A stretch of 64,000 bases of DNA from Cinnamomum chago (lineage: Eukaryota > Streptophyta > Magnoliopsida > Laurales > Lauraceae): positions 64,451,501 through 64,515,500 of the forward strand of contig CP142458.1 of assembly GCA_038049695.1 (NCBI GenBank), written 5' to 3'. A program made the position numbers and the translations under genes. The notes below the pieces were generated by a model. The model was not told where the DNA came from. It saw nothing but the letters and a program-made list of their open reading frames with translations, and made no database searches. Numbering within the stretch: position 1 is the first letter of the stretch; the number at the start of each line of letters is the position of its first letter. This document shows positions 1 through 64,000 of the stretch, piece by piece.

Positions 1-106
1 CGAGTTCACAAGGGCCCTGATCTCTTCGAGCAGCACCATTGGACCCAGACACACAAAAATCAAAAGTACTCCACCACCCAAATCATAATATGACTAATGT
101 ACTTAC

Positions 107-424
107 CTGGTGTCCAAAGCAAATTCCAAGGATTCTCTTCTTCATAGCATCCAATATCTGAAGCAGAAAACAGAGCTTCAAGATCCACATGTCATTCCCA
201 TATGCATCATGTGGGCTACCACTAACCACAAAGCCATGGTAATTATCAAGCTCCTCCATTTCTGGGAACTCCCCTTCCACCACTCTAAACAGATCCCACT
301 TCTCCCCCTCTTCACCAAATGCCCCTACAAACACATTGAAGTACCCACCATACATCTTCTTGGCATAGTCAGAGTCCTTGGCTGCTAAGAGAAGTGCATA
401 TCTCCTCTCTCCCTCAACATTCAT
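107..424 (-). CDS. GGP1: Gamma-glutamyl peptidase (class I glutamine amidotransferase-like), first exon only
   Basis: First exon of a plant gamma-glutamyl peptidase, a cytosolic class I glutamine amidotransferase-like enzyme that removes gamma-Glu from glutathione conjugates in glucosinolate/camalexin-type metabolism (family knowledge). The 106 codons start at ATG 424 and end exactly in phase at CAG|GTAAGT (donor at 106-101). Seen: the N-terminal signature [14 protein letters not shown], the [12 protein letters not shown] segment, and the nucleophile elbow GICFGHQ with Cys102 as expected catalytic residue. The His/Glu of the triad and the rest of the protein lie on later exons, left of the window; bases 1-100 read as intron and I find no second exon there. 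A few extra in-frame codons run past the donor but are intronic. The orthologue could be any GGP1-5 paralogue; the family is sure, the member is not. Confidence 0.9.
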
Positions 425-520
425 CTCCCCAGAGATAGAGAGATATGCAAGCAGCTTAACAAGAGACGGGGGGTTTTAATTCTAATTTCTAAGTAACAAG
501 AATTGAAGAAACCAAACCCT

Positions 521-529
521 TTTTATAAA
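521..529 (-). promoter_or_regulatory. Candidate TATA box of the GGP-like gene
   Basis: On the minus strand the motif TTTATAAAA lies about 100 bp upstream of the ATG at 424, a normal plant spacing for a TATA box followed by a short 5' UTR. Inferred from position and motif only. Confidence 0.45.
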
Positions 530-623
530 GAATTTAGCAAGTTGGATTTGGAACCAGTTGTAAATCTGAAGACAACAGAAGGTATTATTCATGTATATTT
601 CATTAAAAGCCTTTTTTTTTTTT

Positions 624-1172
624 GGGAAGAATTCTAGAATTCAAATGCCGTCCCTTAAAGCAGAATTTCAAATGCTCAAACCCTCGCTATCAATTGAAAT
701 ATCGGAATTCTGAGAATTTATAAGGTTATGGCCCGTTTCTTATCAGAATTCAAAGAATTCATGTCTAGGTAAAAAACTTTCAAATTCTCCAAAATTGTCC
801 CTTTATGTGTAATTTCAAATCCCTTTTTTTTATGGAGGATTTGAAATTCCAACAAATGGTATAGAGAGTGAAATTACAAGAATTTCAAAAGGACTTTTGA
901 GTGGTTGGAATTTGAAAATCTGATGAAAGAAACACAGTATTTCAAATGTTAGAGGACAAAAATGTCACATCATGTCCAAAAATTCCCAACCTCCCAAATT
1001 CTAGCAATAAATTCTGATAAAGAAACGAAAATGCCTTTTCATGTAGTTTGAAATTCTGAATACTTGCATTAATAAGAGTATTTGGAATGACGAGGAGTAA
1101 GATGTCACATCATATCATAAATTTTCAACAAGTCCAATTTTATTTTAGAAATGCCTTTTAACCAAACAGGCC
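624..1172. mobile_element. MITE-like element, copy 1, with a second MITE nested in it
   Basis: This stretch is collinear with the element at 11322-11616 (shared blocks such as CAAATGCTCAA, ATAAGGTTA, TTTTCATGTRGTTTGAAA, TAAGATRTCACATCAT) and both end in AACCAAACAGGMCC, the outward-facing end typical of hAT-type MITEs. In this copy the shared sequence is interrupted between ATAAGGTTA and AAAATGCC by about 300 bp (734-1027) that has its own inverted ends. The left terminus is decayed; no target duplication was identified. Confidence 0.6.
734..1027. mobile_element. Nested MITE with 17-18 bp terminal inverted repeats
   Basis: The left end CGTTTCTTATCAGAATT (734-750) is the inverse of the right end AATTCTGATAAAGAAACG (1010-1027), with one inserted base. 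It sits exactly at the point where the outer element is broken relative to its other copy. No coding capacity. AT-rich interior with repeated GAATTTCAAAT-like words. Confidence 0.65.
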
Positions 1173-1898
1173 TAAGAGGTACAATTTTCCCAACACAGGC
1201 CAAGGGCCCAAGGGTGTTGGGACCAGACACGCCAAGAGAGCTGGAACTGGTGGTCCCCACGCCAGAAAGGAGACAAAAAGAGAGATGGATGGTGTGCTAG
1301 TGTCTGTAGCCTGAAATTGAATCCAGAAGTATAACAAAAGAGGCCAATAATGAGTCTGCCTTAAAATATAATTAAAGAGGTAAATAATGACCAATCCAGA
1401 AGTACCCAAATGGGAAAATTGGGTGTGGATCCGAGTTTGAATCCACTGTATAGACCTGAATAAGACTCAGATCCTGATTTGGGTCTTGGATTTCAAATTA
1501 GAGAAGAAAGATAGATTACCAATGCTAAAGGTGGGTACTTTTATCATGTGTGCATTCAGTGGCGGACCAGGATTTTGGTTTGAATGGGGCTAACAATGGT
1601 CAAAAGTCAATTCCCGCCAAAAAACCTAACAAAAATTCCTGCCAAAAAAAAAAAAAAAAGGTCAAAAGTCAATTTATATAAGAAAATTTTAAAAAATTAG
1701 GAGGGGCATGTGGGTTGGCCCATGGACAACACAGCCCAACCATGACATAAGTCGTGCCATGGGCCGTGTTGGGCCGACCTACTGTAGGCTTGGCACGACA
1801 TAACTGGGCCGACCAATCATCATGCCATGTCGTTTTACACACTTTAACAACTTTTCACCAGAGAATAAAGGGTTTGCTCATTTGGTTGCCAACCCCGC
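1173..1898. other. Intergenic stretch, no gene
   Basis: No gene is seen. Near 1557 the sequence AGTGGCGGACCAGGATTTT matches one end of the repeat nested at 7327, so part of this is an old transposon end. Around 1700-1850 there is a run of repeated GGGCCG/CATGGCACGAC-like words; nothing further can be supported. Confidence 0.4.
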
Positions 1899-2678
1899 TG
1901 TGTGGGGCAATCCTCAGTGCGTAAGTTATGCTAGGGAAGGCAGAGACGCCCTCTCTTGTGCTCCATTTCGGCTGTGTGCGTCTTGGCACGAACGCTGATG
2001 CATTGCCGAGACCAGCACAGCTCGCCACGATCTCGGCCACATACCTCGTCGAACAAGTAGTGCATCTCGGCTACAGTCGAGGTGACGAGCTGCTATCCAA
2101 GACGGGTACTGACAGCCACACCTTACATAAGGACACGTGACAGGGTACAAGCACGCACTGATGGGACAGATACACCATCCAAGCCGTCCGCCCTCATCAA
2201 ATCCCTGACAAAGCCACATCTAGTGGCCGCAGCCATATCAGGACATGGCCCAAGAAGGGATCCGATGGGACCTTAGCCGCCAACAGATTGAGGCGAGATC
2301 AGGCCCAATGTGATTAGCATTTAATGCAGTGTGGGCCGATCGGACCCTCATTAATTACTCTATGGGCTGATGAGACCCTAACAGTCAAATCATTGGGCCC
2401 ATTCGCAGGCATCTAGGAACTTTCTCATATAAGGTGATTTACCACCCAAAACCAGGTATGCATACATGCATGCAGCTTTCTAGTCGTGACTCTGCCTCTC
2501 TTCTTCTCCGACCTTTGTTCCTACGCTAATTTAGGCATCGGAAGCGCTGTGTTGCCCACAGCCGAGGTCTTTTGACTGTTTTTTCTTCCCTTTTAGGTCT
2601 TTGAAGCAGATAGTTCTCTCCAGTCATTTGGATAAGTCCTCAAAGGCTCCCTGTGAGTTCATATCTTCAGCACTTACA
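1899..2678 (+). mobile_element. Solo LTR of a Tat-like Ty3/gypsy element
   Basis: A 780-bp LTR fossil beginning TGTGTGGGGCAAT and ending CACTTACA, the same termini as the LTRs of the Tat element at 21719-33031, and sharing with them the blocks around GGTCTYTGACYGTT, TTTCTTCCYTTYAGGTC and TCRGAGG. It is flanked by perfect 5-bp direct repeats CCCGC (1894-1898 and 2679-2683), so it is a complete solo LTR left by LTR-LTR recombination. It is clearly diverged from the 21.7-kb element, so it is a related, not identical, family. Confidence 0.85.
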
Positions 2679-2825
2679 CCCGCATCTCACATAACTGTCT
2701 AGGGATTGATTTTGGGTATGTCACTCTTCCCACGCGTGTGGGCTTTCTTTAACACAGTGTGAGCTACCTCTTCCCACATGTGTGGGCTCTCTTGGGTCCC
2801 AACCCCCTTGCTAGGTTAAGGAAAC

Positions 2826-2828
<3 letters not shown>

Positions 2829-2882
<54 letters not shown>
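2829..2882. repeat. (AC)27 microsatellite
   Basis: Uninterrupted dinucleotide run of 54 bp just downstream of the solo LTR. The flanking stretch 2684-2828 contains two CCCACRYGTGTGGGCT-like palindromic words. Confidence 0.95.
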
Positions 2883-2884
<2 letters not shown>

Positions 2885-3518
2885 TACACTCACTTATTAC
2901 CTGTTTGACATCATTTTGGAAATGTTTCATTTTGAGAATGAATGAAGAAAAGCTTATTTGACAGATATTTTGTGAGAGAAAATCTAGATGGATAGATTGG
3001 GAGAGATTTTATACATGTGTAGAATGGAAGTGAAAATGCTTGCCAAACAAGATTGTTTTCATTTATTCTCTTAATTTAACATTTCCGGAATGATGCCAAA
3101 TGGGCCCTTATCCTCTTGAATCGCCCTATCAAGTTTGACATTCATTGAACCTAGATGCATTGGTGGATTGAGCATTAAAGAGAAAAGATAAAATCTCAGC
3201 AAAAAAAAGAAAAGAAAAGAAGGAAAGATAAAAGATAAAATAATTTAATATATATTTTGACAGAAGAAAGAGATCACAAAGAGGAATCTGTTCGCCTAAT
3301 AAAAAAGATGGTCCCAAGAATGCCGGTGCCCACTGTGAAACAAGGATCGCAAGTGTGCCAATGATCCTGCTACATTTACTAGTCTAAATACAGATATGGA
3401 CCACATACAAGTGTATAAGAATCAAGTGGAGAATATTTGGTGCAATCCAAACCCAAAAGGCATAAATATCAGATGGCAAAGGCTGATACTAGATGATACA
3501 GACTATAACCATCTTCAT
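2883..3518. other. Intergenic stretch, nothing recognised
   Basis: AT-rich unique-looking sequence. The open frames here are short, low-complexity (Phe/Leu-rich) and without homology that I recognise. Confidence 0.4.
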
Positions 3519-4086
3519 GGGCGGTGCTACATGGATGTCAGTGGGGTCAAGATTTGAAGAATTATTAAAAAAAATATTTCTTCAATGAATTTAACTTATA
3601 TGAAGATTTTGACCCCACTCTATGCTTAAGTTAATGGGCCATTTGTCTATCAAAATAAAAAAATAATAATGGGCATAACTTTTGTTTTTTAAAGAAAATT
3701 TTATTTTTTTAGACATTTTGTCATTAACTCTTCATTTACCCTAACTTAACCTCTAAATACAGTATTCTCCCCATATTAGAAGGAGAAAACGCTAATATTT
3801 ATATTTAAGCATATAGACTCCCAATCCCAGCCGAGCAGCAGAGAAAGAAAAAACAAGAAGAAGAATTGTCGAGTTATTTGAGAATTTATATTTATTTATG
3901 TTTGAGAATTCAACATTATTTTTGTGGAATTGTTGGAAATAGATTATTTGAGAATTTTTTATTATGTTTGTCGAATTATCGAAAGTAGATGACAGATGTT
4001 GATAAAAGGGAAAAACAAATTGATTTGATTTATGAAAAATAAATCTTTTGTTGACTCCACTGACTCGAATTCTTGGAGCCGCCACT
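3519..4086. mobile_element. Decayed TIR element with GGCGG ends
   Basis: The left end GGGCGGTGCTACATGGAT is a diverged inverted match to the right end ATTCTTGGAGCCGCCACT. The ends resemble the AGTGGCGGA termini seen at 1557 and 7327. Non-coding AT-rich interior. No convincing target duplication, so the boundaries are approximate. Confidence 0.4.
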
Positions 4087-4789
4087 GATCATCTTTTTTT
4101 TTTTTTTCCTTAGCTGAAAATGAAATCTTTGCCAAAAAGGCCAATTAATATACCAATGCGTATCTCAGAAATTCTTTATATCTGTATTAGGCTTTACTCA
4201 TGTTTGTGATTGGCAAATATTGTGACAAATAAGCACCCATAGTAGAATGGGAACCTTGGGTTTTAGACGAAGTCACAAGTTGGTTTACTGAGATGGTCCT
4301 TTCAGTTTTATGGATGTGGTTTAAAATTATTTTGGTAGGATCTTGGAGCCTTAGAAATCTTATACAGTTATACCCAAGTCTGTGGCCTGTCTTGCAGTTG
4401 ATGATGCTTATGAAAGGAAAAAGGAGCTTTGGTCAGAAAAAAGGTACTTTGGTCATCTGCATGCTCTTCTACTTTATGATCTGCCCAAGATGGTTGGATG
4501 AGGCCCTGCTTTTTGGCGATGATATTGGCCATCTGTTTATTACTACACTTTTTTAAAATCATTTCCTAATTCATTGATGATACCAATTCTAAGAGACTTG
4601 ATTTTTATCTATATTCAATCTCAATTATTGTTGTTATGATTGAAACGCAATTAGAATGGAGTAAATATTGAGTTCCACACCAATAGAGGGCCTTCTACCA
4701 ACAATATGAGGTTGGCTAAAGGAGTTGCTACTTTAAAACTCATCACTAATATATTATAACTAATCTATTGCCACAAACCTACCGTAGGC

Positions 4790-5106
4790 GTGTTTGGATG
4801 TACGTTGAATTGAAGTGAGGTGAAGCAAAGCCCCCATCATCCAAACAAGAAAAGACAAAGGGTCATATGAAAGTATAAGAATTTATAATTTCCTCTTTCT
4901 TTAAAAAGAATGGTAAAAAAACAACTTCCTTTCTCCACTAGATGACAAAAAAAAAAAAAAATTCTCTATTACAAAAAAAAAAAAAGCACAAAAACTTCCC
5001 ATCAAATAATTAAAAACAAAACACTATCATAACCCTCTTATATTTTATTCTTTTTTTATTTGATGCTTTACCTCACTTTACCTCAATTCACTATACATCC
5101 AAACAC
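4790..5106. mobile_element. MITE with about 40-bp terminal inverted repeats
   Basis: The left arm GTGTTTGGATGTACGTTGAA (continuing to 4831) pairs with the right arm whose reverse complement begins GTGTTTGGATGTATAGTGAA; the arms then share GTGAGGTRAAGCA. The 317-bp interior is A/T-rich with two poly-A tracts. No coding capacity. No unambiguous target duplication. Confidence 0.7.
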
Positions 5107-7200
5107 TTCTTATGAACTAAAAAATACGCTCTCCCCTTCCTCTCTCTCTCTCTCTCTGGTAGTACAACATTCATGCTAAAAGGATGGCCGCATTGAGGAA
5201 AAACATAAGCTTCTTCAATATTGCAAAGCCCATCTAAAGTAAGGGGGGCTTCATGTGTTCTGCTATTCCACTCAGATTTGCACCTTTAGATTTGCATGAA
5301 TTCGAATGAACTGGACCGTTAGATTAAGGGTCAATTTTTATTGCTTGATATAAAGCTGTTAAGCTGTGTACCACCGATGAAGGGGTTAGATGTATTAGAT
5401 TCACTTTGAATTTGATATCTTGGTTGATCCCACTTGGATCTTTCGCTCTCCCTCCGTCCCATAATTAGTGGGGTCCCAAGATGGGTTATACTAGATGGTC
5501 CACACAGTAAGACCGTGAGAACCATCCTCACAGGACTAGTGCCCTATAATATAAAATATATCCATATATGTTCCTACACATTATTATTAAAGAAAGATGT
5601 TCCCCTACAAGCAACGGGATGCGGGAAGAATGGATTGGTGCCTTCATCAAGGGCCCATCATAAAATCAAGGGGGTCATCTCCTTCTTCTAGTTGATCATG
5701 GGTGAAAATTAAAATTCTCCATAATGAAAATATAGAGTGTGTGTAAAAGAGAGACTTCTTTTTTTTTTTCAAAATTAAACAAAATAACTGAGAGATGAAC
5801 TACTAAACTAAGAGAAAATTGAAGAGACAATGTGATTAGTTGGGCCTTTTATAAGCGATTTTTCGGCTTGAGTCTTTTGGCTTTTGAGAAGTTCAACTTT
5901 TCAAAAGACCTTAAAAAATGAGTTTTTCCAGTTAAGAGATATGTCCAAATCAGCCCTCTCCATCCACAACTATTGCATCTTCACAAGCATCTTAACATCT
6001 AAAAGTTGAAGCCTGAAAGAGATCATTATGTAAAATACCTTATCTTGATATTGCCTAGCGAAATCGGCTATTTCATTTGGAGGTAGTGATGGGCTGATGG
6101 CACTACCAAAAAAAGATAACCTTGACTCTTCTATTGCAGATTTAATCCGGCCCTACTTGCTGTATCAAGAAAATAGTACTGCAACCCACCTTCTTGGTTT
6201 TTCCTTCTCTTTTTACTTACTTCACATGATGTGCAAGGAACTAATTCTTGTTACACTATTTTACATTTTCCTTTTCAAAAAAAAAAGAAAAAAGAAAAAA
6301 GAAAAAGATTCTTTACATCACATAATACTCCTTTTCTATGTCTTCGAAGGATGAGATGGAGCCCACACATAATTGTGATGAGTGAGATGGATGGGCTAAA
6401 TAAAATGAGATATTATTCTAAGAGCTCTAGGTTAGGGTTTTTGCAGCAGGCAAGCATGATGCAGAGAAAACTCTATTTCTGGATTTGGGAAAAAGGTGAA
6501 TATGCTTGATGGCATATAGACATAAGATTTTATACGGTTGCAGATTTTGATAGGATGAAATAATATCTCCTTGTTGAAATAGGGGATCCCGTAGGATATC
6601 ACACTTTTTAAGGGTAAAAGATTGGTTTTTGCAATGTCCTTTGTTGTACAATAAGTTTTGCAAATATTTTTTTTTTTTAATATTTCAACCATTGAGAGGC
6701 AAAAATCAAGTCTTAGAACAATTGTACAATCAAAATCTCATGCATTTATATAGTAACCAAAGTTGTGTTCAAAGTGACCCAGGCTTCAACCACCCACCTC
6801 ATTTAGAACTACTTCTAAATATTTTCTAATAAGCCTTGGCACAAAAATCTCCTGTGGTGTAAGTTTTAAAGAGTTTAAAGAAGATGAAGTGTTTGAAATC
6901 AAATATTTAGAACATATATTAATGCTTTTTTATTATAAAATACTCTTCTTTAATATATAATAATATTCCAAGGAGAATTTATCGAAGTGGTGGATAATTG
7001 CAAATAGACTCATACTTGAGTGGTGTTGGCACCTTACTATCACACACTAACACACATGCACATAAATCGATCCCTAGGACTTCAACTTTAAATTATCACT
7101 CCTGACCAGTGTCCTAACTTAGACTTCAACATTAAAATATCAATAATAACCAGTAGCCTAACTTTGTCAAAAAATTAAAAATGGATATTTGTTATATTGT
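5107..7200. other. Intergenic stretch, no gene
   Basis: Contains a short (CT)n run near 5140-5158 and poly-A/poly-T tracts. The small open frames show no recognisable domain and look random. No repeat boundaries identified. Confidence 0.4.
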
Positions 7201-7210
7201 ATTCTCTAAC

Positions 7211-8340
7211 GAGTCTAGATCCTCTGAGTATTTTCCCCACGGTGACCGTGAGTGGACCAATCAAGGTCAGTCACGTCACCACGGGCAGCCTGTCATGCAT
7301 CCGAATAAGGACTGCCCATGGTGACAGTGGCGGACCCAGGATTTTCATTTGAGGGGGGCTTAGGATACTCATTTGAGAAGAGTGACAATGTTATTGCTCA
7401 ATCTCGATATTAAGCGATGATATCGTCACTAGCTGAAAAAAGGGCAAAAAAAAGAAGGCGGGAAGACATGTTTTGTTTCATAAAACTATTGGGGCTTTTT
7501 GGTGCGTAGGACCTCTATCATGATTTTTTGGGTAAATTTCTCAACAGTCTATCATCAAAATTTATATGACATTTGTACTACTATTTTAAGGTTCGTTCTT
7601 CAAAACCCATATTCCAAGTGCAGAAAGATTAGAGCAATTTGCGAATCATGTGTGGCTCACAATTTTTTGATCCAAGTCAGTAACAATCTTAGATTAATGA
7701 TAATCATCAATACGTTCAGTTTCATATCTTTTAAATTTTAATGGATTTTGAGAATTTGTAAAATGCATCCATATAATCCAAATACATTTAAACCACTGAA
7801 TGTATTCGTTTACACCAGGAAAAGTGAAAATGATAATTTGAGAAGCATAATAAAGTGTTCAATGACCCCTAATTTCAAATTACGATTTTGAGCTAATTCA
7901 ATTATTGCAATCCAATGATTGTACATTGAGGGGACCAAATATATGATTGTAATCTCATTCATATCAATTCCCATGACCTAAGTCCAAAATATCTAATAAC
8001 TCTATCAATCCAATGCTTTTTTTTTATATATTAAATACAGAGATTGATACTTGTCGAATGGAGGAATTGCGTGGGTGTGCCAATGTCGATTTAGGGGATT
8101 TTGAGAAGAGGGAAAGAGAGATCGGAAAAGTGGATTTTTTGAGTTGGGGAAAGGGAGGTGGGGGCTATGGGTTATTAAGTGGGGGCTAGGTCATACTTCC
8201 GTTGGTGCCCTAATGGGCTTTTTTGAATTTTGGAGGTGGCTTCAGCCCCCAACCTAATACATGTAGGTCCACCCTATATAGTGACATGGCGGACCGTGAT
8301 TGGTCCACTCACCGTCACTGTGGAGAAAATCCTCATATTC
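7211..8340. mobile_element. Mutator-like non-autonomous element
   Basis: Flanked by perfect 10-bp direct repeats ATTCTCTAAC (7201-7210 and 8341-8350); Mutator-like elements make 9-11 bp duplications. The inverted ends share ATTTTCYCCACRGTGAC and GTGAGTGGACCAATCA in inverse orientation over roughly 50 bp, the left arm carrying a short insertion near its tip. No transposase is visible. Its interior is almost filled by another insertion at 7327-8278. Confidence 0.8.
7327..8278. mobile_element. Insertion nested in the Mutator-like element (GTGGCGGACCCAGG ends)
   Basis: Starts GTGGCGGACCCAGGATTTT and ends TGTAGGTCCACCCTATA, imperfect inverted ends. It is flanked by near-identical 8-mers TGGTGACA (7319-7326) and TAGTGACA (8279-8286), consistent with an 8-bp hAT-type duplication. 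The same terminal motif recurs at 1557. No intact ORF of recognisable function. Confidence 0.6.
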
Positions 8341-8350
8341 ATTCTCTAAC

Positions 8351-9648
8351 ACTTGAATAGGAAATACCAGTGCCCAGAGCACAATTGAAAGGTGCTTTTC
8401 TGTAAGTTTGGGTGACAATGATAATAATAGGGGGAGTATTGATTTCTATAAGATGATGATAACAACACGCATTTTCACCATATCTAAATTCTATCGCGTC
8501 AAAGGATTTTTTCAAGCCTATGAAATCCATTACATTAAACAAACTATTCCACTCGCTAACTGCTCTGGGCCAAAAATTTCCCTACCGACGAGTTAATCCA
8601 TTCTCAGAATTGTCGCATGTAAAAAATATGATTATACTACCTTTGGATTTTATTTTGACTATGCCTTTTATACGTGATCAATCTAATAATGGACTAAATT
8701 AGATTAGAATAGAATTCAATCTCAATGGCGGTATCGGAAATAGTTATTTTGAGTGGTTTAGATTAAACGTTGCACAACAATAGAATTATAAAGACGGATT
8801 AGAGTTCTTCATGAAGCCTGATCCTTACGGTACAAATTATTGGCAAAAGCTGATGATAGTGAGAATGAACTAAGGCTTTTCACCTGGAGAAATTGTTGGG
8901 GGAAATAGATTTGACAGTTTTTGACAGGCAAAGCTACAATACAGCCACTATGATGCAGCGCCTAGCATATGCACATGGGTGTGGGGCACATTTAAGAACT
9001 CGAATGTTCTAACTCCCACTGTGGTATATACATATAAAGTATTATTCAAGTCAACAATATGCACACCGTTTGATTAACTAAATCTTGACCACATAATTCA
9101 ACTTTATCTACTTTCTCTTGATCTTTCCCAATGGAAAGAGAAGTTGACACATTTAAAATCAACAAGTCAACCTAATGGCAGGCCCCACGAAATACACTTT
9201 TAAGTTATGGATGCAAAGAATAAGCATGGGTATAAAAGATGATGAACATACTAGATTTCTTAAAGGTGTTCCCCACCCATGCATACAGCGCGTCATAATA
9301 TGATGCAGCGCCACTTTATCGTAGCATTGCCCGTTTTTGACATAACAACTGTAACTTAAGGGGTTGTTTACGTATGTAACCACTATACATTTGTTTGCTT
9401 GAAACACTTACATATGTAACCATTACACTTGTGAAGTATGTTGTATAACGAGCTCATTCACCTGCAAAACTTTTCACATCTCCTGCCCAGTGAAAGTCAT
9501 TTACATATTGAAATGACTAGCTAGAAACATTTACACACCTGCAGAGAAAAAGTGTAGATCAACTGATCAAGTTGCTTCTTCTGCCCGAGAGGTCTCGGAA
9601 GTACTTATTTTCAGGACTGTCTAAATCGAACTTGCTCCACTATAGCTA
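8351..9648. other. Intergenic stretch, no gene
   Basis: AT-rich. A direct repeat TATGATGCAGCGCC(A/T) occurs near 8949 and 9299. Otherwise nothing recognisable. Confidence 0.4.
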
Positions 9649-9661
9649 TTTTGGAAGAGTT

Positions 9662-9907
9662 TTTTTTTTTTTTTTAAACTAACGGAGGGTTCCCAACCCT
9701 TTGGGCTAGACTATTTCCTCTGGGCATAAAAAAATCCAAGTAAAACCCCTATGACCCCTAGGTGGTAAAACAAGTAGACTCAACCTTCGATTCCTGAAGA
9801 GGGGGCAAATGGGGGTCGATACCAAGACCTCTAGCTCCGGAAGAAGCGGGAACCATGGTCTTGACCACTCGGCCAACCCCTTGGGGTTGTGGTTTTTTTT
9901 TTTTTTT
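9662..9907 (-). mobile_element. tRNA-derived SINE, copy A
   Basis: Read on the minus strand, the head contains a Pol III A-box-like GGTTGGCCGAGTGGTCAAG (tRNA-Ser/Leu-like) after AACCCCAAGG, then a B-box-like GGTATCGACC, and the shared 3' module AAAGGGTTGGGAACCCTCCG followed by a poly-A tail (T-run 9661-9675 on the plus strand). Flanked by 13-bp direct repeats TTTTGGARGAGTT (9649-9661 and 9908-9920; one mismatch). About 70 bp longer than copies B and C. A second A-run precedes its head, so the 5' limit is approximate. Confidence 0.8.
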
Positions 9908-9920
9908 TTTTGGAGGAGTT

Positions 9921-10927
9921 GATTGCAGCTGTTTGGTCCACTGATGAAACCTTTGATTCTCCCAAACATCAAAGATGCTTTAATGGAGAACTGACTATAT
10001 ATGTTCTCATTAAGAGTGCAACTTGAATCAGGTTAAAAGAATTTAGTTACCCAGCCCACAGATCAAGAATGTTTGGGTTTCATTCCAGTCAGTTTTGGGT
10101 TAGGATTTACCAGAATACAATCTGAGTTGAGCTGATAACCAACCCGATTCGACCCAACCAACCCAAGTTGCACCCGTAGTTCCCAATGTCACAGATGGTA
10201 CTTAAGGTCACCTGTTTCTTTGAATTTCACATCCAACGGTGTAGATCACTCTCACTAGAATAAAATTTGGTTCTTTTTTCTACAGTTTAATTGATTCAGA
10301 GAGGATTTAGGCAGGGCCGATTAAAAATTCATGTAATCTTATGCCGGGGCCCAACCCTTTGACAGCTGAAATGTCGCGCAGTGTCATGACGCCCACTGGC
10401 CCACTAGATGACCAACCACAGCCCCACGGCCTTTTTCCTAGCCCAGTTTTTCAACTGTGATGAATCAAAGACAACTCATCTCCCCTTGTGCAAAATGACA
10501 TGGACTTTGGAGAATCTATTTGCATCACCAAATGACGTCCGGTTTTCTCAATAATCAGATTCCAAGAACACTATAAAGGAGATTCTTAGTTTGACAATGC
10601 TGCTGATACCTGATCTGACTCTCTTCTGAATTCATATTTGGCAGAGTGATTTTCTTCATGAAAAAGGAATCATGGAAAGGAGACACAATTTTCATAGTTG
10701 TATACTGAAAACCATTTGATTCTCCTTTTGAATTACGAAAGAAAAGAAACCACCCTTTATCCATCAATTCTTCTTTTGTAATTTCCAAGTTAAAAATGGG
10801 GAAAAAAAAGAAGAAGAAAAGAAATAAATATTACAACAGAGTGGTTCTCTCGATTCATGTACTCTTGAAATCTTAAAGGCATGAGCTTGGAATCTTGAAG
10901 ACTTGCTCCAACAGAAAAGTTGACTCA
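9921..10927. other. Intergenic stretch, no gene
   Basis: No gene or repeat boundary recognised. The minus-strand open frames between 10555 and 10970 carry no known motif. Confidence 0.4.
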
Positions 10928-10928
10928 G

Positions 10929-11276
10929 GGCCTGTTTATTTGCATTACAATACATAGGAATTGAATACATATAATTAAAGCATTAATAGTTAAAAATGAT
11001 GATAAAAGATGAGCTTCATATACATAAAAAAGAACATCAAACATCAAATAATCTTTCCTTTTATGCAAATAAAATTAAAGGAGGATGGGAAATGGATAAC
11101 TAAGGTGATGGCTGGTTAGTTATTTCCCATATTTCTTTTATTCTATTATTTCCGTGAAAGGAAAGATGATTTGATGCTCATTTTTTAAAATTGACTTCTG
11201 GTCTTCTTTTTTAACTCCTTATGACATAAATCTTATGCATTCAATTCATATGTATGTTAATGCAAACAAACAGGCC
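10929..11276. mobile_element. MITE with GGCCTGTTTRTTTGCATTA ends, copy 1
   Basis: The left arm GGCCTGTTTATTTGCATTA then AATACATAGGAATTGAATACAT pairs with the right arm, whose reverse complement reads GGCCTGTTTGTTTGCATTA then ACATACATATGAATTGAATGCAT: inverted repeats over about 45 bp. A relative is at 33635-33975. Non-coding. Confidence 0.75.
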
Positions 11277-11321
11277 TCTATCTTTTCCTTTTTATTTTTA
11301 TTTTTTTCCAACCACACTCTT

Positions 11322-11616
11322 GGGCTTGTTTGTTTAGAAGAATTGTGAAAATTCTTGTCTGAAAGAATTATGAGAATTCCAAATGTTGCCCCTCAAAGTA
11401 GAATTCCAAATGCTCAACCCCACTCTAGCATTTGGAATGCCAAAATTTTGGAAATTCATAAGGTTAAAAGTGCTTTTTCATGTGGTTTGAAAATTATGAA
11501 TTCTTGCATCAAATAGAGCATTTGTAATGCTAAGGGGATAAGATATCACATCATGTCATAAATCCTCAACAATCTCAAATATTCCTTGTCAGAAATGCCT
11601 TTAACCAAACAGGACC
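11322..11616. mobile_element. MITE, copy 2 of the family at 624-1172
   Basis: Starts GGGCTTGTTTGTTTAG and ends TTAACCAAACAGGACC (imperfect inverted ends) and is collinear with the uninterrupted parts of the element at 624-1172. This copy shows the state before the nested insertion. Confidence 0.65.
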
Positions 11617-11942
11617 TTAGCAAAACTCTCCGCCCCTAATACACATAATTACACATTCTTCCATCTTTCCCGGAGCATCTTTAATACATATAAAAGAAAT
11701 AGATCGAACTGAAATGAACAAAAATCTGGTTGGTTAGGGGTGAAATTAGATTAATCCAGATTTACTTCAGTCAATCAGACATAAATTTAATCAGGACCAC
11801 AGGCCCTGAAATCTGAATATGTCCTCATCAAAGCAAATTATGCATACTATTCAAAGCCAATTCATGCATGCCCCTTGGCCGACAGTACGTGTTAATAGAG
11901 AACTCCCACATGAGCTAAGAATAGTTTCTTGTGTTGGTACTT

Positions 11943-12114
11943 CTTGTTTATTTAATAATGGAGGGTGTACAACCCTTTGAGCCGGACTAATCCCTTCGGG
12001 CCGGGGGAGTCGGGTAAATCTCCTGTGGCTCAAGTGTTGTAGTGCAGTTTCGAACCCTCAATCTCAGAGAGCAAACCGTGATCCTAAGTCAACTAAACTA
12101 TCCCTTGAGATTGG
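11943..12114 (-). mobile_element. tRNA-derived SINE, copy B
   Basis: 172 bp, minus orientation. Head: AATCTCAAGGGATAGTTTAG then TTGACTTAGGATCAC (A-box region); B box GGGTTCGAAACTGC; body with ACCCGACTCCCCCGGCCCG; shared 3' module AAAGGGTTGTACACCCTCC with an AT-rich tail. Flanked by 14-bp repeats TTGTSTTGGTACTT (11929-11942 and 12115-12128; one mismatch). Confidence 0.85.
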
Positions 12115-12371
12115 TTGTCTTGGTACTTGGTACTCTCTACCTCCATTTGATAGAAGTATATATACATCCATCCAATGGGAGAGGAGGACCATACCCCTGA
12201 TATTGAATTACATATGGATTCCATTCCACCTCAAGCCAACACCAATCTTCCGAAAATGAGGGTGATGGAAGAGTCCTTAACCAGATCACTGCAAGAATTG
12301 GGTAAGAGATTCCTTCCACCATTTCCACAGATAAGGCCACACTGAGAGTGGGGATCCTTCAATATTGCAGG

Positions 12372-14600
12372 TGATATCATCAATTACGTTTTAGTCAAAG
12401 ATAAATGGGCCTCAAAAATCAATGACACATTAGCTAGGTTTGAAGAGGAAGTGGGCCAAAAAATTAATCATGAGAAGTCAGGGCTGTTTTTTTTCTCTTA
12501 CAACACATGTAGGGACCAGTCACTAGATTAGGAAAATCAAGGAAATATCTGGAGTAGCCACTACCCTATGTCAAACTAGGCACTTAGGTGCCCCCTTGAA
12601 ACTTTTGAGAAGGAATGGGACAAATGAGGCCTTATTCATGACAATATTGGAACAAAAATTTCAAAGATGGAAAGAAACTATGATTTCCCCGGGCTGGGCG
12701 TAGAATCTTAATCTATTGGATTGGATGGTATGTAACTGATTTAGGAAGAAACATATAAAGCATCATGCATCAAATGGAAGCTAGATTCCTGTAGTCTGAA
12801 CGAACAAACACAAAATCCTGGATTCCTATTTCATGGAAGAAAGTGGCATGAAAGCAGATTGGGAATCCGTACCTTGGACAAATTGAATGTAGTAGCTTGG
12901 GGGTCAAAACACTTGGGAGATTCATAACATCACCCAAGGTTCTATGGGTGAGGGTGCTTTGACAAAAGCACCTTCAGGACACATCTATAAAAACATACCA
13001 AATAAAGATCAAAGACTCCCCAATCTGGAAAGCTCTTCTTCAGGAGAGAGAGATCATAAAAGATTGGGTAGTAAGGGATGGGACTCAAATAAACATTTTC
13101 AAAATTAGATGGATCTCAAGAATTGGTTCTTTTGCTGAACTTCCTACTAAAATCCCAATTGAGATGTAAAATCCTCAGATACGGAAAATTTCAGATCTTA
13201 TTATTTGATCTAGTGAAGGGCTAGTATGAAACAGGAGGTTAATAGAAAGCATATGGGACCAACCACTAGAATTAAAAATTAAGGCCCTAGCAGTTGGAGA
13301 TCTGATATAAGGTGCTGGATCTGAACCTGCTGAGAAATGTTCGACCAAGTCCCTATATAAACATCTGCAGGAGCTGTCTATGGGCCCAATCGGCCCATAA
13401 TATATCTACCATGGTCAACAATATGGAAGCTGGATATTCCATCAGAATTCAAATTCTTTACCTAGAAGTTACTATGTGTTAGGATCCCCACACGTACTCA
13501 ACTACACCAAATAGACCCCTCAATAAGCTAATCATGTGATCTTTGTCATCAGAACGCTGAAACCATGGACCATCTGTTCTGCCAATGCTCTGTAACCATT
13601 CATATTTGGAAAAAATTTCCCAACAGAATTAAAAATCTAATCCACTTGCATGGTTTTTCTCACTGGTTTTCATCTGGAGTCTTTCCTTTCCCCCAGAAGC
13701 TAGGAATTGCCAGTACTAGGTAGTACATTTGGAAACTGAGGAATAAACATGTCTTTACTAATATGCCCATTCATCCAATAACAATTAAACACAAAACCTT
13801 AAAGCCTTGCAAGAGTGGACAATTTCTAATATCATCTCTGTATCTCCAGGTCTTCCCCCAGATGTGTGGCTGCCAACACCAGATAATCGTGTGAAAATTA
13901 ATTTTGTTGGCCTTTTCAATGGTTTTACAAAGACTGTAGTGATAGGTGATATCATTAGAAGTTCAGAGGGTACCTTGACAGCGGCTTATGTGGGAAAGAC
14001 AACTGCAGAGCACTCCTGGGAGATGGAACTCCATGCCCTACTTCAAAGGGTAAATCTGTCTGAGAATCAGAACTGCAATATGTAATTCTTGAAGGCAATT
14101 GCTTAATTCTGATAGAATTTTTGCAATAGCATGGGAACCTGACTGTCCTGGGCATTAATGGCAACATGGTGACATCAAGCTCTTACCCATCTGATATGGT
14201 GGGAAATCAGATTCTGTCGTGGATGGTCTCCCAAAAATGGAACAGCCTGTGCTCGCTGTTCCTTTATGCATGGCATGTACTTACAAGATCCACTACTGGC
14301 CACGCATTATCATCAAATGCAATTTTCTTCCCAGGCGCAGAGAAGAGCTCCAGCTCCAGATGGGATCCATCCCATCAGAAGTGCAGATGAGGCTCAGCCT
14401 TACCCCAACCATCAGGAGAAATGTAAGGAAACAATTCGCCATCCATCAAGGAATGACACTTTATTTAGTTTGAGGGTCTTTTGGGTTGTTTTCGCTTTTG
14501 GTCTTTGTATTTGGTAGCTTTTGTGTTCTGGTTGGGTTGTTCTCTTGGTTGTTTTCTGTTTTGGTGAGGAAAAATAAATAAATACCAACAACAACAACAA
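12372..14600 (+). mobile_element. 5'-truncated L1-type LINE remnant (RT thumb, zf-RVT, RNase H)
   Basis: Translating by eye shows the end of a non-LTR reverse transcriptase: a DDI-like start, then KINDTLARFEEEVGQKINHE followed by KSGLFF, then an RxLGAPL-like block, PKVLWVRVL, and the zinc-finger region ETMDHLFCQC with IHIWKKF. An RNase H-like segment follows as an open frame 13807-14085 (WLPTPDNRVKINFVGLFNG, then VVIGDIIRSSEGTLTAAYVG). The 3' UTR is T/G-rich and ends in AAATAAATAAATA and (CAA)n near 14565-14600. Endonuclease and RT palm are missing and frames change repeatedly, so it is dead. Boundaries lack a verified target duplication. Confidence 0.8.
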
Positions 14601-15679
14601 CTCTTCAGGAGATGGGGGTGATGGTGAGGAAGCCTCTTCCTTCAAAAGAAGCTAATAATCACACCACATCCAGCCAAGGCAGGTTCGAATACTCCTGAGC
14701 CCATTTTCACTAAGGATCACGATGAAAGGGAGGGTACCTAACAGCCCATTTTCTCGTCAAGAACTTTGTGGGGAGAGAGAGAGAGAGAGCGCTAATCCAT
14801 ATTCAGCCGCTACATCACATTATATGCCAAAAAATTAGAAATAAATATCATTCTAACCCTACCCTCGATAATTTTAAATCCCAGCCATCGATAGAATTGG
14901 AAAATCTAAACCCAAACCACCCATATAATATAAGAAAAACTTACTAGTATAAGACTTGTACATAAAAACAGATAAAAATAAGTATAGTACAGAGGTTTAA
15001 CCATACATGGAAATTGCATTTCACAAGGAAATGAAACAGATTTTTGTTTTTTTACAACTTCCCTCTTGAGGAATTTGTGGCACGTGGATATTATAAGGGC
15101 TATGCCGGAGCCTCTTTTTAATCTCCTGTATCAGCCTTGGCGTTGTAACGGTCCCACACAGTATTCTGCGATGTCCCTTCCCATACTTCCCCTATTTTTC
15201 CCCTCCTGCTGCTCAAGCATAAACCTTTAGTTATCACCATTCACCCATCTTCTTCATTTAAACACATACCTATTACAAGCATTGCCAATTCCAGTTCTTT
15301 CTCCTTGTACATTATAAATGGAAACCAAAGACCTTTATATTCTCTTCTAGTCCTTAAATTGAAAATATCCCCACCACCCCCATTCACTAAGAACAGAGAA
15401 GAACTGTCATGCAGTCTCGATTGTGGTAACAAGAAGGGATAAATCACGTCCAACTATTTGTGCCCAGTCCCCTATCCTTCTCTCCTAACCTCCACATTCA
15501 TCCATTCTTCCCTTTTCCATTGCATCACCAAAGCATCTATTTTATATTTCTAAAGATTTAGTCTAGACAGCCCACAAGTAGAAAACCATTTTACAATCTT
15601 ACCAAATATGCACGGCTAGTCTTCGTTTTAATCGTTTCGTTTATAAACCCAGTCTCCTTTGCCCTCATTGGCATAGCAG

Positions 15680-15682
<3 letters not shown>
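14601..15682. other. Intergenic stretch, no gene
   Basis: No coding signal recognised; a short (GA)n near 14776-14789. Confidence 0.4.

Positions 15683-15769
<87 letters not shown>
15683..15769. repeat. (GA)43 microsatellite
   Basis: An uninterrupted 87-bp GA run. It makes long Ser-Leu open frames on the minus strand that are artefacts of the repeat. Confidence 0.95.
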
Positions 15770-15771
<2 letters not shown>

Positions 15772-17022
15772 GACTCGACAATGTAGTCTTTCTTTTCTCT
15801 GTATGATTGACCCAACTCTCAGTGAGTGGATTTCCTTGCAATCTTTTCAAACCATGAAAATCTCAAGGCTCTTCGGAATGGTATCCATTGGCAACAATTA
15901 TGCCATTTTAGGAATCATTCCCAATATCTAGGATTTCCTTCTTGGCTCTCACACTCATAACACATACTGACTTCTTGCCACATCAATAACAACTGAATAA
16001 CTAATTATAGGTTGCTTGCTAAGAGTTTCTATAACAAGACTGTCAATCACTTCCAGGCTCCAGCACAACAAGGAAGTCAAGTTGGTAGAATGGGTCCAAC
16101 AATAGAAGCCTTTCAAATTGTTACATCTTTTCAAAAATGAAACACAAAAGCTGCACAATTTTATTTTTATTTTTTGAATGATAAGCTGCTCAAATTCTAC
16201 CACCATCAAGCACTTCTAGTCCTACTAGTTTAGTGATAACTCATAAAATTATCAAAAATTAATAGAAGCACTCAAGTTTTGTCACCCCTTTGTAGCTCAT
16301 GCATATTCCACTATATTACTTACCACACTTACATCAGACTCAAAAGATCTTAAGCATATGTTATATAATAATAAAAAAAAAGGATCTTAAAGCATAAGAG
16401 ATGGTAATCACATAGTCCATCCCACATTTCCAATTTGGATGCGTTTATTCTATTAGGGGCCCAAAAAGGAACCAAAAGTTTCACAATAATCCCCTGCAAA
16501 TAAGGATGTGGGCTAGGCTTTGGGCAAGCCAATGTGAGATAATTTATTTGGCTCTTGTTACTAAACAGTTTGGTGACTATTCCTCTTTGCATCTTTGGTG
16601 ATGTGGCATCATTAATTGATGCTAATGGGTTGCAACATTATTTCTTTTGGATGTACCGATGGTGTTGTTTGTTTTCTAATAAAATCACCATGACCATTTC
16701 TAAAAAATAGAAAGCGTATGGTTAAACAGATCAATTTAGTATAAAAGCAATCAGAAGGTTATTCAATATAAGTTCATCTACCATATCAAAACAAGATAAA
16801 CTACTTGATGATCAAAATAGTGTGAAAGTGCATTATGGAAAACTCATCCCTATGTAATATCCACCTGCTATGATGAGTCAAAACATAAAATTTCACCATA
16901 AAAATCATATAAAACATGACAACAATAGCCCTCATTCGGCGACATGAATTTACCAATTTCCAATAAAAAGAACACAATAAAGCACAATGAAACAAGATAA
17001 CAAATGAAAATGACCATTCACC
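15770..17022. other. Downstream flank of GER, no gene
   Basis: AT-rich; contains the presumed 3' UTR and terminator region of the GER gene on the minus strand. No other ORF with recognisable content. Confidence 0.4.
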
Positions 17023-18139
17023 TCACTGCTTCAAATACTCCACATACCACTTGTAAGTGTCGGTGAGCCCCTCCCGGAGGGGGACTTTAGGCACCCAACC
17101 CAGCCCCGCCAGCTTCGAATTATCCATGAGCTTCCTCGGCGTCCCATCCGGCTTCGACGTGTCCCACACCAGATTCCCCTCAAATCCCACCACCTCCTTT
17201 ACCAGCTCCGCCAGCTCCTTGATGCTCACCTCACTCCCACTCCCCACATTCACATGCTCCAATCCACTATACTCCTCCATCAAGAACACCACTGCATCGG
17301 CCAGGTCGTCCACGTGCAAGAACTCCCGGAGAGGCGACCCGGTGCCCCAGACCACCACCTCCTTCGCCCCCGCCACCTTCGCCTGGTGGAACCGCCGCAT
17401 CAGCGCAGGCAACACGTGCGAATTCTCAGGGTGGAAGTTGTCATTGGGGCCGTATAAATTTGTGGGCATTAGCGATATCGCATCCCAATTGTACTGCAAT
17501 CGGTACGCCTGGCACATCTTGATCCCGGCGATCTTGGCGATGGCGTACCACTCATTGGTGGGCTCCAGCGGGCCGGTCAAGAGGGCGCTTTCCGGGATGG
17601 GCTGCGGGGCGAATTTCGGGTAAATGCAGGAGGATCCAAGGAAGACGAGCTTCCGGGTGCCGTGGCGGTGGGCGGCGTCGATCACATTGGTCTGGATCTG
17701 GAGGTTGATGGCGATGAACTCGGCGGGGTAGGTGTTGTTGGCGTGGATGCCACCAACCTTGGCTGCGGCGAGGATGACGTAAAGGGGGCGGTGGCGGGAG
17801 AAGAAGTCGTCGACGGCGGATTGGCGGGTGAGGTCGAGTTCGGCGTGGGAGCGAAGGAGGAGGTTGTGGAAGCCGAGGGAGCGGAGCTTGCGGACGACGG
17901 CGGAGCCGACAAGGCCGCGGTCGCCGGCGACGAAGATCGAGGCCGTCTTGTCGTTGAGGAAGGAGGTCGGAGATGGAGTTAGGGTTTCTGCAAATGTGGA
18001 GGTTTTAGCGTTAGGGTTAGGGTTAGGGTTTGGAGATTTGGTTTTCAATTGCAGTGAAGTGAAAAGAGATAAAAAGTGGAAAGAGTAGTAATTGAAATAC
18101 GTTGGGATTTGGAATCGTACCTTTTTCAGAGACTTGCAT
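17023..18139 (-). CDS. GER1: GDP-L-fucose synthase (GDP-4-keto-6-deoxymannose epimerase-reductase), two exons
   Basis: Cytosolic NADPH-dependent enzyme making GDP-L-fucose from GDP-4-keto-6-deoxymannose, for cell-wall and glycoprotein fucosylation. The long open frame (17023-18048) has no ATG at its 5' end. I therefore place exon 2 at 17023-17987 (acceptor TTTGCAG) and a 19-nt exon 1 at 18121-18139 (ATG to donor GTACGA; six codons plus one base), phases matching; an in-frame TGA at 18179-18181 precedes this ATG. The 327-aa product is the usual plant length. By residues of the long frame (subtract 14 for the spliced protein): GDRGLVG 42-48 NADP loop, GSSCIYP 138-144 with the Ser and Cys141, Tyr168-x3-Lys172, and His211 in NSHVLPAL matching the bacterial catalytic His. 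CpG-rich coding sequence against AT-rich flanks. GER1 versus GER2 cannot be decided. Confidence 0.92.
17988..18120 (-). other. GER intron 1 with telomere-like repeat
   Basis: 133-nt GT-AG intron. On the minus strand 18011-18031 reads AAACCCTAACCCTAACCCTA and on, that is 3.5 copies of the plant telomere unit and a perfect telobox (AAACCCTAA). If read through, it encodes a PNPNPNPN tract, which explains the misleading N-terminal extension of the long open frame. Confidence 0.75.
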
Positions 18140-18282
18140 TTTCCACGGATGTGTTTGGGAGATTTTCCTCGTTTGCTTTCAAGGAGATGGAAAACTTCAG
18201 CTGCTGCTCCTGAGAAGTGCAGAAACCCACCTGTTTCAGTAAAAAGGAGAGAGAGATGAGTAGATCTAGCAGAGACTCACTG

Positions 18283-18302
18283 ACTCTCTCTCTCTCTCTC
18301 CC
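18283..18302. repeat. (CT)10 tract upstream of GER
   Basis: On the coding (minus) strand this is a GA run about 145-165 bp upstream of the ATG; GA/CT tracts are common in plant core promoters and 5' leaders. No TATA box was identified with confidence. Confidence 0.5.
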
Positions 18303-19096
18303 TGACTTGTAGAAATTATGCGTGGAAGAAGTGGGACCCCATGGTGGGCCACCTGATCAGAAATCTGAGCTGGTCAACAGAAGTTGATCCCACAGTATTA
18401 TTAACCATCTGATTAATGTAGTGTGATTTATGAATGTTATTAATAATGTACAAGATTGGGTTACTCATCTTTTAAACAAATGGTCAATCCTAGTGTGAGG
18501 ACAATTCCTAATGGAGTAAAATTTAAGGTTGTCTAATGCACAAGAGGATGTTGGTTTTGAGTGGCTCGGGTTGTCTTCATTGTAGAGTTTCAACAAGAGT
18601 AGGAGGATAGATATGGACAATGATAGCATTTGTAATAAAAAGTTGTATTATATATAGGGGGCTTTTAAGTTTAGGATAAGGTAAGTTCAAGTGTGTGGTG
18701 AGCCTACTTGGGGACCTGCATGGGGATGGGGACGAGAGGAATTTCAAGGACTCATTGAGATTTTACTCTCTGTAAAAAATTAGCTACAACCGTGATTTCT
18801 ATCATCTCCATATGAGCCCAAAAGTTTAATAGTCAACAATACATTTGGATCGATACATAGTCGATCCAACGGTCCACTAAATTCGGATCTATCCGAAAGT
18901 TTGTGAACATGTGCAATTTAAGAGGGTCATGTGTTTGATCCATTTGGATTGACCAAAGGTGGGCCCCACAAGCATGAGATTACAAGATTTTATCTTAACC
19001 TTGAGTTTAGAAGAGTCTTGCTCATACATATATATATATATATATATATGGAGATGCTCGTATGATTTGAGTTTTATTATGCTAGGACAGCCAACA
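18303..19096. other. Intergenic stretch upstream of GER
   Basis: No gene. A (TA)n run of about 25 bp lies at 19025-19049. Confidence 0.4.
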
Positions 19097-19097
19097 T

Positions 19098-20182
19098 AGG
19101 GATGCAAATGGGCCAGGGATGTGGTAGAACTATGGTGGATCTGGACTGGAATCTGTTTTCATAGATCTAGTTTTGGATAAAATAAAAAAATAGAACCTAT
19201 GTATTGTATTTGGATCTGGCATGAACTGGATCAACTAAACAAAAAGATTCCATCATATTCTGAATGTGAAATAAGACAAGGATAGATTAGTGTAATTAGA
19301 TAAAGGGCTCCAAAATAGTTTTTCTAAATATACAAGTGAGGAAGAAATATACAAGTAGGGCTACGGAATGGTAAATGATTAAAGTAAAGTAGATCTTCAA
19401 AAACCAATATTACTCAAGCTATGTAGGCCCTTAAATTTTATATATAATTTTAACATGTAGTTGTAATTGTCCCGGATCTAAATCCTCATATTAAAATATA
19501 CTAGGATTGATATCAAATATTATGATCTTATATGCTTGGATCCCAATCCAAATTTCTCCCAAATAAAAAAATAGGTTCTATACCTACTTTATACCTACTT
19601 TATTCCGAATCGAGAACTTTAGACACTTAGGTAATGTTATACCCACTTGCAACCATGCGCCTACATATAGGGTTACAAATGTGTATTTGATCACTGGAGT
19701 CTCAAGTTCCAAACAAAACAGGTATGAACTTCTTTATGGGTCCAAGAGAAATTAAAATCTGGATCCAAATGGAAGCATAGGATTCGGAACATTCATAACT
19801 GAATTAAGATCTTCGAATGCTTCGACCTGAGGATCCAAATCTAGGACAATAATATCTATCTATTAAAAACATATATAAGTTTTAAGGGCCAACAGAGTTT
19901 GGATAATAGCGATATTTGAAGTCTCCTTAACTTTAATTGTTTAAGTTTATTTTGAAGCACTTTTATCTAATTATACTATTGTATTTCACATCTTATCCTA
20001 GATCCAAAACCTTATTCCTTTTTTTTTGTTTTTGTTGTTGTTTTTTTTTTTCCTTTTTTCATATTTGAATACAACACAGAGATTCCGTGTTAGATCTGGA
20101 AGCGGATCTAGGTGTATGAAGGTGAATTCCAAGTCCAGATCCATCATGGTTCCACCCCTAGTTTGACTCATTTGTATTCCTA
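19098..20182. mobile_element. hAT-like non-autonomous element, about 1.1 kb
   Basis: Inverted ends over about 58 bp: the left end runs AGGGATGCAAATGGGCCA and then TATGGTGGATCTGGACT; the reverse complement of the right end runs AGGAATACAAATGAGTCA and then CATGATGGATCTGGACTT. Flanked by CCAACAT (19091-19097) and CCTACAT (20183-20189), a 7-8 bp near-duplication. The interior is AT-rich with many GGATCC/GGATCT words and no transposase. Similar ends occur at 47178-47541. Confidence 0.7.
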
Positions 20183-20459
20183 CCTACATATTGGGATTTT
20201 ATTTTGAATGGTGATTTCTAGGAATTCTAAGACTTGCATTTTGAAAAGTACAAGGATTCCGTACAAAACTTTCTATGTCCGTTTTTTATGTGTGGGTCGC
20301 TTTATATCAAAGGCGAGGATTGAAATCCTACAAAATTAAGGGCATATTTGTATAATCCGCTTTTCAAGCAATGTTTCCTCTTCCGTGGGTGACTGTTTAC
20401 TAGCAAAATGTGCTCATGGGAGAAAGTTTAGATATCTTTCTCTCATCACACTTTAGGCA

Positions 20460-20632
20460 TTTTTGTGCTGCTATCGAAGGGTTCCCAACCCTTAAGGTTG
20501 GACTAATCCCTCCGGGTCTAAAGGAAAGCCGGGTAAACTCCCATGTAGCCCCAGTGCGGTAGTGTAGTTTCGAACCTATAACTTCCGAGTGTAAACCGTG
20601 GTCCTAGACCAATTGAACTACCCCTTGGGGTT
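20460..20632 (-). mobile_element. tRNA-derived SINE, copy C
   Basis: 173 bp, minus orientation: head AACCCCAAGGGGTAGTTCAA then TTGGTCTAGGACCAC (A box), B box GGTTCGAAACTAC, body with TTACCCGGCTTTCC, 3' module AAGGGTTGGGAACCCTTCG. Flanked by perfect 12-bp repeats ACACTTTAGGCA (20448-20459 and 20633-20644). Same family and orientation as copies A and B; the best preserved. Confidence 0.88.
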
Positions 20633-20644
20633 ACACTTTAGGCA

Positions 20645-21713
20645 AGTTCTAAGCATGGGCACGCACTAGAAGATATTGTTGGACAAAAACAACCAGTTAC
20701 ATCTGCAATTTGATTTTTTGGTCGCTCTCAATAATGAATAGATGTTAATTATCTTACTAGTATGGTCAGAACACATCTACTCTAATGGTGTATGAAAATG
20801 CATGGGAAACTCAAATAGTCCATAAAAGTTAAAAGTTTAACAAAGATCATATCCATTGATGTGTGTTATATCATAATAAGTTTGATCCCCTTAATACTAC
20901 ATAACTCCTGGCTATACGAACAAATAACAAGAAGATCCTGTCACCTTCCTTTCACTGTGTCTAATGCCCCGTTTGGCATCATTTCTATGTTGTTCCCGTT
21001 TTTGTGTTGAGATTGGGTTGTGCTGAAACTGAGTTGTGCTGAGATCGGGCTATGCAAATTAGTGAGAGAAGAAAATTCCAACCGTAACCAACCAATCCTT
21101 TGCTAAGGGGTCCACCAACTCAGGCCATCCATATGGGTACCCATAAAGATTACAGTGCAAGTGATTGCATGATTTGCATCAAAAGAGCTGTCCATTGTTT
21201 GAACCAAAACATAACCATAATTTCTCTTTCCTTGAGCATTGTTGCCAATTATGTTATTGGTCATCTAGTTGTCCCATTGGTGGACCAATGGCCGAAGATG
21301 ATTTGCAGCCCACTAACCATTGAGATGATGGCCATAAAGAGGGAGGCCCGTTTGGTTGAAGATTCAAAGGACAAAAACATGAGAAGAAGCAAGAAAACAT
21401 GGAGTCCACTGAGGCAGTTGATCTTTAAAATCACCGAGAGGAATCTCGACTTGAGCCACCTTCATCTAAGCTGTTGATCTTTAAAACGACTGAGATGAAT
21501 ATGACCCATTTTAACAATTATACAAACATTGAATGTGGCTGAAACTCAATCCAATACCTGACCATATGTATTCCGATGTATTCAATTTTATGCAAACAAC
21601 CCGGCCCTTAAAATCATGTATCATAAGTCTCAACAAAAAAGTGGGGTCCATCATGACTGACTTCCCCATTAGAGTAGTCCTACTATAATTATAAACAGGT
21701 GAATCTAATCTAT
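20645..21713. other. Intergenic stretch before the Tat element
   Basis: The segment from about 20965 (GCCCCGTTTGGCATCATTT) to 21606 (GCAAACAACCCGGCCC) has weakly inverted ends suggesting an old MITE. The open frame at 21100-21477 has no recognisable domain. Confidence 0.35.
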
Positions 21714-21718
21714 ATTAC

Positions 21719-22397
21719 TGTGTGGGGTCATTCCGTGATCACGGATTTAGGTGGGGCCACCCTCCGGTCTCGGTCTGCCCGTGATCGTGGTATCGCCCAA
21801 GGTCGGCTGCAGCACTGTCTCGGGCAACCATGGGACGGGTCCCAGCGATTACGTCACGAGTCTCGACCTCGGCTTCAGCCGCGACCGACCTCGGCCTCCC
21901 GTCATTCAATCATAAATGCCGCCATTAATGCACTGCCAAGACGAGATCGGCAGACTGACAATAAAATGGGCTCCGGACCTACGCAAGGAGCACGCCATAT
22001 CTAAGGTCATGTCCATAGGTAGGGGGCAATGGTCCGATGGGACATCCCCTTTTCACCTACCCCCACTCAAGAGGTACGAATACATGCTGATGGGACTCCC
22101 ATCCCTTCATGTGGACAGTACCATGATGACTCTCACATCTATATATTGCATGAAGAAAAACCTTACTAGGTACGCATGATCCTCCCCTCCAAAAGCTCGC
22201 TTTCTCCATTCTCTCCCAGTTCATACACTGACTTGATCGTCGGAGGGCCTTCGGCTACCCATAGCCAGGGTCTCTGACCGTTGTTTTCTTCCTTTCAGGT
22301 CACTGGAGACTCGATCCTTTCCCTTTATCCCCTTCAAAACCACAAATCAGGAGCTTGATCCTCCATTACCTAAGTCTGTAATTTTTAGGCACTTACA
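21719..22397 (+). repeat. 5' LTR of the Tat element
   Basis: 679 bp, TGTGTGGGG...CACTTACA. Contains a TATATATTG stretch near 22140-22150 as likely U3/R promoter region. Near-identical to the 3' LTR at 32353-33031. Confidence 0.95.
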
Positions 22398-22398
22398 G

Positions 22399-22416
22399 TT
22401 GGCGCCGTCTGTGGGA
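22399..22416 (+). other. Primer-binding site of the Tat element
   Basis: Directly after the 5' LTR: TTGGCGCCGTCTGTGGGAA. Its first bases TGGCGCCGT match the 3' end of plant tRNA-Asp (ACGGCGCCA); the later bases diverge. Confidence 0.7.
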
Positions 22417-22448
22417 ACAGGATCTGTGTCAAAACCTCTACTAAAGCC

Positions 22449-24570
22449 ATGCCTCCAAAGACCAGACACGGTGGTGGAGGGCCTTCGAAGTCCCAAAAAG
22501 CATCGTCCTTCCCGCTACAGGAGCAACCTGCATTTCCACCATTTCCGGAACCACCCCCTGGCCTTCACTCTGCTCTGCCTCCCCCTCCGGGGCCGACCGG
22601 GCTGCTTCCCCCTCCGGGGCCGACCGGGATTCCCCCCGTCGGGCAGGAGCCATCGGGGACCTCGCGTCAGAGGAGGTCAGGGATAAAGTCGAGTGCCGCG
22701 CACATAGAGGGCCTCGTCCAGTCGGCTTCTTCGTCTCGGCCCATAACCACGCGCCTCCGCCAAGATAGCCATCGTGAGACTCCTCGCCACACTGGTGAGC
22801 GGCCACACGAGGGTCCTCAGCAAAACGCCTCCACGGCGGGTCTTCGACGACGAGGCAAAACCCCGTCGGGACGGGGTCCCGACAGTCCCACCAGCGCGTC
22901 CTCAACGACGGCCAGTCCTTCCATCAAACCCATGGAGCCAGGAGCGACAACCCCCTGCTCAAAGAGCTCAATGCCCAGCACCAGGCCCTCCAAGATAAAG
23001 ACGAGGTGATTCGTCGCCTCGAGGAACGACTCGAGATAAATGAGAGAAAGTCTCGTAGTCCACCTCCCCGGCGACAGCGGGCCCACCCGGACAACTGAAA
23101 CCTGAGGCAGGTCCTCGACAGCAGAAGAAGATACCACTGTGAGGAGGAGGGCTCCAGCAGCAGTCATCTGCCCAGTGGCCTCGGGGGATCGCGGCGCGAG
23201 CCAGAGCCACAGAGACCAGATGACCGGGCGGACTTCAAAGAGTTGCTGGATCATTACGTCAAACAGGAGGTCCAGGCCCGCTTGGCCGAGATCGGGTTCG
23301 CCCGAGACCTAGCTGATGAGCATGAAGAGGACAATCAGGGCATGTCCCCCTTTTCGCAGGAAATCAAAAAATTTTCTCAACCTAAGAGATTTAACGTCCC
23401 GAGGTTCGTCCTTTATGACGGAGCCTCGGACCCAGAGGCGCACCTACGGCATTTCACTCAGCGGATGTCGGTCTGGGGGGACGTCGGTCTTTTGAACTGC
23501 AGGGTTTTCTCATCCAGCCTGGGAGACCTCCCCCTCCGGTGGTTCTGCACGCTTCCCCCCGGGTCGGTCTCGAGCTGGCGGCAGCTCCGAAGTTCTTTCC
23601 TTGAAAAGTTTCAAGCACACCGCGTCATCCCGAAGACGGGTAGCAATCTCATGGTGATCTGAATGAAAGACGGTGAGAGCATCACTGCCTTCGCCAGAAG
23701 GTTCTGGACGATATACAGCCAGATTACCGACGCCAACGACGAAGTCGCCATCATGTGCTTTAGGGAAGGCTTACTCCCAGGAAACGAACTCCGTAGGGAC
23801 CTGGTCCGGAACCTCGTGGCTACGATGAAAGCATTGATGGCAAGGGTGAAACAATATGTCGAGCAAGAGGAGGACGAGGCCCACGGCACGGAGCGGTTTG
23901 GACTCCCAAAGAAGCACCAAGCCTCCACCAGGGAGGGGACGTCCTCCAGGCCGAGGTCGGATAAGAGAAAGCCTGCCCGCTCTTTCTCAATCTCCTCGGA
24001 CAACAGCAAGAGGCCGAGGTCTCAGCCAGCCAAGCCTGCCAGCGATCCTTACAGAGCCATCAGTGTTGCATTCAAGGAGCCCATTTACAGAATCCTGAGC
24101 AAAATCAAGACAGAACCATACTTCCAATGGCCGAGGCCGATGCCAGGCGACCCATCCACCCGAGACAGACAAAAACACTGCTCCTATCACAAGCAGCACG
24201 GGCACATGACTGAAGACTGCTTTGCACTAAAGTCCCATCTCGAAAAGCTCGTCAAGGATGGGCACCTCCAGGAGTACATCAGGGGGGAAGAAAGAGTCAA
24301 CCGAACTCAGCAGCGCAACCAACCCAGCGATGACCAGGACAGTGACGAACCGGCAGGTATCATCCACGTCATCCACCTGGCCCCCGCCCCGGGTAAGGAA
24401 AGTACCCGAGCTCGGTCAGAGGCCAGAAGGGCTGCCCATGGCAAGCAAGTGATGTCGGCAGAGCTACAAAGCGCCCCAAAGAGGGCTAAGAAGGAGAGGC
24501 CCAGGATTTGGTTCTCAGATGAAGACCTAAAGGGAGTCCAGCTCCCCCATAATGATGCCCTCATCCTCAC
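22449..24570 (+). pseudogene. Tat gag remnant (capsid-like core and zinc knuckle)
   Basis: A Pro/Ser/Arg-rich N-terminal part (22449-23009), then a gag core recognisable by KRFNVPRFVLYDGASDPEAH and MSVWGD (about 23380-23660) and the continuation to about 24560. A zinc-knuckle-like CSYHKQHGHMTEDC lies near 24181-24222. High GC compared with the flanks. Fossil reading frame; broken. Confidence 0.85.
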
Positions 24571-24589
24571 TCTGCGGCTCAACAATTAC

Positions 24590-24860
24590 ACCACCAAGCG
24601 CGTCCTCATAGATCCAGGGAGCTCCTCCGAAGTCATCTACTACAGCTGCTTCAAGCAGCTCGGCTTACCCGAGTCTGACCTACAGGAAGCCCACATCCCT
24701 TTGATAGGGTTCAGCGCTGAACCAGTGTACCCCAAGGGGAAGATCTCACTTGAAGTCCGGGTAGGAGGCGCGACAAAGATGGCAGACTTCATGGTAATAG
24801 ACGCGCCGTCCCCCTACAACGTGATATTGGGACGAAGTTGGCTGCATGCCATGGAGGCAG
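24590..24860 (+). pseudogene. Tat aspartic protease domain
   Basis: Retropepsin-type signature with VLIDPGSSSEV and, later, NVILGRSWLHAMEA. The usual active-site triplet reads DPG here, as often seen in Tat proteases (DTG/DSG/DPG variants). Part of the same frame as the end of gag. Confidence 0.85.
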
Positions 24861-25009
24861 TACCATCCACCCTTTCATCAAAAACTCAAGTTTCCATTAG
24901 AGAAGCCTGGTGGGGTGGTCGAGATTGTGACAGTGCGGAGAAACCAGCAGATGGCCAGAGAATGCCTCGTGGCCGTAACCCCCGGGGAGGTTGAGCCGCA
25001 GCAAGTGCA

Positions 25010-26520
25010 CATGGCCGAGCTCGAAGCCGAAATTGAGAATGTTGGGCGGACAGCCGGACAGAAAAGCATAGAGGACCTCACCGAGGTCAGGATTGATCCT
25101 GAAGATCCGGAGCGATACTTCCTGCTGGGTAGCCAGCTCCCCGACACTGAGAGGGCCGAATTGCTAGACTTCCTACTTCTGAATAAAGATGTCTTTGCAT
25201 GGACTCCATATAAGATGCCGGGGATTCACCCCGAGGTCATATGTCACAAGCTGAATGTGGACCCCGGACACAAGCCCATAGTGCAGAAGGCTCGCAGAAC
25301 GGGGATCCCACAGACAGAGGCGATTGTAGAGGAGGTGGATTAGCTCCTCGAAGCTGGGGCAATCCGCGAGGTGCACTATCCCCAGTGGCTAGCCAACACA
25401 GTGGTTGTAAAGAAGAAGAGCGGCAAGTGGAGGGTCTGTGTAGACTTCACCGACCTTAACAAAGCTTGCCCCAAGGATAGCTTCCCCCTCCCAAAGATCG
25501 ATCAGATGATCGACGCCACCTCGGAGCATGACAGGATGAGCTTCTTAGACGCCTACCGAGGTTACCATCAGATCCCTCTGCACAAATTTGATGAGGAAAA
25601 AACTGCGTTCATCACGCCTCAAGGCATCTACTGTTACAAGGTGATGCCCTTCGGGCTGAAGAACACCGGAGCAACATATTAGAGACTGGTCACGAGGATG
25701 TTTCGGGACCAACTCGGGAAGACGATGGAGGTCTATATTGACGACATGGTGGTCAAGTCCAAGGAGTCGCAGAGCCACCTGACAGACCTACGCCAAACAT
25801 TTGCAATCCTCCGAGAATTCCAGCTCAAACTCAATGCCTCGAAGTGTGCATTTGGTGTCGGCTCCGACAAATTTCTGGGAAGTCTGGTTACTCGGAGAGG
25901 GATCGAGGCCAATCCGGAGCAGATCGCAGCCATACAGGCTATCCAAAGCCCCACCTCGGCCAAGCAGGTCCAGAGACTGACAGGGATGGCTGCTGCACTC
26001 AATCGCTTCATCAGCCGCGCCTCGGACAAGTGCCGTCCATTCTTTCAGCTCCTGAAGAAGAGTTCCAAGTTCCATTGGACCCCAGAATGCGACTTGGCAC
26101 TGGAAACGCTCAAAAGGTACCTCTCCTCACCGCCCCTATTGTCCACTCCGTCGCGCAAGACGATTTTCTCTATCTTTACCTTGCAGTCTCGGACCATGCG
26201 GTGAGCTCGGTGCTGGTTCGAGAAAGCGACAAGCAACAGTTCCTCATCTTTACACCAGCAAAACCCTGCTCGATGCCGAGACCAGATATCTGCCTCTTGA
26301 AAAGCTAGCACTAGCACTGCTCAGCGCCTCTCGCAAGCTCTCCCATTACTTCTAGACTCACACGGTGGTGGTCATCACGGAATTCCCACTCAAATCCCTC
26401 TTCCGCAAGGCGGACTTTTCTGGCCGAATCTCCAAGTGGGCCGTGGAATTGGGCCAGTTCGACATCCAGTATCAGCCTAGAACAGCAATCAAGGCACAAG
26501 TCCTGGCAGACTTTGTCGTC
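25010..26520 (+). pseudogene. Tat reverse transcriptase and first RNase H
   Basis: RT blocks visible: KKKSGKWRVCVDFTDLNKAC, PKIDQMIDATSEH, FLDAYRGYHQIPL, MPFGLKNTGATY, the YIDDMVVKS catalytic motif, and the LGSLVTRRGIEANPEQ thumb, followed by the RNase H connection (about 26000-26520). Broken as part of the overall decay. Confidence 0.9.
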
Positions 26521-26629
26521 GAATTCACCTCTCCTAGTTCGGCACCGACCTCGCTCGATACCGAACTGGGGGAATCCAAGGGCAATGAAGAAGATAACAC
26601 TGAGACCGAGGAAGACCAGTCTTGGAAAA

Positions 26630-28368
26630 AATTCCTTGAATCAGCCTGGAAAGTTTTCGTTGACGGATCGTCGACATCTAAAAGAGCAGGCGCTGGGGTC
26701 GTCCTTCAATCCCCAGAAGGACTAGTCATAGAACAAGCACTGACCCTCGACTTCAAAGCATCAAACAATGAAGCAGAATATGAAGCATTGATCGCTGGTC
26801 TCGGCAGTGCAAAAGTACTAGGGGCACGGCGGGTGGCGGTCTTCAGTGACTCCCAGTTGGTAACAAGCCAGCTGAGTGGAGACTACCAAGCCAGAGACGA
26901 AAGAATGGTGGCCTATCTAGCCCACACCAGACAGCTCCTCTCCCAGTTTGAAAAAGGTGAAGTCAGGCAAGTCGGTAGGGAGTCCAATCGCCACGCAGAC
27001 GCCCTGGCAAGCCTGGCATCGGCCGTAGAAGCTGGGAAAAGAAGGACAGTTGATGTGAGGACGTTGGAGAAACCAAGCATAGAGCTCCTCCCAGTTCGGC
27101 GAGTTCTGTGCACTGACCTCGGTCCGAGCTGGATGGACCCGATCATGACATTCCTAAGGGAGGACAAGCTCCCCGAAGACAAGAACGGAGCCCACAAGGT
27201 CAGGATGAAGGCAGCTCACTTCTGGCTATCTCCAGATGAAAAACTCTACAGAAAATCCTACTCCGGGCCATATCTCCAATGCGTTCATCCGAGCAAGGTA
27301 GAAGATTTTCTATTTGAGATCCACGAAGGAATCTTCGGAATCCACATCGGAGGAAGGTCCCTGGCATACAGAGCTATTAGCCAGGGCTATTGGTGGCCCT
27401 ACATGCAGAAAGATGCACATATCTACGCAAGGAAATGCGAAAAATGCCAGAAGTTCTCCCATTCCCTTCACCAGCCAGCTCGGGACCTGAGCCCTCTCTC
27501 CAGTCCATGGCCCTTTGCTCAGTGGGGGCTGGACATCGTCGGACCTCTCCACCGAACTCCGGGAAACAAAAGATGGCTAATGGTGGGCACCGATTACTTC
27601 ACAAAGTGGATTGAGGCAGAGGCCTTATCCTCCATCACCGAGCTTGACACAAAGAATTTTGTGTGGAAAAACATCGTCACGCGGTTCGGGATCCCTAGAG
27701 CTCTGGTCTCGGACAACGGAACCCAATTCCATTCAAAATTCTTCAAAAGCTTCTGTCAGGAACTCGGCATCAGAAACCTCTATGCGACTCCGGCCTATCC
27801 GCAGAGCAATGGGCAAGCAGAGATCTCGAACAAAGTGGTTCTGGAGGGGCTGAAGAAAAGGCTTGATAAAGCTAAAGGCAGATGGACGGAAGAATTGCCA
27901 AGTGTCCTCTGGGCATACAGAACCACCCCGAGACGATCCACCTCGGCAACCCCTTTTTCATTGGCCTACGGGATGGAAGCTGTAATCCCTCTTGAGGTCG
28001 GCCTCCCGACCTTGAGGACAAATCTCTTCGATCAAGGGCAGAACGAAATGAACCTCGCCAGAGAGCTCGACCTGGCCGAGGAACAAAGGGAAGCAGCGTC
28101 CGTGCGTCTGGCCGCCTATCAGCGGCAATTATCCCGAGGATACAATCAGAGGGTAAAAGAAAGAAAGTTCTTGGTTGGAGAGCTGGTCTTGAAAAAAGCA
28201 CTCCCAGCAGATAAAGATCCTAATGAAGGCAAACTTGCGCCGAACTGGCTCGGCCCTTATAAGGTGGTCTCCGTCTCAGGAAGGTCGGCCTACAGACTTG
28301 AAGGGATGGATGGCAAGGAGTTGCCACGACCATGGAATGCTGCCCATCTAAAGAAATATTACTTCTAG
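26630..28368 (+). pseudogene. Tat archaeal-type RNase H and integrase
   Basis: The longest surviving open stretch (from 26365). The second RNase H runs from WKVFVDGSS (near residue 95 of the frame) through GVVLQSPEG, NNEAEYEALIAGL, VFSDSQLV and RESNRHADALASLA, retaining D-E-D-type residues. The integrase follows with an H-H-C-C finger (CEKCQKF), WGLDIVGPL, VSDNGTQFHS and PQSNGQAEISNK containing the D-D-E residues, and a C-terminal GPYKVVSV-type domain. This pair of domains fixes the Tat assignment. Confidence 0.93.
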
Positions 28369-28433
28369 TTGTATTCGAAATGATTGATCAATAAAGAAGA
28401 ACCTTTTGACAAAGAACTGCCTTACGTCTCTTC

Positions 28434-28817
28434 GGATCCGGCCCTCGCGCCATCCTCTTTGAGTTCGGTCGTAGGACCAACCCCGCACGGATCCGGCCCT
28501 CGCGCCATCCTCTTTGAGTTCGGTCGTAGGACCAACCCCGCACGGATCCGGCCTCGCGCCATCCTCTTTGAGTTCGGTCGTAGGACCAACTCCGCAAGGA
28601 TCCGGCCCTCGTGCCATCCTCTTTGAGTTCGGTCGTAGGACTAACTCCGCAAGGATCCGGCCCTCGGGCCATCCTCTTTGAGTTCGGTCGTAGGACCAAC
28701 TCCGCAAGGATCCGGCCCTCGCGCCATCCTCTTTGAGTTCGGTCGTAGGACCAACTCCGCAAAGATCCGGCCCTCGCGCCATCCTCTTTGAGCCCGGTCG
28801 CAGGACCAGCTCCGCAA
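28434..28817 (+). repeat. Seven tandem copies of a 55-bp unit in the Tat 3' region
   Basis: Starts GGATCCGGCCCTCGCGCCAT in most copies; one copy is 54 bp and the last is more diverged. Located just after the integrase stop, where Tat/Ogre elements are known to carry fast-changing tandem repeats that can seed satellites. Open across all frames on the minus strand, which makes a repetitive artefactual ORF. Confidence 0.93.
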
Positions 28818-29253
28818 GGCACGGAGTTCGACCTACACCCCAGCTTGGCCCATACCTCTCGAGTCACCAAAGAATGCTCGCCAAAAATAAAGATACAGCC
28901 CCAGCCCTTCAGCAAGAAGACCACATCTCGGGGTATGAACCCAAGCTAATCACAAAATCCTTCCTAAAAGGCATTCCTCCCGAGAAGAACATCTTTAAGA
29001 CCTAGCCATTGGTCTGGGGGCAGCCTAATGATAGGATAAGAATTCGGACGCTTTACCAACCTCCAGGACTTGTGAATTTTCGCATCGAAGCATCCACATA
29101 CCATTGCCAAGAAAGAGCAAAGAAGGAAGACAACAAGGTGGAAAAAGATCTTCTCATTGATCAAAAAGTATGATTACAAGGTTCCTATGCACTTGAAAAA
29201 AGAAAGAAAAATTACATTGAAAAAGAAAAAAGAAGAGAAAATTCCTAAAGAGT

Positions 29254-31973
29254 CTACTCCTTGGGCGCCGCCTTATTAGTCTCCGGCTCTGGAAGTGCAG
29301 AAGAAATGGGGGCATCACGAGCAGATGGAGGAGCTCCAGGAGGAGCCTGGGCCGCCTCGACTTCGGCAGGGGTCGAAGGAGGAGGAGGAGCGCCTTGGAC
29401 TTCGACAGGGGTCGGAGAAGGAGGAGGAGCGCCTTGGACTTCGACAGGGGTCGGAGGCGGAGGAGGGGCGGCAGAGACATCGGCCGGAGCCCCAGAAGGG
29501 TTGGAGCCAGGCTCTGGCTCTGAGCCCACTGCTGCAGGTCGGAACTGAGGAAAATTCGAGAAGATGGGATGGTCCTCAGAGACCCCATACTTAAGAAGGG
29601 CCGCCTTGCACCTCATCTCAAACAGCAATCAGATCTGAGCCACGTACTCCTCCGACGCCCAATCCACCCCGTCCTGGTAAGCCTTTGCAGCCTGATCTCG
29701 CAGGATGGATTCGGCATCGGCCCTCTCTTTCCTAGAGGCCTCGAGCTCAGCCTCTTTCTTAACCAGTTCGCCTTGCTTCTCGGCGACCTCGGCCTCTTTC
29801 TTGACGAGCTCGGCCTCCATCTCGGCGAGCTCAACCTCCAGTCGGGACGCCTTCCTCGCCTTGTCATCTGCGGCGCCCCTCAGATTCTTATTTTCGCCCC
29901 GCAACTTGATGATTTCAGCCTTCGCCGCTTGCTGATCCGTTGCGTGTTGGGCGATTTTCTCCTCCGCCTTCTTGAGTTCGGCCGCGCTGGCCTCCAGCGC
30001 ACTCCCTAGCTTCTTCTTCTCCTTCTCTAGCCCGGCGATGTGGGCAGCCCTTTCTGCATGCCTCTCCATCAGTACTTGGAGCCTCTGCGCGTTTTGCTAA
30101 AAGGATAGAAACGGTGAGAAGGTCGGATCGGATAACCAAGAAGCGAGAATTTTAGAAATAGGGAAGAAAAGCTACCTCGAGCGACGCCCTCAACGTCTGA
30201 TGAATTAAAGCCGGAGTCCCGGTTTTCCTGTGCCTTTCCATGTCCTGGGGGAGGGCGCATCCCCGGGCGAGGGCCACGACCGACTCCCAACTGCTCCCCA
30301 GTTGCTCCCCCACTGTCATAGGCTCGTTGGGGTTGAGGTCGAAGTTGGGCCTCCAAGGAACCGGCGTGGAGCGCTGGGGCTGCGGTTCCGATGACTGGGG
30401 CCTCCCCTCCGCGCCCGCCAGGCGCGGCCTCTTCTCGGGAGGGGGCCTCTCGCCCTCCTTTCCGGCCGCCGCGGACCGAGGCCGGGCTTCCTTCTGCGGC
30501 GGGGGAGGCGGAGTCTCCTTCCCGGGTTCCACCACCCGCGGCCTGCTGTCCCGGAGCGGGCGAGGCTCCTTCGGCAGCCGAATGACCCCGGAGGGCTCCC
30601 CCGACTTCCCCTTCGAAGACTTGGCCGAGGGAGCGCCCGCTGCTCCCGACGAACTGAAAGAGGCGGCGGGGGCGGACCCCTGAGCGGCACCCGACCCACT
30701 GGGGGCGTGCTTGAAGGATGCCGGGGCTTGGCCGGCAAAAATCAGGGCCCCCAGGTCCTTCAAAGCGGGGCGCGGCCTGTCCATTTCTTCTCCTTCTGCT
30801 TCTCCCTGGTCTCGGGGAGGACTGTCGCCGATGACTATCGGGTCCTGAGGATCCGTGGCTCGACTGTCGGTCTCGGCGGACTCAGGCCCGACTTCCCCTG
30901 TTGGCGCGATGGGGATCTCTGCAGTCTTCCTGGTGTAAGACTGGTACCGAGGCTTGTACCCTAGCAAGGAGAAGGCAGCTCGGTCGTGGTGGCCGTGGTA
31001 GCGATCGATCCTCTCTAACCACGCGTCGTTTCGTTTCCACTTATCAAAACTGGCCTCTTTCCTTCTCTTTTGAATACCTGCGCAGAAAACAATGATGGGC
31101 GTTAGCTCGGTACAACAACAAGCATAGGCGACGCAGTCGAAACCCAAAGGGGCAGGCATTTACTAGCTGGGGTCCCGGGTCTCCGTGGGACCTGGATCCT
31201 CCGGTCCTCTTCGGTCTCGGTCCCCCTGAACTCCCAGTTCCCTGAGACCACTATTCGGTCGTCTCCGGCGTATTTGTTGGAGTCTTCCAGGGCATTCACT
31301 AAGGGCCGACACCTGGCTTTCACCCGGAGATAGTAGGCGTCCTCGGTCCCCGCAGCCTTGTAGATGTCATAAACATCCTCTATGTCATGTACGCCGAGGC
31401 CGATGTCCAGGATCCAGTTCAGCTCGGCCACGCCCATTATTATTTTGAAGCCATTCGGCATTAATTGGAAAGGGCAGAGGTTCCACGCGCTGAGGCAGGA
31501 CCGGAGGAGCGGATGGATAGGGAACCTAACGCCCCCTTCGCATACAGACAACAGCGGGAAGGGCATCCAATTTTTGTACATAGTAAGACCGTCAGGAAGC
31601 CCCTTAAGGTCATCGGGCTTCACCACGACATCAGCCGAAATCTTAAAAAATGACCTAAAAGCCTCTAGGGCTGCCAGGCTTTCCAGCCAGTGACTATAGA
31701 TTCCCATTTTCCCCAAATGCGAAAGGAACAAGGAGGGGTCGAAAATGAATGAAAAACGGAAAAAAACCCTAAGGGGCTGGTAACCTCTGACACGGCAAGA
31801 ACAGGGAACGCAAAGAAGCGGAAAGGAAAAGAAGTAAAACTCACAGAAAGGGTGCTGAGGGCGAAAAGGCTGAAAATCAGGGAGAAAAGAGTTCTCGAGA
31901 TCAGTTGGTTCGTTCTCCAGCAGAACAGTAGCAGGACTTCGTCTCCTTCAGCGGCGCTCTTCTTCTCAGACAA
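29254..31973 (-). pseudogene. Antisense ORF block of the Tat element
   Basis: Several open frames read opposite to gag-pol. In antisense order: an N-terminal start region (to 31973), a globular part with WLESLAALEAFRSFFKISAD and CPFQLMPNGFKIIMGVAELN (31731-31102), a Pro/Ser/Glu-rich low-complexity part (31159-30152), a long Glu/Lys/Ala coiled coil (30069-29629) and a Pro-rich tail with a repeated PTPVEVQGAPPP unit (29628-29254). The frames suggest introns, as reported for antisense ORFs in this lineage. Function unknown; the globular part resembles the plant-mobile-domain/transposon-like proteins commonly seen here. Integrity cannot be judged without transcripts. Confidence 0.75.
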
Positions 31974-32010
31974 ACGGCCAGGGTAAAAGAGAAGGGGAGG
32001 GGGGCGATTC

Positions 32011-32030
32011 TTTTTTTTTATATATATATA
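32011..32030 (-). promoter_or_regulatory. TATA box candidate for the antisense ORF
   Basis: On the minus strand a CTATATATATATAAAAAAA stretch lies about 40-60 bp upstream of the first antisense ATG (31973). Position and sequence fit a core promoter driving antisense transcription from inside the element. Inferred. Confidence 0.5.
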
Positions 32031-32335
32031 GAGAAACGCCCCCTCTTAATTACCCCGCTTCGCGTCACTTCGACTTCGGCGTCCCACCAAACAGAAGGCT
32101 CCACGTGGCAGCGACGATCTGCATTCCGCCATGCCTCTGGTACGACATTAATCGCCTCGGGCATGTGAAACGGCACTCTCCGCATCCGCCATTGCAAAGC
32201 AATCATGGCGCCCTATTTATTGCCTAGGGCAGACGAAAAGGCGCCATAATGAGGATCTTACTAAGAAAGGATGCGATAAGACGGCCCCGTCACATCCAAG
32301 TCTTAGCTTCTGACCTCGGGGAAAGCCCGAGACCA

Positions 32336-32352
32336 GGAAGCTAGGGGGCAAT
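32336..32352 (+). other. Polypurine tract of the Tat element
   Basis: AGGAAGCTAGGGGGCAA immediately before the 3' LTR, the expected plus-strand primer site. Confidence 0.7.
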
Positions 32353-33031
32353 TGTGTGGGGTCATTCCGTGATCACGGATTTAGGTGGGGCCACCCTCCG
32401 GTCTCGGTCTGCCCGTGATCGCGGTATCGCCCAAGGTCGGCTGCAGCGCTGTCTCGGGCAACCATGGGACGTGTCCCAGCGATTACGTCACGAGTCCCGA
32501 CCTCGGCTTCAGCCGCGACCGAGCTCGGCCTCCCGTCATTCAATCATAAATGCCGCCATTAATGCACTGCCAAGACGAGATCGGCAGACTGACAATAAAA
32601 TGGGCTCCGGACCTACGCAAGGAGCACGCCATATCTAAGGTCATGTCCATAGGTAGGGGGCAATGGTCCGATGGGACATCCCCTTTTCACCTACCCCCAC
32701 TCAAGAGGTACGAATTTATGCTGATGAGACTCCCATCCCTTCATGTGGACAGTACCATGATGACTCTCACATCTATATATTGCATGAAGAAAAACCTTAC
32801 TAGGTACGCATGATCCTCCCCTCCAAAAGCTCGCTTTCTCCATTCTCTCCCAGTTCATACACTGACTTGATCGTCGGAGGGCCTTCGGCTACCCATAGCG
32901 AGGGTCTCTGACCGTTGTTTTCTTCCTTTCAGGTCACTGGAGACTCGATCCTTTCCCTTTATCCCCTTCAAAACCACAAATCAGGAGCTTGATCCTCCAT
33001 TACCTAAGTCCGTAATTTTTAGGCACTTACA
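32353..33031 (+). repeat. 3' LTR of the Tat element
   Basis: 679 bp, same length and termini as the 5' LTR, about ten base differences by eye. Followed by ATTAC (33032-33036). Confidence 0.95.
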
Positions 33032-33156
33032 ATTACAAAAATTTGATGAGCCCCATTAAAAGTACTAACATTAGGCATGACCCTTCAACCAAAAAAAAAA
33101 CACCACACACCCACACACTAGGCATGACCCTGTTCATTACTAATATAGGTGGTAAC

Positions 33157-33420
33157 ATTAGGTGGTTTCAATAATGATTACCAACAAAAGGTGGGTCATA
33201 GTGATTACCAATATTAGATTATATGACCATAATCACCAGTTATCCTAAGTATTTGGATTCCATCAACAATCAACAATAGATGAGTGACAGCATTAGGTGG
33301 TTTCAATAATGATTACCAACAAAAGGTGGGATGCATAGTGATTACCAGTATTAAATTATATGATCATAATTATCAGTTTATCCGAGTCCCATAGTGAGGA
33401 TCCGCATTTGGATTGCATCA
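33157..33420 (+). repeat. Two direct copies of a 135-bp unit
   Basis: GGTGGTTTCAATAATGATTA recurs at 33161 and 33296 and the following sequence stays alignable through ATTAYATGAYCATAAT. The wider stretch 33037-33630 is filled with degenerate GATTACCAAYATTA/CAACATTA words, so it looks like a decayed short tandem array. Confidence 0.65.
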
Positions 33421-33634
33421 TCTACCAACATTAAACTGAATCCTTGATCATTAATATAATTAGATGATTGCCAACATCAAATGGGTTCTACATTGCATGG
33501 CTTTCCCATTGATGCTCAATAATAAGGCCAATCATGATAATCACCATTGCCTGAGTAGCACAGTGCTTACCAATATTTATGGTCCATCATAATTAGCACT
33601 TAGCAGCATTAAATGAATCTCACTGTGATATTTA

Positions 33635-33975
33635 GGACCTGTTCATTTACATAGAATACCTAGGAATTGGATAAATAGGAATTCATGCCATAAGGAGTTA
33701 AAAATGAAATCCTAAGGTGAATACGGAAAAAAAATAAAAAATAAAAATCATCAAATAACCTCCCACCATCAAGGGAAGATCGGAAATGAATATCCCACCA
33801 TCACACGAGTAATTCAATACCCAGGCAAGTCAATATACATCTACATCTCCACCTTAAATCCTTAACCCCTCGCCTCATATCATTCACTCCACACATCTTT
33901 AATAATCCTTTGCAGAGATCATTTGACTTGCCAGGTATTCAATTCCTATATGTTCTAATGCAAACAAACAAGCCC
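33635..33975. mobile_element. MITE with GGRCYTGTTYRTTTRCAT ends, copy 2
   Basis: The left arm GGACCTGTTCATTTACATAG with GAATACCTAGGAATTGGATA pairs with a right arm whose reverse complement starts GGGCTTGTTTGTTTGCATTA. It also shares the ATAGGAATTGAATA block with 10929-11276. TTA/TAA border the ends. Confidence 0.7.
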
Positions 33976-34678
33976 TAACATTGGACGGTTTCACTTTGAC
34001 AAACACGCCAGATCATTATTACAAACATTATATAATTTTATTGTGATAAGCAACGTTAAATGTTTCCACTGTGAAATTATATGAGCTCCTTGGAAAGCTA
34101 ATGGAATAAGCTATCCAAAGATCCAAACTCAGGTCATTTTGACATCATTTGACATACAAAATCTGACCATCATTAAAAATATAAAATCACAACCCTGACC
34201 GCCCATGGCCATGGATTGAGTCACTTGATTGAGACTTGGGATTAAGTGGGTTTATGCATATGGGCTGCATCAATCCAGTCCTTACAACGTAAAAACAAGG
34301 GCAAGAGCGTATGCGCAAAAAAAGAAACCCTAATTGAGTGGTACAGACAAACAACAAAAGATATAGAGAACACAACATGCACAGAAGAAACCCTAAATCA
34401 GTGCCACAGTCATTCAACAAAAGATCTAGAGGAAGAGGAAGAAAAGAGATTACTTAATGCCATAGCTTCAGCAAACTGAAACAACAAAGCATTTTCAATA
34501 TCTGTGCATTTCATCTACCTGATTATAGCAATACGGTTGTAAATCTGTATAAATATTGAACTGTTTCACATCCAGTTTTTATCTCTCTGCTTGAGATGGA
34601 ACCAATGCTCCTGCTCAAGAAACTATGGATATTGAAGTTTTCCTTGCATTTGATACAAATGGTAAACTTATCAGGGAA

Positions 34679-35200
34679 TCACTTGCTTCTTGTCTTAACA
34701 AATTTGGGTCTTGAAGCCTTCTTCTCCATCTTCTCCCTTTTCTTGCGGCTCTTTTCATCTTCCACAGCTCCCTACAGACAACATACACCAGACTACTATT
34801 ATGGGTTATGACCAGACAAGCAAGCAGACAGCAGAGCATAGTCATCTGAAGGGAATAATGTACCTCTGAACCCCCTGAGAGTAACATATTTAAAAGTGGG
34901 AGGAGTTTGTATATCCCAAACACGGGTATCTGAAAATGACAAGAGAATGCCATTTAATTCCAACAGCAGCATTCCATTATCCCGCAATATAAACTAAAGA
35001 GAATACAATGAAAATTTCTCTATTGTTTGTCAATTTATGCAAAACCATGTGGGAATCCTGCTCCGCCCAACGAAATCTCAAACATACTACCACTGTAAAA
35101 AAAAAAAAAATCCCCCCTTTCGCATATTCTTCCTTTACATCATTTTCTTAGCACTCATGAGCTTCATGTCATTAAAAAAACAACAAATTAAATTTAGAGA

Positions 35201-35244
<44 letters not shown>

Positions 35245-38200
35245 AAGGTATCTCCCGCCCAGCCTAGCCCAGGAGCCTTTGGCCTTGAGCGCCTGAGGAA
35301 CACTCGATTCTGGACAGACCTAGGGGCACATGTAAACCCCATATCCATATGCACTGAGTAAAACTATGGGAGGTGGCCATTGACGGTAGGTGTCAAACAC
35401 AAGACCTCTCCGCTTCATGAGGCGCAGTCTCATTGAATTTAGAGAGCATATATGGATAGATTATAGAGTAGACACAAAAGCATGTGATTTTGATTTAAGC
35501 ATTAGAAGTTTTTCCCTTTGTCTCAAAGAAAATGATTGTAGTTTTTTATTTTTATTTTGAATGGTGAAAAAATGATTGAAATTAATTAAATAAATCAATA
35601 GATATCTTGCATGACCATGATTGTTAAGCATTAAGTGTCCCATACGCTATTGGATCTAAGCATGGCCCACAGTCAATCTAGCCACTACTTTGCTCTCCAT
35701 GCTCTTACCATATAATTGATGGTAAACTATGCATGTGGTTAAGTGGAGAGAGAGTGGCTGGTCTCTCAAATTTGAACAATGGAGAGAGATTAGAAACAAC
35801 ACCTTCTAAAGCTAAATTTTGATGGGAACACTCACTGTTATCTGAGGTTTAAAGGGATAGATGGGACCATTTGAGATAGTGAGACCAAGTCTATCCTCTC
35901 TTTCTCGGGCCCAGCAGAGTTTTGCTCTATAAATATGGTGGAAACATTAGTTTCAAGGACATGTCTTCATGAAGGGCTCCTCTATCTTCAACATATAATG
36001 GAGGGGGACTCAAAGTGCATCGCCAGTTGGGTTTTGGGTCGCTACAAGGTCCCATGGAGAACGGTCGATGAGGTGGACAAGGTGCCAGATCTTGCCGAAC
36101 ATCTCGATGCCTCTCTCATATCAAGAGAACTAATGAAGTGCATATCTACCAGCTAAGGAGGGTGTTTTGCAACAGAATTTCGATGTATTTTATGACCACG
36201 CTTGGTGCAGCGCGGAGAAGGGGAGGATAGCCAACAGGCTAAACTCCAAGCTAAAGGGCTTAAGGATAGGAATGGTGATATGAGAATGGATCTTCGCTCT
36301 GATACCAATTGGCGCAGCGCGGAGAAGGGGAGGATAGCCAATCGGCTAAACTCCAAGCCAAAGGGCTTAGGGATAGGGATCCATAGGATCACACCTGTCT
36401 TGGTCTCACACCATAGACAATTAACCAAGAGAAAACTCAAGGATAGAAATTTTATTAATCAATGCATACTGAATAAGAGGAATTACAATCCTTTATATAG
36501 GCACTACTTTCCTAATTCTATTCTTGGAAACAAATATAATTAAAATAAACTCTAAATCAAATAAGAGAAACTTTCTAATTAATCTCATAATTATCCGTAA
36601 AATTCAGCTAATACTAAAATAGATATTCCTGCATGATTTGAAGATCTTTTTATGGGCTTGGGCCCAGTGGGTTGGCCAATCATGGATCTTGCCTGCATCA
36701 ATGCCATATCTGCTCATCATAGCTCTTATCATTCTTAAGTTGTGATCTGTCCTTTTTGTTGGTATGTTTGTTGTTTGCGTGGTGGTGGTGGTTTTGGCCT
36801 TGGGCATTGTAGCTGTTCATCATCATCATCATCAAAGCCCTGTTCCAATTTCCAACATTAGCTGCACAAATTGTGTTTTGTCGTTCCAGTCTATCCTAAG
36901 CCAAATCCTCGGATACGTGGCATTTCTTCAAATTTCTCCATACTACTTCCATCCATGTCCTCTTTGGCTTACCCATTTTTCCTTGATGGACCATCAACTT
37001 GAATAGAAGAACTTTTCCTCACCGGCGCAGTTGTAAGCCTGGATTGGACATGTCCAAATCATCTCAAACGTGTCTATCTTAATTTATCACCTACTGAGAC
37101 TACCTCTATATGCTCCCAAATGTGTCCATTTGTGATTTTGTTCCTAGTTTTACCATATTTCTATCCAACATTCTCATCTCTGTTACACTCATTTTTTGCA
37201 TGTGTTGTTTCCCGATTACCCCTTATAATTGTTAAATCAATTTCTCCTAAACCGTTTAGCAATTTTTAAATAAAAGGTACCATTAAAGAAACAAAGCAAA
37301 AAAACTTCTAGATCCAAGTATGAACTTGAAAACAAATTCAAGAACCACACGATGATCTCTTAATTGGGCCTAGGGGGTGGCATATGAGCTTACTGTCCAA
37401 CATGCATCCACCAAACCTAATTGGCCCATGGAAAGGTGAGCCATCTAATGCCAAACGCTTTATCCAATCGAAGTGTCAGCCCAAAGTGAAATATAAAGCA
37501 AATAAAAGCAATGTAAGCTAACTTGGGTGCCATCTTGGTTTTGAGAAAATGCTGCATGAAGTTAACCCCTCTTGCGACCTGATCTGATAAACATGAAAAG
37601 ATGCAACACCTGAACTATCCATCTGTTGTCCTACCAAGGATGTGTCTAGACTATTTTCATTGATCAGACACCATAATCCTTCAGGTAGAGTATCACTTAA
37701 AGCTCCCAACAGCTCTTTTGATGTCTAATGATGTTTGAGTTTTATGTTTCTGTTTCGGGTTTTTTGTTTCAAAGCTGGTCTGTGCTTTTTTCAGTCCAGT
37801 TCTTTTTCGGAGAAAAACAATTTACTGTAATAAAAAAAAAAAAGCTGCCAACAACTCTTACCCTTATGTGACTCATATCTCATTAACATGAAAAACATGC
37901 AGAATCCGAACCATTCATTGTCCTAACATGGCTGGGTCATAGCCTAATCACATTGATCGACAATAATAATTCTTCGAAAAGAGAATATCTCAAGAAATTT
38001 TCCCAACAGCTCCCCACCCAGAATGATAGAGTAGTGTATGTTTGATCCTTGCTTGTGTGAGTGCACTTCCTTACTAATGGGATAAGGCAAGTCTGTAGCC
38101 GGTACAGCCCTGAAAATTTTTATCCTTGGACCAGCCCCCTGTGGGACAATACCTTACCTTCACATTAGTCACATGATAGGCTTTTGCATTTGCTTTACCT

Positions 38201-41200
38201 ATATTGAAAATTTTATCAACATTAAAAAAAATCAAATAGGTAAAATATCTGACAGGTATTGTTTCCAAGACCTTGCCCATCCAAGGCAAGCCCTTGGGGA
38301 TAATTGGTTTAGATATTACGCGTATGTAGTGCATGTATGATGCAGCAACACCAATATGTTGTTGGAGAGAGACTTGGGGGCCACATGTGGGACCCAAGGG
38401 AGCCTAGAGATTTTCTTATTTTATTAATTGTTAATAGTTTCTAATTTTAATGGAAGAGTTGTAATTAAGAATAGCTTTCTAATTTCTGTAGGATTCTTAT
38501 CTAGTTTTCTAGTTTGATTAGGAGAAAGAGTCTTAGTCCCTAAGTCTCTTTTACTATTTATATGACATTGTAGAGATCATAATCTCAGAGTTGAGTTAAT
38601 AGAGTTTTTCCCTTGTGGGATTTTATCATTGGAGAGTTTCTTCATCGTGAAATTGTTTATGCGGAAACCCACCATTGTGCTGTGGCACCTACGATCAAAA
38701 TCCTAACCCTAGAATTTACAACAATTGGTAGCAAAGTAGATCAACAGAGGAGAGCAGATTTCCAGTCCTTTGCGCCCAGTCAGTCTAGTCCATAGGTCCA
38801 TTAATTTAATTTGCTTTAGTTAATTATTTGGAGTTTGTTGAGTTATGCAAGTGGGGTCCATAGGTTTTTTTATTTTTGAAAAGATGACTGAATTCCTTTC
38901 ACCAGGGAACTTTATAGTATAAGAGGACCATACTGAAAACAAAAATGCCCAAAAAAATAATAAAAAAGAAAGGGTTGACCACCCCCAAAAATTCAAGCAT
39001 CAACCAAAAGCCAAAAAACATATTAACAATAAGATACTCCCTCTTTGGCTAGGCGATCTGCTTCCGAATTTGCACAGCGCTTAATAAGGTGATATGAAAT
39101 GTTCATATTCTTAGCAATGTCTGCCACCTCTTCTATTACAACTGCAAAGTACCAAGGAGCCGTAGATACTTGAGACGCCCACTTTATCGTACATAAGGAA
39201 TCCCATTCAATAATCAGCAGCTAAGGATTGAATCATAAAGCTTCTTGTAGCCCGATTTTTAGAGATAATACCTCAGCTATGTTACTTGAGCATAGACCAG
39301 CTGGACCTGAGTATGACAGCAGGGTGATACCTTGATCGTAACACCATAAAGCTTCTTGTAGCCCGATTTTTAGAGATAATACCTCAGCTATGTTACTTGA
39401 GCATAGACCAGCTGGACCTGAGTATGACAGCAGGGTGATACCTTGATCGTAACCACCACCACCCCCCCCCCCCCCCCCCACATCAAAATTCAAAGCAATA
39501 TATCTATAAACCATGCAGGGTTTCTGTAGATGTGGGAATGCTACTTCCATCCCATTTTCCCATCAAAATTCAAAGCAATATATCTATAAACCATGCAGGG
39601 TTTCTGTAGATGTGGGAATGCTACTTCCATCCCATTTTGAATGATGGAATTTGCTGAAATGCCCCCGAAGAGTGTTGATGAAGAAGCCCAAATAGTGATC
39701 ATGTTGGATGGGTGTGACACCATTGCCTCGCTAGTCATGGATAAGAAGAGAGATGCAACTGAAAACATGCCATTGGTAGAGGTTGTCCAAATCCTTTTGT
39801 TGTTCCCATTTTTCGGAATGAAAACGTTGCCAATAAGCAACATCATAGATTGAAATTGAGCAGCCTCATCATTCAGATTTCTTCTAAAAGTGGGCCCCAC
39901 AAACTACCCAATCATCGATCCATTCCAAGTAATCAATAACTATGGCACTTTGATTAGTAGCACAATTGAATAGAATTGAAAAGGAAGTCGCTAATAGAAT
40001 TGATCAGTCCAAAAGAAGACTTCGTATCCCTTGCCAATGCAATATCTGATATTCTTAAAGAAGATCTCCTTTGAAGCAAGACTACGCTTCCATATGCTTG
40101 AGTATCGCGGCATAGAATCTCGGACTTCCCACCCATCCCTGGAAAATTCCATATTTTGAGAATATTACCTAATTCCATAGGGTTTCAGATCCATCCCCAA
40201 TCTCCATAACCATTTTCCAAGGAGTGCTAGATTAGTCTCTTTCATGGCTCTAATTCCCAAAACCCCATCTTCTTAAGACTTGCAAACTTGGACCATTTTA
40301 TAAAATGGAATTTCTTTTTCTTCTCATTACCGTGACATAAGAAATCCCTCTGCAATTTCTCAATGCGTTTGATTATCTCCACCGGACATTTAAAAAGGGA
40401 CATGAAGTAGATTGGAAGGTTTGCTAAGGCTACTTTAATTAAAGTAATACTGCCACCAAAAGACAAATATTTAGTTTTCCACAAAGAAAGTTTTTTTCTA
40501 ACCTTTCAAGCATTGGGGCCCATAGAGATTTGGACACCACTCCATAACAAAGTGGCAGTCCCAGATATGTTGAGTGAAGCACTCCACCTTTGCACCCAAT
40601 AAGGTCTGCCAGTCTTTGTAAATGATTTTCATTCACCTTTATTCCTATGACTATGAGCTCACTTTTAAATAAATTCACTCTAAGGCCCAATACCACTTCA
40701 AAGCATAAGAGGATCACTTTAATGTTGCGAAGTTGATCTTCTTCCGCATAGCTGGAAAATTATGGTGTTGTCTGCACATTGCAAGTGTGTTATTTCCTGC
40801 GCCTCACTTTAAGGACAAAAACCTTTTATCAACTTGGCATTTGCTGCTACGTACATCATCTTACTAAGGGCTTCTACAATGACGAATAAGAAGGGTAACA
40901 ACAGATCCCCTTGATGCAACTCTCTAGTATCTGAAAAGAAAACTTCCAGGGATCCGTTAGCTAGGATAGAGAATGAAGATGATTTTAGAAATTCGAACAT
41001 TTTATACCAACGCCCATTCTCCTTATCTACATAAAGAAGTCCCAATCAACTCTGTCATATGCATTCTCCAAGTCTAATTTGCAAATGAGACCCGGTTTTC
41101 TTGCCATTTACCCGGAGTGGATACATTCATTTGCGATTAAAACACCATCTAGGATTTGACGTCTGTGCACAAATGCTCCTTGTGCAAGGGAAGGGATATC

Positions 41201-44200
41201 ACCTTAGGAAGTACATTTTAAATCCAGGTAGCTAGCACTTTGGCTAAGACTTTATAAATGGCACCAATAAGACTGATTGGTCGATAGTCTTTTATATTCT
41301 TGGCACCAGCCTTTTTAGCTATTAGGTTATGAATGACGCACCAATGTGTTTAGAGAGTTTGCCTCTGACATGAAATTCCTTCATAAAAATCATCACGTCC
41401 TCCTTAATTACCTCCTAGAACGTTTGAAAAAATGCTAAAGGGAAACCGTCTTGCCCAGGCGCTTTATCTCCCCACTAGATCAAAGATGGCCGCTTTGACT
41501 TACTTTTCTTCAAACACTTTCTCAATCCTGTCCACCATAGCTTCAATGATCATAGGAAATTGCAGGTTGTCTAGAGATGGCCGATACAAAATCTCTTTTG
41601 TGAAGAGCTCTTTATATTAGTCTATTGCATGTTCACATATCTCCTCCTTATTTTCCAATCTTCTATCCCCGTCAAAGAGGACTAAGGACTGTAAGGACTG
41701 AGATTCTATTTCTCCTGTTTCTGAAAGATGCAAAGCTTTGAAAATTTCTTGTGTTTCTATCACCATCCTTTAGCCATAAGTGTCTGGATCTTTGTCTCCA
41801 TTTTATTTATTCCTGTTTTGCCTTGCAATGGTATTTTTCTTTTAGATCTGTGCGTAGCTCTATATCACTTTCCAATAGCATCCCTGATTCTTCCTTGTAT
41901 TCAATTTCTTTTATCTGGATCAGCAATTCATCCATTTCCGCCTCCACATTACCGAAGCTAGATATGACCCATTCCTTAATTTCAGATTTAAGGATCTTGA
42001 ATTTCATTACCAGCCTATATCCAGCCCAGCCTTGTACATTCATTTCCTCCCCCCATTTTCGAATAAGTTAAGGAAAAGTTGTCTTCTAGGGTCCATAGGT
42101 TTTACTTAAGTGTTCTAATCTTGACCATTATTGTTTCTATGGTTGAAATTAGTCTTCGGGTTTTTTTTCTTTTACCTATATAAGGGATGTAACGCCTCAT
42201 TTGGTGGTAGACTTGATGCATGAATAAAGTACTTAAACTTTAGAGAAGGACAGTCAAGATTGTAGCTTTAGCTATTTTTCTTTTTCTTTAAAAAAATGGC
42301 ATGCATGCACCAAGGTGTTGAATCTGTGGAAACAGTATCAGAACCACATCAATTTATGATCAGCTGTATAAGTGCTAAAGCAACACGGAGTTATTTGTGG
42401 GGTCTTGATTTAGCAATCATTTAGTTCAGTTATCCAAGAGGGCTTCTCCCCCGTTCCTCTCTTCCCTATTTTTCTTGATTGATTTCTTGGTAATCCCCAC
42501 ATAAGCATGTTCATGATTATATGGATTCTAAGGTACCTATCCTGTGCAGCCTAATATACAAGGCGACCCATCACTAACTAAGCATCTAGATTCCAGACCA
42601 TGGATAGTCAGATAACCACACAGAGATCGATTTCCCTTGCAATCTCGAGTTTTTTATTACAACAATGTTTTAAAGAATAGTAATAGTAACCATGAGCAAA
42701 ATTTGTAATATCATATGCGAATGGCATATTATAGATAAGGTAACCAGCCATTAAAAAAAAAATCAGATCAAATAGTATTAGCATTCTTCAATAGATGATT
42801 TACATTTGAACACAGTTGTTTTAATATGAGGAAATGGCAGGATGGAATATGGTCTTCCTTAGTCCTTACCACTAAATATGTGTACCAAAATTTGCCAGAG
42901 ATGATGGACGTCAGCTGTACGAAGCTTGTTATATAGATGACATCATGGAGGTAACTGCCACAAAATCAAATGGAAATATATCTTAGGTGCATTGACAATA
43001 GAAAGCAGCATAAATTGGTCACAAGTAAAACAGAAACAAAACCAACAACTAAAATTGAGATTAAACTAAAAGCCAATATCATCTCAGCTAAAATTGTGAT
43101 TATACTAGAAGCCTATATCATCTCAGCCAATTTTTTCTAACATTATACACAAAGAATTACAGTTCTGAGTACGATGCACCCGTTCCATACAAGTTGCTTG
43201 TAGCACACAAGGTTCATTGATCCAGACCATCAAATTCATTAGCCACATCATGGATGTACAATCCTAAAAAATCATATTTTTCAATAAGCAACCGAAATGT
43301 ATTCCAAACAAGACAGAACAAAGTAAGGTGATGCAGTCAAGAATAATCCTGAACCAATCCAGTCGGGTGCTGACCCCTCACAAATCTGACCCTTTCATGA
43401 GTCATCACCAAAACAGGAAGTTTCCAAACCAATGCACTCGGATGAAAATTTAGCCTCAAATACCCAAAGCTGCAGAACAATAGAATTGGTGGCAACTTCA
43501 GTTGTTCTTTGGTTAAGAACTGTGTCAAAAATGAATAGGCAGTTCACGCAAACTATGAATTATAATGTCAAAAGCTGCATATTGAACCTCTTCTTGAAAG
43601 ACATAACAAAAGGCATGCAACTAATTGAACTCAGATACACATACCCACAAACTCCACCAATGCTCATATCAGACCCACCATCAAAAAGCTCTCCATTATC
43701 CGCATAAGCCGGAGCCGCCATTTTGGCAAGTTGTTGGTAGGGGATTAAATAGGCAATTGATGTCACACACAAGCCAACCCAGTTCTTCCAAGTAAAAGTA
43801 GAATGAAAAACAAGCATCCTTACCACAACATATATAGCCTGCAAATCAACATGTCAGACTACTATAACTACAATGCCTCATTAAGAAGGGCCAAAAAAAA
43901 AAAAAAAGATTTTTCCTTGTTTGCTTAGCAAGATTTTAGGCAATTGCGCACCGCATTATAGGGTCCGCCAAACAAATGATCTAAATCACTGAAATCATAG
44001 CCTTATCCCATCAATCTAAATCATGAAATGGGACACATTATCTCTATGTTCACATTAATATTTTGGGTTTTGGTAGTCTCTGAGCAATTCAATTCAAATT
44101 GTTCAATTTGAACACAGAATTTCTTACAAGTGGATGCATAATGATTAAAGAGGTGAAAAAAGAAGAAAACAAAACAAGGGAAGCAGATTTCTGCAGTTTG

Positions 44201-44359
44201 TTTTCATCGGTAAAAGTAAAAACCCTAGAAAGTGTAGAAATTTGAAGAAGGGGAAAAGGAAGAGAGCATACATACGTTGCAAGCTATGATGAGGTAAAGG
44301 ACGTTTCTCATGTGTCGGGCGTTCTCGTCCCTACGCTTCTTCGCGCCCTGATTCGCCAT
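34679..44359 (-). CDS. TMEM208/SND2-type ER membrane protein (DUF788), five exons
   Basis: Predicted small ER multi-pass protein of the TMEM208/SND2 family, implicated in SRP-independent targeting of membrane proteins to the ER (family knowledge). Exons assembled from splice sites: 44276-44359 ([19 protein letters not shown] start), 43645-43838 ([33 protein letters not shown]), 42870-42954 ([19 protein letters not shown]), 34864-34929 ([17 protein letters not shown]), 34679-34771 ([19 protein letters not shown] to stop TGA). All junctions are GT-AG and phases match, giving 173 aa, the usual family length. Hydrophobic segments lie near residues 21-39, 48-62, 96-112 and 116-138; the tail is strongly basic. 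Intron 3 is 7,940 nt and holds several transposons. No exon contains a stop, so it is probably functional if the large intron is spliced. Confidence 0.93.
35209..35435 (-). mobile_element. SINE of a second family with (TA)n tail
   Basis: Perfect 18-bp direct repeats AATTTAGAGAGCATATAT flank it (35191-35208 and 35436-35453). On the minus strand it starts near GAGACTGCGCCTCATGAAGC, has a B-box-like GTGTTTGACACC about 40 bp in, and ends GGGTTT followed by a (TA)n tail of about 30 bp. Size and long duplication fit a tRNA-related SINE unrelated to copies A-C; the A box is weak. A small LINE-mobilised gene fragment is the alternative. Confidence 0.75.
36310..36680 (-). mobile_element. LTR fragment with tRNA-Met primer site (Copia/TRIM-like)
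   Basis: On the minus strand the segment has a TATATAAAGG promoter-like word, AATAAAATTT, and ends GCGCTGCGCCA, followed after two bases by TGGTATCAGAGC (36297-36308), the standard tRNA-iMet primer-binding site. A second copy of the terminal approximately 75 bp of this LTR occurs past the primer site (36203-36275). Only one LTR is seen and no coding domain, so it is a fossil fragment; the outer limit is approximate. Confidence 0.6.
36690..37250 (-). mobile_element. RTE-clade LINE 3'-end remnant
   Basis: Minus-strand translation recovers the C-terminal part of an RTE reverse transcriptase: [10 protein letters not shown], a degraded RxxWFGH-like segment, and [20 protein letters not shown]. Then comes the 3' end with (GAT)n at 36819-36832. 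Frames change, so it is dead. It lies within intron 3 of the TMEM208 gene. Confidence 0.65.
38386..38726 (+). mobile_element. LTR-like segment followed by a degenerate primer site
   Basis: Begins TGTGGGACCC, contains TACTATTTATATGACATTGT as a core-promoter-like stretch, and ends TTTACAACA just before TTGGTAGCAAAG, a decayed tRNA-Met-type primer site. No partner LTR or coding domain recognised; a solo or TRIM-type fossil is likely. Confidence 0.45.
39234..39455 (-). repeat. Tandem duplication of 111 bp inside the LINE
   Basis: Two near-perfect copies (39234-39344, 39345-39455), each beginning CATAAAGCTTCTTGTAGCCC. The LINE RNase H motif is thereby present twice. Confidence 0.95.
39462..39479. 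repeat. C18 homopolymer between two local duplications
   Basis: Lies exactly between the 111-bp and the 80-bp tandem duplications of the LINE. Confidence 0.9.
39481..39640 (-). repeat. Tandem duplication of 80 bp inside the LINE
   Basis: Two copies (39481-39560, 39561-39640), each beginning CATCAAAATTCAAAGCAATA, differing only at the last bases. Confidence 0.95.
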
Positions 44360-44920
44360 TTCCACTCAACTGCTGATGATGATGTTGCCAAACGGATCTT
44401 TGGAATTTAGAGGCAAGGAATTCTGAGAAATGGGATTCCAAGTAAAAGGATTTACAAGGTTTTTCGTGTAGGCTCTCTGGAGAAACTTGGGAATTACAAT
44501 GATGTCTCCTGTAGAAGGGATGAAAGAGGAAAAGGGAAGGAAGAGAGAAGAAAAGAAAGACACCTGCCAGGGACTCCACTGAAGGGTTAAATTGTTCCCC
44601 TCTTTGGTAACTTTTACCAAATTAAGAGACAAGAAAATAATATAGGTCAAATAATAAAGTAATGGGTTTTCGTAATTTAGTGAAATAAGAATATAGCTTA
44701 TATGTTGTTCGGCTCTTAAGACCCATTTAGATGCAAGTTTATCAATAGGACGATGGCAAATGAAAATGTTTCCTTATATGTGACAGGGATCCGAAAAATC
44801 AGCTACACGGGATTATCACAGCCCTTGACTTAACAAGATTAAAGTTTAACTAGCTTGACCACTTGTGCTTAAAGCATGGACATTTGTAATAGCAGCGTTG
44901 ATTGGGACCAGAATTTTATA
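44360..44920. other. Upstream flank of the TMEM208 gene
   Basis: Presumed promoter and 5' leader on the minus strand. No clear TATA box within 100 bp; purine-rich GAAGAGAGAAGAAAAG near 44536-44553. No other gene. Confidence 0.4.
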
Positions 44921-45480
44921 AAGAGTTTTTTGTATATACCCAGCTATGCTTTATAGAATTTGTAAATAGGCTCCTGTGGTTTCAATATATGAATAAAGAG
45001 ATAGGCAAAATTGTCATTTTATTCGCCTGTTTGGGGGCTTTACTAATAGAGTTGAATGGAGTAAATGTTATTTTGAAAAAATAATAAAATATAAGTGGGT
45101 TATAATGTTATTTTGTTTTTTGTTGTTTGTAATGGAATTTTTTTTACTTTTTTATTGAAAAGTGGAGTTTTTTTTGTCTTTTAGTGGACAAATGAGGTTA
45201 CTTTTTTTTACTTTTTTTTTTAAAATATGGTGGGAATTTTGAATTAAAGTGTTTTGGTGGGATTTTTTTTTTATATAGAAATGGGGGTTTGACCTTACTT
45301 AACTCTAAGGGTAGAGTTGCCAAACAAACCCTAAAGAGCTTATGGTGATTGTAAGGCTACTAATTTTGGGACATGAAAGGTATTAAAATGAGAGGGCGGG
45401 GGGTATATACAAATATTGAAACCATAGGGGCCTATTTACAAATCCTATAAACCTTAGGGGGGTATATACAAAAAACTCTT
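44921..45480. mobile_element. MITE-like element with about 75-bp terminal inverted repeats
   Basis: Left AAGAGTTTTTTGTATATACC, then TAGAATTTGTAAATAGGC and CTGTGGTTTCAATAT; the right end inverted reads AAGAGTTTTTTGTATATACC, then TAGGATTTGTAAATAGGC and CTATGGTTTCAATAT. Flanked by TTATA on both sides (44916-44920, 45481-45485). Its centre (45026-45331) has its own inverted ends (CTGTTTGGGGGCTTTACT against GTTTGTTTGGCAACTCTACC), suggesting a nested MITE. Confidence 0.8.
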
Positions 45481-46918
45481 TTATAAATATAATTAGCTTT
45501 ATGAGTAGAGCATTATTAAGATTTTATTGGTGTTAATGTTTAAACGTTAGAAAATAAAAGGCAACAAAAAATATAGAAGTTTATGAGAAGTAAGAAATTA
45601 CTAAGAATTTTAACTACATATCAAGTAATTTGGATTTTCTATTATTTCTGACCAAGTATTTTAAGCATGATCAATCTTATGGGTCTAAATTCAATTTGAG
45701 TGATATAATGAGGTTTATTAAGTATGAACCTAAAAGTAAGCCCAATTTACAAATTGAGAAACAAACATATATAGAGGAATTTACCAGAAAAAAAAAACAC
45801 TTTAGTTGGGTTTTTACCCATTTTTTCGAGGGTCGATATCAACCCTTCCCGCCCCTCCCCTAAACAGGTGAGAGTCAATATTGACCTTGCCGATAGGCAA
45901 ACAAAAAAATTTCATTCGAGAGTCAATATCAACCCTACCCACAGGCAAACAAAGCGATTTTATTTGAAGGTTGATATTGACCCTCAAGAAAATGGGTTAA
46001 AAAAAAGGTTTTTGGGTGGGAAGGCCAATTCGGTGTGAGGTCCCCTAAAATGACCTTTTTGGTCTACTTTCCATCTAAAGTATTTTTTTTTTCTTGTAAA
46101 TTCCTCTAAAATATGAAAGGGCATATTCTTAATGTTATTTTGGTTGATGGAAAAGGTATATAATTTTAGAGAGTATATTGATCATAATTTTAAATTGTTG
46201 AGTGAAATGGACTTGAGTTTCTCTCTTATCAAGAAATAAAATTCTCCTTTTAGGTACATTTTGATCAATGATAAATTAAATGAGATAAGTATGTTAATAA
46301 TATTTAAAAATAAAAAATGACTAAAATTACCCTTAGATGGTTAAACACATAAAAAGTTTTAGGGTTATAAAATTTGAGATTCAGTGGTCAAGTTTGAAAT
46401 TGGAAGAATTAAAATTGAAATTGGTTTGGTAAACATAACAACTTTAATATATAATATAATATAATATATAAAAATGGTTGAGAAAAAAATGGTCACAACA
46501 TTCACATTTGTAAATCAATTATAAAATATTTATTGAATTGAAGGTCAGAATATAGTAGTCAATCCAATGGTAATAAATGTATTAAGCAAAGTATCAAATT
46601 TTAAACTCAATTGAGCCATATGCAATAGATTGGTCGAGGATGAATCTCCAGACCTGATAAAGAACTATTGATGTAATTACAAACTTATATATGTTAAATA
46701 AAATTAGGTTAATGGTAATATGTTAGGCTTAGGTCAAGTGCGAATTACCTTCTAATGAAATTAAAGTAAGATAATTTTATAAACTCTTTTAAGTTATGAT
46801 AATTAATAAAAACTTTGTCATGAGGTTGTTGGTAAAATAGCTATAATCCTTTAATTGGAGAAAGTTTCAGACCATATTGATAGGAGTAGCAGTTTGACCC
46901 AACCTACCAACCTAACTT
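45481..46918. other. AT-rich intergenic stretch
   Basis: Contains three related words around 45828-45980 (GGTYGATATYGACC and GAGTCAATATYRACC), forming local inverted repeats. No gene recognised. Confidence 0.4.
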
Positions 46919-46930
46919 GAACGCCCCCTT

Positions 46931-46998
46931 TATATATATATATATATATATATATATGGGAGATACTCTCACTTTACTATGAGAGATAATGTGTGTGT

Positions 46999-47032
<34 letters not shown>

Positions 47033-47140
47033 CTCACATCCATATCCAATGCCAACAACTTAAATGTGAGGGTCCCCACCCCTATCTCTCATTGTAAGGT
47101 GGGATATACTCTCACAGGAGCACATCCCTATATATATACA
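46931..47140. repeat. Inverted-repeat element with a G34 run in its loop
   Basis: The left arm contains CTTTACTATGAGAGATA (46972-46988); the right arm inverted contains CCTTACAATGAGAGATA. Between them is an uninterrupted run of 34 G (46999-47032) preceded by (GT)n. The outer flanks are (TA)n on both sides. Possibly a small MITE; boundaries uncertain. Confidence 0.6.
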
Positions 47141-47177
47141 TAAAGTAATAGAGAGCCCTGCTCTAGACAGTGTTACG

Positions 47178-47541
47178 TAGGGTTGCAAATGGGTCGATTC
47201 CGATCCAGGTCCATGGTGGACTCAGAACCGGAACATTTAAGAAAAAGGTGGAACCGGATCCGAACCCAAAACCGTTTTGGGACCGGTTTCTTGACTACGG
47301 AACAAGAACCATATATGGGATGAGTCTAGATCTAGATATAAAATGATATTTTGAAAGTATGGTTTTTGGGAGAGATTTTTGAAATTTTAGGTAATATGTC
47401 GGGTCTCGAGTCTACGAGTCCGAACCAAGGTGGAACCTGGACCCATTTACTTGCCGAGGCCTAAATAAGGATCCAACCCCAGTTTTTAACGGGTCGGAAC
47501 CTCCAGATAATCGAAGAATTGAGGACTCATTTACATCTCTA
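47178..47541. mobile_element. hAT-like MITE (TAGGGTTGCAAATGGGTC ends)
   Basis: The left end TAGGGTTGCAAATGGGTC pairs with the right end, whose reverse complement is TAGAGATGTAAATGAGTC. 8-bp flanks GTGTTACG and GTGTCATG match at six positions. The ends resemble the 1.1-kb element at 19098-20182. Confidence 0.6.
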
Positions 47542-48899
47542 GTGTCATGTCACCGCTCTAAAACCTCATGATTACGTGAGAGCTCTCACAGATGCCATGT
47601 AGCTGCACAATCTTTCTCTCCTAAAATCGCCTTCATTTAAAATGTCATTTAAAATTCCTCTCTTTAAGATAGTATTATTGTGAGAGGCCTATGCCTAACA
47701 CTAGCCGAGAAATAGAAAAAATGTATTCTAATATAAAAGTAATATCTGTGCATATCAAATAAAATATAAATAAAAAATATTAAAATATAAATAAGAAAGA
47801 TTTATAGAAGGAGTAAAGGAAAGATAAAGATTTAGATTGATTAGGTGGGCCCATAATGATATAGTGCTCTAATGAAGCCATCATATATTATATAATAATA
47901 ATAATAACAACAACAAACCCAACCCGAATTCCTTGGTTTCAAATATTGACCCGAGCTCAATCTAAACCTGAGCATGACAAACCCAATTTTCACCCCTTGG
48001 CCAAACCCAATTTTTACTTCTAGATCTGGGCCAAAGGCCAAGAAACTGGCATGCCCTGGTTTACATGGAAATATATTTCGAATTGGTCTTTCAAGGCATA
48101 GGCGCAAACTTGGGCCTAAATATTAAACTCGAAATAGAGTTCGGCTAGGTTTCAACTTAGGCCTCGGTTAACTAATAAGAAACTAACATATAATATAAAT
48201 ACATATACCAAATCTCATATTGGTGTAAATATAGGGATTAGGTATGTGAAACTCAAGGTGGGAAATGATTTCTATGAAGATTAGATGTGGAGGTAGAATT
48301 CTTCGCTAAAAAGTAAGAAAGAATTAGAAACATAATAGATTGGATAATATTTAGTTGGCATTCAAATTTCTATAATAAGAAAACTACATTTAAATGGTAT
48401 ATAATAAGGAAACAAAGTTGGAATGAGACAGAGACTAAATTTCAAAATGGGAGGTCTAAAATAGGTACTCCAAAAAAACATTTAAGATTGGGTGTGCCAC
48501 ATCACTGTGAAACACTAAAAGGCTGCTGCTTTAAAATATATATAATCCTCCCTAATTTTGCTCCCACACCAAAAAGGAGCATTTCCACCTACAATCAATA
48601 TTTATCCAAATTTTTAGAAAAAATGACAGAAATAGATGACATGCAAATTAAAATCTCTCATGCTAATAAAACTCTTTCTTTATACTTATCTAATATTCAA
48701 AATGATTTCTCATATATATCTAGAAAAATGACCAAACTCCACAATGATTTAAATATTCAGCGACAATATTATATTGGGGCATTTGAGCGGAGGTCCCTCA
48801 TCATTTGCTTTTATAGCCTAAGGTCCACGATATTTTATCGTACCGACGGTAGTCCTCTCGTAAAAATGATGCAGTAAAAAAGACAAAAAAACCCTGTAC
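47542..48899. other. Intergenic stretch, one unrecognised open frame
   Basis: An open frame at 48488-48877 (129 codons) contains a Lys/Asn/Ile-rich, possibly coiled-coil segment (KMTEIDDMQIKISHANKTLS). I recognise no family and the end of the frame reads like non-coding sequence. It may be a transposon or viral fossil or chance. Confidence 0.3.
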
Positions 48900-49600
48900 A
48901 CGTCAGCAAAAGCAGAACTTAAACAAATTTATCTGAGTTTTGGCAAAACTCAGATAAAACTCAAATAAATTTGCCAAATGAGTTTTACGAGAAGTTAACA
49001 AAAGTTTTTTGAAAACTCAGATAAATTTCATGTTTTTCTGAGTTTGCTGTTAATTTTTCTGCTCGGATAAATTTGTGTTGCTTTTTGTAATGATATGAAA
49101 TGAGAATGAAGGGAGGCTGGAGACTTACAGATTTGAATAACCAAAGTCAAAGTGAATTGTCTTGCTCGAAGGAGAAAAAAAGATGAGTTGCTGAGTCTTC
49201 CTCTTGGTAGCAGAAGTTACATCTGGAGGTTAAGGAAAACCCCAGGCGCTTCAAGCGGATTTCAGTTGGATTTTTTTTATGCATCAAACACCACCCAAAG
49301 CAGTTGATTTTGTGGAGGGAGATACCATTCTAGATCATACTAGCTCAGTCCAGTTTGCAAACTCTAGACTTGATGATATTTCAAGCTGCTTTCAACGAGA
49401 GCCGCCCATTTGGAGACACTCTCTAGCTTACAGCGTCTCTTTCTGATGGGTTTGGAGAGATGTTAGAGGTAGCTGATGAGCAAAAGTTGTTCAAAACTCA
49501 TATAAATTTGTCTGAGTTTTGGCAAATTTATCTGAGTTTTTGTCCAGTTTATTAGAGCTTCTGGGAAATTTATCTGAGCTCGGCAACACCAAAAGTCAGA
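48900..49600. repeat. Cluster of TTTATCTGAGTTTTG inverted and direct repeats
   Basis: A 31-bp near-perfect palindrome with 15-bp arms lies at 48928-48958 (TTTATCTGAGTTTTG, one G, then the inverse). Six or more further copies of the ATCTGAG/CTCAGAT word in both orientations lie near 49014, 49030, 49072, 49508, 49529 and 49571. No coding function seen. Confidence 0.7.
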
Positions 49601-51218
49601 ATATGGAAAATTAGATTCTAATAAAAATCGAAATCCAAAATAAGAACACTTGATGAGCACGATCCAATCGAGAAAAGAGAAAGAGGGAAAACAAGAAAAA
49701 TGGCAAACTGCTCTCTTTCAAATCAGTTGTAGAGAGACAGAGATTTGGAAGAGACTTCAGATGAAATAGTAAGATAAAGTAAAACCGTTTTCATCTTTGA
49801 AGAAATGAAAGAGAGAGAATCGGAAGTCATGGTGGCGACAGAAGGTGCTCTGCAACGTTACTCCACAATCATGGAAAGGAACGAAAAATGGAAAATGAGA
49901 GAGAAGAAGAAGGAAGGAGTTCTCTGCACAATAGAGAATAAGAGATAACTTGGCCGAGGAATGAGGGTTGAAAGGGGCAAATTAGTCATGAAAATATATG
50001 ACGTGGCATATTAGGGACCAAAATATCTCCAGCTGTCTGGACTATAGACATTAGAGAAAAAGTTGTTGTCCTTGATGCCTTAGAAGACCATGCTCAGGGA
50101 TGGTTGGCTAAGTTACCCTATTATATTTAGAAGTATGATTAAACTCCACAATAAAAACACTCTTGGAAAATTCCAAAATACCCATCACAGTAGAATGAGC
50201 CCCACTAATCAGTTGAAAAGGGAAGATTGAAAGATCAGGATAGGATTGGCCCAATCTCTGTATAAATTCACCCCGATCAAGTCATCTTAATTCCTTCATC
50301 CATCACTCACAAATTTAACAATTTATATATAAAAAAAGGAAGCAATAGTATATCAATGGTCCAAGCCATTTGAATTGGATCAATGACATTTGAGGGGTTG
50401 AGCATTGTAGTATATATGTGTGCCCCACTTGAATGGATAATCAGTTGGGCCTTACTAGGAGGTACACACCTTGCACACTTAATCATAGGGGTATATATTG
50501 AAACTATGTCATTCAAAGTTAGGGAGTTTGGAATATCAAGGGAACGTAGAATCGATTGATGTTACGACATTTAGGAGAATCCTTTATCCAAATCTAAATC
50601 CGACCATTCCCTGAATCCCTTCCCTTTGGTTGTCAAAGTATCCATGTGGGTCCCACACAAGGTGGGCGTCCTTTTTTTTAAAGGTAGTGTCTCTTCTTCT
50701 TTGGACGCTAAACTTGGCCAACTGGAAAGAATTGTGTGAAAGAAAGGTACTTAAAATATTTACTTATTTTTAGTTGCATAGTATATATATATATATTAAT
50801 CTATTTTCTTTTCAACAATATTTTAAAGAAAATTCTAGATTTCAATAATATTTATTTATTTTCCTTTTAGTTTTATTTTTTCTTGTATTTTTTACTTTTG
50901 GGCCCGGGCTTAATATGGGCCTTTGTTGCTAGTTTTAATATAAATAATCATATCCACTGCACCCACTCTAACTAAGTCCCTCACCATCAGCGCTACAGTC
51001 ATAAATTTATCCTTAGTTATTTTTATGGATGAAAGGTGTCTCACCATTAAGCTACCAGTGGATTGGAAACTTTAACCCACTTAGTAATTCAAAGTTAGAG
51101 TTCATTTTTTATAGGCTTGAGTTAATATTTCTCTAACCCAATTAATCAATGGATTGGATTAAAATCAATCCATGATATATGACCTCCTAACCCAACTTTA
51201 GTTACCTCATTCTTTGAC
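49601..51218. other. Intergenic stretch, no gene
   Basis: AT-rich with a GA-rich stretch around 49800-49950; nothing recognised. Confidence 0.4.
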
Positions 51219-51226
51219 CTTCCAAC

Positions 51227-51424
51227 CATGGGTTAAAATCTCGGCCGAGACCGGTTCATCTCGGCCGAGATAAACCGGTCTCGGCCGTGACCGGTCCGAT
51301 ATCTCGCTGAGATATCGGACTCGGCCCAGATTCTCCAAAATCTCGGCCGAGATGGCCGAGATTTTCAATATCTCGGGATTTTTTTCATCTCGGCCGAGAT
51401 ATCGGCCGAGATGACCATTATCTC

Positions 51425-51474
<50 letters not shown>

Positions 51475-52188
51475 GATGAAGCATAGAGGTTTGTCACTTA
51501 CTCACTTGTGTAATTGTGTTGTTTTCTTCATTTATAAGTTAGATCTATATACTTTCATGCTAGATCCACTCATACACATGATTTTGAAATTTTTTTTCAA
51601 TTTTTTTTATTTTCGGATTTTTTAATATTTGAATTATAATATATCATTTTTTGGGGATTTCATCATAAATATGTTGTTTTAATGATTCATGATCATTGTA
51701 TGGTGTGTAAATGATAGATCTACATACTTTTATGTTAGATCTATATATTTAGGATTTTGAAAATGATATTATTAATTTTTGTTTTGCAAAAAATAATTGT
51801 TGTTACTTGTTAGGATATTTGTGATACCAAAGGCTTATTAATAGTATGTAGATGATATATCTACATCTACTCATAGTCATAAATAATGTTTGCATTATAT
51901 GAAATACTGGAAAAAAGACACTGAACTGCGAGTCTGTAACACAGACAAGACTCATAACTTAAGGTGACCGAGATTTTGATTTATTGTTGTTACTAATGGA
52001 AACAAATATAGTTTTCCAGCATTTTCTAATATTCTGGATTTTTTGGATATTTTTGCAAATTTTTTTGGATTAAAAAAAAATTCACACCGCGATGACCGCG
52101 ACGGACCGATATCCGCGACCGATACCGATATCATATCGGTTTTTCGGCCCGGCCGATACCGCGACCGAGACCGAGATTTTAAACCATG
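51227..52188. mobile_element. hAT-like non-autonomous element with palindromic subterminal repeats
   Basis: 962 bp, flanked by perfect 8-bp repeats CTTCCAAC (51219-51226, 52189-52196). Ends: CATGGGTTAAAATCTCGG at left; the right end inverted is CATGGTTTAAAATCTCGG (17/18). The left 190 bp carry about ten copies of CTCGGCCGAG or half-sites; the right 110 bp carry CGATATCGG/GCGACCGA-type words. An uninterrupted T45 run sits at 51427-51471. No transposase. Confidence 0.88.
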
Positions 52189-52196
52189 CTTCCAAC

Positions 52197-55131
52197 AATT
52201 CAACTTGAATGCGACCTATTAACTAAATGTTAACCTACAACTTTAAAGAAGCAGTTGGATTGACATCTTTATCATAATTAATGAATGGGTAAACTTTAGG
52301 TTGAGCACACATGCTATTGTGCACTATTCAACGCATTCAATTCCTTTTCCCTGTCTTTAAATTATCACTTTTTTCTTGACACTTGTTATCACCCTTTTGA
52401 TATGATGATTTAGATGAGTGATATTTGTAATCAAGTTTCATTTTATAGCAATTTGATAAATTATACTTGCTCTATCTTTAGGTTATCATCTTTTTCATGG
52501 TACTTGTTATCATCTTTTTTTTGTGTGGTAGTTTAAATGAGTGACATTTGGAGTCATGACTTTTTTAATATCAATTGAATAGATAACACTTGTCAATCAT
52601 CTATGACTCCTTTAGATAATAAATAGGGTATGCTCTTTCGTTTAATTCGAACACTCTATTCATTTTTCATGTACACACTCTCCTGATTTTATTTCATTTT
52701 TTGAAAAGTTAGTATATTGTATTACTTAAATCAAGTTAAGCTGACTCTAAGGGTGCTTGAGTCTGTCAAAGACTATATGAATTCTTTAACAATTTTCTTT
52801 TCAAAGGTTGTACTTTTACTTATTACTTTTAATGTATGTATTATATTATGCATGTATTAGCAAAATAGAATATCATATAATACTTATATAATTGAAAATA
52901 ATTTTTTTATTTTCTTATAGTCTTTAATCAGTCCAGCTTCAATCAAGTAACTTAGATCTAAGTTAAAGTAAATTAATTGCCTTTAAACAAAAGGGACTTG
53001 GACTTCTTTATTTCCAAATAGATAGACTAAAAATTTAATAAAGATACAAATGTGGCTTGAATCCGGATTATTGATATAACATATTTTTGAAAATCAATGG
53101 AGCATGCTGAAAGGATTATCTTAAATATGAAAAACTACTTGATTATATTGTTGTTCATTTTCATATATATTTTTCCAATATATGTCGGTACTATTTTGAG
53201 TTTTTTTAATCTCATACTTTTGCACATCTTCCATAAAATTGATGGGTTTATTTTTTAAATAAATTATAAAATTATTTATCAATTTATTTTTTTATATTGC
53301 AGTCATAAAATATTTATCAGAAATGGGTGGCATAGGAAAAAAGGTAAGTCTAAACCTTTTTTGGTGAAATTACATCATAGCTTAAAGTAATCTCATCTTT
53401 TTTTTATTTTTTACTATTTATTTGATAAATATTAATTTTTCATCATAAAAAGAGAAAAAATAGGGAATCAATAAAAATGAATATTAATTAAGTGATAGAA
53501 AAATCGAAAAGAAAAACTAATTCTCCAAATTATACTACAAAGAAAAAAAATCATAAACTACAAATAATACTTAAAGAAATAAGATAAATATAAGAAAAGA
53601 AAAGGCCAAATCCTTTGTAAGATCAAACACCACGGTAGGATCTTTCAAATATTATCTATACATTTGAAAATTATACCCACATATAGAAACTTGCGTAGGT
53701 GATGGTGTCACCTTTAAAACTTCCAACATGGACCCATCTGTAGGTGTTGGGATGGAGGGCCATATTTTGAAATTACAACATGTGGCCCCGCCTTTAGGAG
53801 TAAGAATATGAGGCCCACTTAAAAAAAAATTATCGTACATGAAGCTCATATATATAAATCACCATCTGTGATCCACTTTTAAAATCACAAACCTTTAAAA
53901 TTTTATAAACATAATAGATGTATTAAAATTTTAAATTCACCTAAAGAAGACTCATTTTATCCGTAACTTATATATTAAAATTTTAAATCCACTTAAAGAA
54001 GGTTAACAAAAGTGAACTCTCGATGTAAATCTTAAAATATCTACCCAATCAAAATTAGAATTTCAATTTATCAATTAAAATTGAAATCGAGCTCCAATTT
54101 CTCAATCAATATCTAGTTAAAACATGCCCGTGAATACAAGAGATAAAAAACCATCTTTAGTCTAATTGAAAAACTAAATAGAGAATAATCACTAAAAATA
54201 ATATGAAAAACATAAAAATATAAAATTGAAAAAAAAGTGTACATTAATCTCTCTGCAAATGACTTATTTTCAATCAAAACACGGTAGAGTAAAGCCATGT
54301 GAGTTTCTTCTAAGGCATTAGTTGAAATAGATGGTATAGAAAATTTCATTTTCCTTTTGGCTTTAGCTCTCAACATAGAGTTAAAATATTATGTTATGTA
54401 ATTCCCAATATTCTTTAAAATGAATAATCTATAAATGTTTAAATGAATTTAGAAAATCGCTTAAAAGTGAATTTCCTAAAATATTAAGGAAAAGTAAATT
54501 CATTTTGTAGGAAATGATTAATAATTTAAATATATCTCATTGCACCATAAGTAGAACATCTCAATTATGCAAAATACTGAAAAAAGATATAAAAGTTGAA
54601 AAATGTGTCGTAATCACTTTGATGATATATTGGAATTGAAATAACCAAAACACAATAGAAAGAATATATATAAAAAAATTTAGGCATATATAAAGAAAGA
54701 ACATTATAAAATGGAAAAATACGAATTATCCTCAATAAATTGTGCAGAAGACTTGAAAGAATGCTTTGAATTGATGGCCTAAAGTAACAAAAAATGAAAA
54801 CAAAGAAAAGATTATCTTCAGTCTAATCGCAATTTAATCCAACAGAAGCATAATTTAAAAATAAATAAGAACACTTCAATAATATGAAATATATAAATAG
54901 GTATCGAGTTTTAAAATAAGATTAATGAAAATTTAAAAATTTGTAAATTTACCATAAGAAAAATGCCTCTTTCAACAGAGAATTATTCAAATTGGTCGAT
55001 TGAGACCCTGCGGTCCATCCTAACATTCACAGAACTCCTATTTACTTTGTTTGTAGGGTCTCAATCGACCTTTATTTGTAATGTTAAGGGTCTCGATTGA
55101 CCATGCGGTGTACGCTTATAAATGTATGAAA
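52197..55131. other. AT-rich intergenic stretch, no gene
   Basis: Very AT-rich. Near 53700-53900 there are words (CCCACTT, ACATGTGGCCCC, GGAGTAAGAATATGAGG) resembling the degenerate array at the right edge of the window, in the opposite orientation. Confidence 0.4.
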
Positions 55132-55791
55132 TTCATCCCTGAAAGTCCGGGATCCTAACCCTAGAGGGGGGGTGAATAGGGTGAGCTACAATATGTGACC
55201 AATTAAAACAAATTTTAACTTCTTTAAAATAACCTAGTCACAAGTGAGGATTATCAAACAAAATGCGAAAGCTTAATAAAAACAATCACCACAAAGCATT
55301 TACCATCACACAAAGATTTATAGTGATTCGGCCTCAATGCCTACATCCACTACCGGCTTGTAATTCAACACCCCACCAGATTTCCACTATCTATGCTTTT
55401 CAATAAGCTAAACAATAACCTTTACAATGTTATTTTTCTAGGCTAAACAACAACCTCTCAATGTGTTTTTCTAGGCTAAACAATAACCTTTACATAATGC
55501 TTTTCTTAGGCTAAGCAATAACCTTTACAAGAAAAAATTTTCTCTTAAAGAAGTGTCTACACAAACACTCAAAGAGATACAATTTAAGCTCAATATATTT
55601 GCTTCTAAAATAGGCGGATATGAAAATGAAAAACTAACTCACACAAACACTAAATGAATGCAAAGATGTATGCTCATGATGTGTGTGTGATAACTTCAAT
55701 CAAGTTAAAAACAAAGCTCAATTAATATATGCTTCAAGCATTTAAAAGATTAAGGCACATAAAATATTTTTTATTGAAGTGAAATGCAAAT
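55132..55791. mobile_element. LTR-like sequence, left half, split by the CACTA element
   Basis: A polypurine-like AGAGGGGGGGTGAATAG occurs at 55161-55177, an arrangement common at LTR borders of large plant LTR elements. Just before it (54993-55110) are three GGTCTCAATCGACC-type words in both orientations. The sequence resumes after the CACTA insertion at 61878. Family and outer limits unknown; fossil. Confidence 0.4.
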
Positions 55792-56329
55792 CACTACATC
55801 AAAACAGCAAAAAAACCACAGTAATAGACTGTCGTTTTTTGTGTCTCGATTTGGAGTGTAGCTTTTGGAAAACAACAGTCCTCATATGTGGTTTTTATTT
55901 TGAAAAAACCACAGCCCAGTACTGTGGAAAATTTAGTTTCTAATACGACATTCATAGTCTGTCGGTTTTTTATAAAATGAAGTTGTGTTTGTTTGAGATA
56001 AAAAACGACAGTCAACGACTGTGGTTTTTTATATTTTTCTTGAAAAAAATAAAATATTTCAAATATTAAACCTATTTAGTATCAATAACAATCCATTTAA
56101 GCAATTCAAACAACCATATCCATCAACCATCTAAATCTCAAACATCCACATATTAGCCATCCAAACAATACCTAAATAACAATATAATTTCATTCATCAA
56201 AAGCACATGCAGCCATATCATATCCAAGTATCAACCAAAAAAATAGGCCAACAAAATCCATCATCCAACATTTACTCAAACTTATACCCTCAAAACATTT
56301 ACCTAAAAGTAAGAATAGAAAACTAATAA

Positions 56330-57278
56330 AGTATGGTCCTAATTATAGGCCAATCAAGCACATCTCCTAGTATGACATCTCCTAACTTCCGTTCCCCGTC
56401 GAACAAGTCAACATTCTTATCAACAATCTCATCTAACACAATCCTATAGAAACCTGCCTCCGGTAACTCCGTACCTTGTAGTCTTCCATAAGCAATTATG
56501 TTTTTCATCTCCTAACTTCCGTTCCCCGTCGAACAAGTCAACATTCCTATCAACAATCTCATCTAACACAATCCTATAGAAACCTGCCTCCGGTAACTCC
56601 GTACCTTGTAGTCTTCCATAAGCAATTATGTTTTTCTTTGTCATGTGCTGCAACTTACACAAAGATGGGCCTCTTGTGTGTGTGATTGTTTGGTCCAAGT
56701 GTGCAGCTAGACTCTGAGAACTTTGGCTCCCCTACATACATCATTAGGAACACATTAATTTTTATTATATCAATGTAGACATTTCATTACATTTAAGAAG
56801 GAATCTATTATATATTAATACCTCAGAGGAGCTTCCACGTTCGGTAGAAGGCCGTATTTGTGTATTTGCTTGAGATAGGGACGTAAACATCCCCTCCATT
56901 TCACGCCTTAGATCCCTAGACTTCACTTCCAGTAGTCATCTTTCCAAATTATCCGCTTGAGCTTATAGGATAACTTGTGATTCATGTTCCTTTTGTAATG
57001 CTTTCTTGTAAGGATCTGAATACTTGATGGAGGTCTTTGAAACTCCGTCGCCTATGCCTTTTACACGTCCACGATTATCACGACCAAAAATCTGTGTAAA
57101 AAAAAAAAAATCAATGTCAATCCATGTTCGTGATAGTATGTTTTCGTCACTATATTTGATGGTTAATAAAATCATGTATGAGAAATATAATTACACCACA
57201 TACCAAGGCTACCGCGTCATGATCTAAATCTTTCTTTGCAATTGAAGGGTTATCCTCATACAAGCTAGCAACTCTTTC
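56330..57278 (-). pseudogene. En/Spm-family transposase-associated gene remnant
   Basis: Exon-like pieces on the minus strand: 57204-57278 (ERVASLYEDNPSIAKKDLDH, acceptor TTTTGCAG, donor GTATGTGG), then a piece with IFGRDNRGRVKGIGDGVSKT near 57095-56963, and a C-terminal piece with NIIAYGRLQGTELPEAGFYR and IVLDEIVDRNVDLFDGERKL. These match the conserved FGKDRPGRVRGxGxGVTPT and YRVSVDxVxD-type blocks of plant Ptta/En/Spm proteins. The C-terminal piece is duplicated in tandem, so the gene is disrupted. Confidence 0.7.
56376..56635 (-). repeat. Tandem duplication of 130 bp in the CACTA gene remnant
   Basis: Copies 56376-56505 and 56506-56635, each beginning CATCTCCTAACTTCCGTTCC, differing by about one base. 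130 is not a multiple of three, so the duplication shifts the frame. Confidence 0.95.
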
Positions 57279-57717
57279 CTGCAAAAATAATTTTTTTTTT
57301 AGAAAAGAAGAGATTAATAAAAAAGAATAAGGAAGAAAAAGAAGAAGAGAACTTCAAGCATAGTAGTTCATGTTTATTCAAGGTTTTGACTGCATACTCA
57401 ATTCATTTTACCCCAGATGTTCAAAATAAAATGCAGATTGCAGATGTTCTCTTTTGATTCTAGGCAGTGTAGAATACTATATATTTATGAACTTTTCTAA
57501 CACAAATGGTTTAGATCATAAAAACCTATTCTTTGTGGGTTATTTTAAGCAGTAGTCCAGTGCATTGATGTTCTCTGTGTGTGCCTGTGAGATGAATGCA
57601 TTTTACACTTCAAAATGCGCTGCAATTGCTTTTGGATACTTAAACAAAGCAACATTTACATATTTTCAAGCAAAACAATCTGTACAATCTCTTACTTAAA
57701 CGATCTCAAATAACAAC

Positions 57718-58295
57718 CTGGATTCCAGCATGACTGCAGAGGAAGAAATCAAATTCAGTAGGATGGCATACCACAACAGTGCCTGTAAATTCAAACTTAT
57801 GAAAATGATGAATGAAAGTTTAAACTTCAACTCAAGATAGGATAGGACCTTAGAGTATCAGAGATACGGGCTATTAATTACCAGGTAGAATATTTCCACT
57901 CTTGTCAGTGCTACTTCTGTTCTTATGGTTGTTCGCGAACAATCTTGTGTGGTGACGCTTTTGGACAACCACAAAGGTTACTGGGGGCTGGTAATTAGGC
58001 TCTAAGGATGCGCAAGCCTAAAGAAATCAGATAATAAGCACCCAAGAGTAAATAGATATGAATTTTGTCTATGAGAATGGACGTTAACTAACCTTACGAA
58101 TTGCATCTAATTCATAAAGCAAGACTTGATAGAACCGCCCTTCACTGACACCATCCCTATGCACACAACCAAAGACATGTAAAATAAAGATACACCATTT
58201 AATAGGCATAATGAATGATAACATCAAACTACCTATAAAAGATAATTCTCAATGGCTTATGCCCAGTTGCCTTCCTGAAGGAAATTAAAAGTTTC
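57718..58295 (-). pseudogene. Captured Argonaute PIWI-domain fragment (AGO10/AGO1 clade), four exons
   Basis: Four consecutive exons with intact GT-AG introns of 76, 75 and 99 nt: 58233-58295 ([20 protein letters not shown]), 58093-58156 ([20 protein letters not shown]), 57882-58017 ([20 protein letters not shown], then [20 protein letters not shown]), 57718-57782 ([20 protein letters not shown]). Phases match and about 109 codons stay open. This is the middle of the PIWI domain, including the Asp of the RDGVSEG motif (second catalytic residue in plant AGO1). The wording [12 protein letters not shown] and ANNH favours the AGO10 (ZWILLE/PINHEAD) side. Compared with the family, three codons are missing between TVV and CHP, and Gln in EGQF is Arg. 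The rest of AGO is absent, so it cannot act as an Argonaute. It lies inside the CACTA element, in the same orientation as its transposase-related exons. Confidence 0.9.
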
Positions 58296-58875
58296 CTATA
58301 GTAGAAGAGTATTTAGTACCTCCAAATCATGAATATATAAAGAAACTACTAAATTGAAAAAAATAAAGGTGTGATTCAATAAGAGAACTTTCTCCAAGGA
58401 AAACACAAAATGCAACAGCTAGAATCATCTTCTAACTATTGTTAGGTTGAAACAACTTAACATTTGAATTTAAGGTATATTCAAGTCATGTCCATTTGTT
58501 GATCAATTACAACATTGGCATCTGAACCACCAATTATGTCTTCCTCACCTTAGGTGAGACATACCTCTTAAGAACTACTTTTATTGATTCTAACCAATTA
58601 ATCAACCTAAGTAGAATGGATGATCTAAGTAACTATCTGATCAATTTTATCATAATGGATCACTAGAAACAATTAAAGCTTAAATAGTCCACTCCTAAAT
58701 CTTTGTCACTTATCTAGTGGCCCTAATTTTGGATGTTGATATCATTCAAGAATCACCGTAATTAGATTATAACAATTTGAGTTTTGGTGAGAAATGAATT
58801 GTCACATCAATTACGATGAAATAATTTTGCAATAAATAATTTTTAATCATGCCCAAATCACGTCAATGGATTACA

Positions 58876-59110
58876 ACTCTATGATTCGCGAAATAGAGGC
58901 AGCTTCTGGCCTTCTAAGAACGTGCCCAAACCATCTCAAATGATATTCTTTTATTTTTTTTCTCACTTGAAGTTATTCAAAAATTACTTCTAATGTTCTT
59001 GTTTCTAATCCTTACTTGTCTAGCAACGCCGCATTCCTTCTTAGTGTGCTCATCTCAACTGCATGAACTTTAGCTTATTAATGTTTCCTTGTTGACCAAC
59101 ATCCTTCCCC
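58876..59110 (-). mobile_element. RTE-clade LINE remnant inside the CACTA element
   Basis: Minus-strand translation gives EYHLRWFGHVLRRPEAAS, the conserved RTE C-terminal signature (LRWFGHVxRRP), preceded by a degraded YGEGCWSTRKHINKL block (family: YGxECWxxKKxxxxKM). Short, dead fragment without defined ends. Confidence 0.75.
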
Positions 59111-61440
59111 ATACAACATCCAACTTTCGTGGCACCAAAAAGTAGTGGGCAGCATACATTATTCAAAGGAGTATGAACTAGAAACGGATATAGATGGCAT
59201 CTAGGAAATTGTGGTCATTTGCTACTAGTTAAGAGTATCTGTTGAGGAAGATGTAGCTAACCTTTTGTTTTCTTGTAGCTAGTAGTAAAAATCTTCTCTT
59301 CTGCCAAAAAAAAAAAAAAAGCAACCAAACCAATCAAATAATCACAACCCTTCAAATAGACAATAGAGTTCCCATAACTAAGATGTCAAATTCAAATAAA
59401 CATCAGGAGGGGATTGAAGGCAGGTGATAAAATTGGATTATCTTGGAATTCAGAGGAATCCTACTTCTTGTTTTTAGTTTTAAGGCGCGCTTAACAATTA
59501 GCACACTTCTGTCCATATGAAATTTTGCTTGTTTCTTTTGTTCTTACATTGTCTAGTTTTTAGTCCAAGAGTCTTGGTTGTAGTTTTGATTACTTGGGGT
59601 TGTGAGCAAATTTATGTCAAACTGTAAAAAGGTTCATTGGTGTCTTCATTCATGTTAAGTCTTGAAGTTATGCAACCATTGGTGTCAATTAATTTGTGTC
59701 CTGCTGTCAATCAGTCACTCCACTCTTTTGTAGTTCTTTGGGTTTTTTGTAATGAAGAGAAATACATGTTACCGAGAATGCATTTTCTATTTCTTTTGCA
59801 CGAACAATATTTACAACATTTTAAACCTTTTTGTGCCATGCTTGTATACTTGAACTGGGTTCCCTTGAAATCAGGTTGCCTGCAACTCTTGGTCATGGCA
59901 AAGAATAAAACAACCATGACTAATAATGGGGAACTCAAGTTTTAGCCAGGAAAATACATCAACTGTCCATTTACCCATAAACCAAATTACCTGCATTGGG
60001 TTTCCAAGAAAACCCAAATGGGCCCTTGGATTTAACATGTGGGACTTATTGACTAGTGTGATACAGACAGTCTGATATGATCAAGTTTTTCTCATAGCTT
60101 ATGCAGATCATGTCTGAAAGGGATCTAGATTAGGAGTCTAGTCTATTAAATATTTTCATCTTCTAGGTTGGATGCAGGTTGTTGCATTGTTATTTTCTTT
60201 TAACTACTCCTTTGGATCGCCCTGATTTCAGTGCAGGCAACTTGGTAATACTTGAAAGAATTCAGTAGGAACTACTTAGTTACAGCCCCAGCTTTTGGTT
60301 CATATCCAATCATTCTTTTGCTTGTTGTTACATTATTTTCTTTTGATGGCCATTAATAATCATAAAAGTTCATTCTAGAGAATTAACATCTTTACCTTTA
60401 ATCAAAATAAATTATTAAAAGAGAGGAAAGAAAAATATAGATCTCATCGTCTTGAATTGGCTTGCTGAACATCAAGAGAAAATAGAGAATCCCATCATGT
60501 AGTTTCATCTCTGAAACCGCTTCAAGTATATAAAGAAGAACCAAGAACACCAGTGAAATTGGCTGCAGCTTCTACTTAAGTTAATTCTTTTAGCACCCAG
60601 GATATCGTATTTATCTACTTTCATCCTTTTAATCTTCTGCTATCATTCATTTTTATATACTATGATCTTCCTCTGTTCTTTTATTTTAGATGTAATACAT
60701 TGCCTCAGTCTGGTTAGGCATCAGAGTGCAATAAAAGTCAAGAACTAACATCAAGCAAAAGAAGAAAAAAAAGGTCAAGAATAAAAAGTACCCTTGACCC
60801 ATTTTCAGAAACCAAATATTTTCCACCACAAAGACAGAGTTCAACTACAACCTTCAGAAATCTAAACATCAATCTAATGTAACCAATAAAATCCTCGGAA
60901 CCCATCACAGAAAGTATACATAGGAAAATAGCAAAGACCCAAAAATGATTCCGAACTTCCCCAAAATGATGACAGAAATCTTCTGTGAAGCCAATAAAAA
61001 AATCATGGTCCTTTCAAAGAGAAAACACATGCCTTCTTCATGTCCTTTTTATATAATGGGAGCCAGATCATAGGTCAAAAGCAAGATAAAGAAGGCCAAG
61101 AGCCCAAGAGAAACCCTTGGAGTTTAGGGTGAATCTTGGTGTGAATTAGTGAAGAGGATGATTCATAGTAGAAGAAATGACATGCATCAACAATAGTATA
61201 AAGAGAAAGTCGACAGAGGAAAAATACCACCTTCATGCACAGAAGCTCATAACTGAGAGAAACCCTTAAACATATTTTGGCAAGATTTGGCACTAATTGA
61301 CGAAGAAGAAGAAGATTTTGATGATAAGATGGGTTTATGAAAAACCGATTAAGAAAAAAGGAAATGAGAGATGGGGTCACTGATGGAGAGATGGGGCTTG
61401 GGGAAAATGAAGAAGAAAGAAAAAAAAAAAAAAACAGAGA
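59111..61440. other. CACTA interior, unassigned
   Basis: No recognisable domain. The open frame at 61075-61380 (minus) and that at 59637-59945 have no family I know. It could be further captured non-coding or intron sequence. Confidence 0.4.
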
Positions 61441-61545
61441 TGGGGTTCGGTGATGGATAGATGTCCTTTAGGGGATGGGATTCGGTGATTGATGGATTGA
61501 TGGCATTTAGGGGTGGGGTTCAGTGATGGATAGATGGCCTTTAGG
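61441..61545. repeat. Three-copy degenerate minisatellite, 33-39 bp
   Basis: Units start TGGGGTTCGGTGATGGATAG, TGGGATTCGGTGATTGATGG and TGGGGTTCAGTGATGGATAG and end CCTTTAGGG-like. Located in the right subterminal part of the CACTA element. Confidence 0.75.
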
Positions 61546-61877
61546 AATTTGGTGCTCGATTACCCGACGGTGTTTACAGCTTGCAGTGGAGATGGATGGC
61601 CGGAGCGCAATGGGTGAGTCGAGAGATGAATACTGATGGTGCTTACAGCCTGTAGAGTCATGCTTGAGAAAAGGAGAGCAGATGGAGGGAGGGAAAGAGG
61701 GGAGACGGCGGGAGATGAAAAGGGGGCGGGTTTATTTTAAGTCCTTTTTTCAGATGAAACAGCCACAAAGAGGAGTTGTCGTTTATAAAATTGCTTGCGT
61801 CTCAAAATACTACAGCCCAAACGATTGGTTTTCCTACCCTGTTTGTGTCGTTATTAATCAATATTGACGTAGTAAAT

Positions 61878-62640
61878 CACATGTATGAATACAAATTTGT
61901 TAATGACATGAAAATCAAGAGCTCACAAGTTGTATGAAATCTATTAACTTAGAACATGTGATGCATGTGCAATGTTGTTTTCAAAGCCAAATAAATTTAA
62001 CTAAAGTTCAAATGAATGAAAACAACAAATGAAGATTCAACCAAGTAAAATAATCATGCTATAAAATAAAACAAAGATTTTGGCTAAGCATGATTAAGGA
62101 AGATTTTAAAACAACTTGGATTGAAATCAAAGTGAAGAATCCAATCTAACTTAGATCAAAGATTTAAAAGAAGAATGGATTCAACACATCATAGTTATAA
62201 TGCTAAAATTCATTTACCAATAATTTAAACAAAGCATATAACATATGATTAAGAAGGGTAAAGCTTACTTAGAGATTTAACTTCATTAATCCAAGCTTTA
62301 GCTCTCCAAATGACCCATTGGTCTCTCTTAGTTTATCTCCTTTATCTTGTCTCCAAACACCTCAATGATGGCTTAAAAATCTCTAACTTTGGCAAAGGAA
62401 TGAACTTCATTTTATAGCCAAAAACTGCCCAACGGTTAGTCCCCAGTTGACCTGTAACAGGGCCCGGTCGACCTGGCCTTCAACGATCATAAAACTGACC
62501 GTTTGAAAAGAGCACAACGACTCTTTACCCGGTCGACCCGCAATGGGCTCGCTCGACCGGGTTCCCCGGGCCGGTCGACCGGCCACACTGTGGGTCGACC
62601 CGGGCCTGGGACCAAAATTCCCTAAAATTGCATATTTCAA
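61878..62640. mobile_element. LTR-like sequence, right half
   Basis: Continues the sequence interrupted by the CACTA element. Around 62430-62600 it contains clustered GGTCGACC and related words (GTTGACC, GGTCGACCCG, CCGGTCGACCGG), a GC-rich island in AT-rich DNA. Similar clusters occur in LTRs of large plant elements; the assignment is tentative. Confidence 0.35.
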
Positions 62641-63689
62641 AGTGATTTCTTGAGGGAACTTTTGGGCCATTAAATCAAGCTTGGAATCATGATTTAAATC
62701 AAACTAAGAGGGTTAAAATCATGAAACATAAAAAACCTAAAATGGTTTGAAAGATTTAAAACTCATAGGCTTGCTTGATTCGAAAAACTTCTTTTCAAAA
62801 CTAATTACATCTAAGTTTAAAATCAAAACATGCATAAATTAATATTTCGACAAGTCTAAAAACCAATGCATGTGTAAATCAAGATTTCAAGTTTTTCTAA
62901 AACAATGCATGTGTGAAAATTCAAATGATGCTAAAATGTTAATGCATCCATCAAATTGCAAATACAAACTTCTTAACAATCCCTCATTCCCTGTTATAGG
63001 AAAAAAAATGACCAATGCTTGACTTGCTTCATTTCTGTAGGATATTCCCACCTCTTGAAGACTATTAAAGCCACATGCTGTTGTTTGGTGGAGAACGTTA
63101 AAGTGCATATGCTATTGTTTAGGGCAAAGAAATGTGGATTTTGTACTTTGCCCTAAAACATGATTTTTTACTTTTTCAGAAACCCTTTTTCATATTCAAT
63201 GTCACCTTGGCTCGATGGAGAACCGCTGGGAACTACGGTGAATATGCATGGCTGCTGATGTGGAGTTGCATTCAATGCTAACAAAGAATAAGGAAACAAA
63301 TAAGAGAGAAATTGGGCTTCTAAGCCCTAGAATGTTATAAAAAAATGTTTTCGGGCAAAATGACTGATTTGGTGTAAGGGCATTTAAAATTACCTTTTCG
63401 GTATAGTAGTCACCTAATCTGTTTTTTCTGGTTAGATCCCCTTTGATTTATCATGTCCATAAAACATATTAAGGGTATGTTTGACCTCGTGCAATTTGGA
63501 TGTCCCCATGTTCCCACAAGTAGATCACTGTTTGAGATTTTGATTTCACTAGAGGGAACTCAAAATCTTAACCTAGCATAAGAAAATTGATATAAAGAAA
63601 TTATGAAACAATTTGCTAGGACTATTGTCTCCTGCTCATCTCCTACCTTCTAAAATAAAACTATTTAAAGAAGACTCCAAGTCCCTTAC
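62641..63689. other. AT-rich intergenic stretch, no gene
   Basis: Repeated words near 62819-62890 (AAAACAATGCATGTGTRAAA, twice-like). Nothing else recognised. Confidence 0.35.
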
Positions 63690-64000
63690 GCATAATAAAG
63701 GTAGGTTTCGTATTCGCAATCTCAAAGAAGAAGGCCCACTTTGTAATTCCTAAGGTAGGTCATATGGTCACAATCATAAAAGGTGGGCTCACATTATAAT
63801 TCCTACAAAGGTGGAACCACATTATAAATTCTATAAATATATACCATGTGCTTTAATTTCTAAAAGTGGACACCACGTTGTAATTTCTAAAGGTGGATTA
63901 TGTGTCTAGAAACACAAAAGGGTGGCCCCACTTTGTAATTTCTAAAGGTGGATCACATGGTCATAATCACAAAATGTGGACCCACATTGTAAATCCTATA
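63690..64000. repeat. Degenerate short tandem array running off the window
   Basis: Alternating units of about 30 bp: one like AAAGGTGGRCCCACATTGTA with ATTYCTA, the other like AAGGTGGATCACATGGTCAT with AATCACAA. About five of the first and two to three of the second are visible. The array continues past the right edge. Confidence 0.75.

Follow-up and report, generated by a model that had tools for sequence, protein, structure and literature searches.

A Pack-CACTA-type element of Cinnamomum chago carrying an AGO10-clade gene fragment

Introduction

The window analysed here, a stretch of 64,000 nucleotides of Cinnamomum chago DNA, contains exons of an Argonaute (AGO) gene lying between sequences that resemble the ends of a CACTA transposon. 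This locus raises the question whether a transposon has captured part of a gene for a silencing effector, from which gene the part was taken, and whether it serves any function at its new location. As the genome for comparison we used the window's own assembly of 1.06 Gb.

Results

Identification of the element

The region 55792-61874 is a CACTA element with AGO10-clade cargo, of the Pack-CACTA type. It begins with CACTACATCAAAAC at 55792 and ends with GACGTAGTA at 61874, with AAT on either side. Inverted repeats starting with CACTA, a hallmark of the superfamily, were found at its ends, the left end being CACTAC and the right end TACTAC, one change away from the CACTAC that stands at the right end of C9a, C3a, C3b (other copies, see below) and L061 (a relative). 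The 3-bp target-site duplication, also a hallmark, is AAT in the window, GCT in C9a and GGA in L061, and short subterminal repeats in both orientations, a further hallmark, are located within 55810-56030. The features of the element are as follows.

55792..61874, no strand: Pack-CACTA-type element, 6083 bp (ends common to other copies)
55789..55791, plus strand: left target-site duplication AAT (flank comparison)
61875..61877, plus strand: right target-site duplication AAT (flank comparison)
55792..55805, plus strand: left terminal inverted repeat CACTACATCAAAAC (sequence of element end)
61861..61874, minus strand: right terminal inverted repeat, degenerate, reading TACTACGTCAATAT (sequence of element end)
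55810..56030, no strand: subterminal repeats in both orientations, of the ACCACAGT...ACTGTCGTTTTTT type (repeat analysis)
56376..56636, no strand: tandem duplication of about 130 bp, where the match breaks in the 38 other loci whose match begins there
59405..60758, no strand: second foreign block, absent in L052; the relatives L053 and L054 sit just inside what we read from the sequence as an LTR-like end

The AGO cargo was detected at five loci on several chromosomes of the host genome (the window, C9a, C9b, C3a and C3b), so that the search for further copies with the same cargo, proposed in the initial annotation, yielded four besides the window. One of these, C9a, is complete at both ends, with CACTACGTCAAAAC ends and its own GCT/GCT duplication; in C3a and C3b the right terminus is identical in position to that of the window, and C9b has the same left end. 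Because the same end points recur in these four copies, the CACTA ends and the AAT duplication assigned by the initial annotation to 55792..61874 are not a product of chance.

Structure of the captured AGO fragment

The initial annotation had described the cargo as a spliced fragment of an AGO10-clade PIWI domain, made of four exons with their introns, and this description holds: the four joined exons of the window copy encode 110 residues with no stop and match Pfam Piwi at 8.5e-39; among solved structures their best match is Arabidopsis AGO10 (7sva, 1.1e-62). The GT-AG sites of the three introns between these exons are intact. The count of four is correct for the window copy and not for the captured block, which has five exons; the fifth (e5) is lost from the window copy only, together with the left capture junction, since about 375 bp are deleted there at 57366/57367. 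Compared with the donor and the other copies, e4 of the window copy has in addition lost 9 nt in frame. The extent of 57718-58295 first given to the AGO sequence proved too small, since empty sites and the donor alignment place the AGO-derived block at about 57367-59116. The features of the cargo are as follows.

58233..58295, minus strand: AGO exon e1, 20 residues (AG/GT flanks, copy alignment)
58093..58156, minus strand: AGO exon e2, 21 residues (AG/GT flanks, copy alignment)
57882..58017, minus strand: AGO exon e3, ending ...SGNILPG (AG/GT flanks, copy alignment)
57718..57782, minus strand: AGO exon e4 with the 9-nt deletion, 21 residues (AG/GT flanks, copy alignment)
57367..59116, minus strand: block captured from the C2 AGO10-like donor, without its 3' edge and e5 (empty sites of L050, L051 and L052, donor alignment)
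57360..57370, no strand: scar of the deletion of about 375 bp, present in the window copy only
58860..59116, no strand: diverged interspersed repeat in a captured intron, which we take to be LINE-like; it occurs at 35 other places at 67-90%, and the donor has the same repeat

Donor gene and capture junctions

The cargo derives from an AGO10-like gene of the host itself, located on contig C2 at about C2:91537622-91545366 on the minus strand, so that the parent AGO that the initial annotation had recommended searching for was found. The evidence for this gene spans PAZ (C2:91545211) onward, with exons recognisable to the C-terminal VMFYC. When the C9a element was compared with 20 kb around the donor, a single matching block was detected, at 1642-3681 of the element, in near-perfect agreement with the limits of 1652-3678 drawn from the empty sites. 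The window block is 95.4-96.0% identical to the donor in two aligned pieces. Cargo and donor belong to the AGO10 clade, with 7sva ranking first and a donor dN of 0.040-0.041 to AGO10a and AGO10b, against 0.075-0.091 to four genes labelled AGO1-like, a placement that short nucleotide trees leave unresolved.

Two other interpretations of the donor were dropped. The C2 locus (about C2:91538.7-91540.7 kb) had been taken as a sixth copy of the cargo, until the PAZ search identified it as an AGO gene itself. A donor lost from the genome, or a foreign one (horizontal transfer), had been considered in view of the near saturation of silent sites between the cargo and AGO10a and AGO10b, and was withdrawn once the C2 locus proved to be an AGO gene.

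Six family members without AGO were compared (L050, L051, L052, L061, L062 and L063). In three of them, L050, L051 and L052, the alignment spans the capture point and is contiguous there save for 1 base, while L061-L063 diverge from the shared sequence ahead of this point. The empty site seen in these three AGO-less members sets the captured block at 2027 bp. It comprises five PIWI exons and four introns, flanked by a portion of one intron and by about 19 nt of the next. At the join there is no target duplication; the site has lost 1 base, and one edge shows a 3-nt microhomology. The alternative that a resident AGO gene was hit or adjoined by a transposon, the exons being its degenerate remains, can claim the preserved introns and splice sites and yet deserves practically no credence, as the block is also present in four other CACTA copies, a fuller gene stands on C2, and the empty sites and donor weigh against it; nor does an AGO gene continue in place.

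Family members and mobility

The family comprises at least 40 loci, the cargo being found in five, and siblings have common ends and unlike interiors. The sibling L061, with ends and a GGA duplication of its own, carries a fragment of the unrelated gene SBP56, and for this reason AGO may be a chance cargo.

Pfam searches of window 56200-57400 (minus strand), L012 301-3949 (both strands) and L013 7405-9600 (minus strand) recognised no transposase, in line with the non-autonomy of Pack-CACTA elements, and these stretches gave no gene beyond an AGO exon. The minus strand of window 56640-57290 has what we take to be a transposase-like look, and Pfam gave no confirmation. L062 has a match to DUF4216, a domain linked to CACTA transposases, which may lie outside the element because the right end of L062 was not found. 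Transposase_21 is abundant in the genome, since all 150 scored candidates (from 1658 in all) matched, many in frames longer than 700 aa; these loci were not linked to the ends described here, and an autonomous partner sharing those ends was not found.

Sequence decay and possible functions of the cargo

The initial annotation suggested small RNAs from the cargo acting on the host AGO. In such a role, read-through or antisense transcripts of the copies would give rise to siRNAs that lower the mRNA of the AGO10-like donor, a counter-defence of the miR820-DRM2 kind, which we judge very unlikely. An siRNA effect on the donor is possible because 21-mers of the cargo exons match it exactly (146/236 in the window, 227/332 in C9a, 238/332 in C3b, 201/332 in C3a and 116/289 in C9b); when up to one mismatch is allowed, AGO10a is matched by 14 and AGO10b by 9 of the 232 window 21-mers. 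Rice offers a precedent for counter-defence by CACTA elements, as far as the accessible part of the report goes (PMC3459959). The captured intron forms modest stems (z about -2.2 to -3.5), the recurrent one being present in the donor too, and among folds of 150-nt windows from the five copies the lowest z was -3.8, calculated for just the three to six windows of lowest energy in each copy, with a longest unbroken helix of 15 bp. Rfam gave no match at the gathering threshold. None of the listed inverted pairs of at least 18 nt has both arms in the window cargo; the closest such pair (22 nt, 77%) spans the right edge of the cargo. The window contains no miR168-type site at up to 3 mismatches. 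With no convincing hairpin, no such site, and a sibling carrying SBP56, the regulatory proposal found no support; the AGO cargo, moreover, was found in just five copies of the family. That the five copies together form a dispersed siRNA source lowering the host AGO10-like gene in trans would be slightly less likely still.

Selection might instead maintain the capture as an exon donor for chimeric proteins or as a dominant-negative PIWI fragment, which we consider very improbable. In soybean, the exons that Tgm-Express1 has captured undergo splicing into transcripts (PMC1947982), and GT-AG is kept at the three introns of the window copy. Copy-specific exon changes number 20 replacement to 13 silent (donor row included), a mild silent excess, since 2.6 to 3.8 would be expected in the absence of selection. 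In the 10 pairwise comparisons between copies, however, exons change no slower than the remainder, differing by 1.6-5.2% against 0.6-3.6% for non-exon sequence, with the exon difference equal or higher. Relative to the donor, divergence is lower in exons than in non-exon sequence for four of the five copies (1.6% versus 3.0% in C9a; reversed in C9b), as is to be expected given the constraint on the exons of the donor itself; this pattern leaves room for weak selection on the cargo. A frameshift in e2 common to C3b and C9a, a stop in e5 of C3a, and, in the window copy, the deletion in e4 and the absence of e5 also oppose this alternative, and point to pseudogene decay of the cargo.

The suggestion that the capture may be recent is roughly right, the non-exon sequence of the copies differing from the donor by 3.0-4.0%. 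The open frame of about 109 codons, on which it was based, is no evidence of recency because sibling copies of the fragment bear the frameshift and the stop.

Discussion

We consider it very probable that the window contains a non-autonomous Pack-CACTA-type transposon with an AGO10-like fragment copied from the C2 gene, the copies of which then decayed. Under this scheme, 2027 bp of the C2 gene were copied, probably by DNA repair, into a pre-existing member of the family, the donor gene remaining in place. The element presumably reached at least five places through transposase supplied in trans by autonomous relatives, as the copies suggest; these copies have since decayed roughly neutrally, with loss of e5 from the window copy. 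We infer that the cargo is without function.

Donor, filled copies and empty-site relatives in one genome make up an unusually complete natural record of CACTA capture, in which the junctions can be read at single-base resolution. Since the cargo derives from a silencing effector, one can readily ask with it whether captured fragments give small RNAs that feed back on silencing; should there be no such feedback, it would support capture that is indifferent to gene function. None of the open-access matches listed reports a plant transposon with a captured AGO fragment.

TART-A of Drosophila, which is said to be a retrotransposon, differs from this CACTA element in belonging to an animal and its piRNA pathway. 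It is nevertheless similar in being a transposable element with sequence in common with nxf2, a silencing-pathway gene of its host (PMC7785250, in part). Rice has CACTA elements that hold miR820, a miRNA similar to part of DRM2 and targeting it, as stated in the portion of PMC3459959 available. Unlike miR820, the AGO cargo has no convincing precursor hairpin and its targeting is hypothetical; if true, it would be the second case, after miR820/DRM2, in which a CACTA element uses a part of the silencing machinery that it has captured against its host.

Capture of gene fragments by CACTA elements is an event of known kind, of which the window element is a further case. In the accessible part of a 2026 review of plant gene capture, the word argonaute occurs 0 times (PMC13317346). 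As described in the available text of PMC8903248, Pack-CACTA elements of Arabidopsis, rice and maize resemble this element in CACTA ends, target duplication, non-autonomy and a captured gene fragment; a host gene fragment with an identifiable donor (the C2 gene) and several copies (five with cargo) were likewise found here. It differs from them in its AGO10-clade cargo and in the internal insertion at a clean empty site, in contrast to the fusion of two neighbouring elements given there as the route. Soybean Tgm-Express1 is likewise a CACTA element with captured fragments that retain exons and introns, but it holds five gene fragments and sits in a gene intron (PMC1947982), whereas a single gene fragment was recognised in the element of C. 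chago.

Identification of the donor gene and of the CACTA copies carrying its fragment

The genome consists of 14 contigs (1.061 Gb in total), and the window occupies C8:64451501-64515500. The initial annotation placed in it a CACTA transposon with spliced Argonaute exons inside; its coordinates proved exact, and we identified this element as a Pack-CACTA-type transposon with a captured fragment of a host AGO10 gene, for which the donor, the filled copies and the empty sites are all in hand.

Features of the element, a filled copy, the donor and a second insert
Window 55792-61874: CACTA-type element of 6083 bp, with CACTA-type ends and AAT on either side
C9, about 44.295-44.301 Mb: copy C9a, 6432 bp, CACTACGTCAAAAC to GTTTTGACGTAGTG, flanked GCT/GCT
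C2, about 91537622-91545366 (L015+L016), minus strand: donor AGO10-like gene, with PAZ and exons to VMFYC
Window 59405-60758: second foreign block, missing from L052, an AGO-less family member

After BLAST of the element against the fetched loci, homology was found to end at identical termini elsewhere, the right end being common to the element and the cargo-carrying copies C3a and C3b, and the left end to the element and a further copy, C9b. The inner part of the left 1.57 kb matched 38 other loci, C9a included, at 94-97%, while one locus, among the 40 of 171 candidates scored, matched the outer part only; counting this locus and the window itself, the family comprises at least 40 loci. A search for the same cargo in other copies was rewarded, the AGO block being found in five loci. 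A tandem duplication of about 130 bp (window 56376-56636, 99% matches) is probably private to the window copy, because the matches of other family loci are interrupted there.

The PIWI fragment was confirmed: the minus strand holds four exons bordered by AG and GT, which when joined encode 110 residues without a stop (Piwi, 134 bits; Arabidopsis AGO10, 212.6 bits). The Argonautes identified are plant-type proteins. The AGO block of the other copies has five exons (e1-e5). Exon e5 is kept in four of the five copies, and was removed by a deletion of about 375 bp from the window copy, which also has smaller deletions of about 70 bp in intron 1 and 9 nt in e4; e1 is likewise kept in four, the aligned block of C9b beginning past it.

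That the genome holds no donor was considered and overturned by a PAZ search, in which one of 15 matches (C2:91545211, minus strand) fell upstream of a locus earlier labelled as copy C2a, with more exons recognisable from PAZ onward as far as the C-terminal VMFYC. The parent gene sought is thus on C2: the 20 kb around it shares with the C9a element a single matching block (96.7% over 2051 columns), corresponding to element 1642-3681 and agreeing within 10 nt with the limits that the empty sites set for the block. Capture began within a 2.4-kb intron of the donor; the piece spans e1-e5, which are without stop in the donor, and ends about 19 nt into the next intron.

Six AGO-less family members were fetched for the empty-site comparison. 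In L050 (C4), L051 (C9) and L052 (C1) both flanks of the AGO block align with one extra base between them, the empty site reading AAGAC-C-CATCCAAC against the filled AAGAC-(2027 bp)-CATCCAAC; L061-L063 are uninformative since the shared sequence ends at about element 1400-1421, short of the capture site. Comparison of filled and empty sites gave no target duplication at the block junctions, and CAT at the right edge is common to donor and empty site. This clean junction and the shared CAT point to copying by a repair process, by which the block would have entered, rather than to insertion by transposase.

Relationship of the donor and decay of the captured exons

The host has two other AGO10-like genes, at C3:123.29 Mb and C6:22.4 Mb, which we label AGO10a and AGO10b. 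Fourfold-site differences were 26/48 for the donor against 15/55 for the AGO10a/AGO10b pair, and 99.85% of 2000 codon bootstraps put donor and AGO10a farther apart than the pair; the donor-AGO10a distance was indistinguishable by this test from the AGO10a-AGO1 distance (47%), indicating that fourfold sites are near saturation. Judged from these sites, the donor is an old paralog of the AGO10 clade that predates the pair and is close to saturation at silent sites against both of its genes; its dN is 0.04 to each of the two, and short nucleotide trees left its placement unsettled.

Non-exon divergence from the donor was 3.0% for C9a, 3.2% for C3b, 3.3% for C3a, 3.7% for the window copy and 4.0% for C9b, with exon divergence below these values in four of the five copies. 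Among the copies themselves the exons evolve no slower, since they differ by 1.6-5.2% against 0.6-3.6% outside exons. With the donor row counted in, copy-specific exon changes comprise 20 replacement and 13 silent ones; as the expected ratio is 2.6-3.8, this is a mild silent excess. Decay is visible in several copies: C3b and C9a have an e2 frameshift in common, exon e5 of C3a contains a stop, and the window copy has its deletions. The open frame over four short exons, earlier read as hinting at recent capture, therefore shows neither recency nor function.

Other cargo in the family and other features of the window

A host gene fragment was found in one of three sampled siblings (L061-L063), a sample too small for a rate: L061, a complete CACTA element with a GGA duplication, carries at about 5149-5364 a selenium-binding-protein (SBP56) fragment (1.6e-27). 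The L062 and L063 stretches were fetched without the right end; the former gave a DUF4216 match that may fall outside the element, and the latter no recognisable cargo. The second foreign block has relatives elsewhere in the genome at 71-96%, and in two of them (L053, L054) its sequence sits immediately interior to an LTR-like end, GGGGTGTAACA, so that a retrotransposon leader is one possible reading; L053 1000-1401 gave no Pfam match.

Elsewhere in the window, an LTR-retrotransposon-like region (22449-31731, GC about 52-58%) has protease, RNase H and integrase domains and, at 28434-28819, seven copies of a 55-bp unit. A minus-strand ORF at 17023-18048 (341 aa from TTG; Pfam Epimerase, 1.7e-66), presumably GDP-fucose-synthase-like, is probably an ordinary host gene. 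Two near-perfect tandem duplications at 39234-39638 (111 bp x2, 99%; 80 bp x2, 100%) are apparently recent.

Possible regulation of AGO by the cargo

The initial annotation proposed that the cargo could give small RNAs against the host AGO gene. As far as sequence identity goes, such regulation could occur: the window copy has 236 exon 21-mers, of which 146 are identical to the donor, and each of the other copies has 289-332, of which 116-238 are; a few match AGO10a or AGO10b at one mismatch or less. Anatomical sign of it is little. None of the inverted pairs listed has both arms inside the window cargo, Rfam gave no family at its threshold, and folding gave only modest stems: in the lowest-energy windows for which it was computed, z reached -3.8 at most, and no unbroken helix exceeded 15 bp. 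The stem that recurs sits in a captured intron and is present also in the donor. A modestly stem-forming stretch of the captured intron, at about 58407-58616 of the window cargo, sense strand (z about -2.2 to -3.3), is shared by the donor and C3a.

The element offers a good textbook case of gene-fragment capture, of a kind already known. For the regulatory idea, rice miR820 (PMC3459959) provides a precedent, by analogy with which regulation of AGO by captured cargo would not be absurd.
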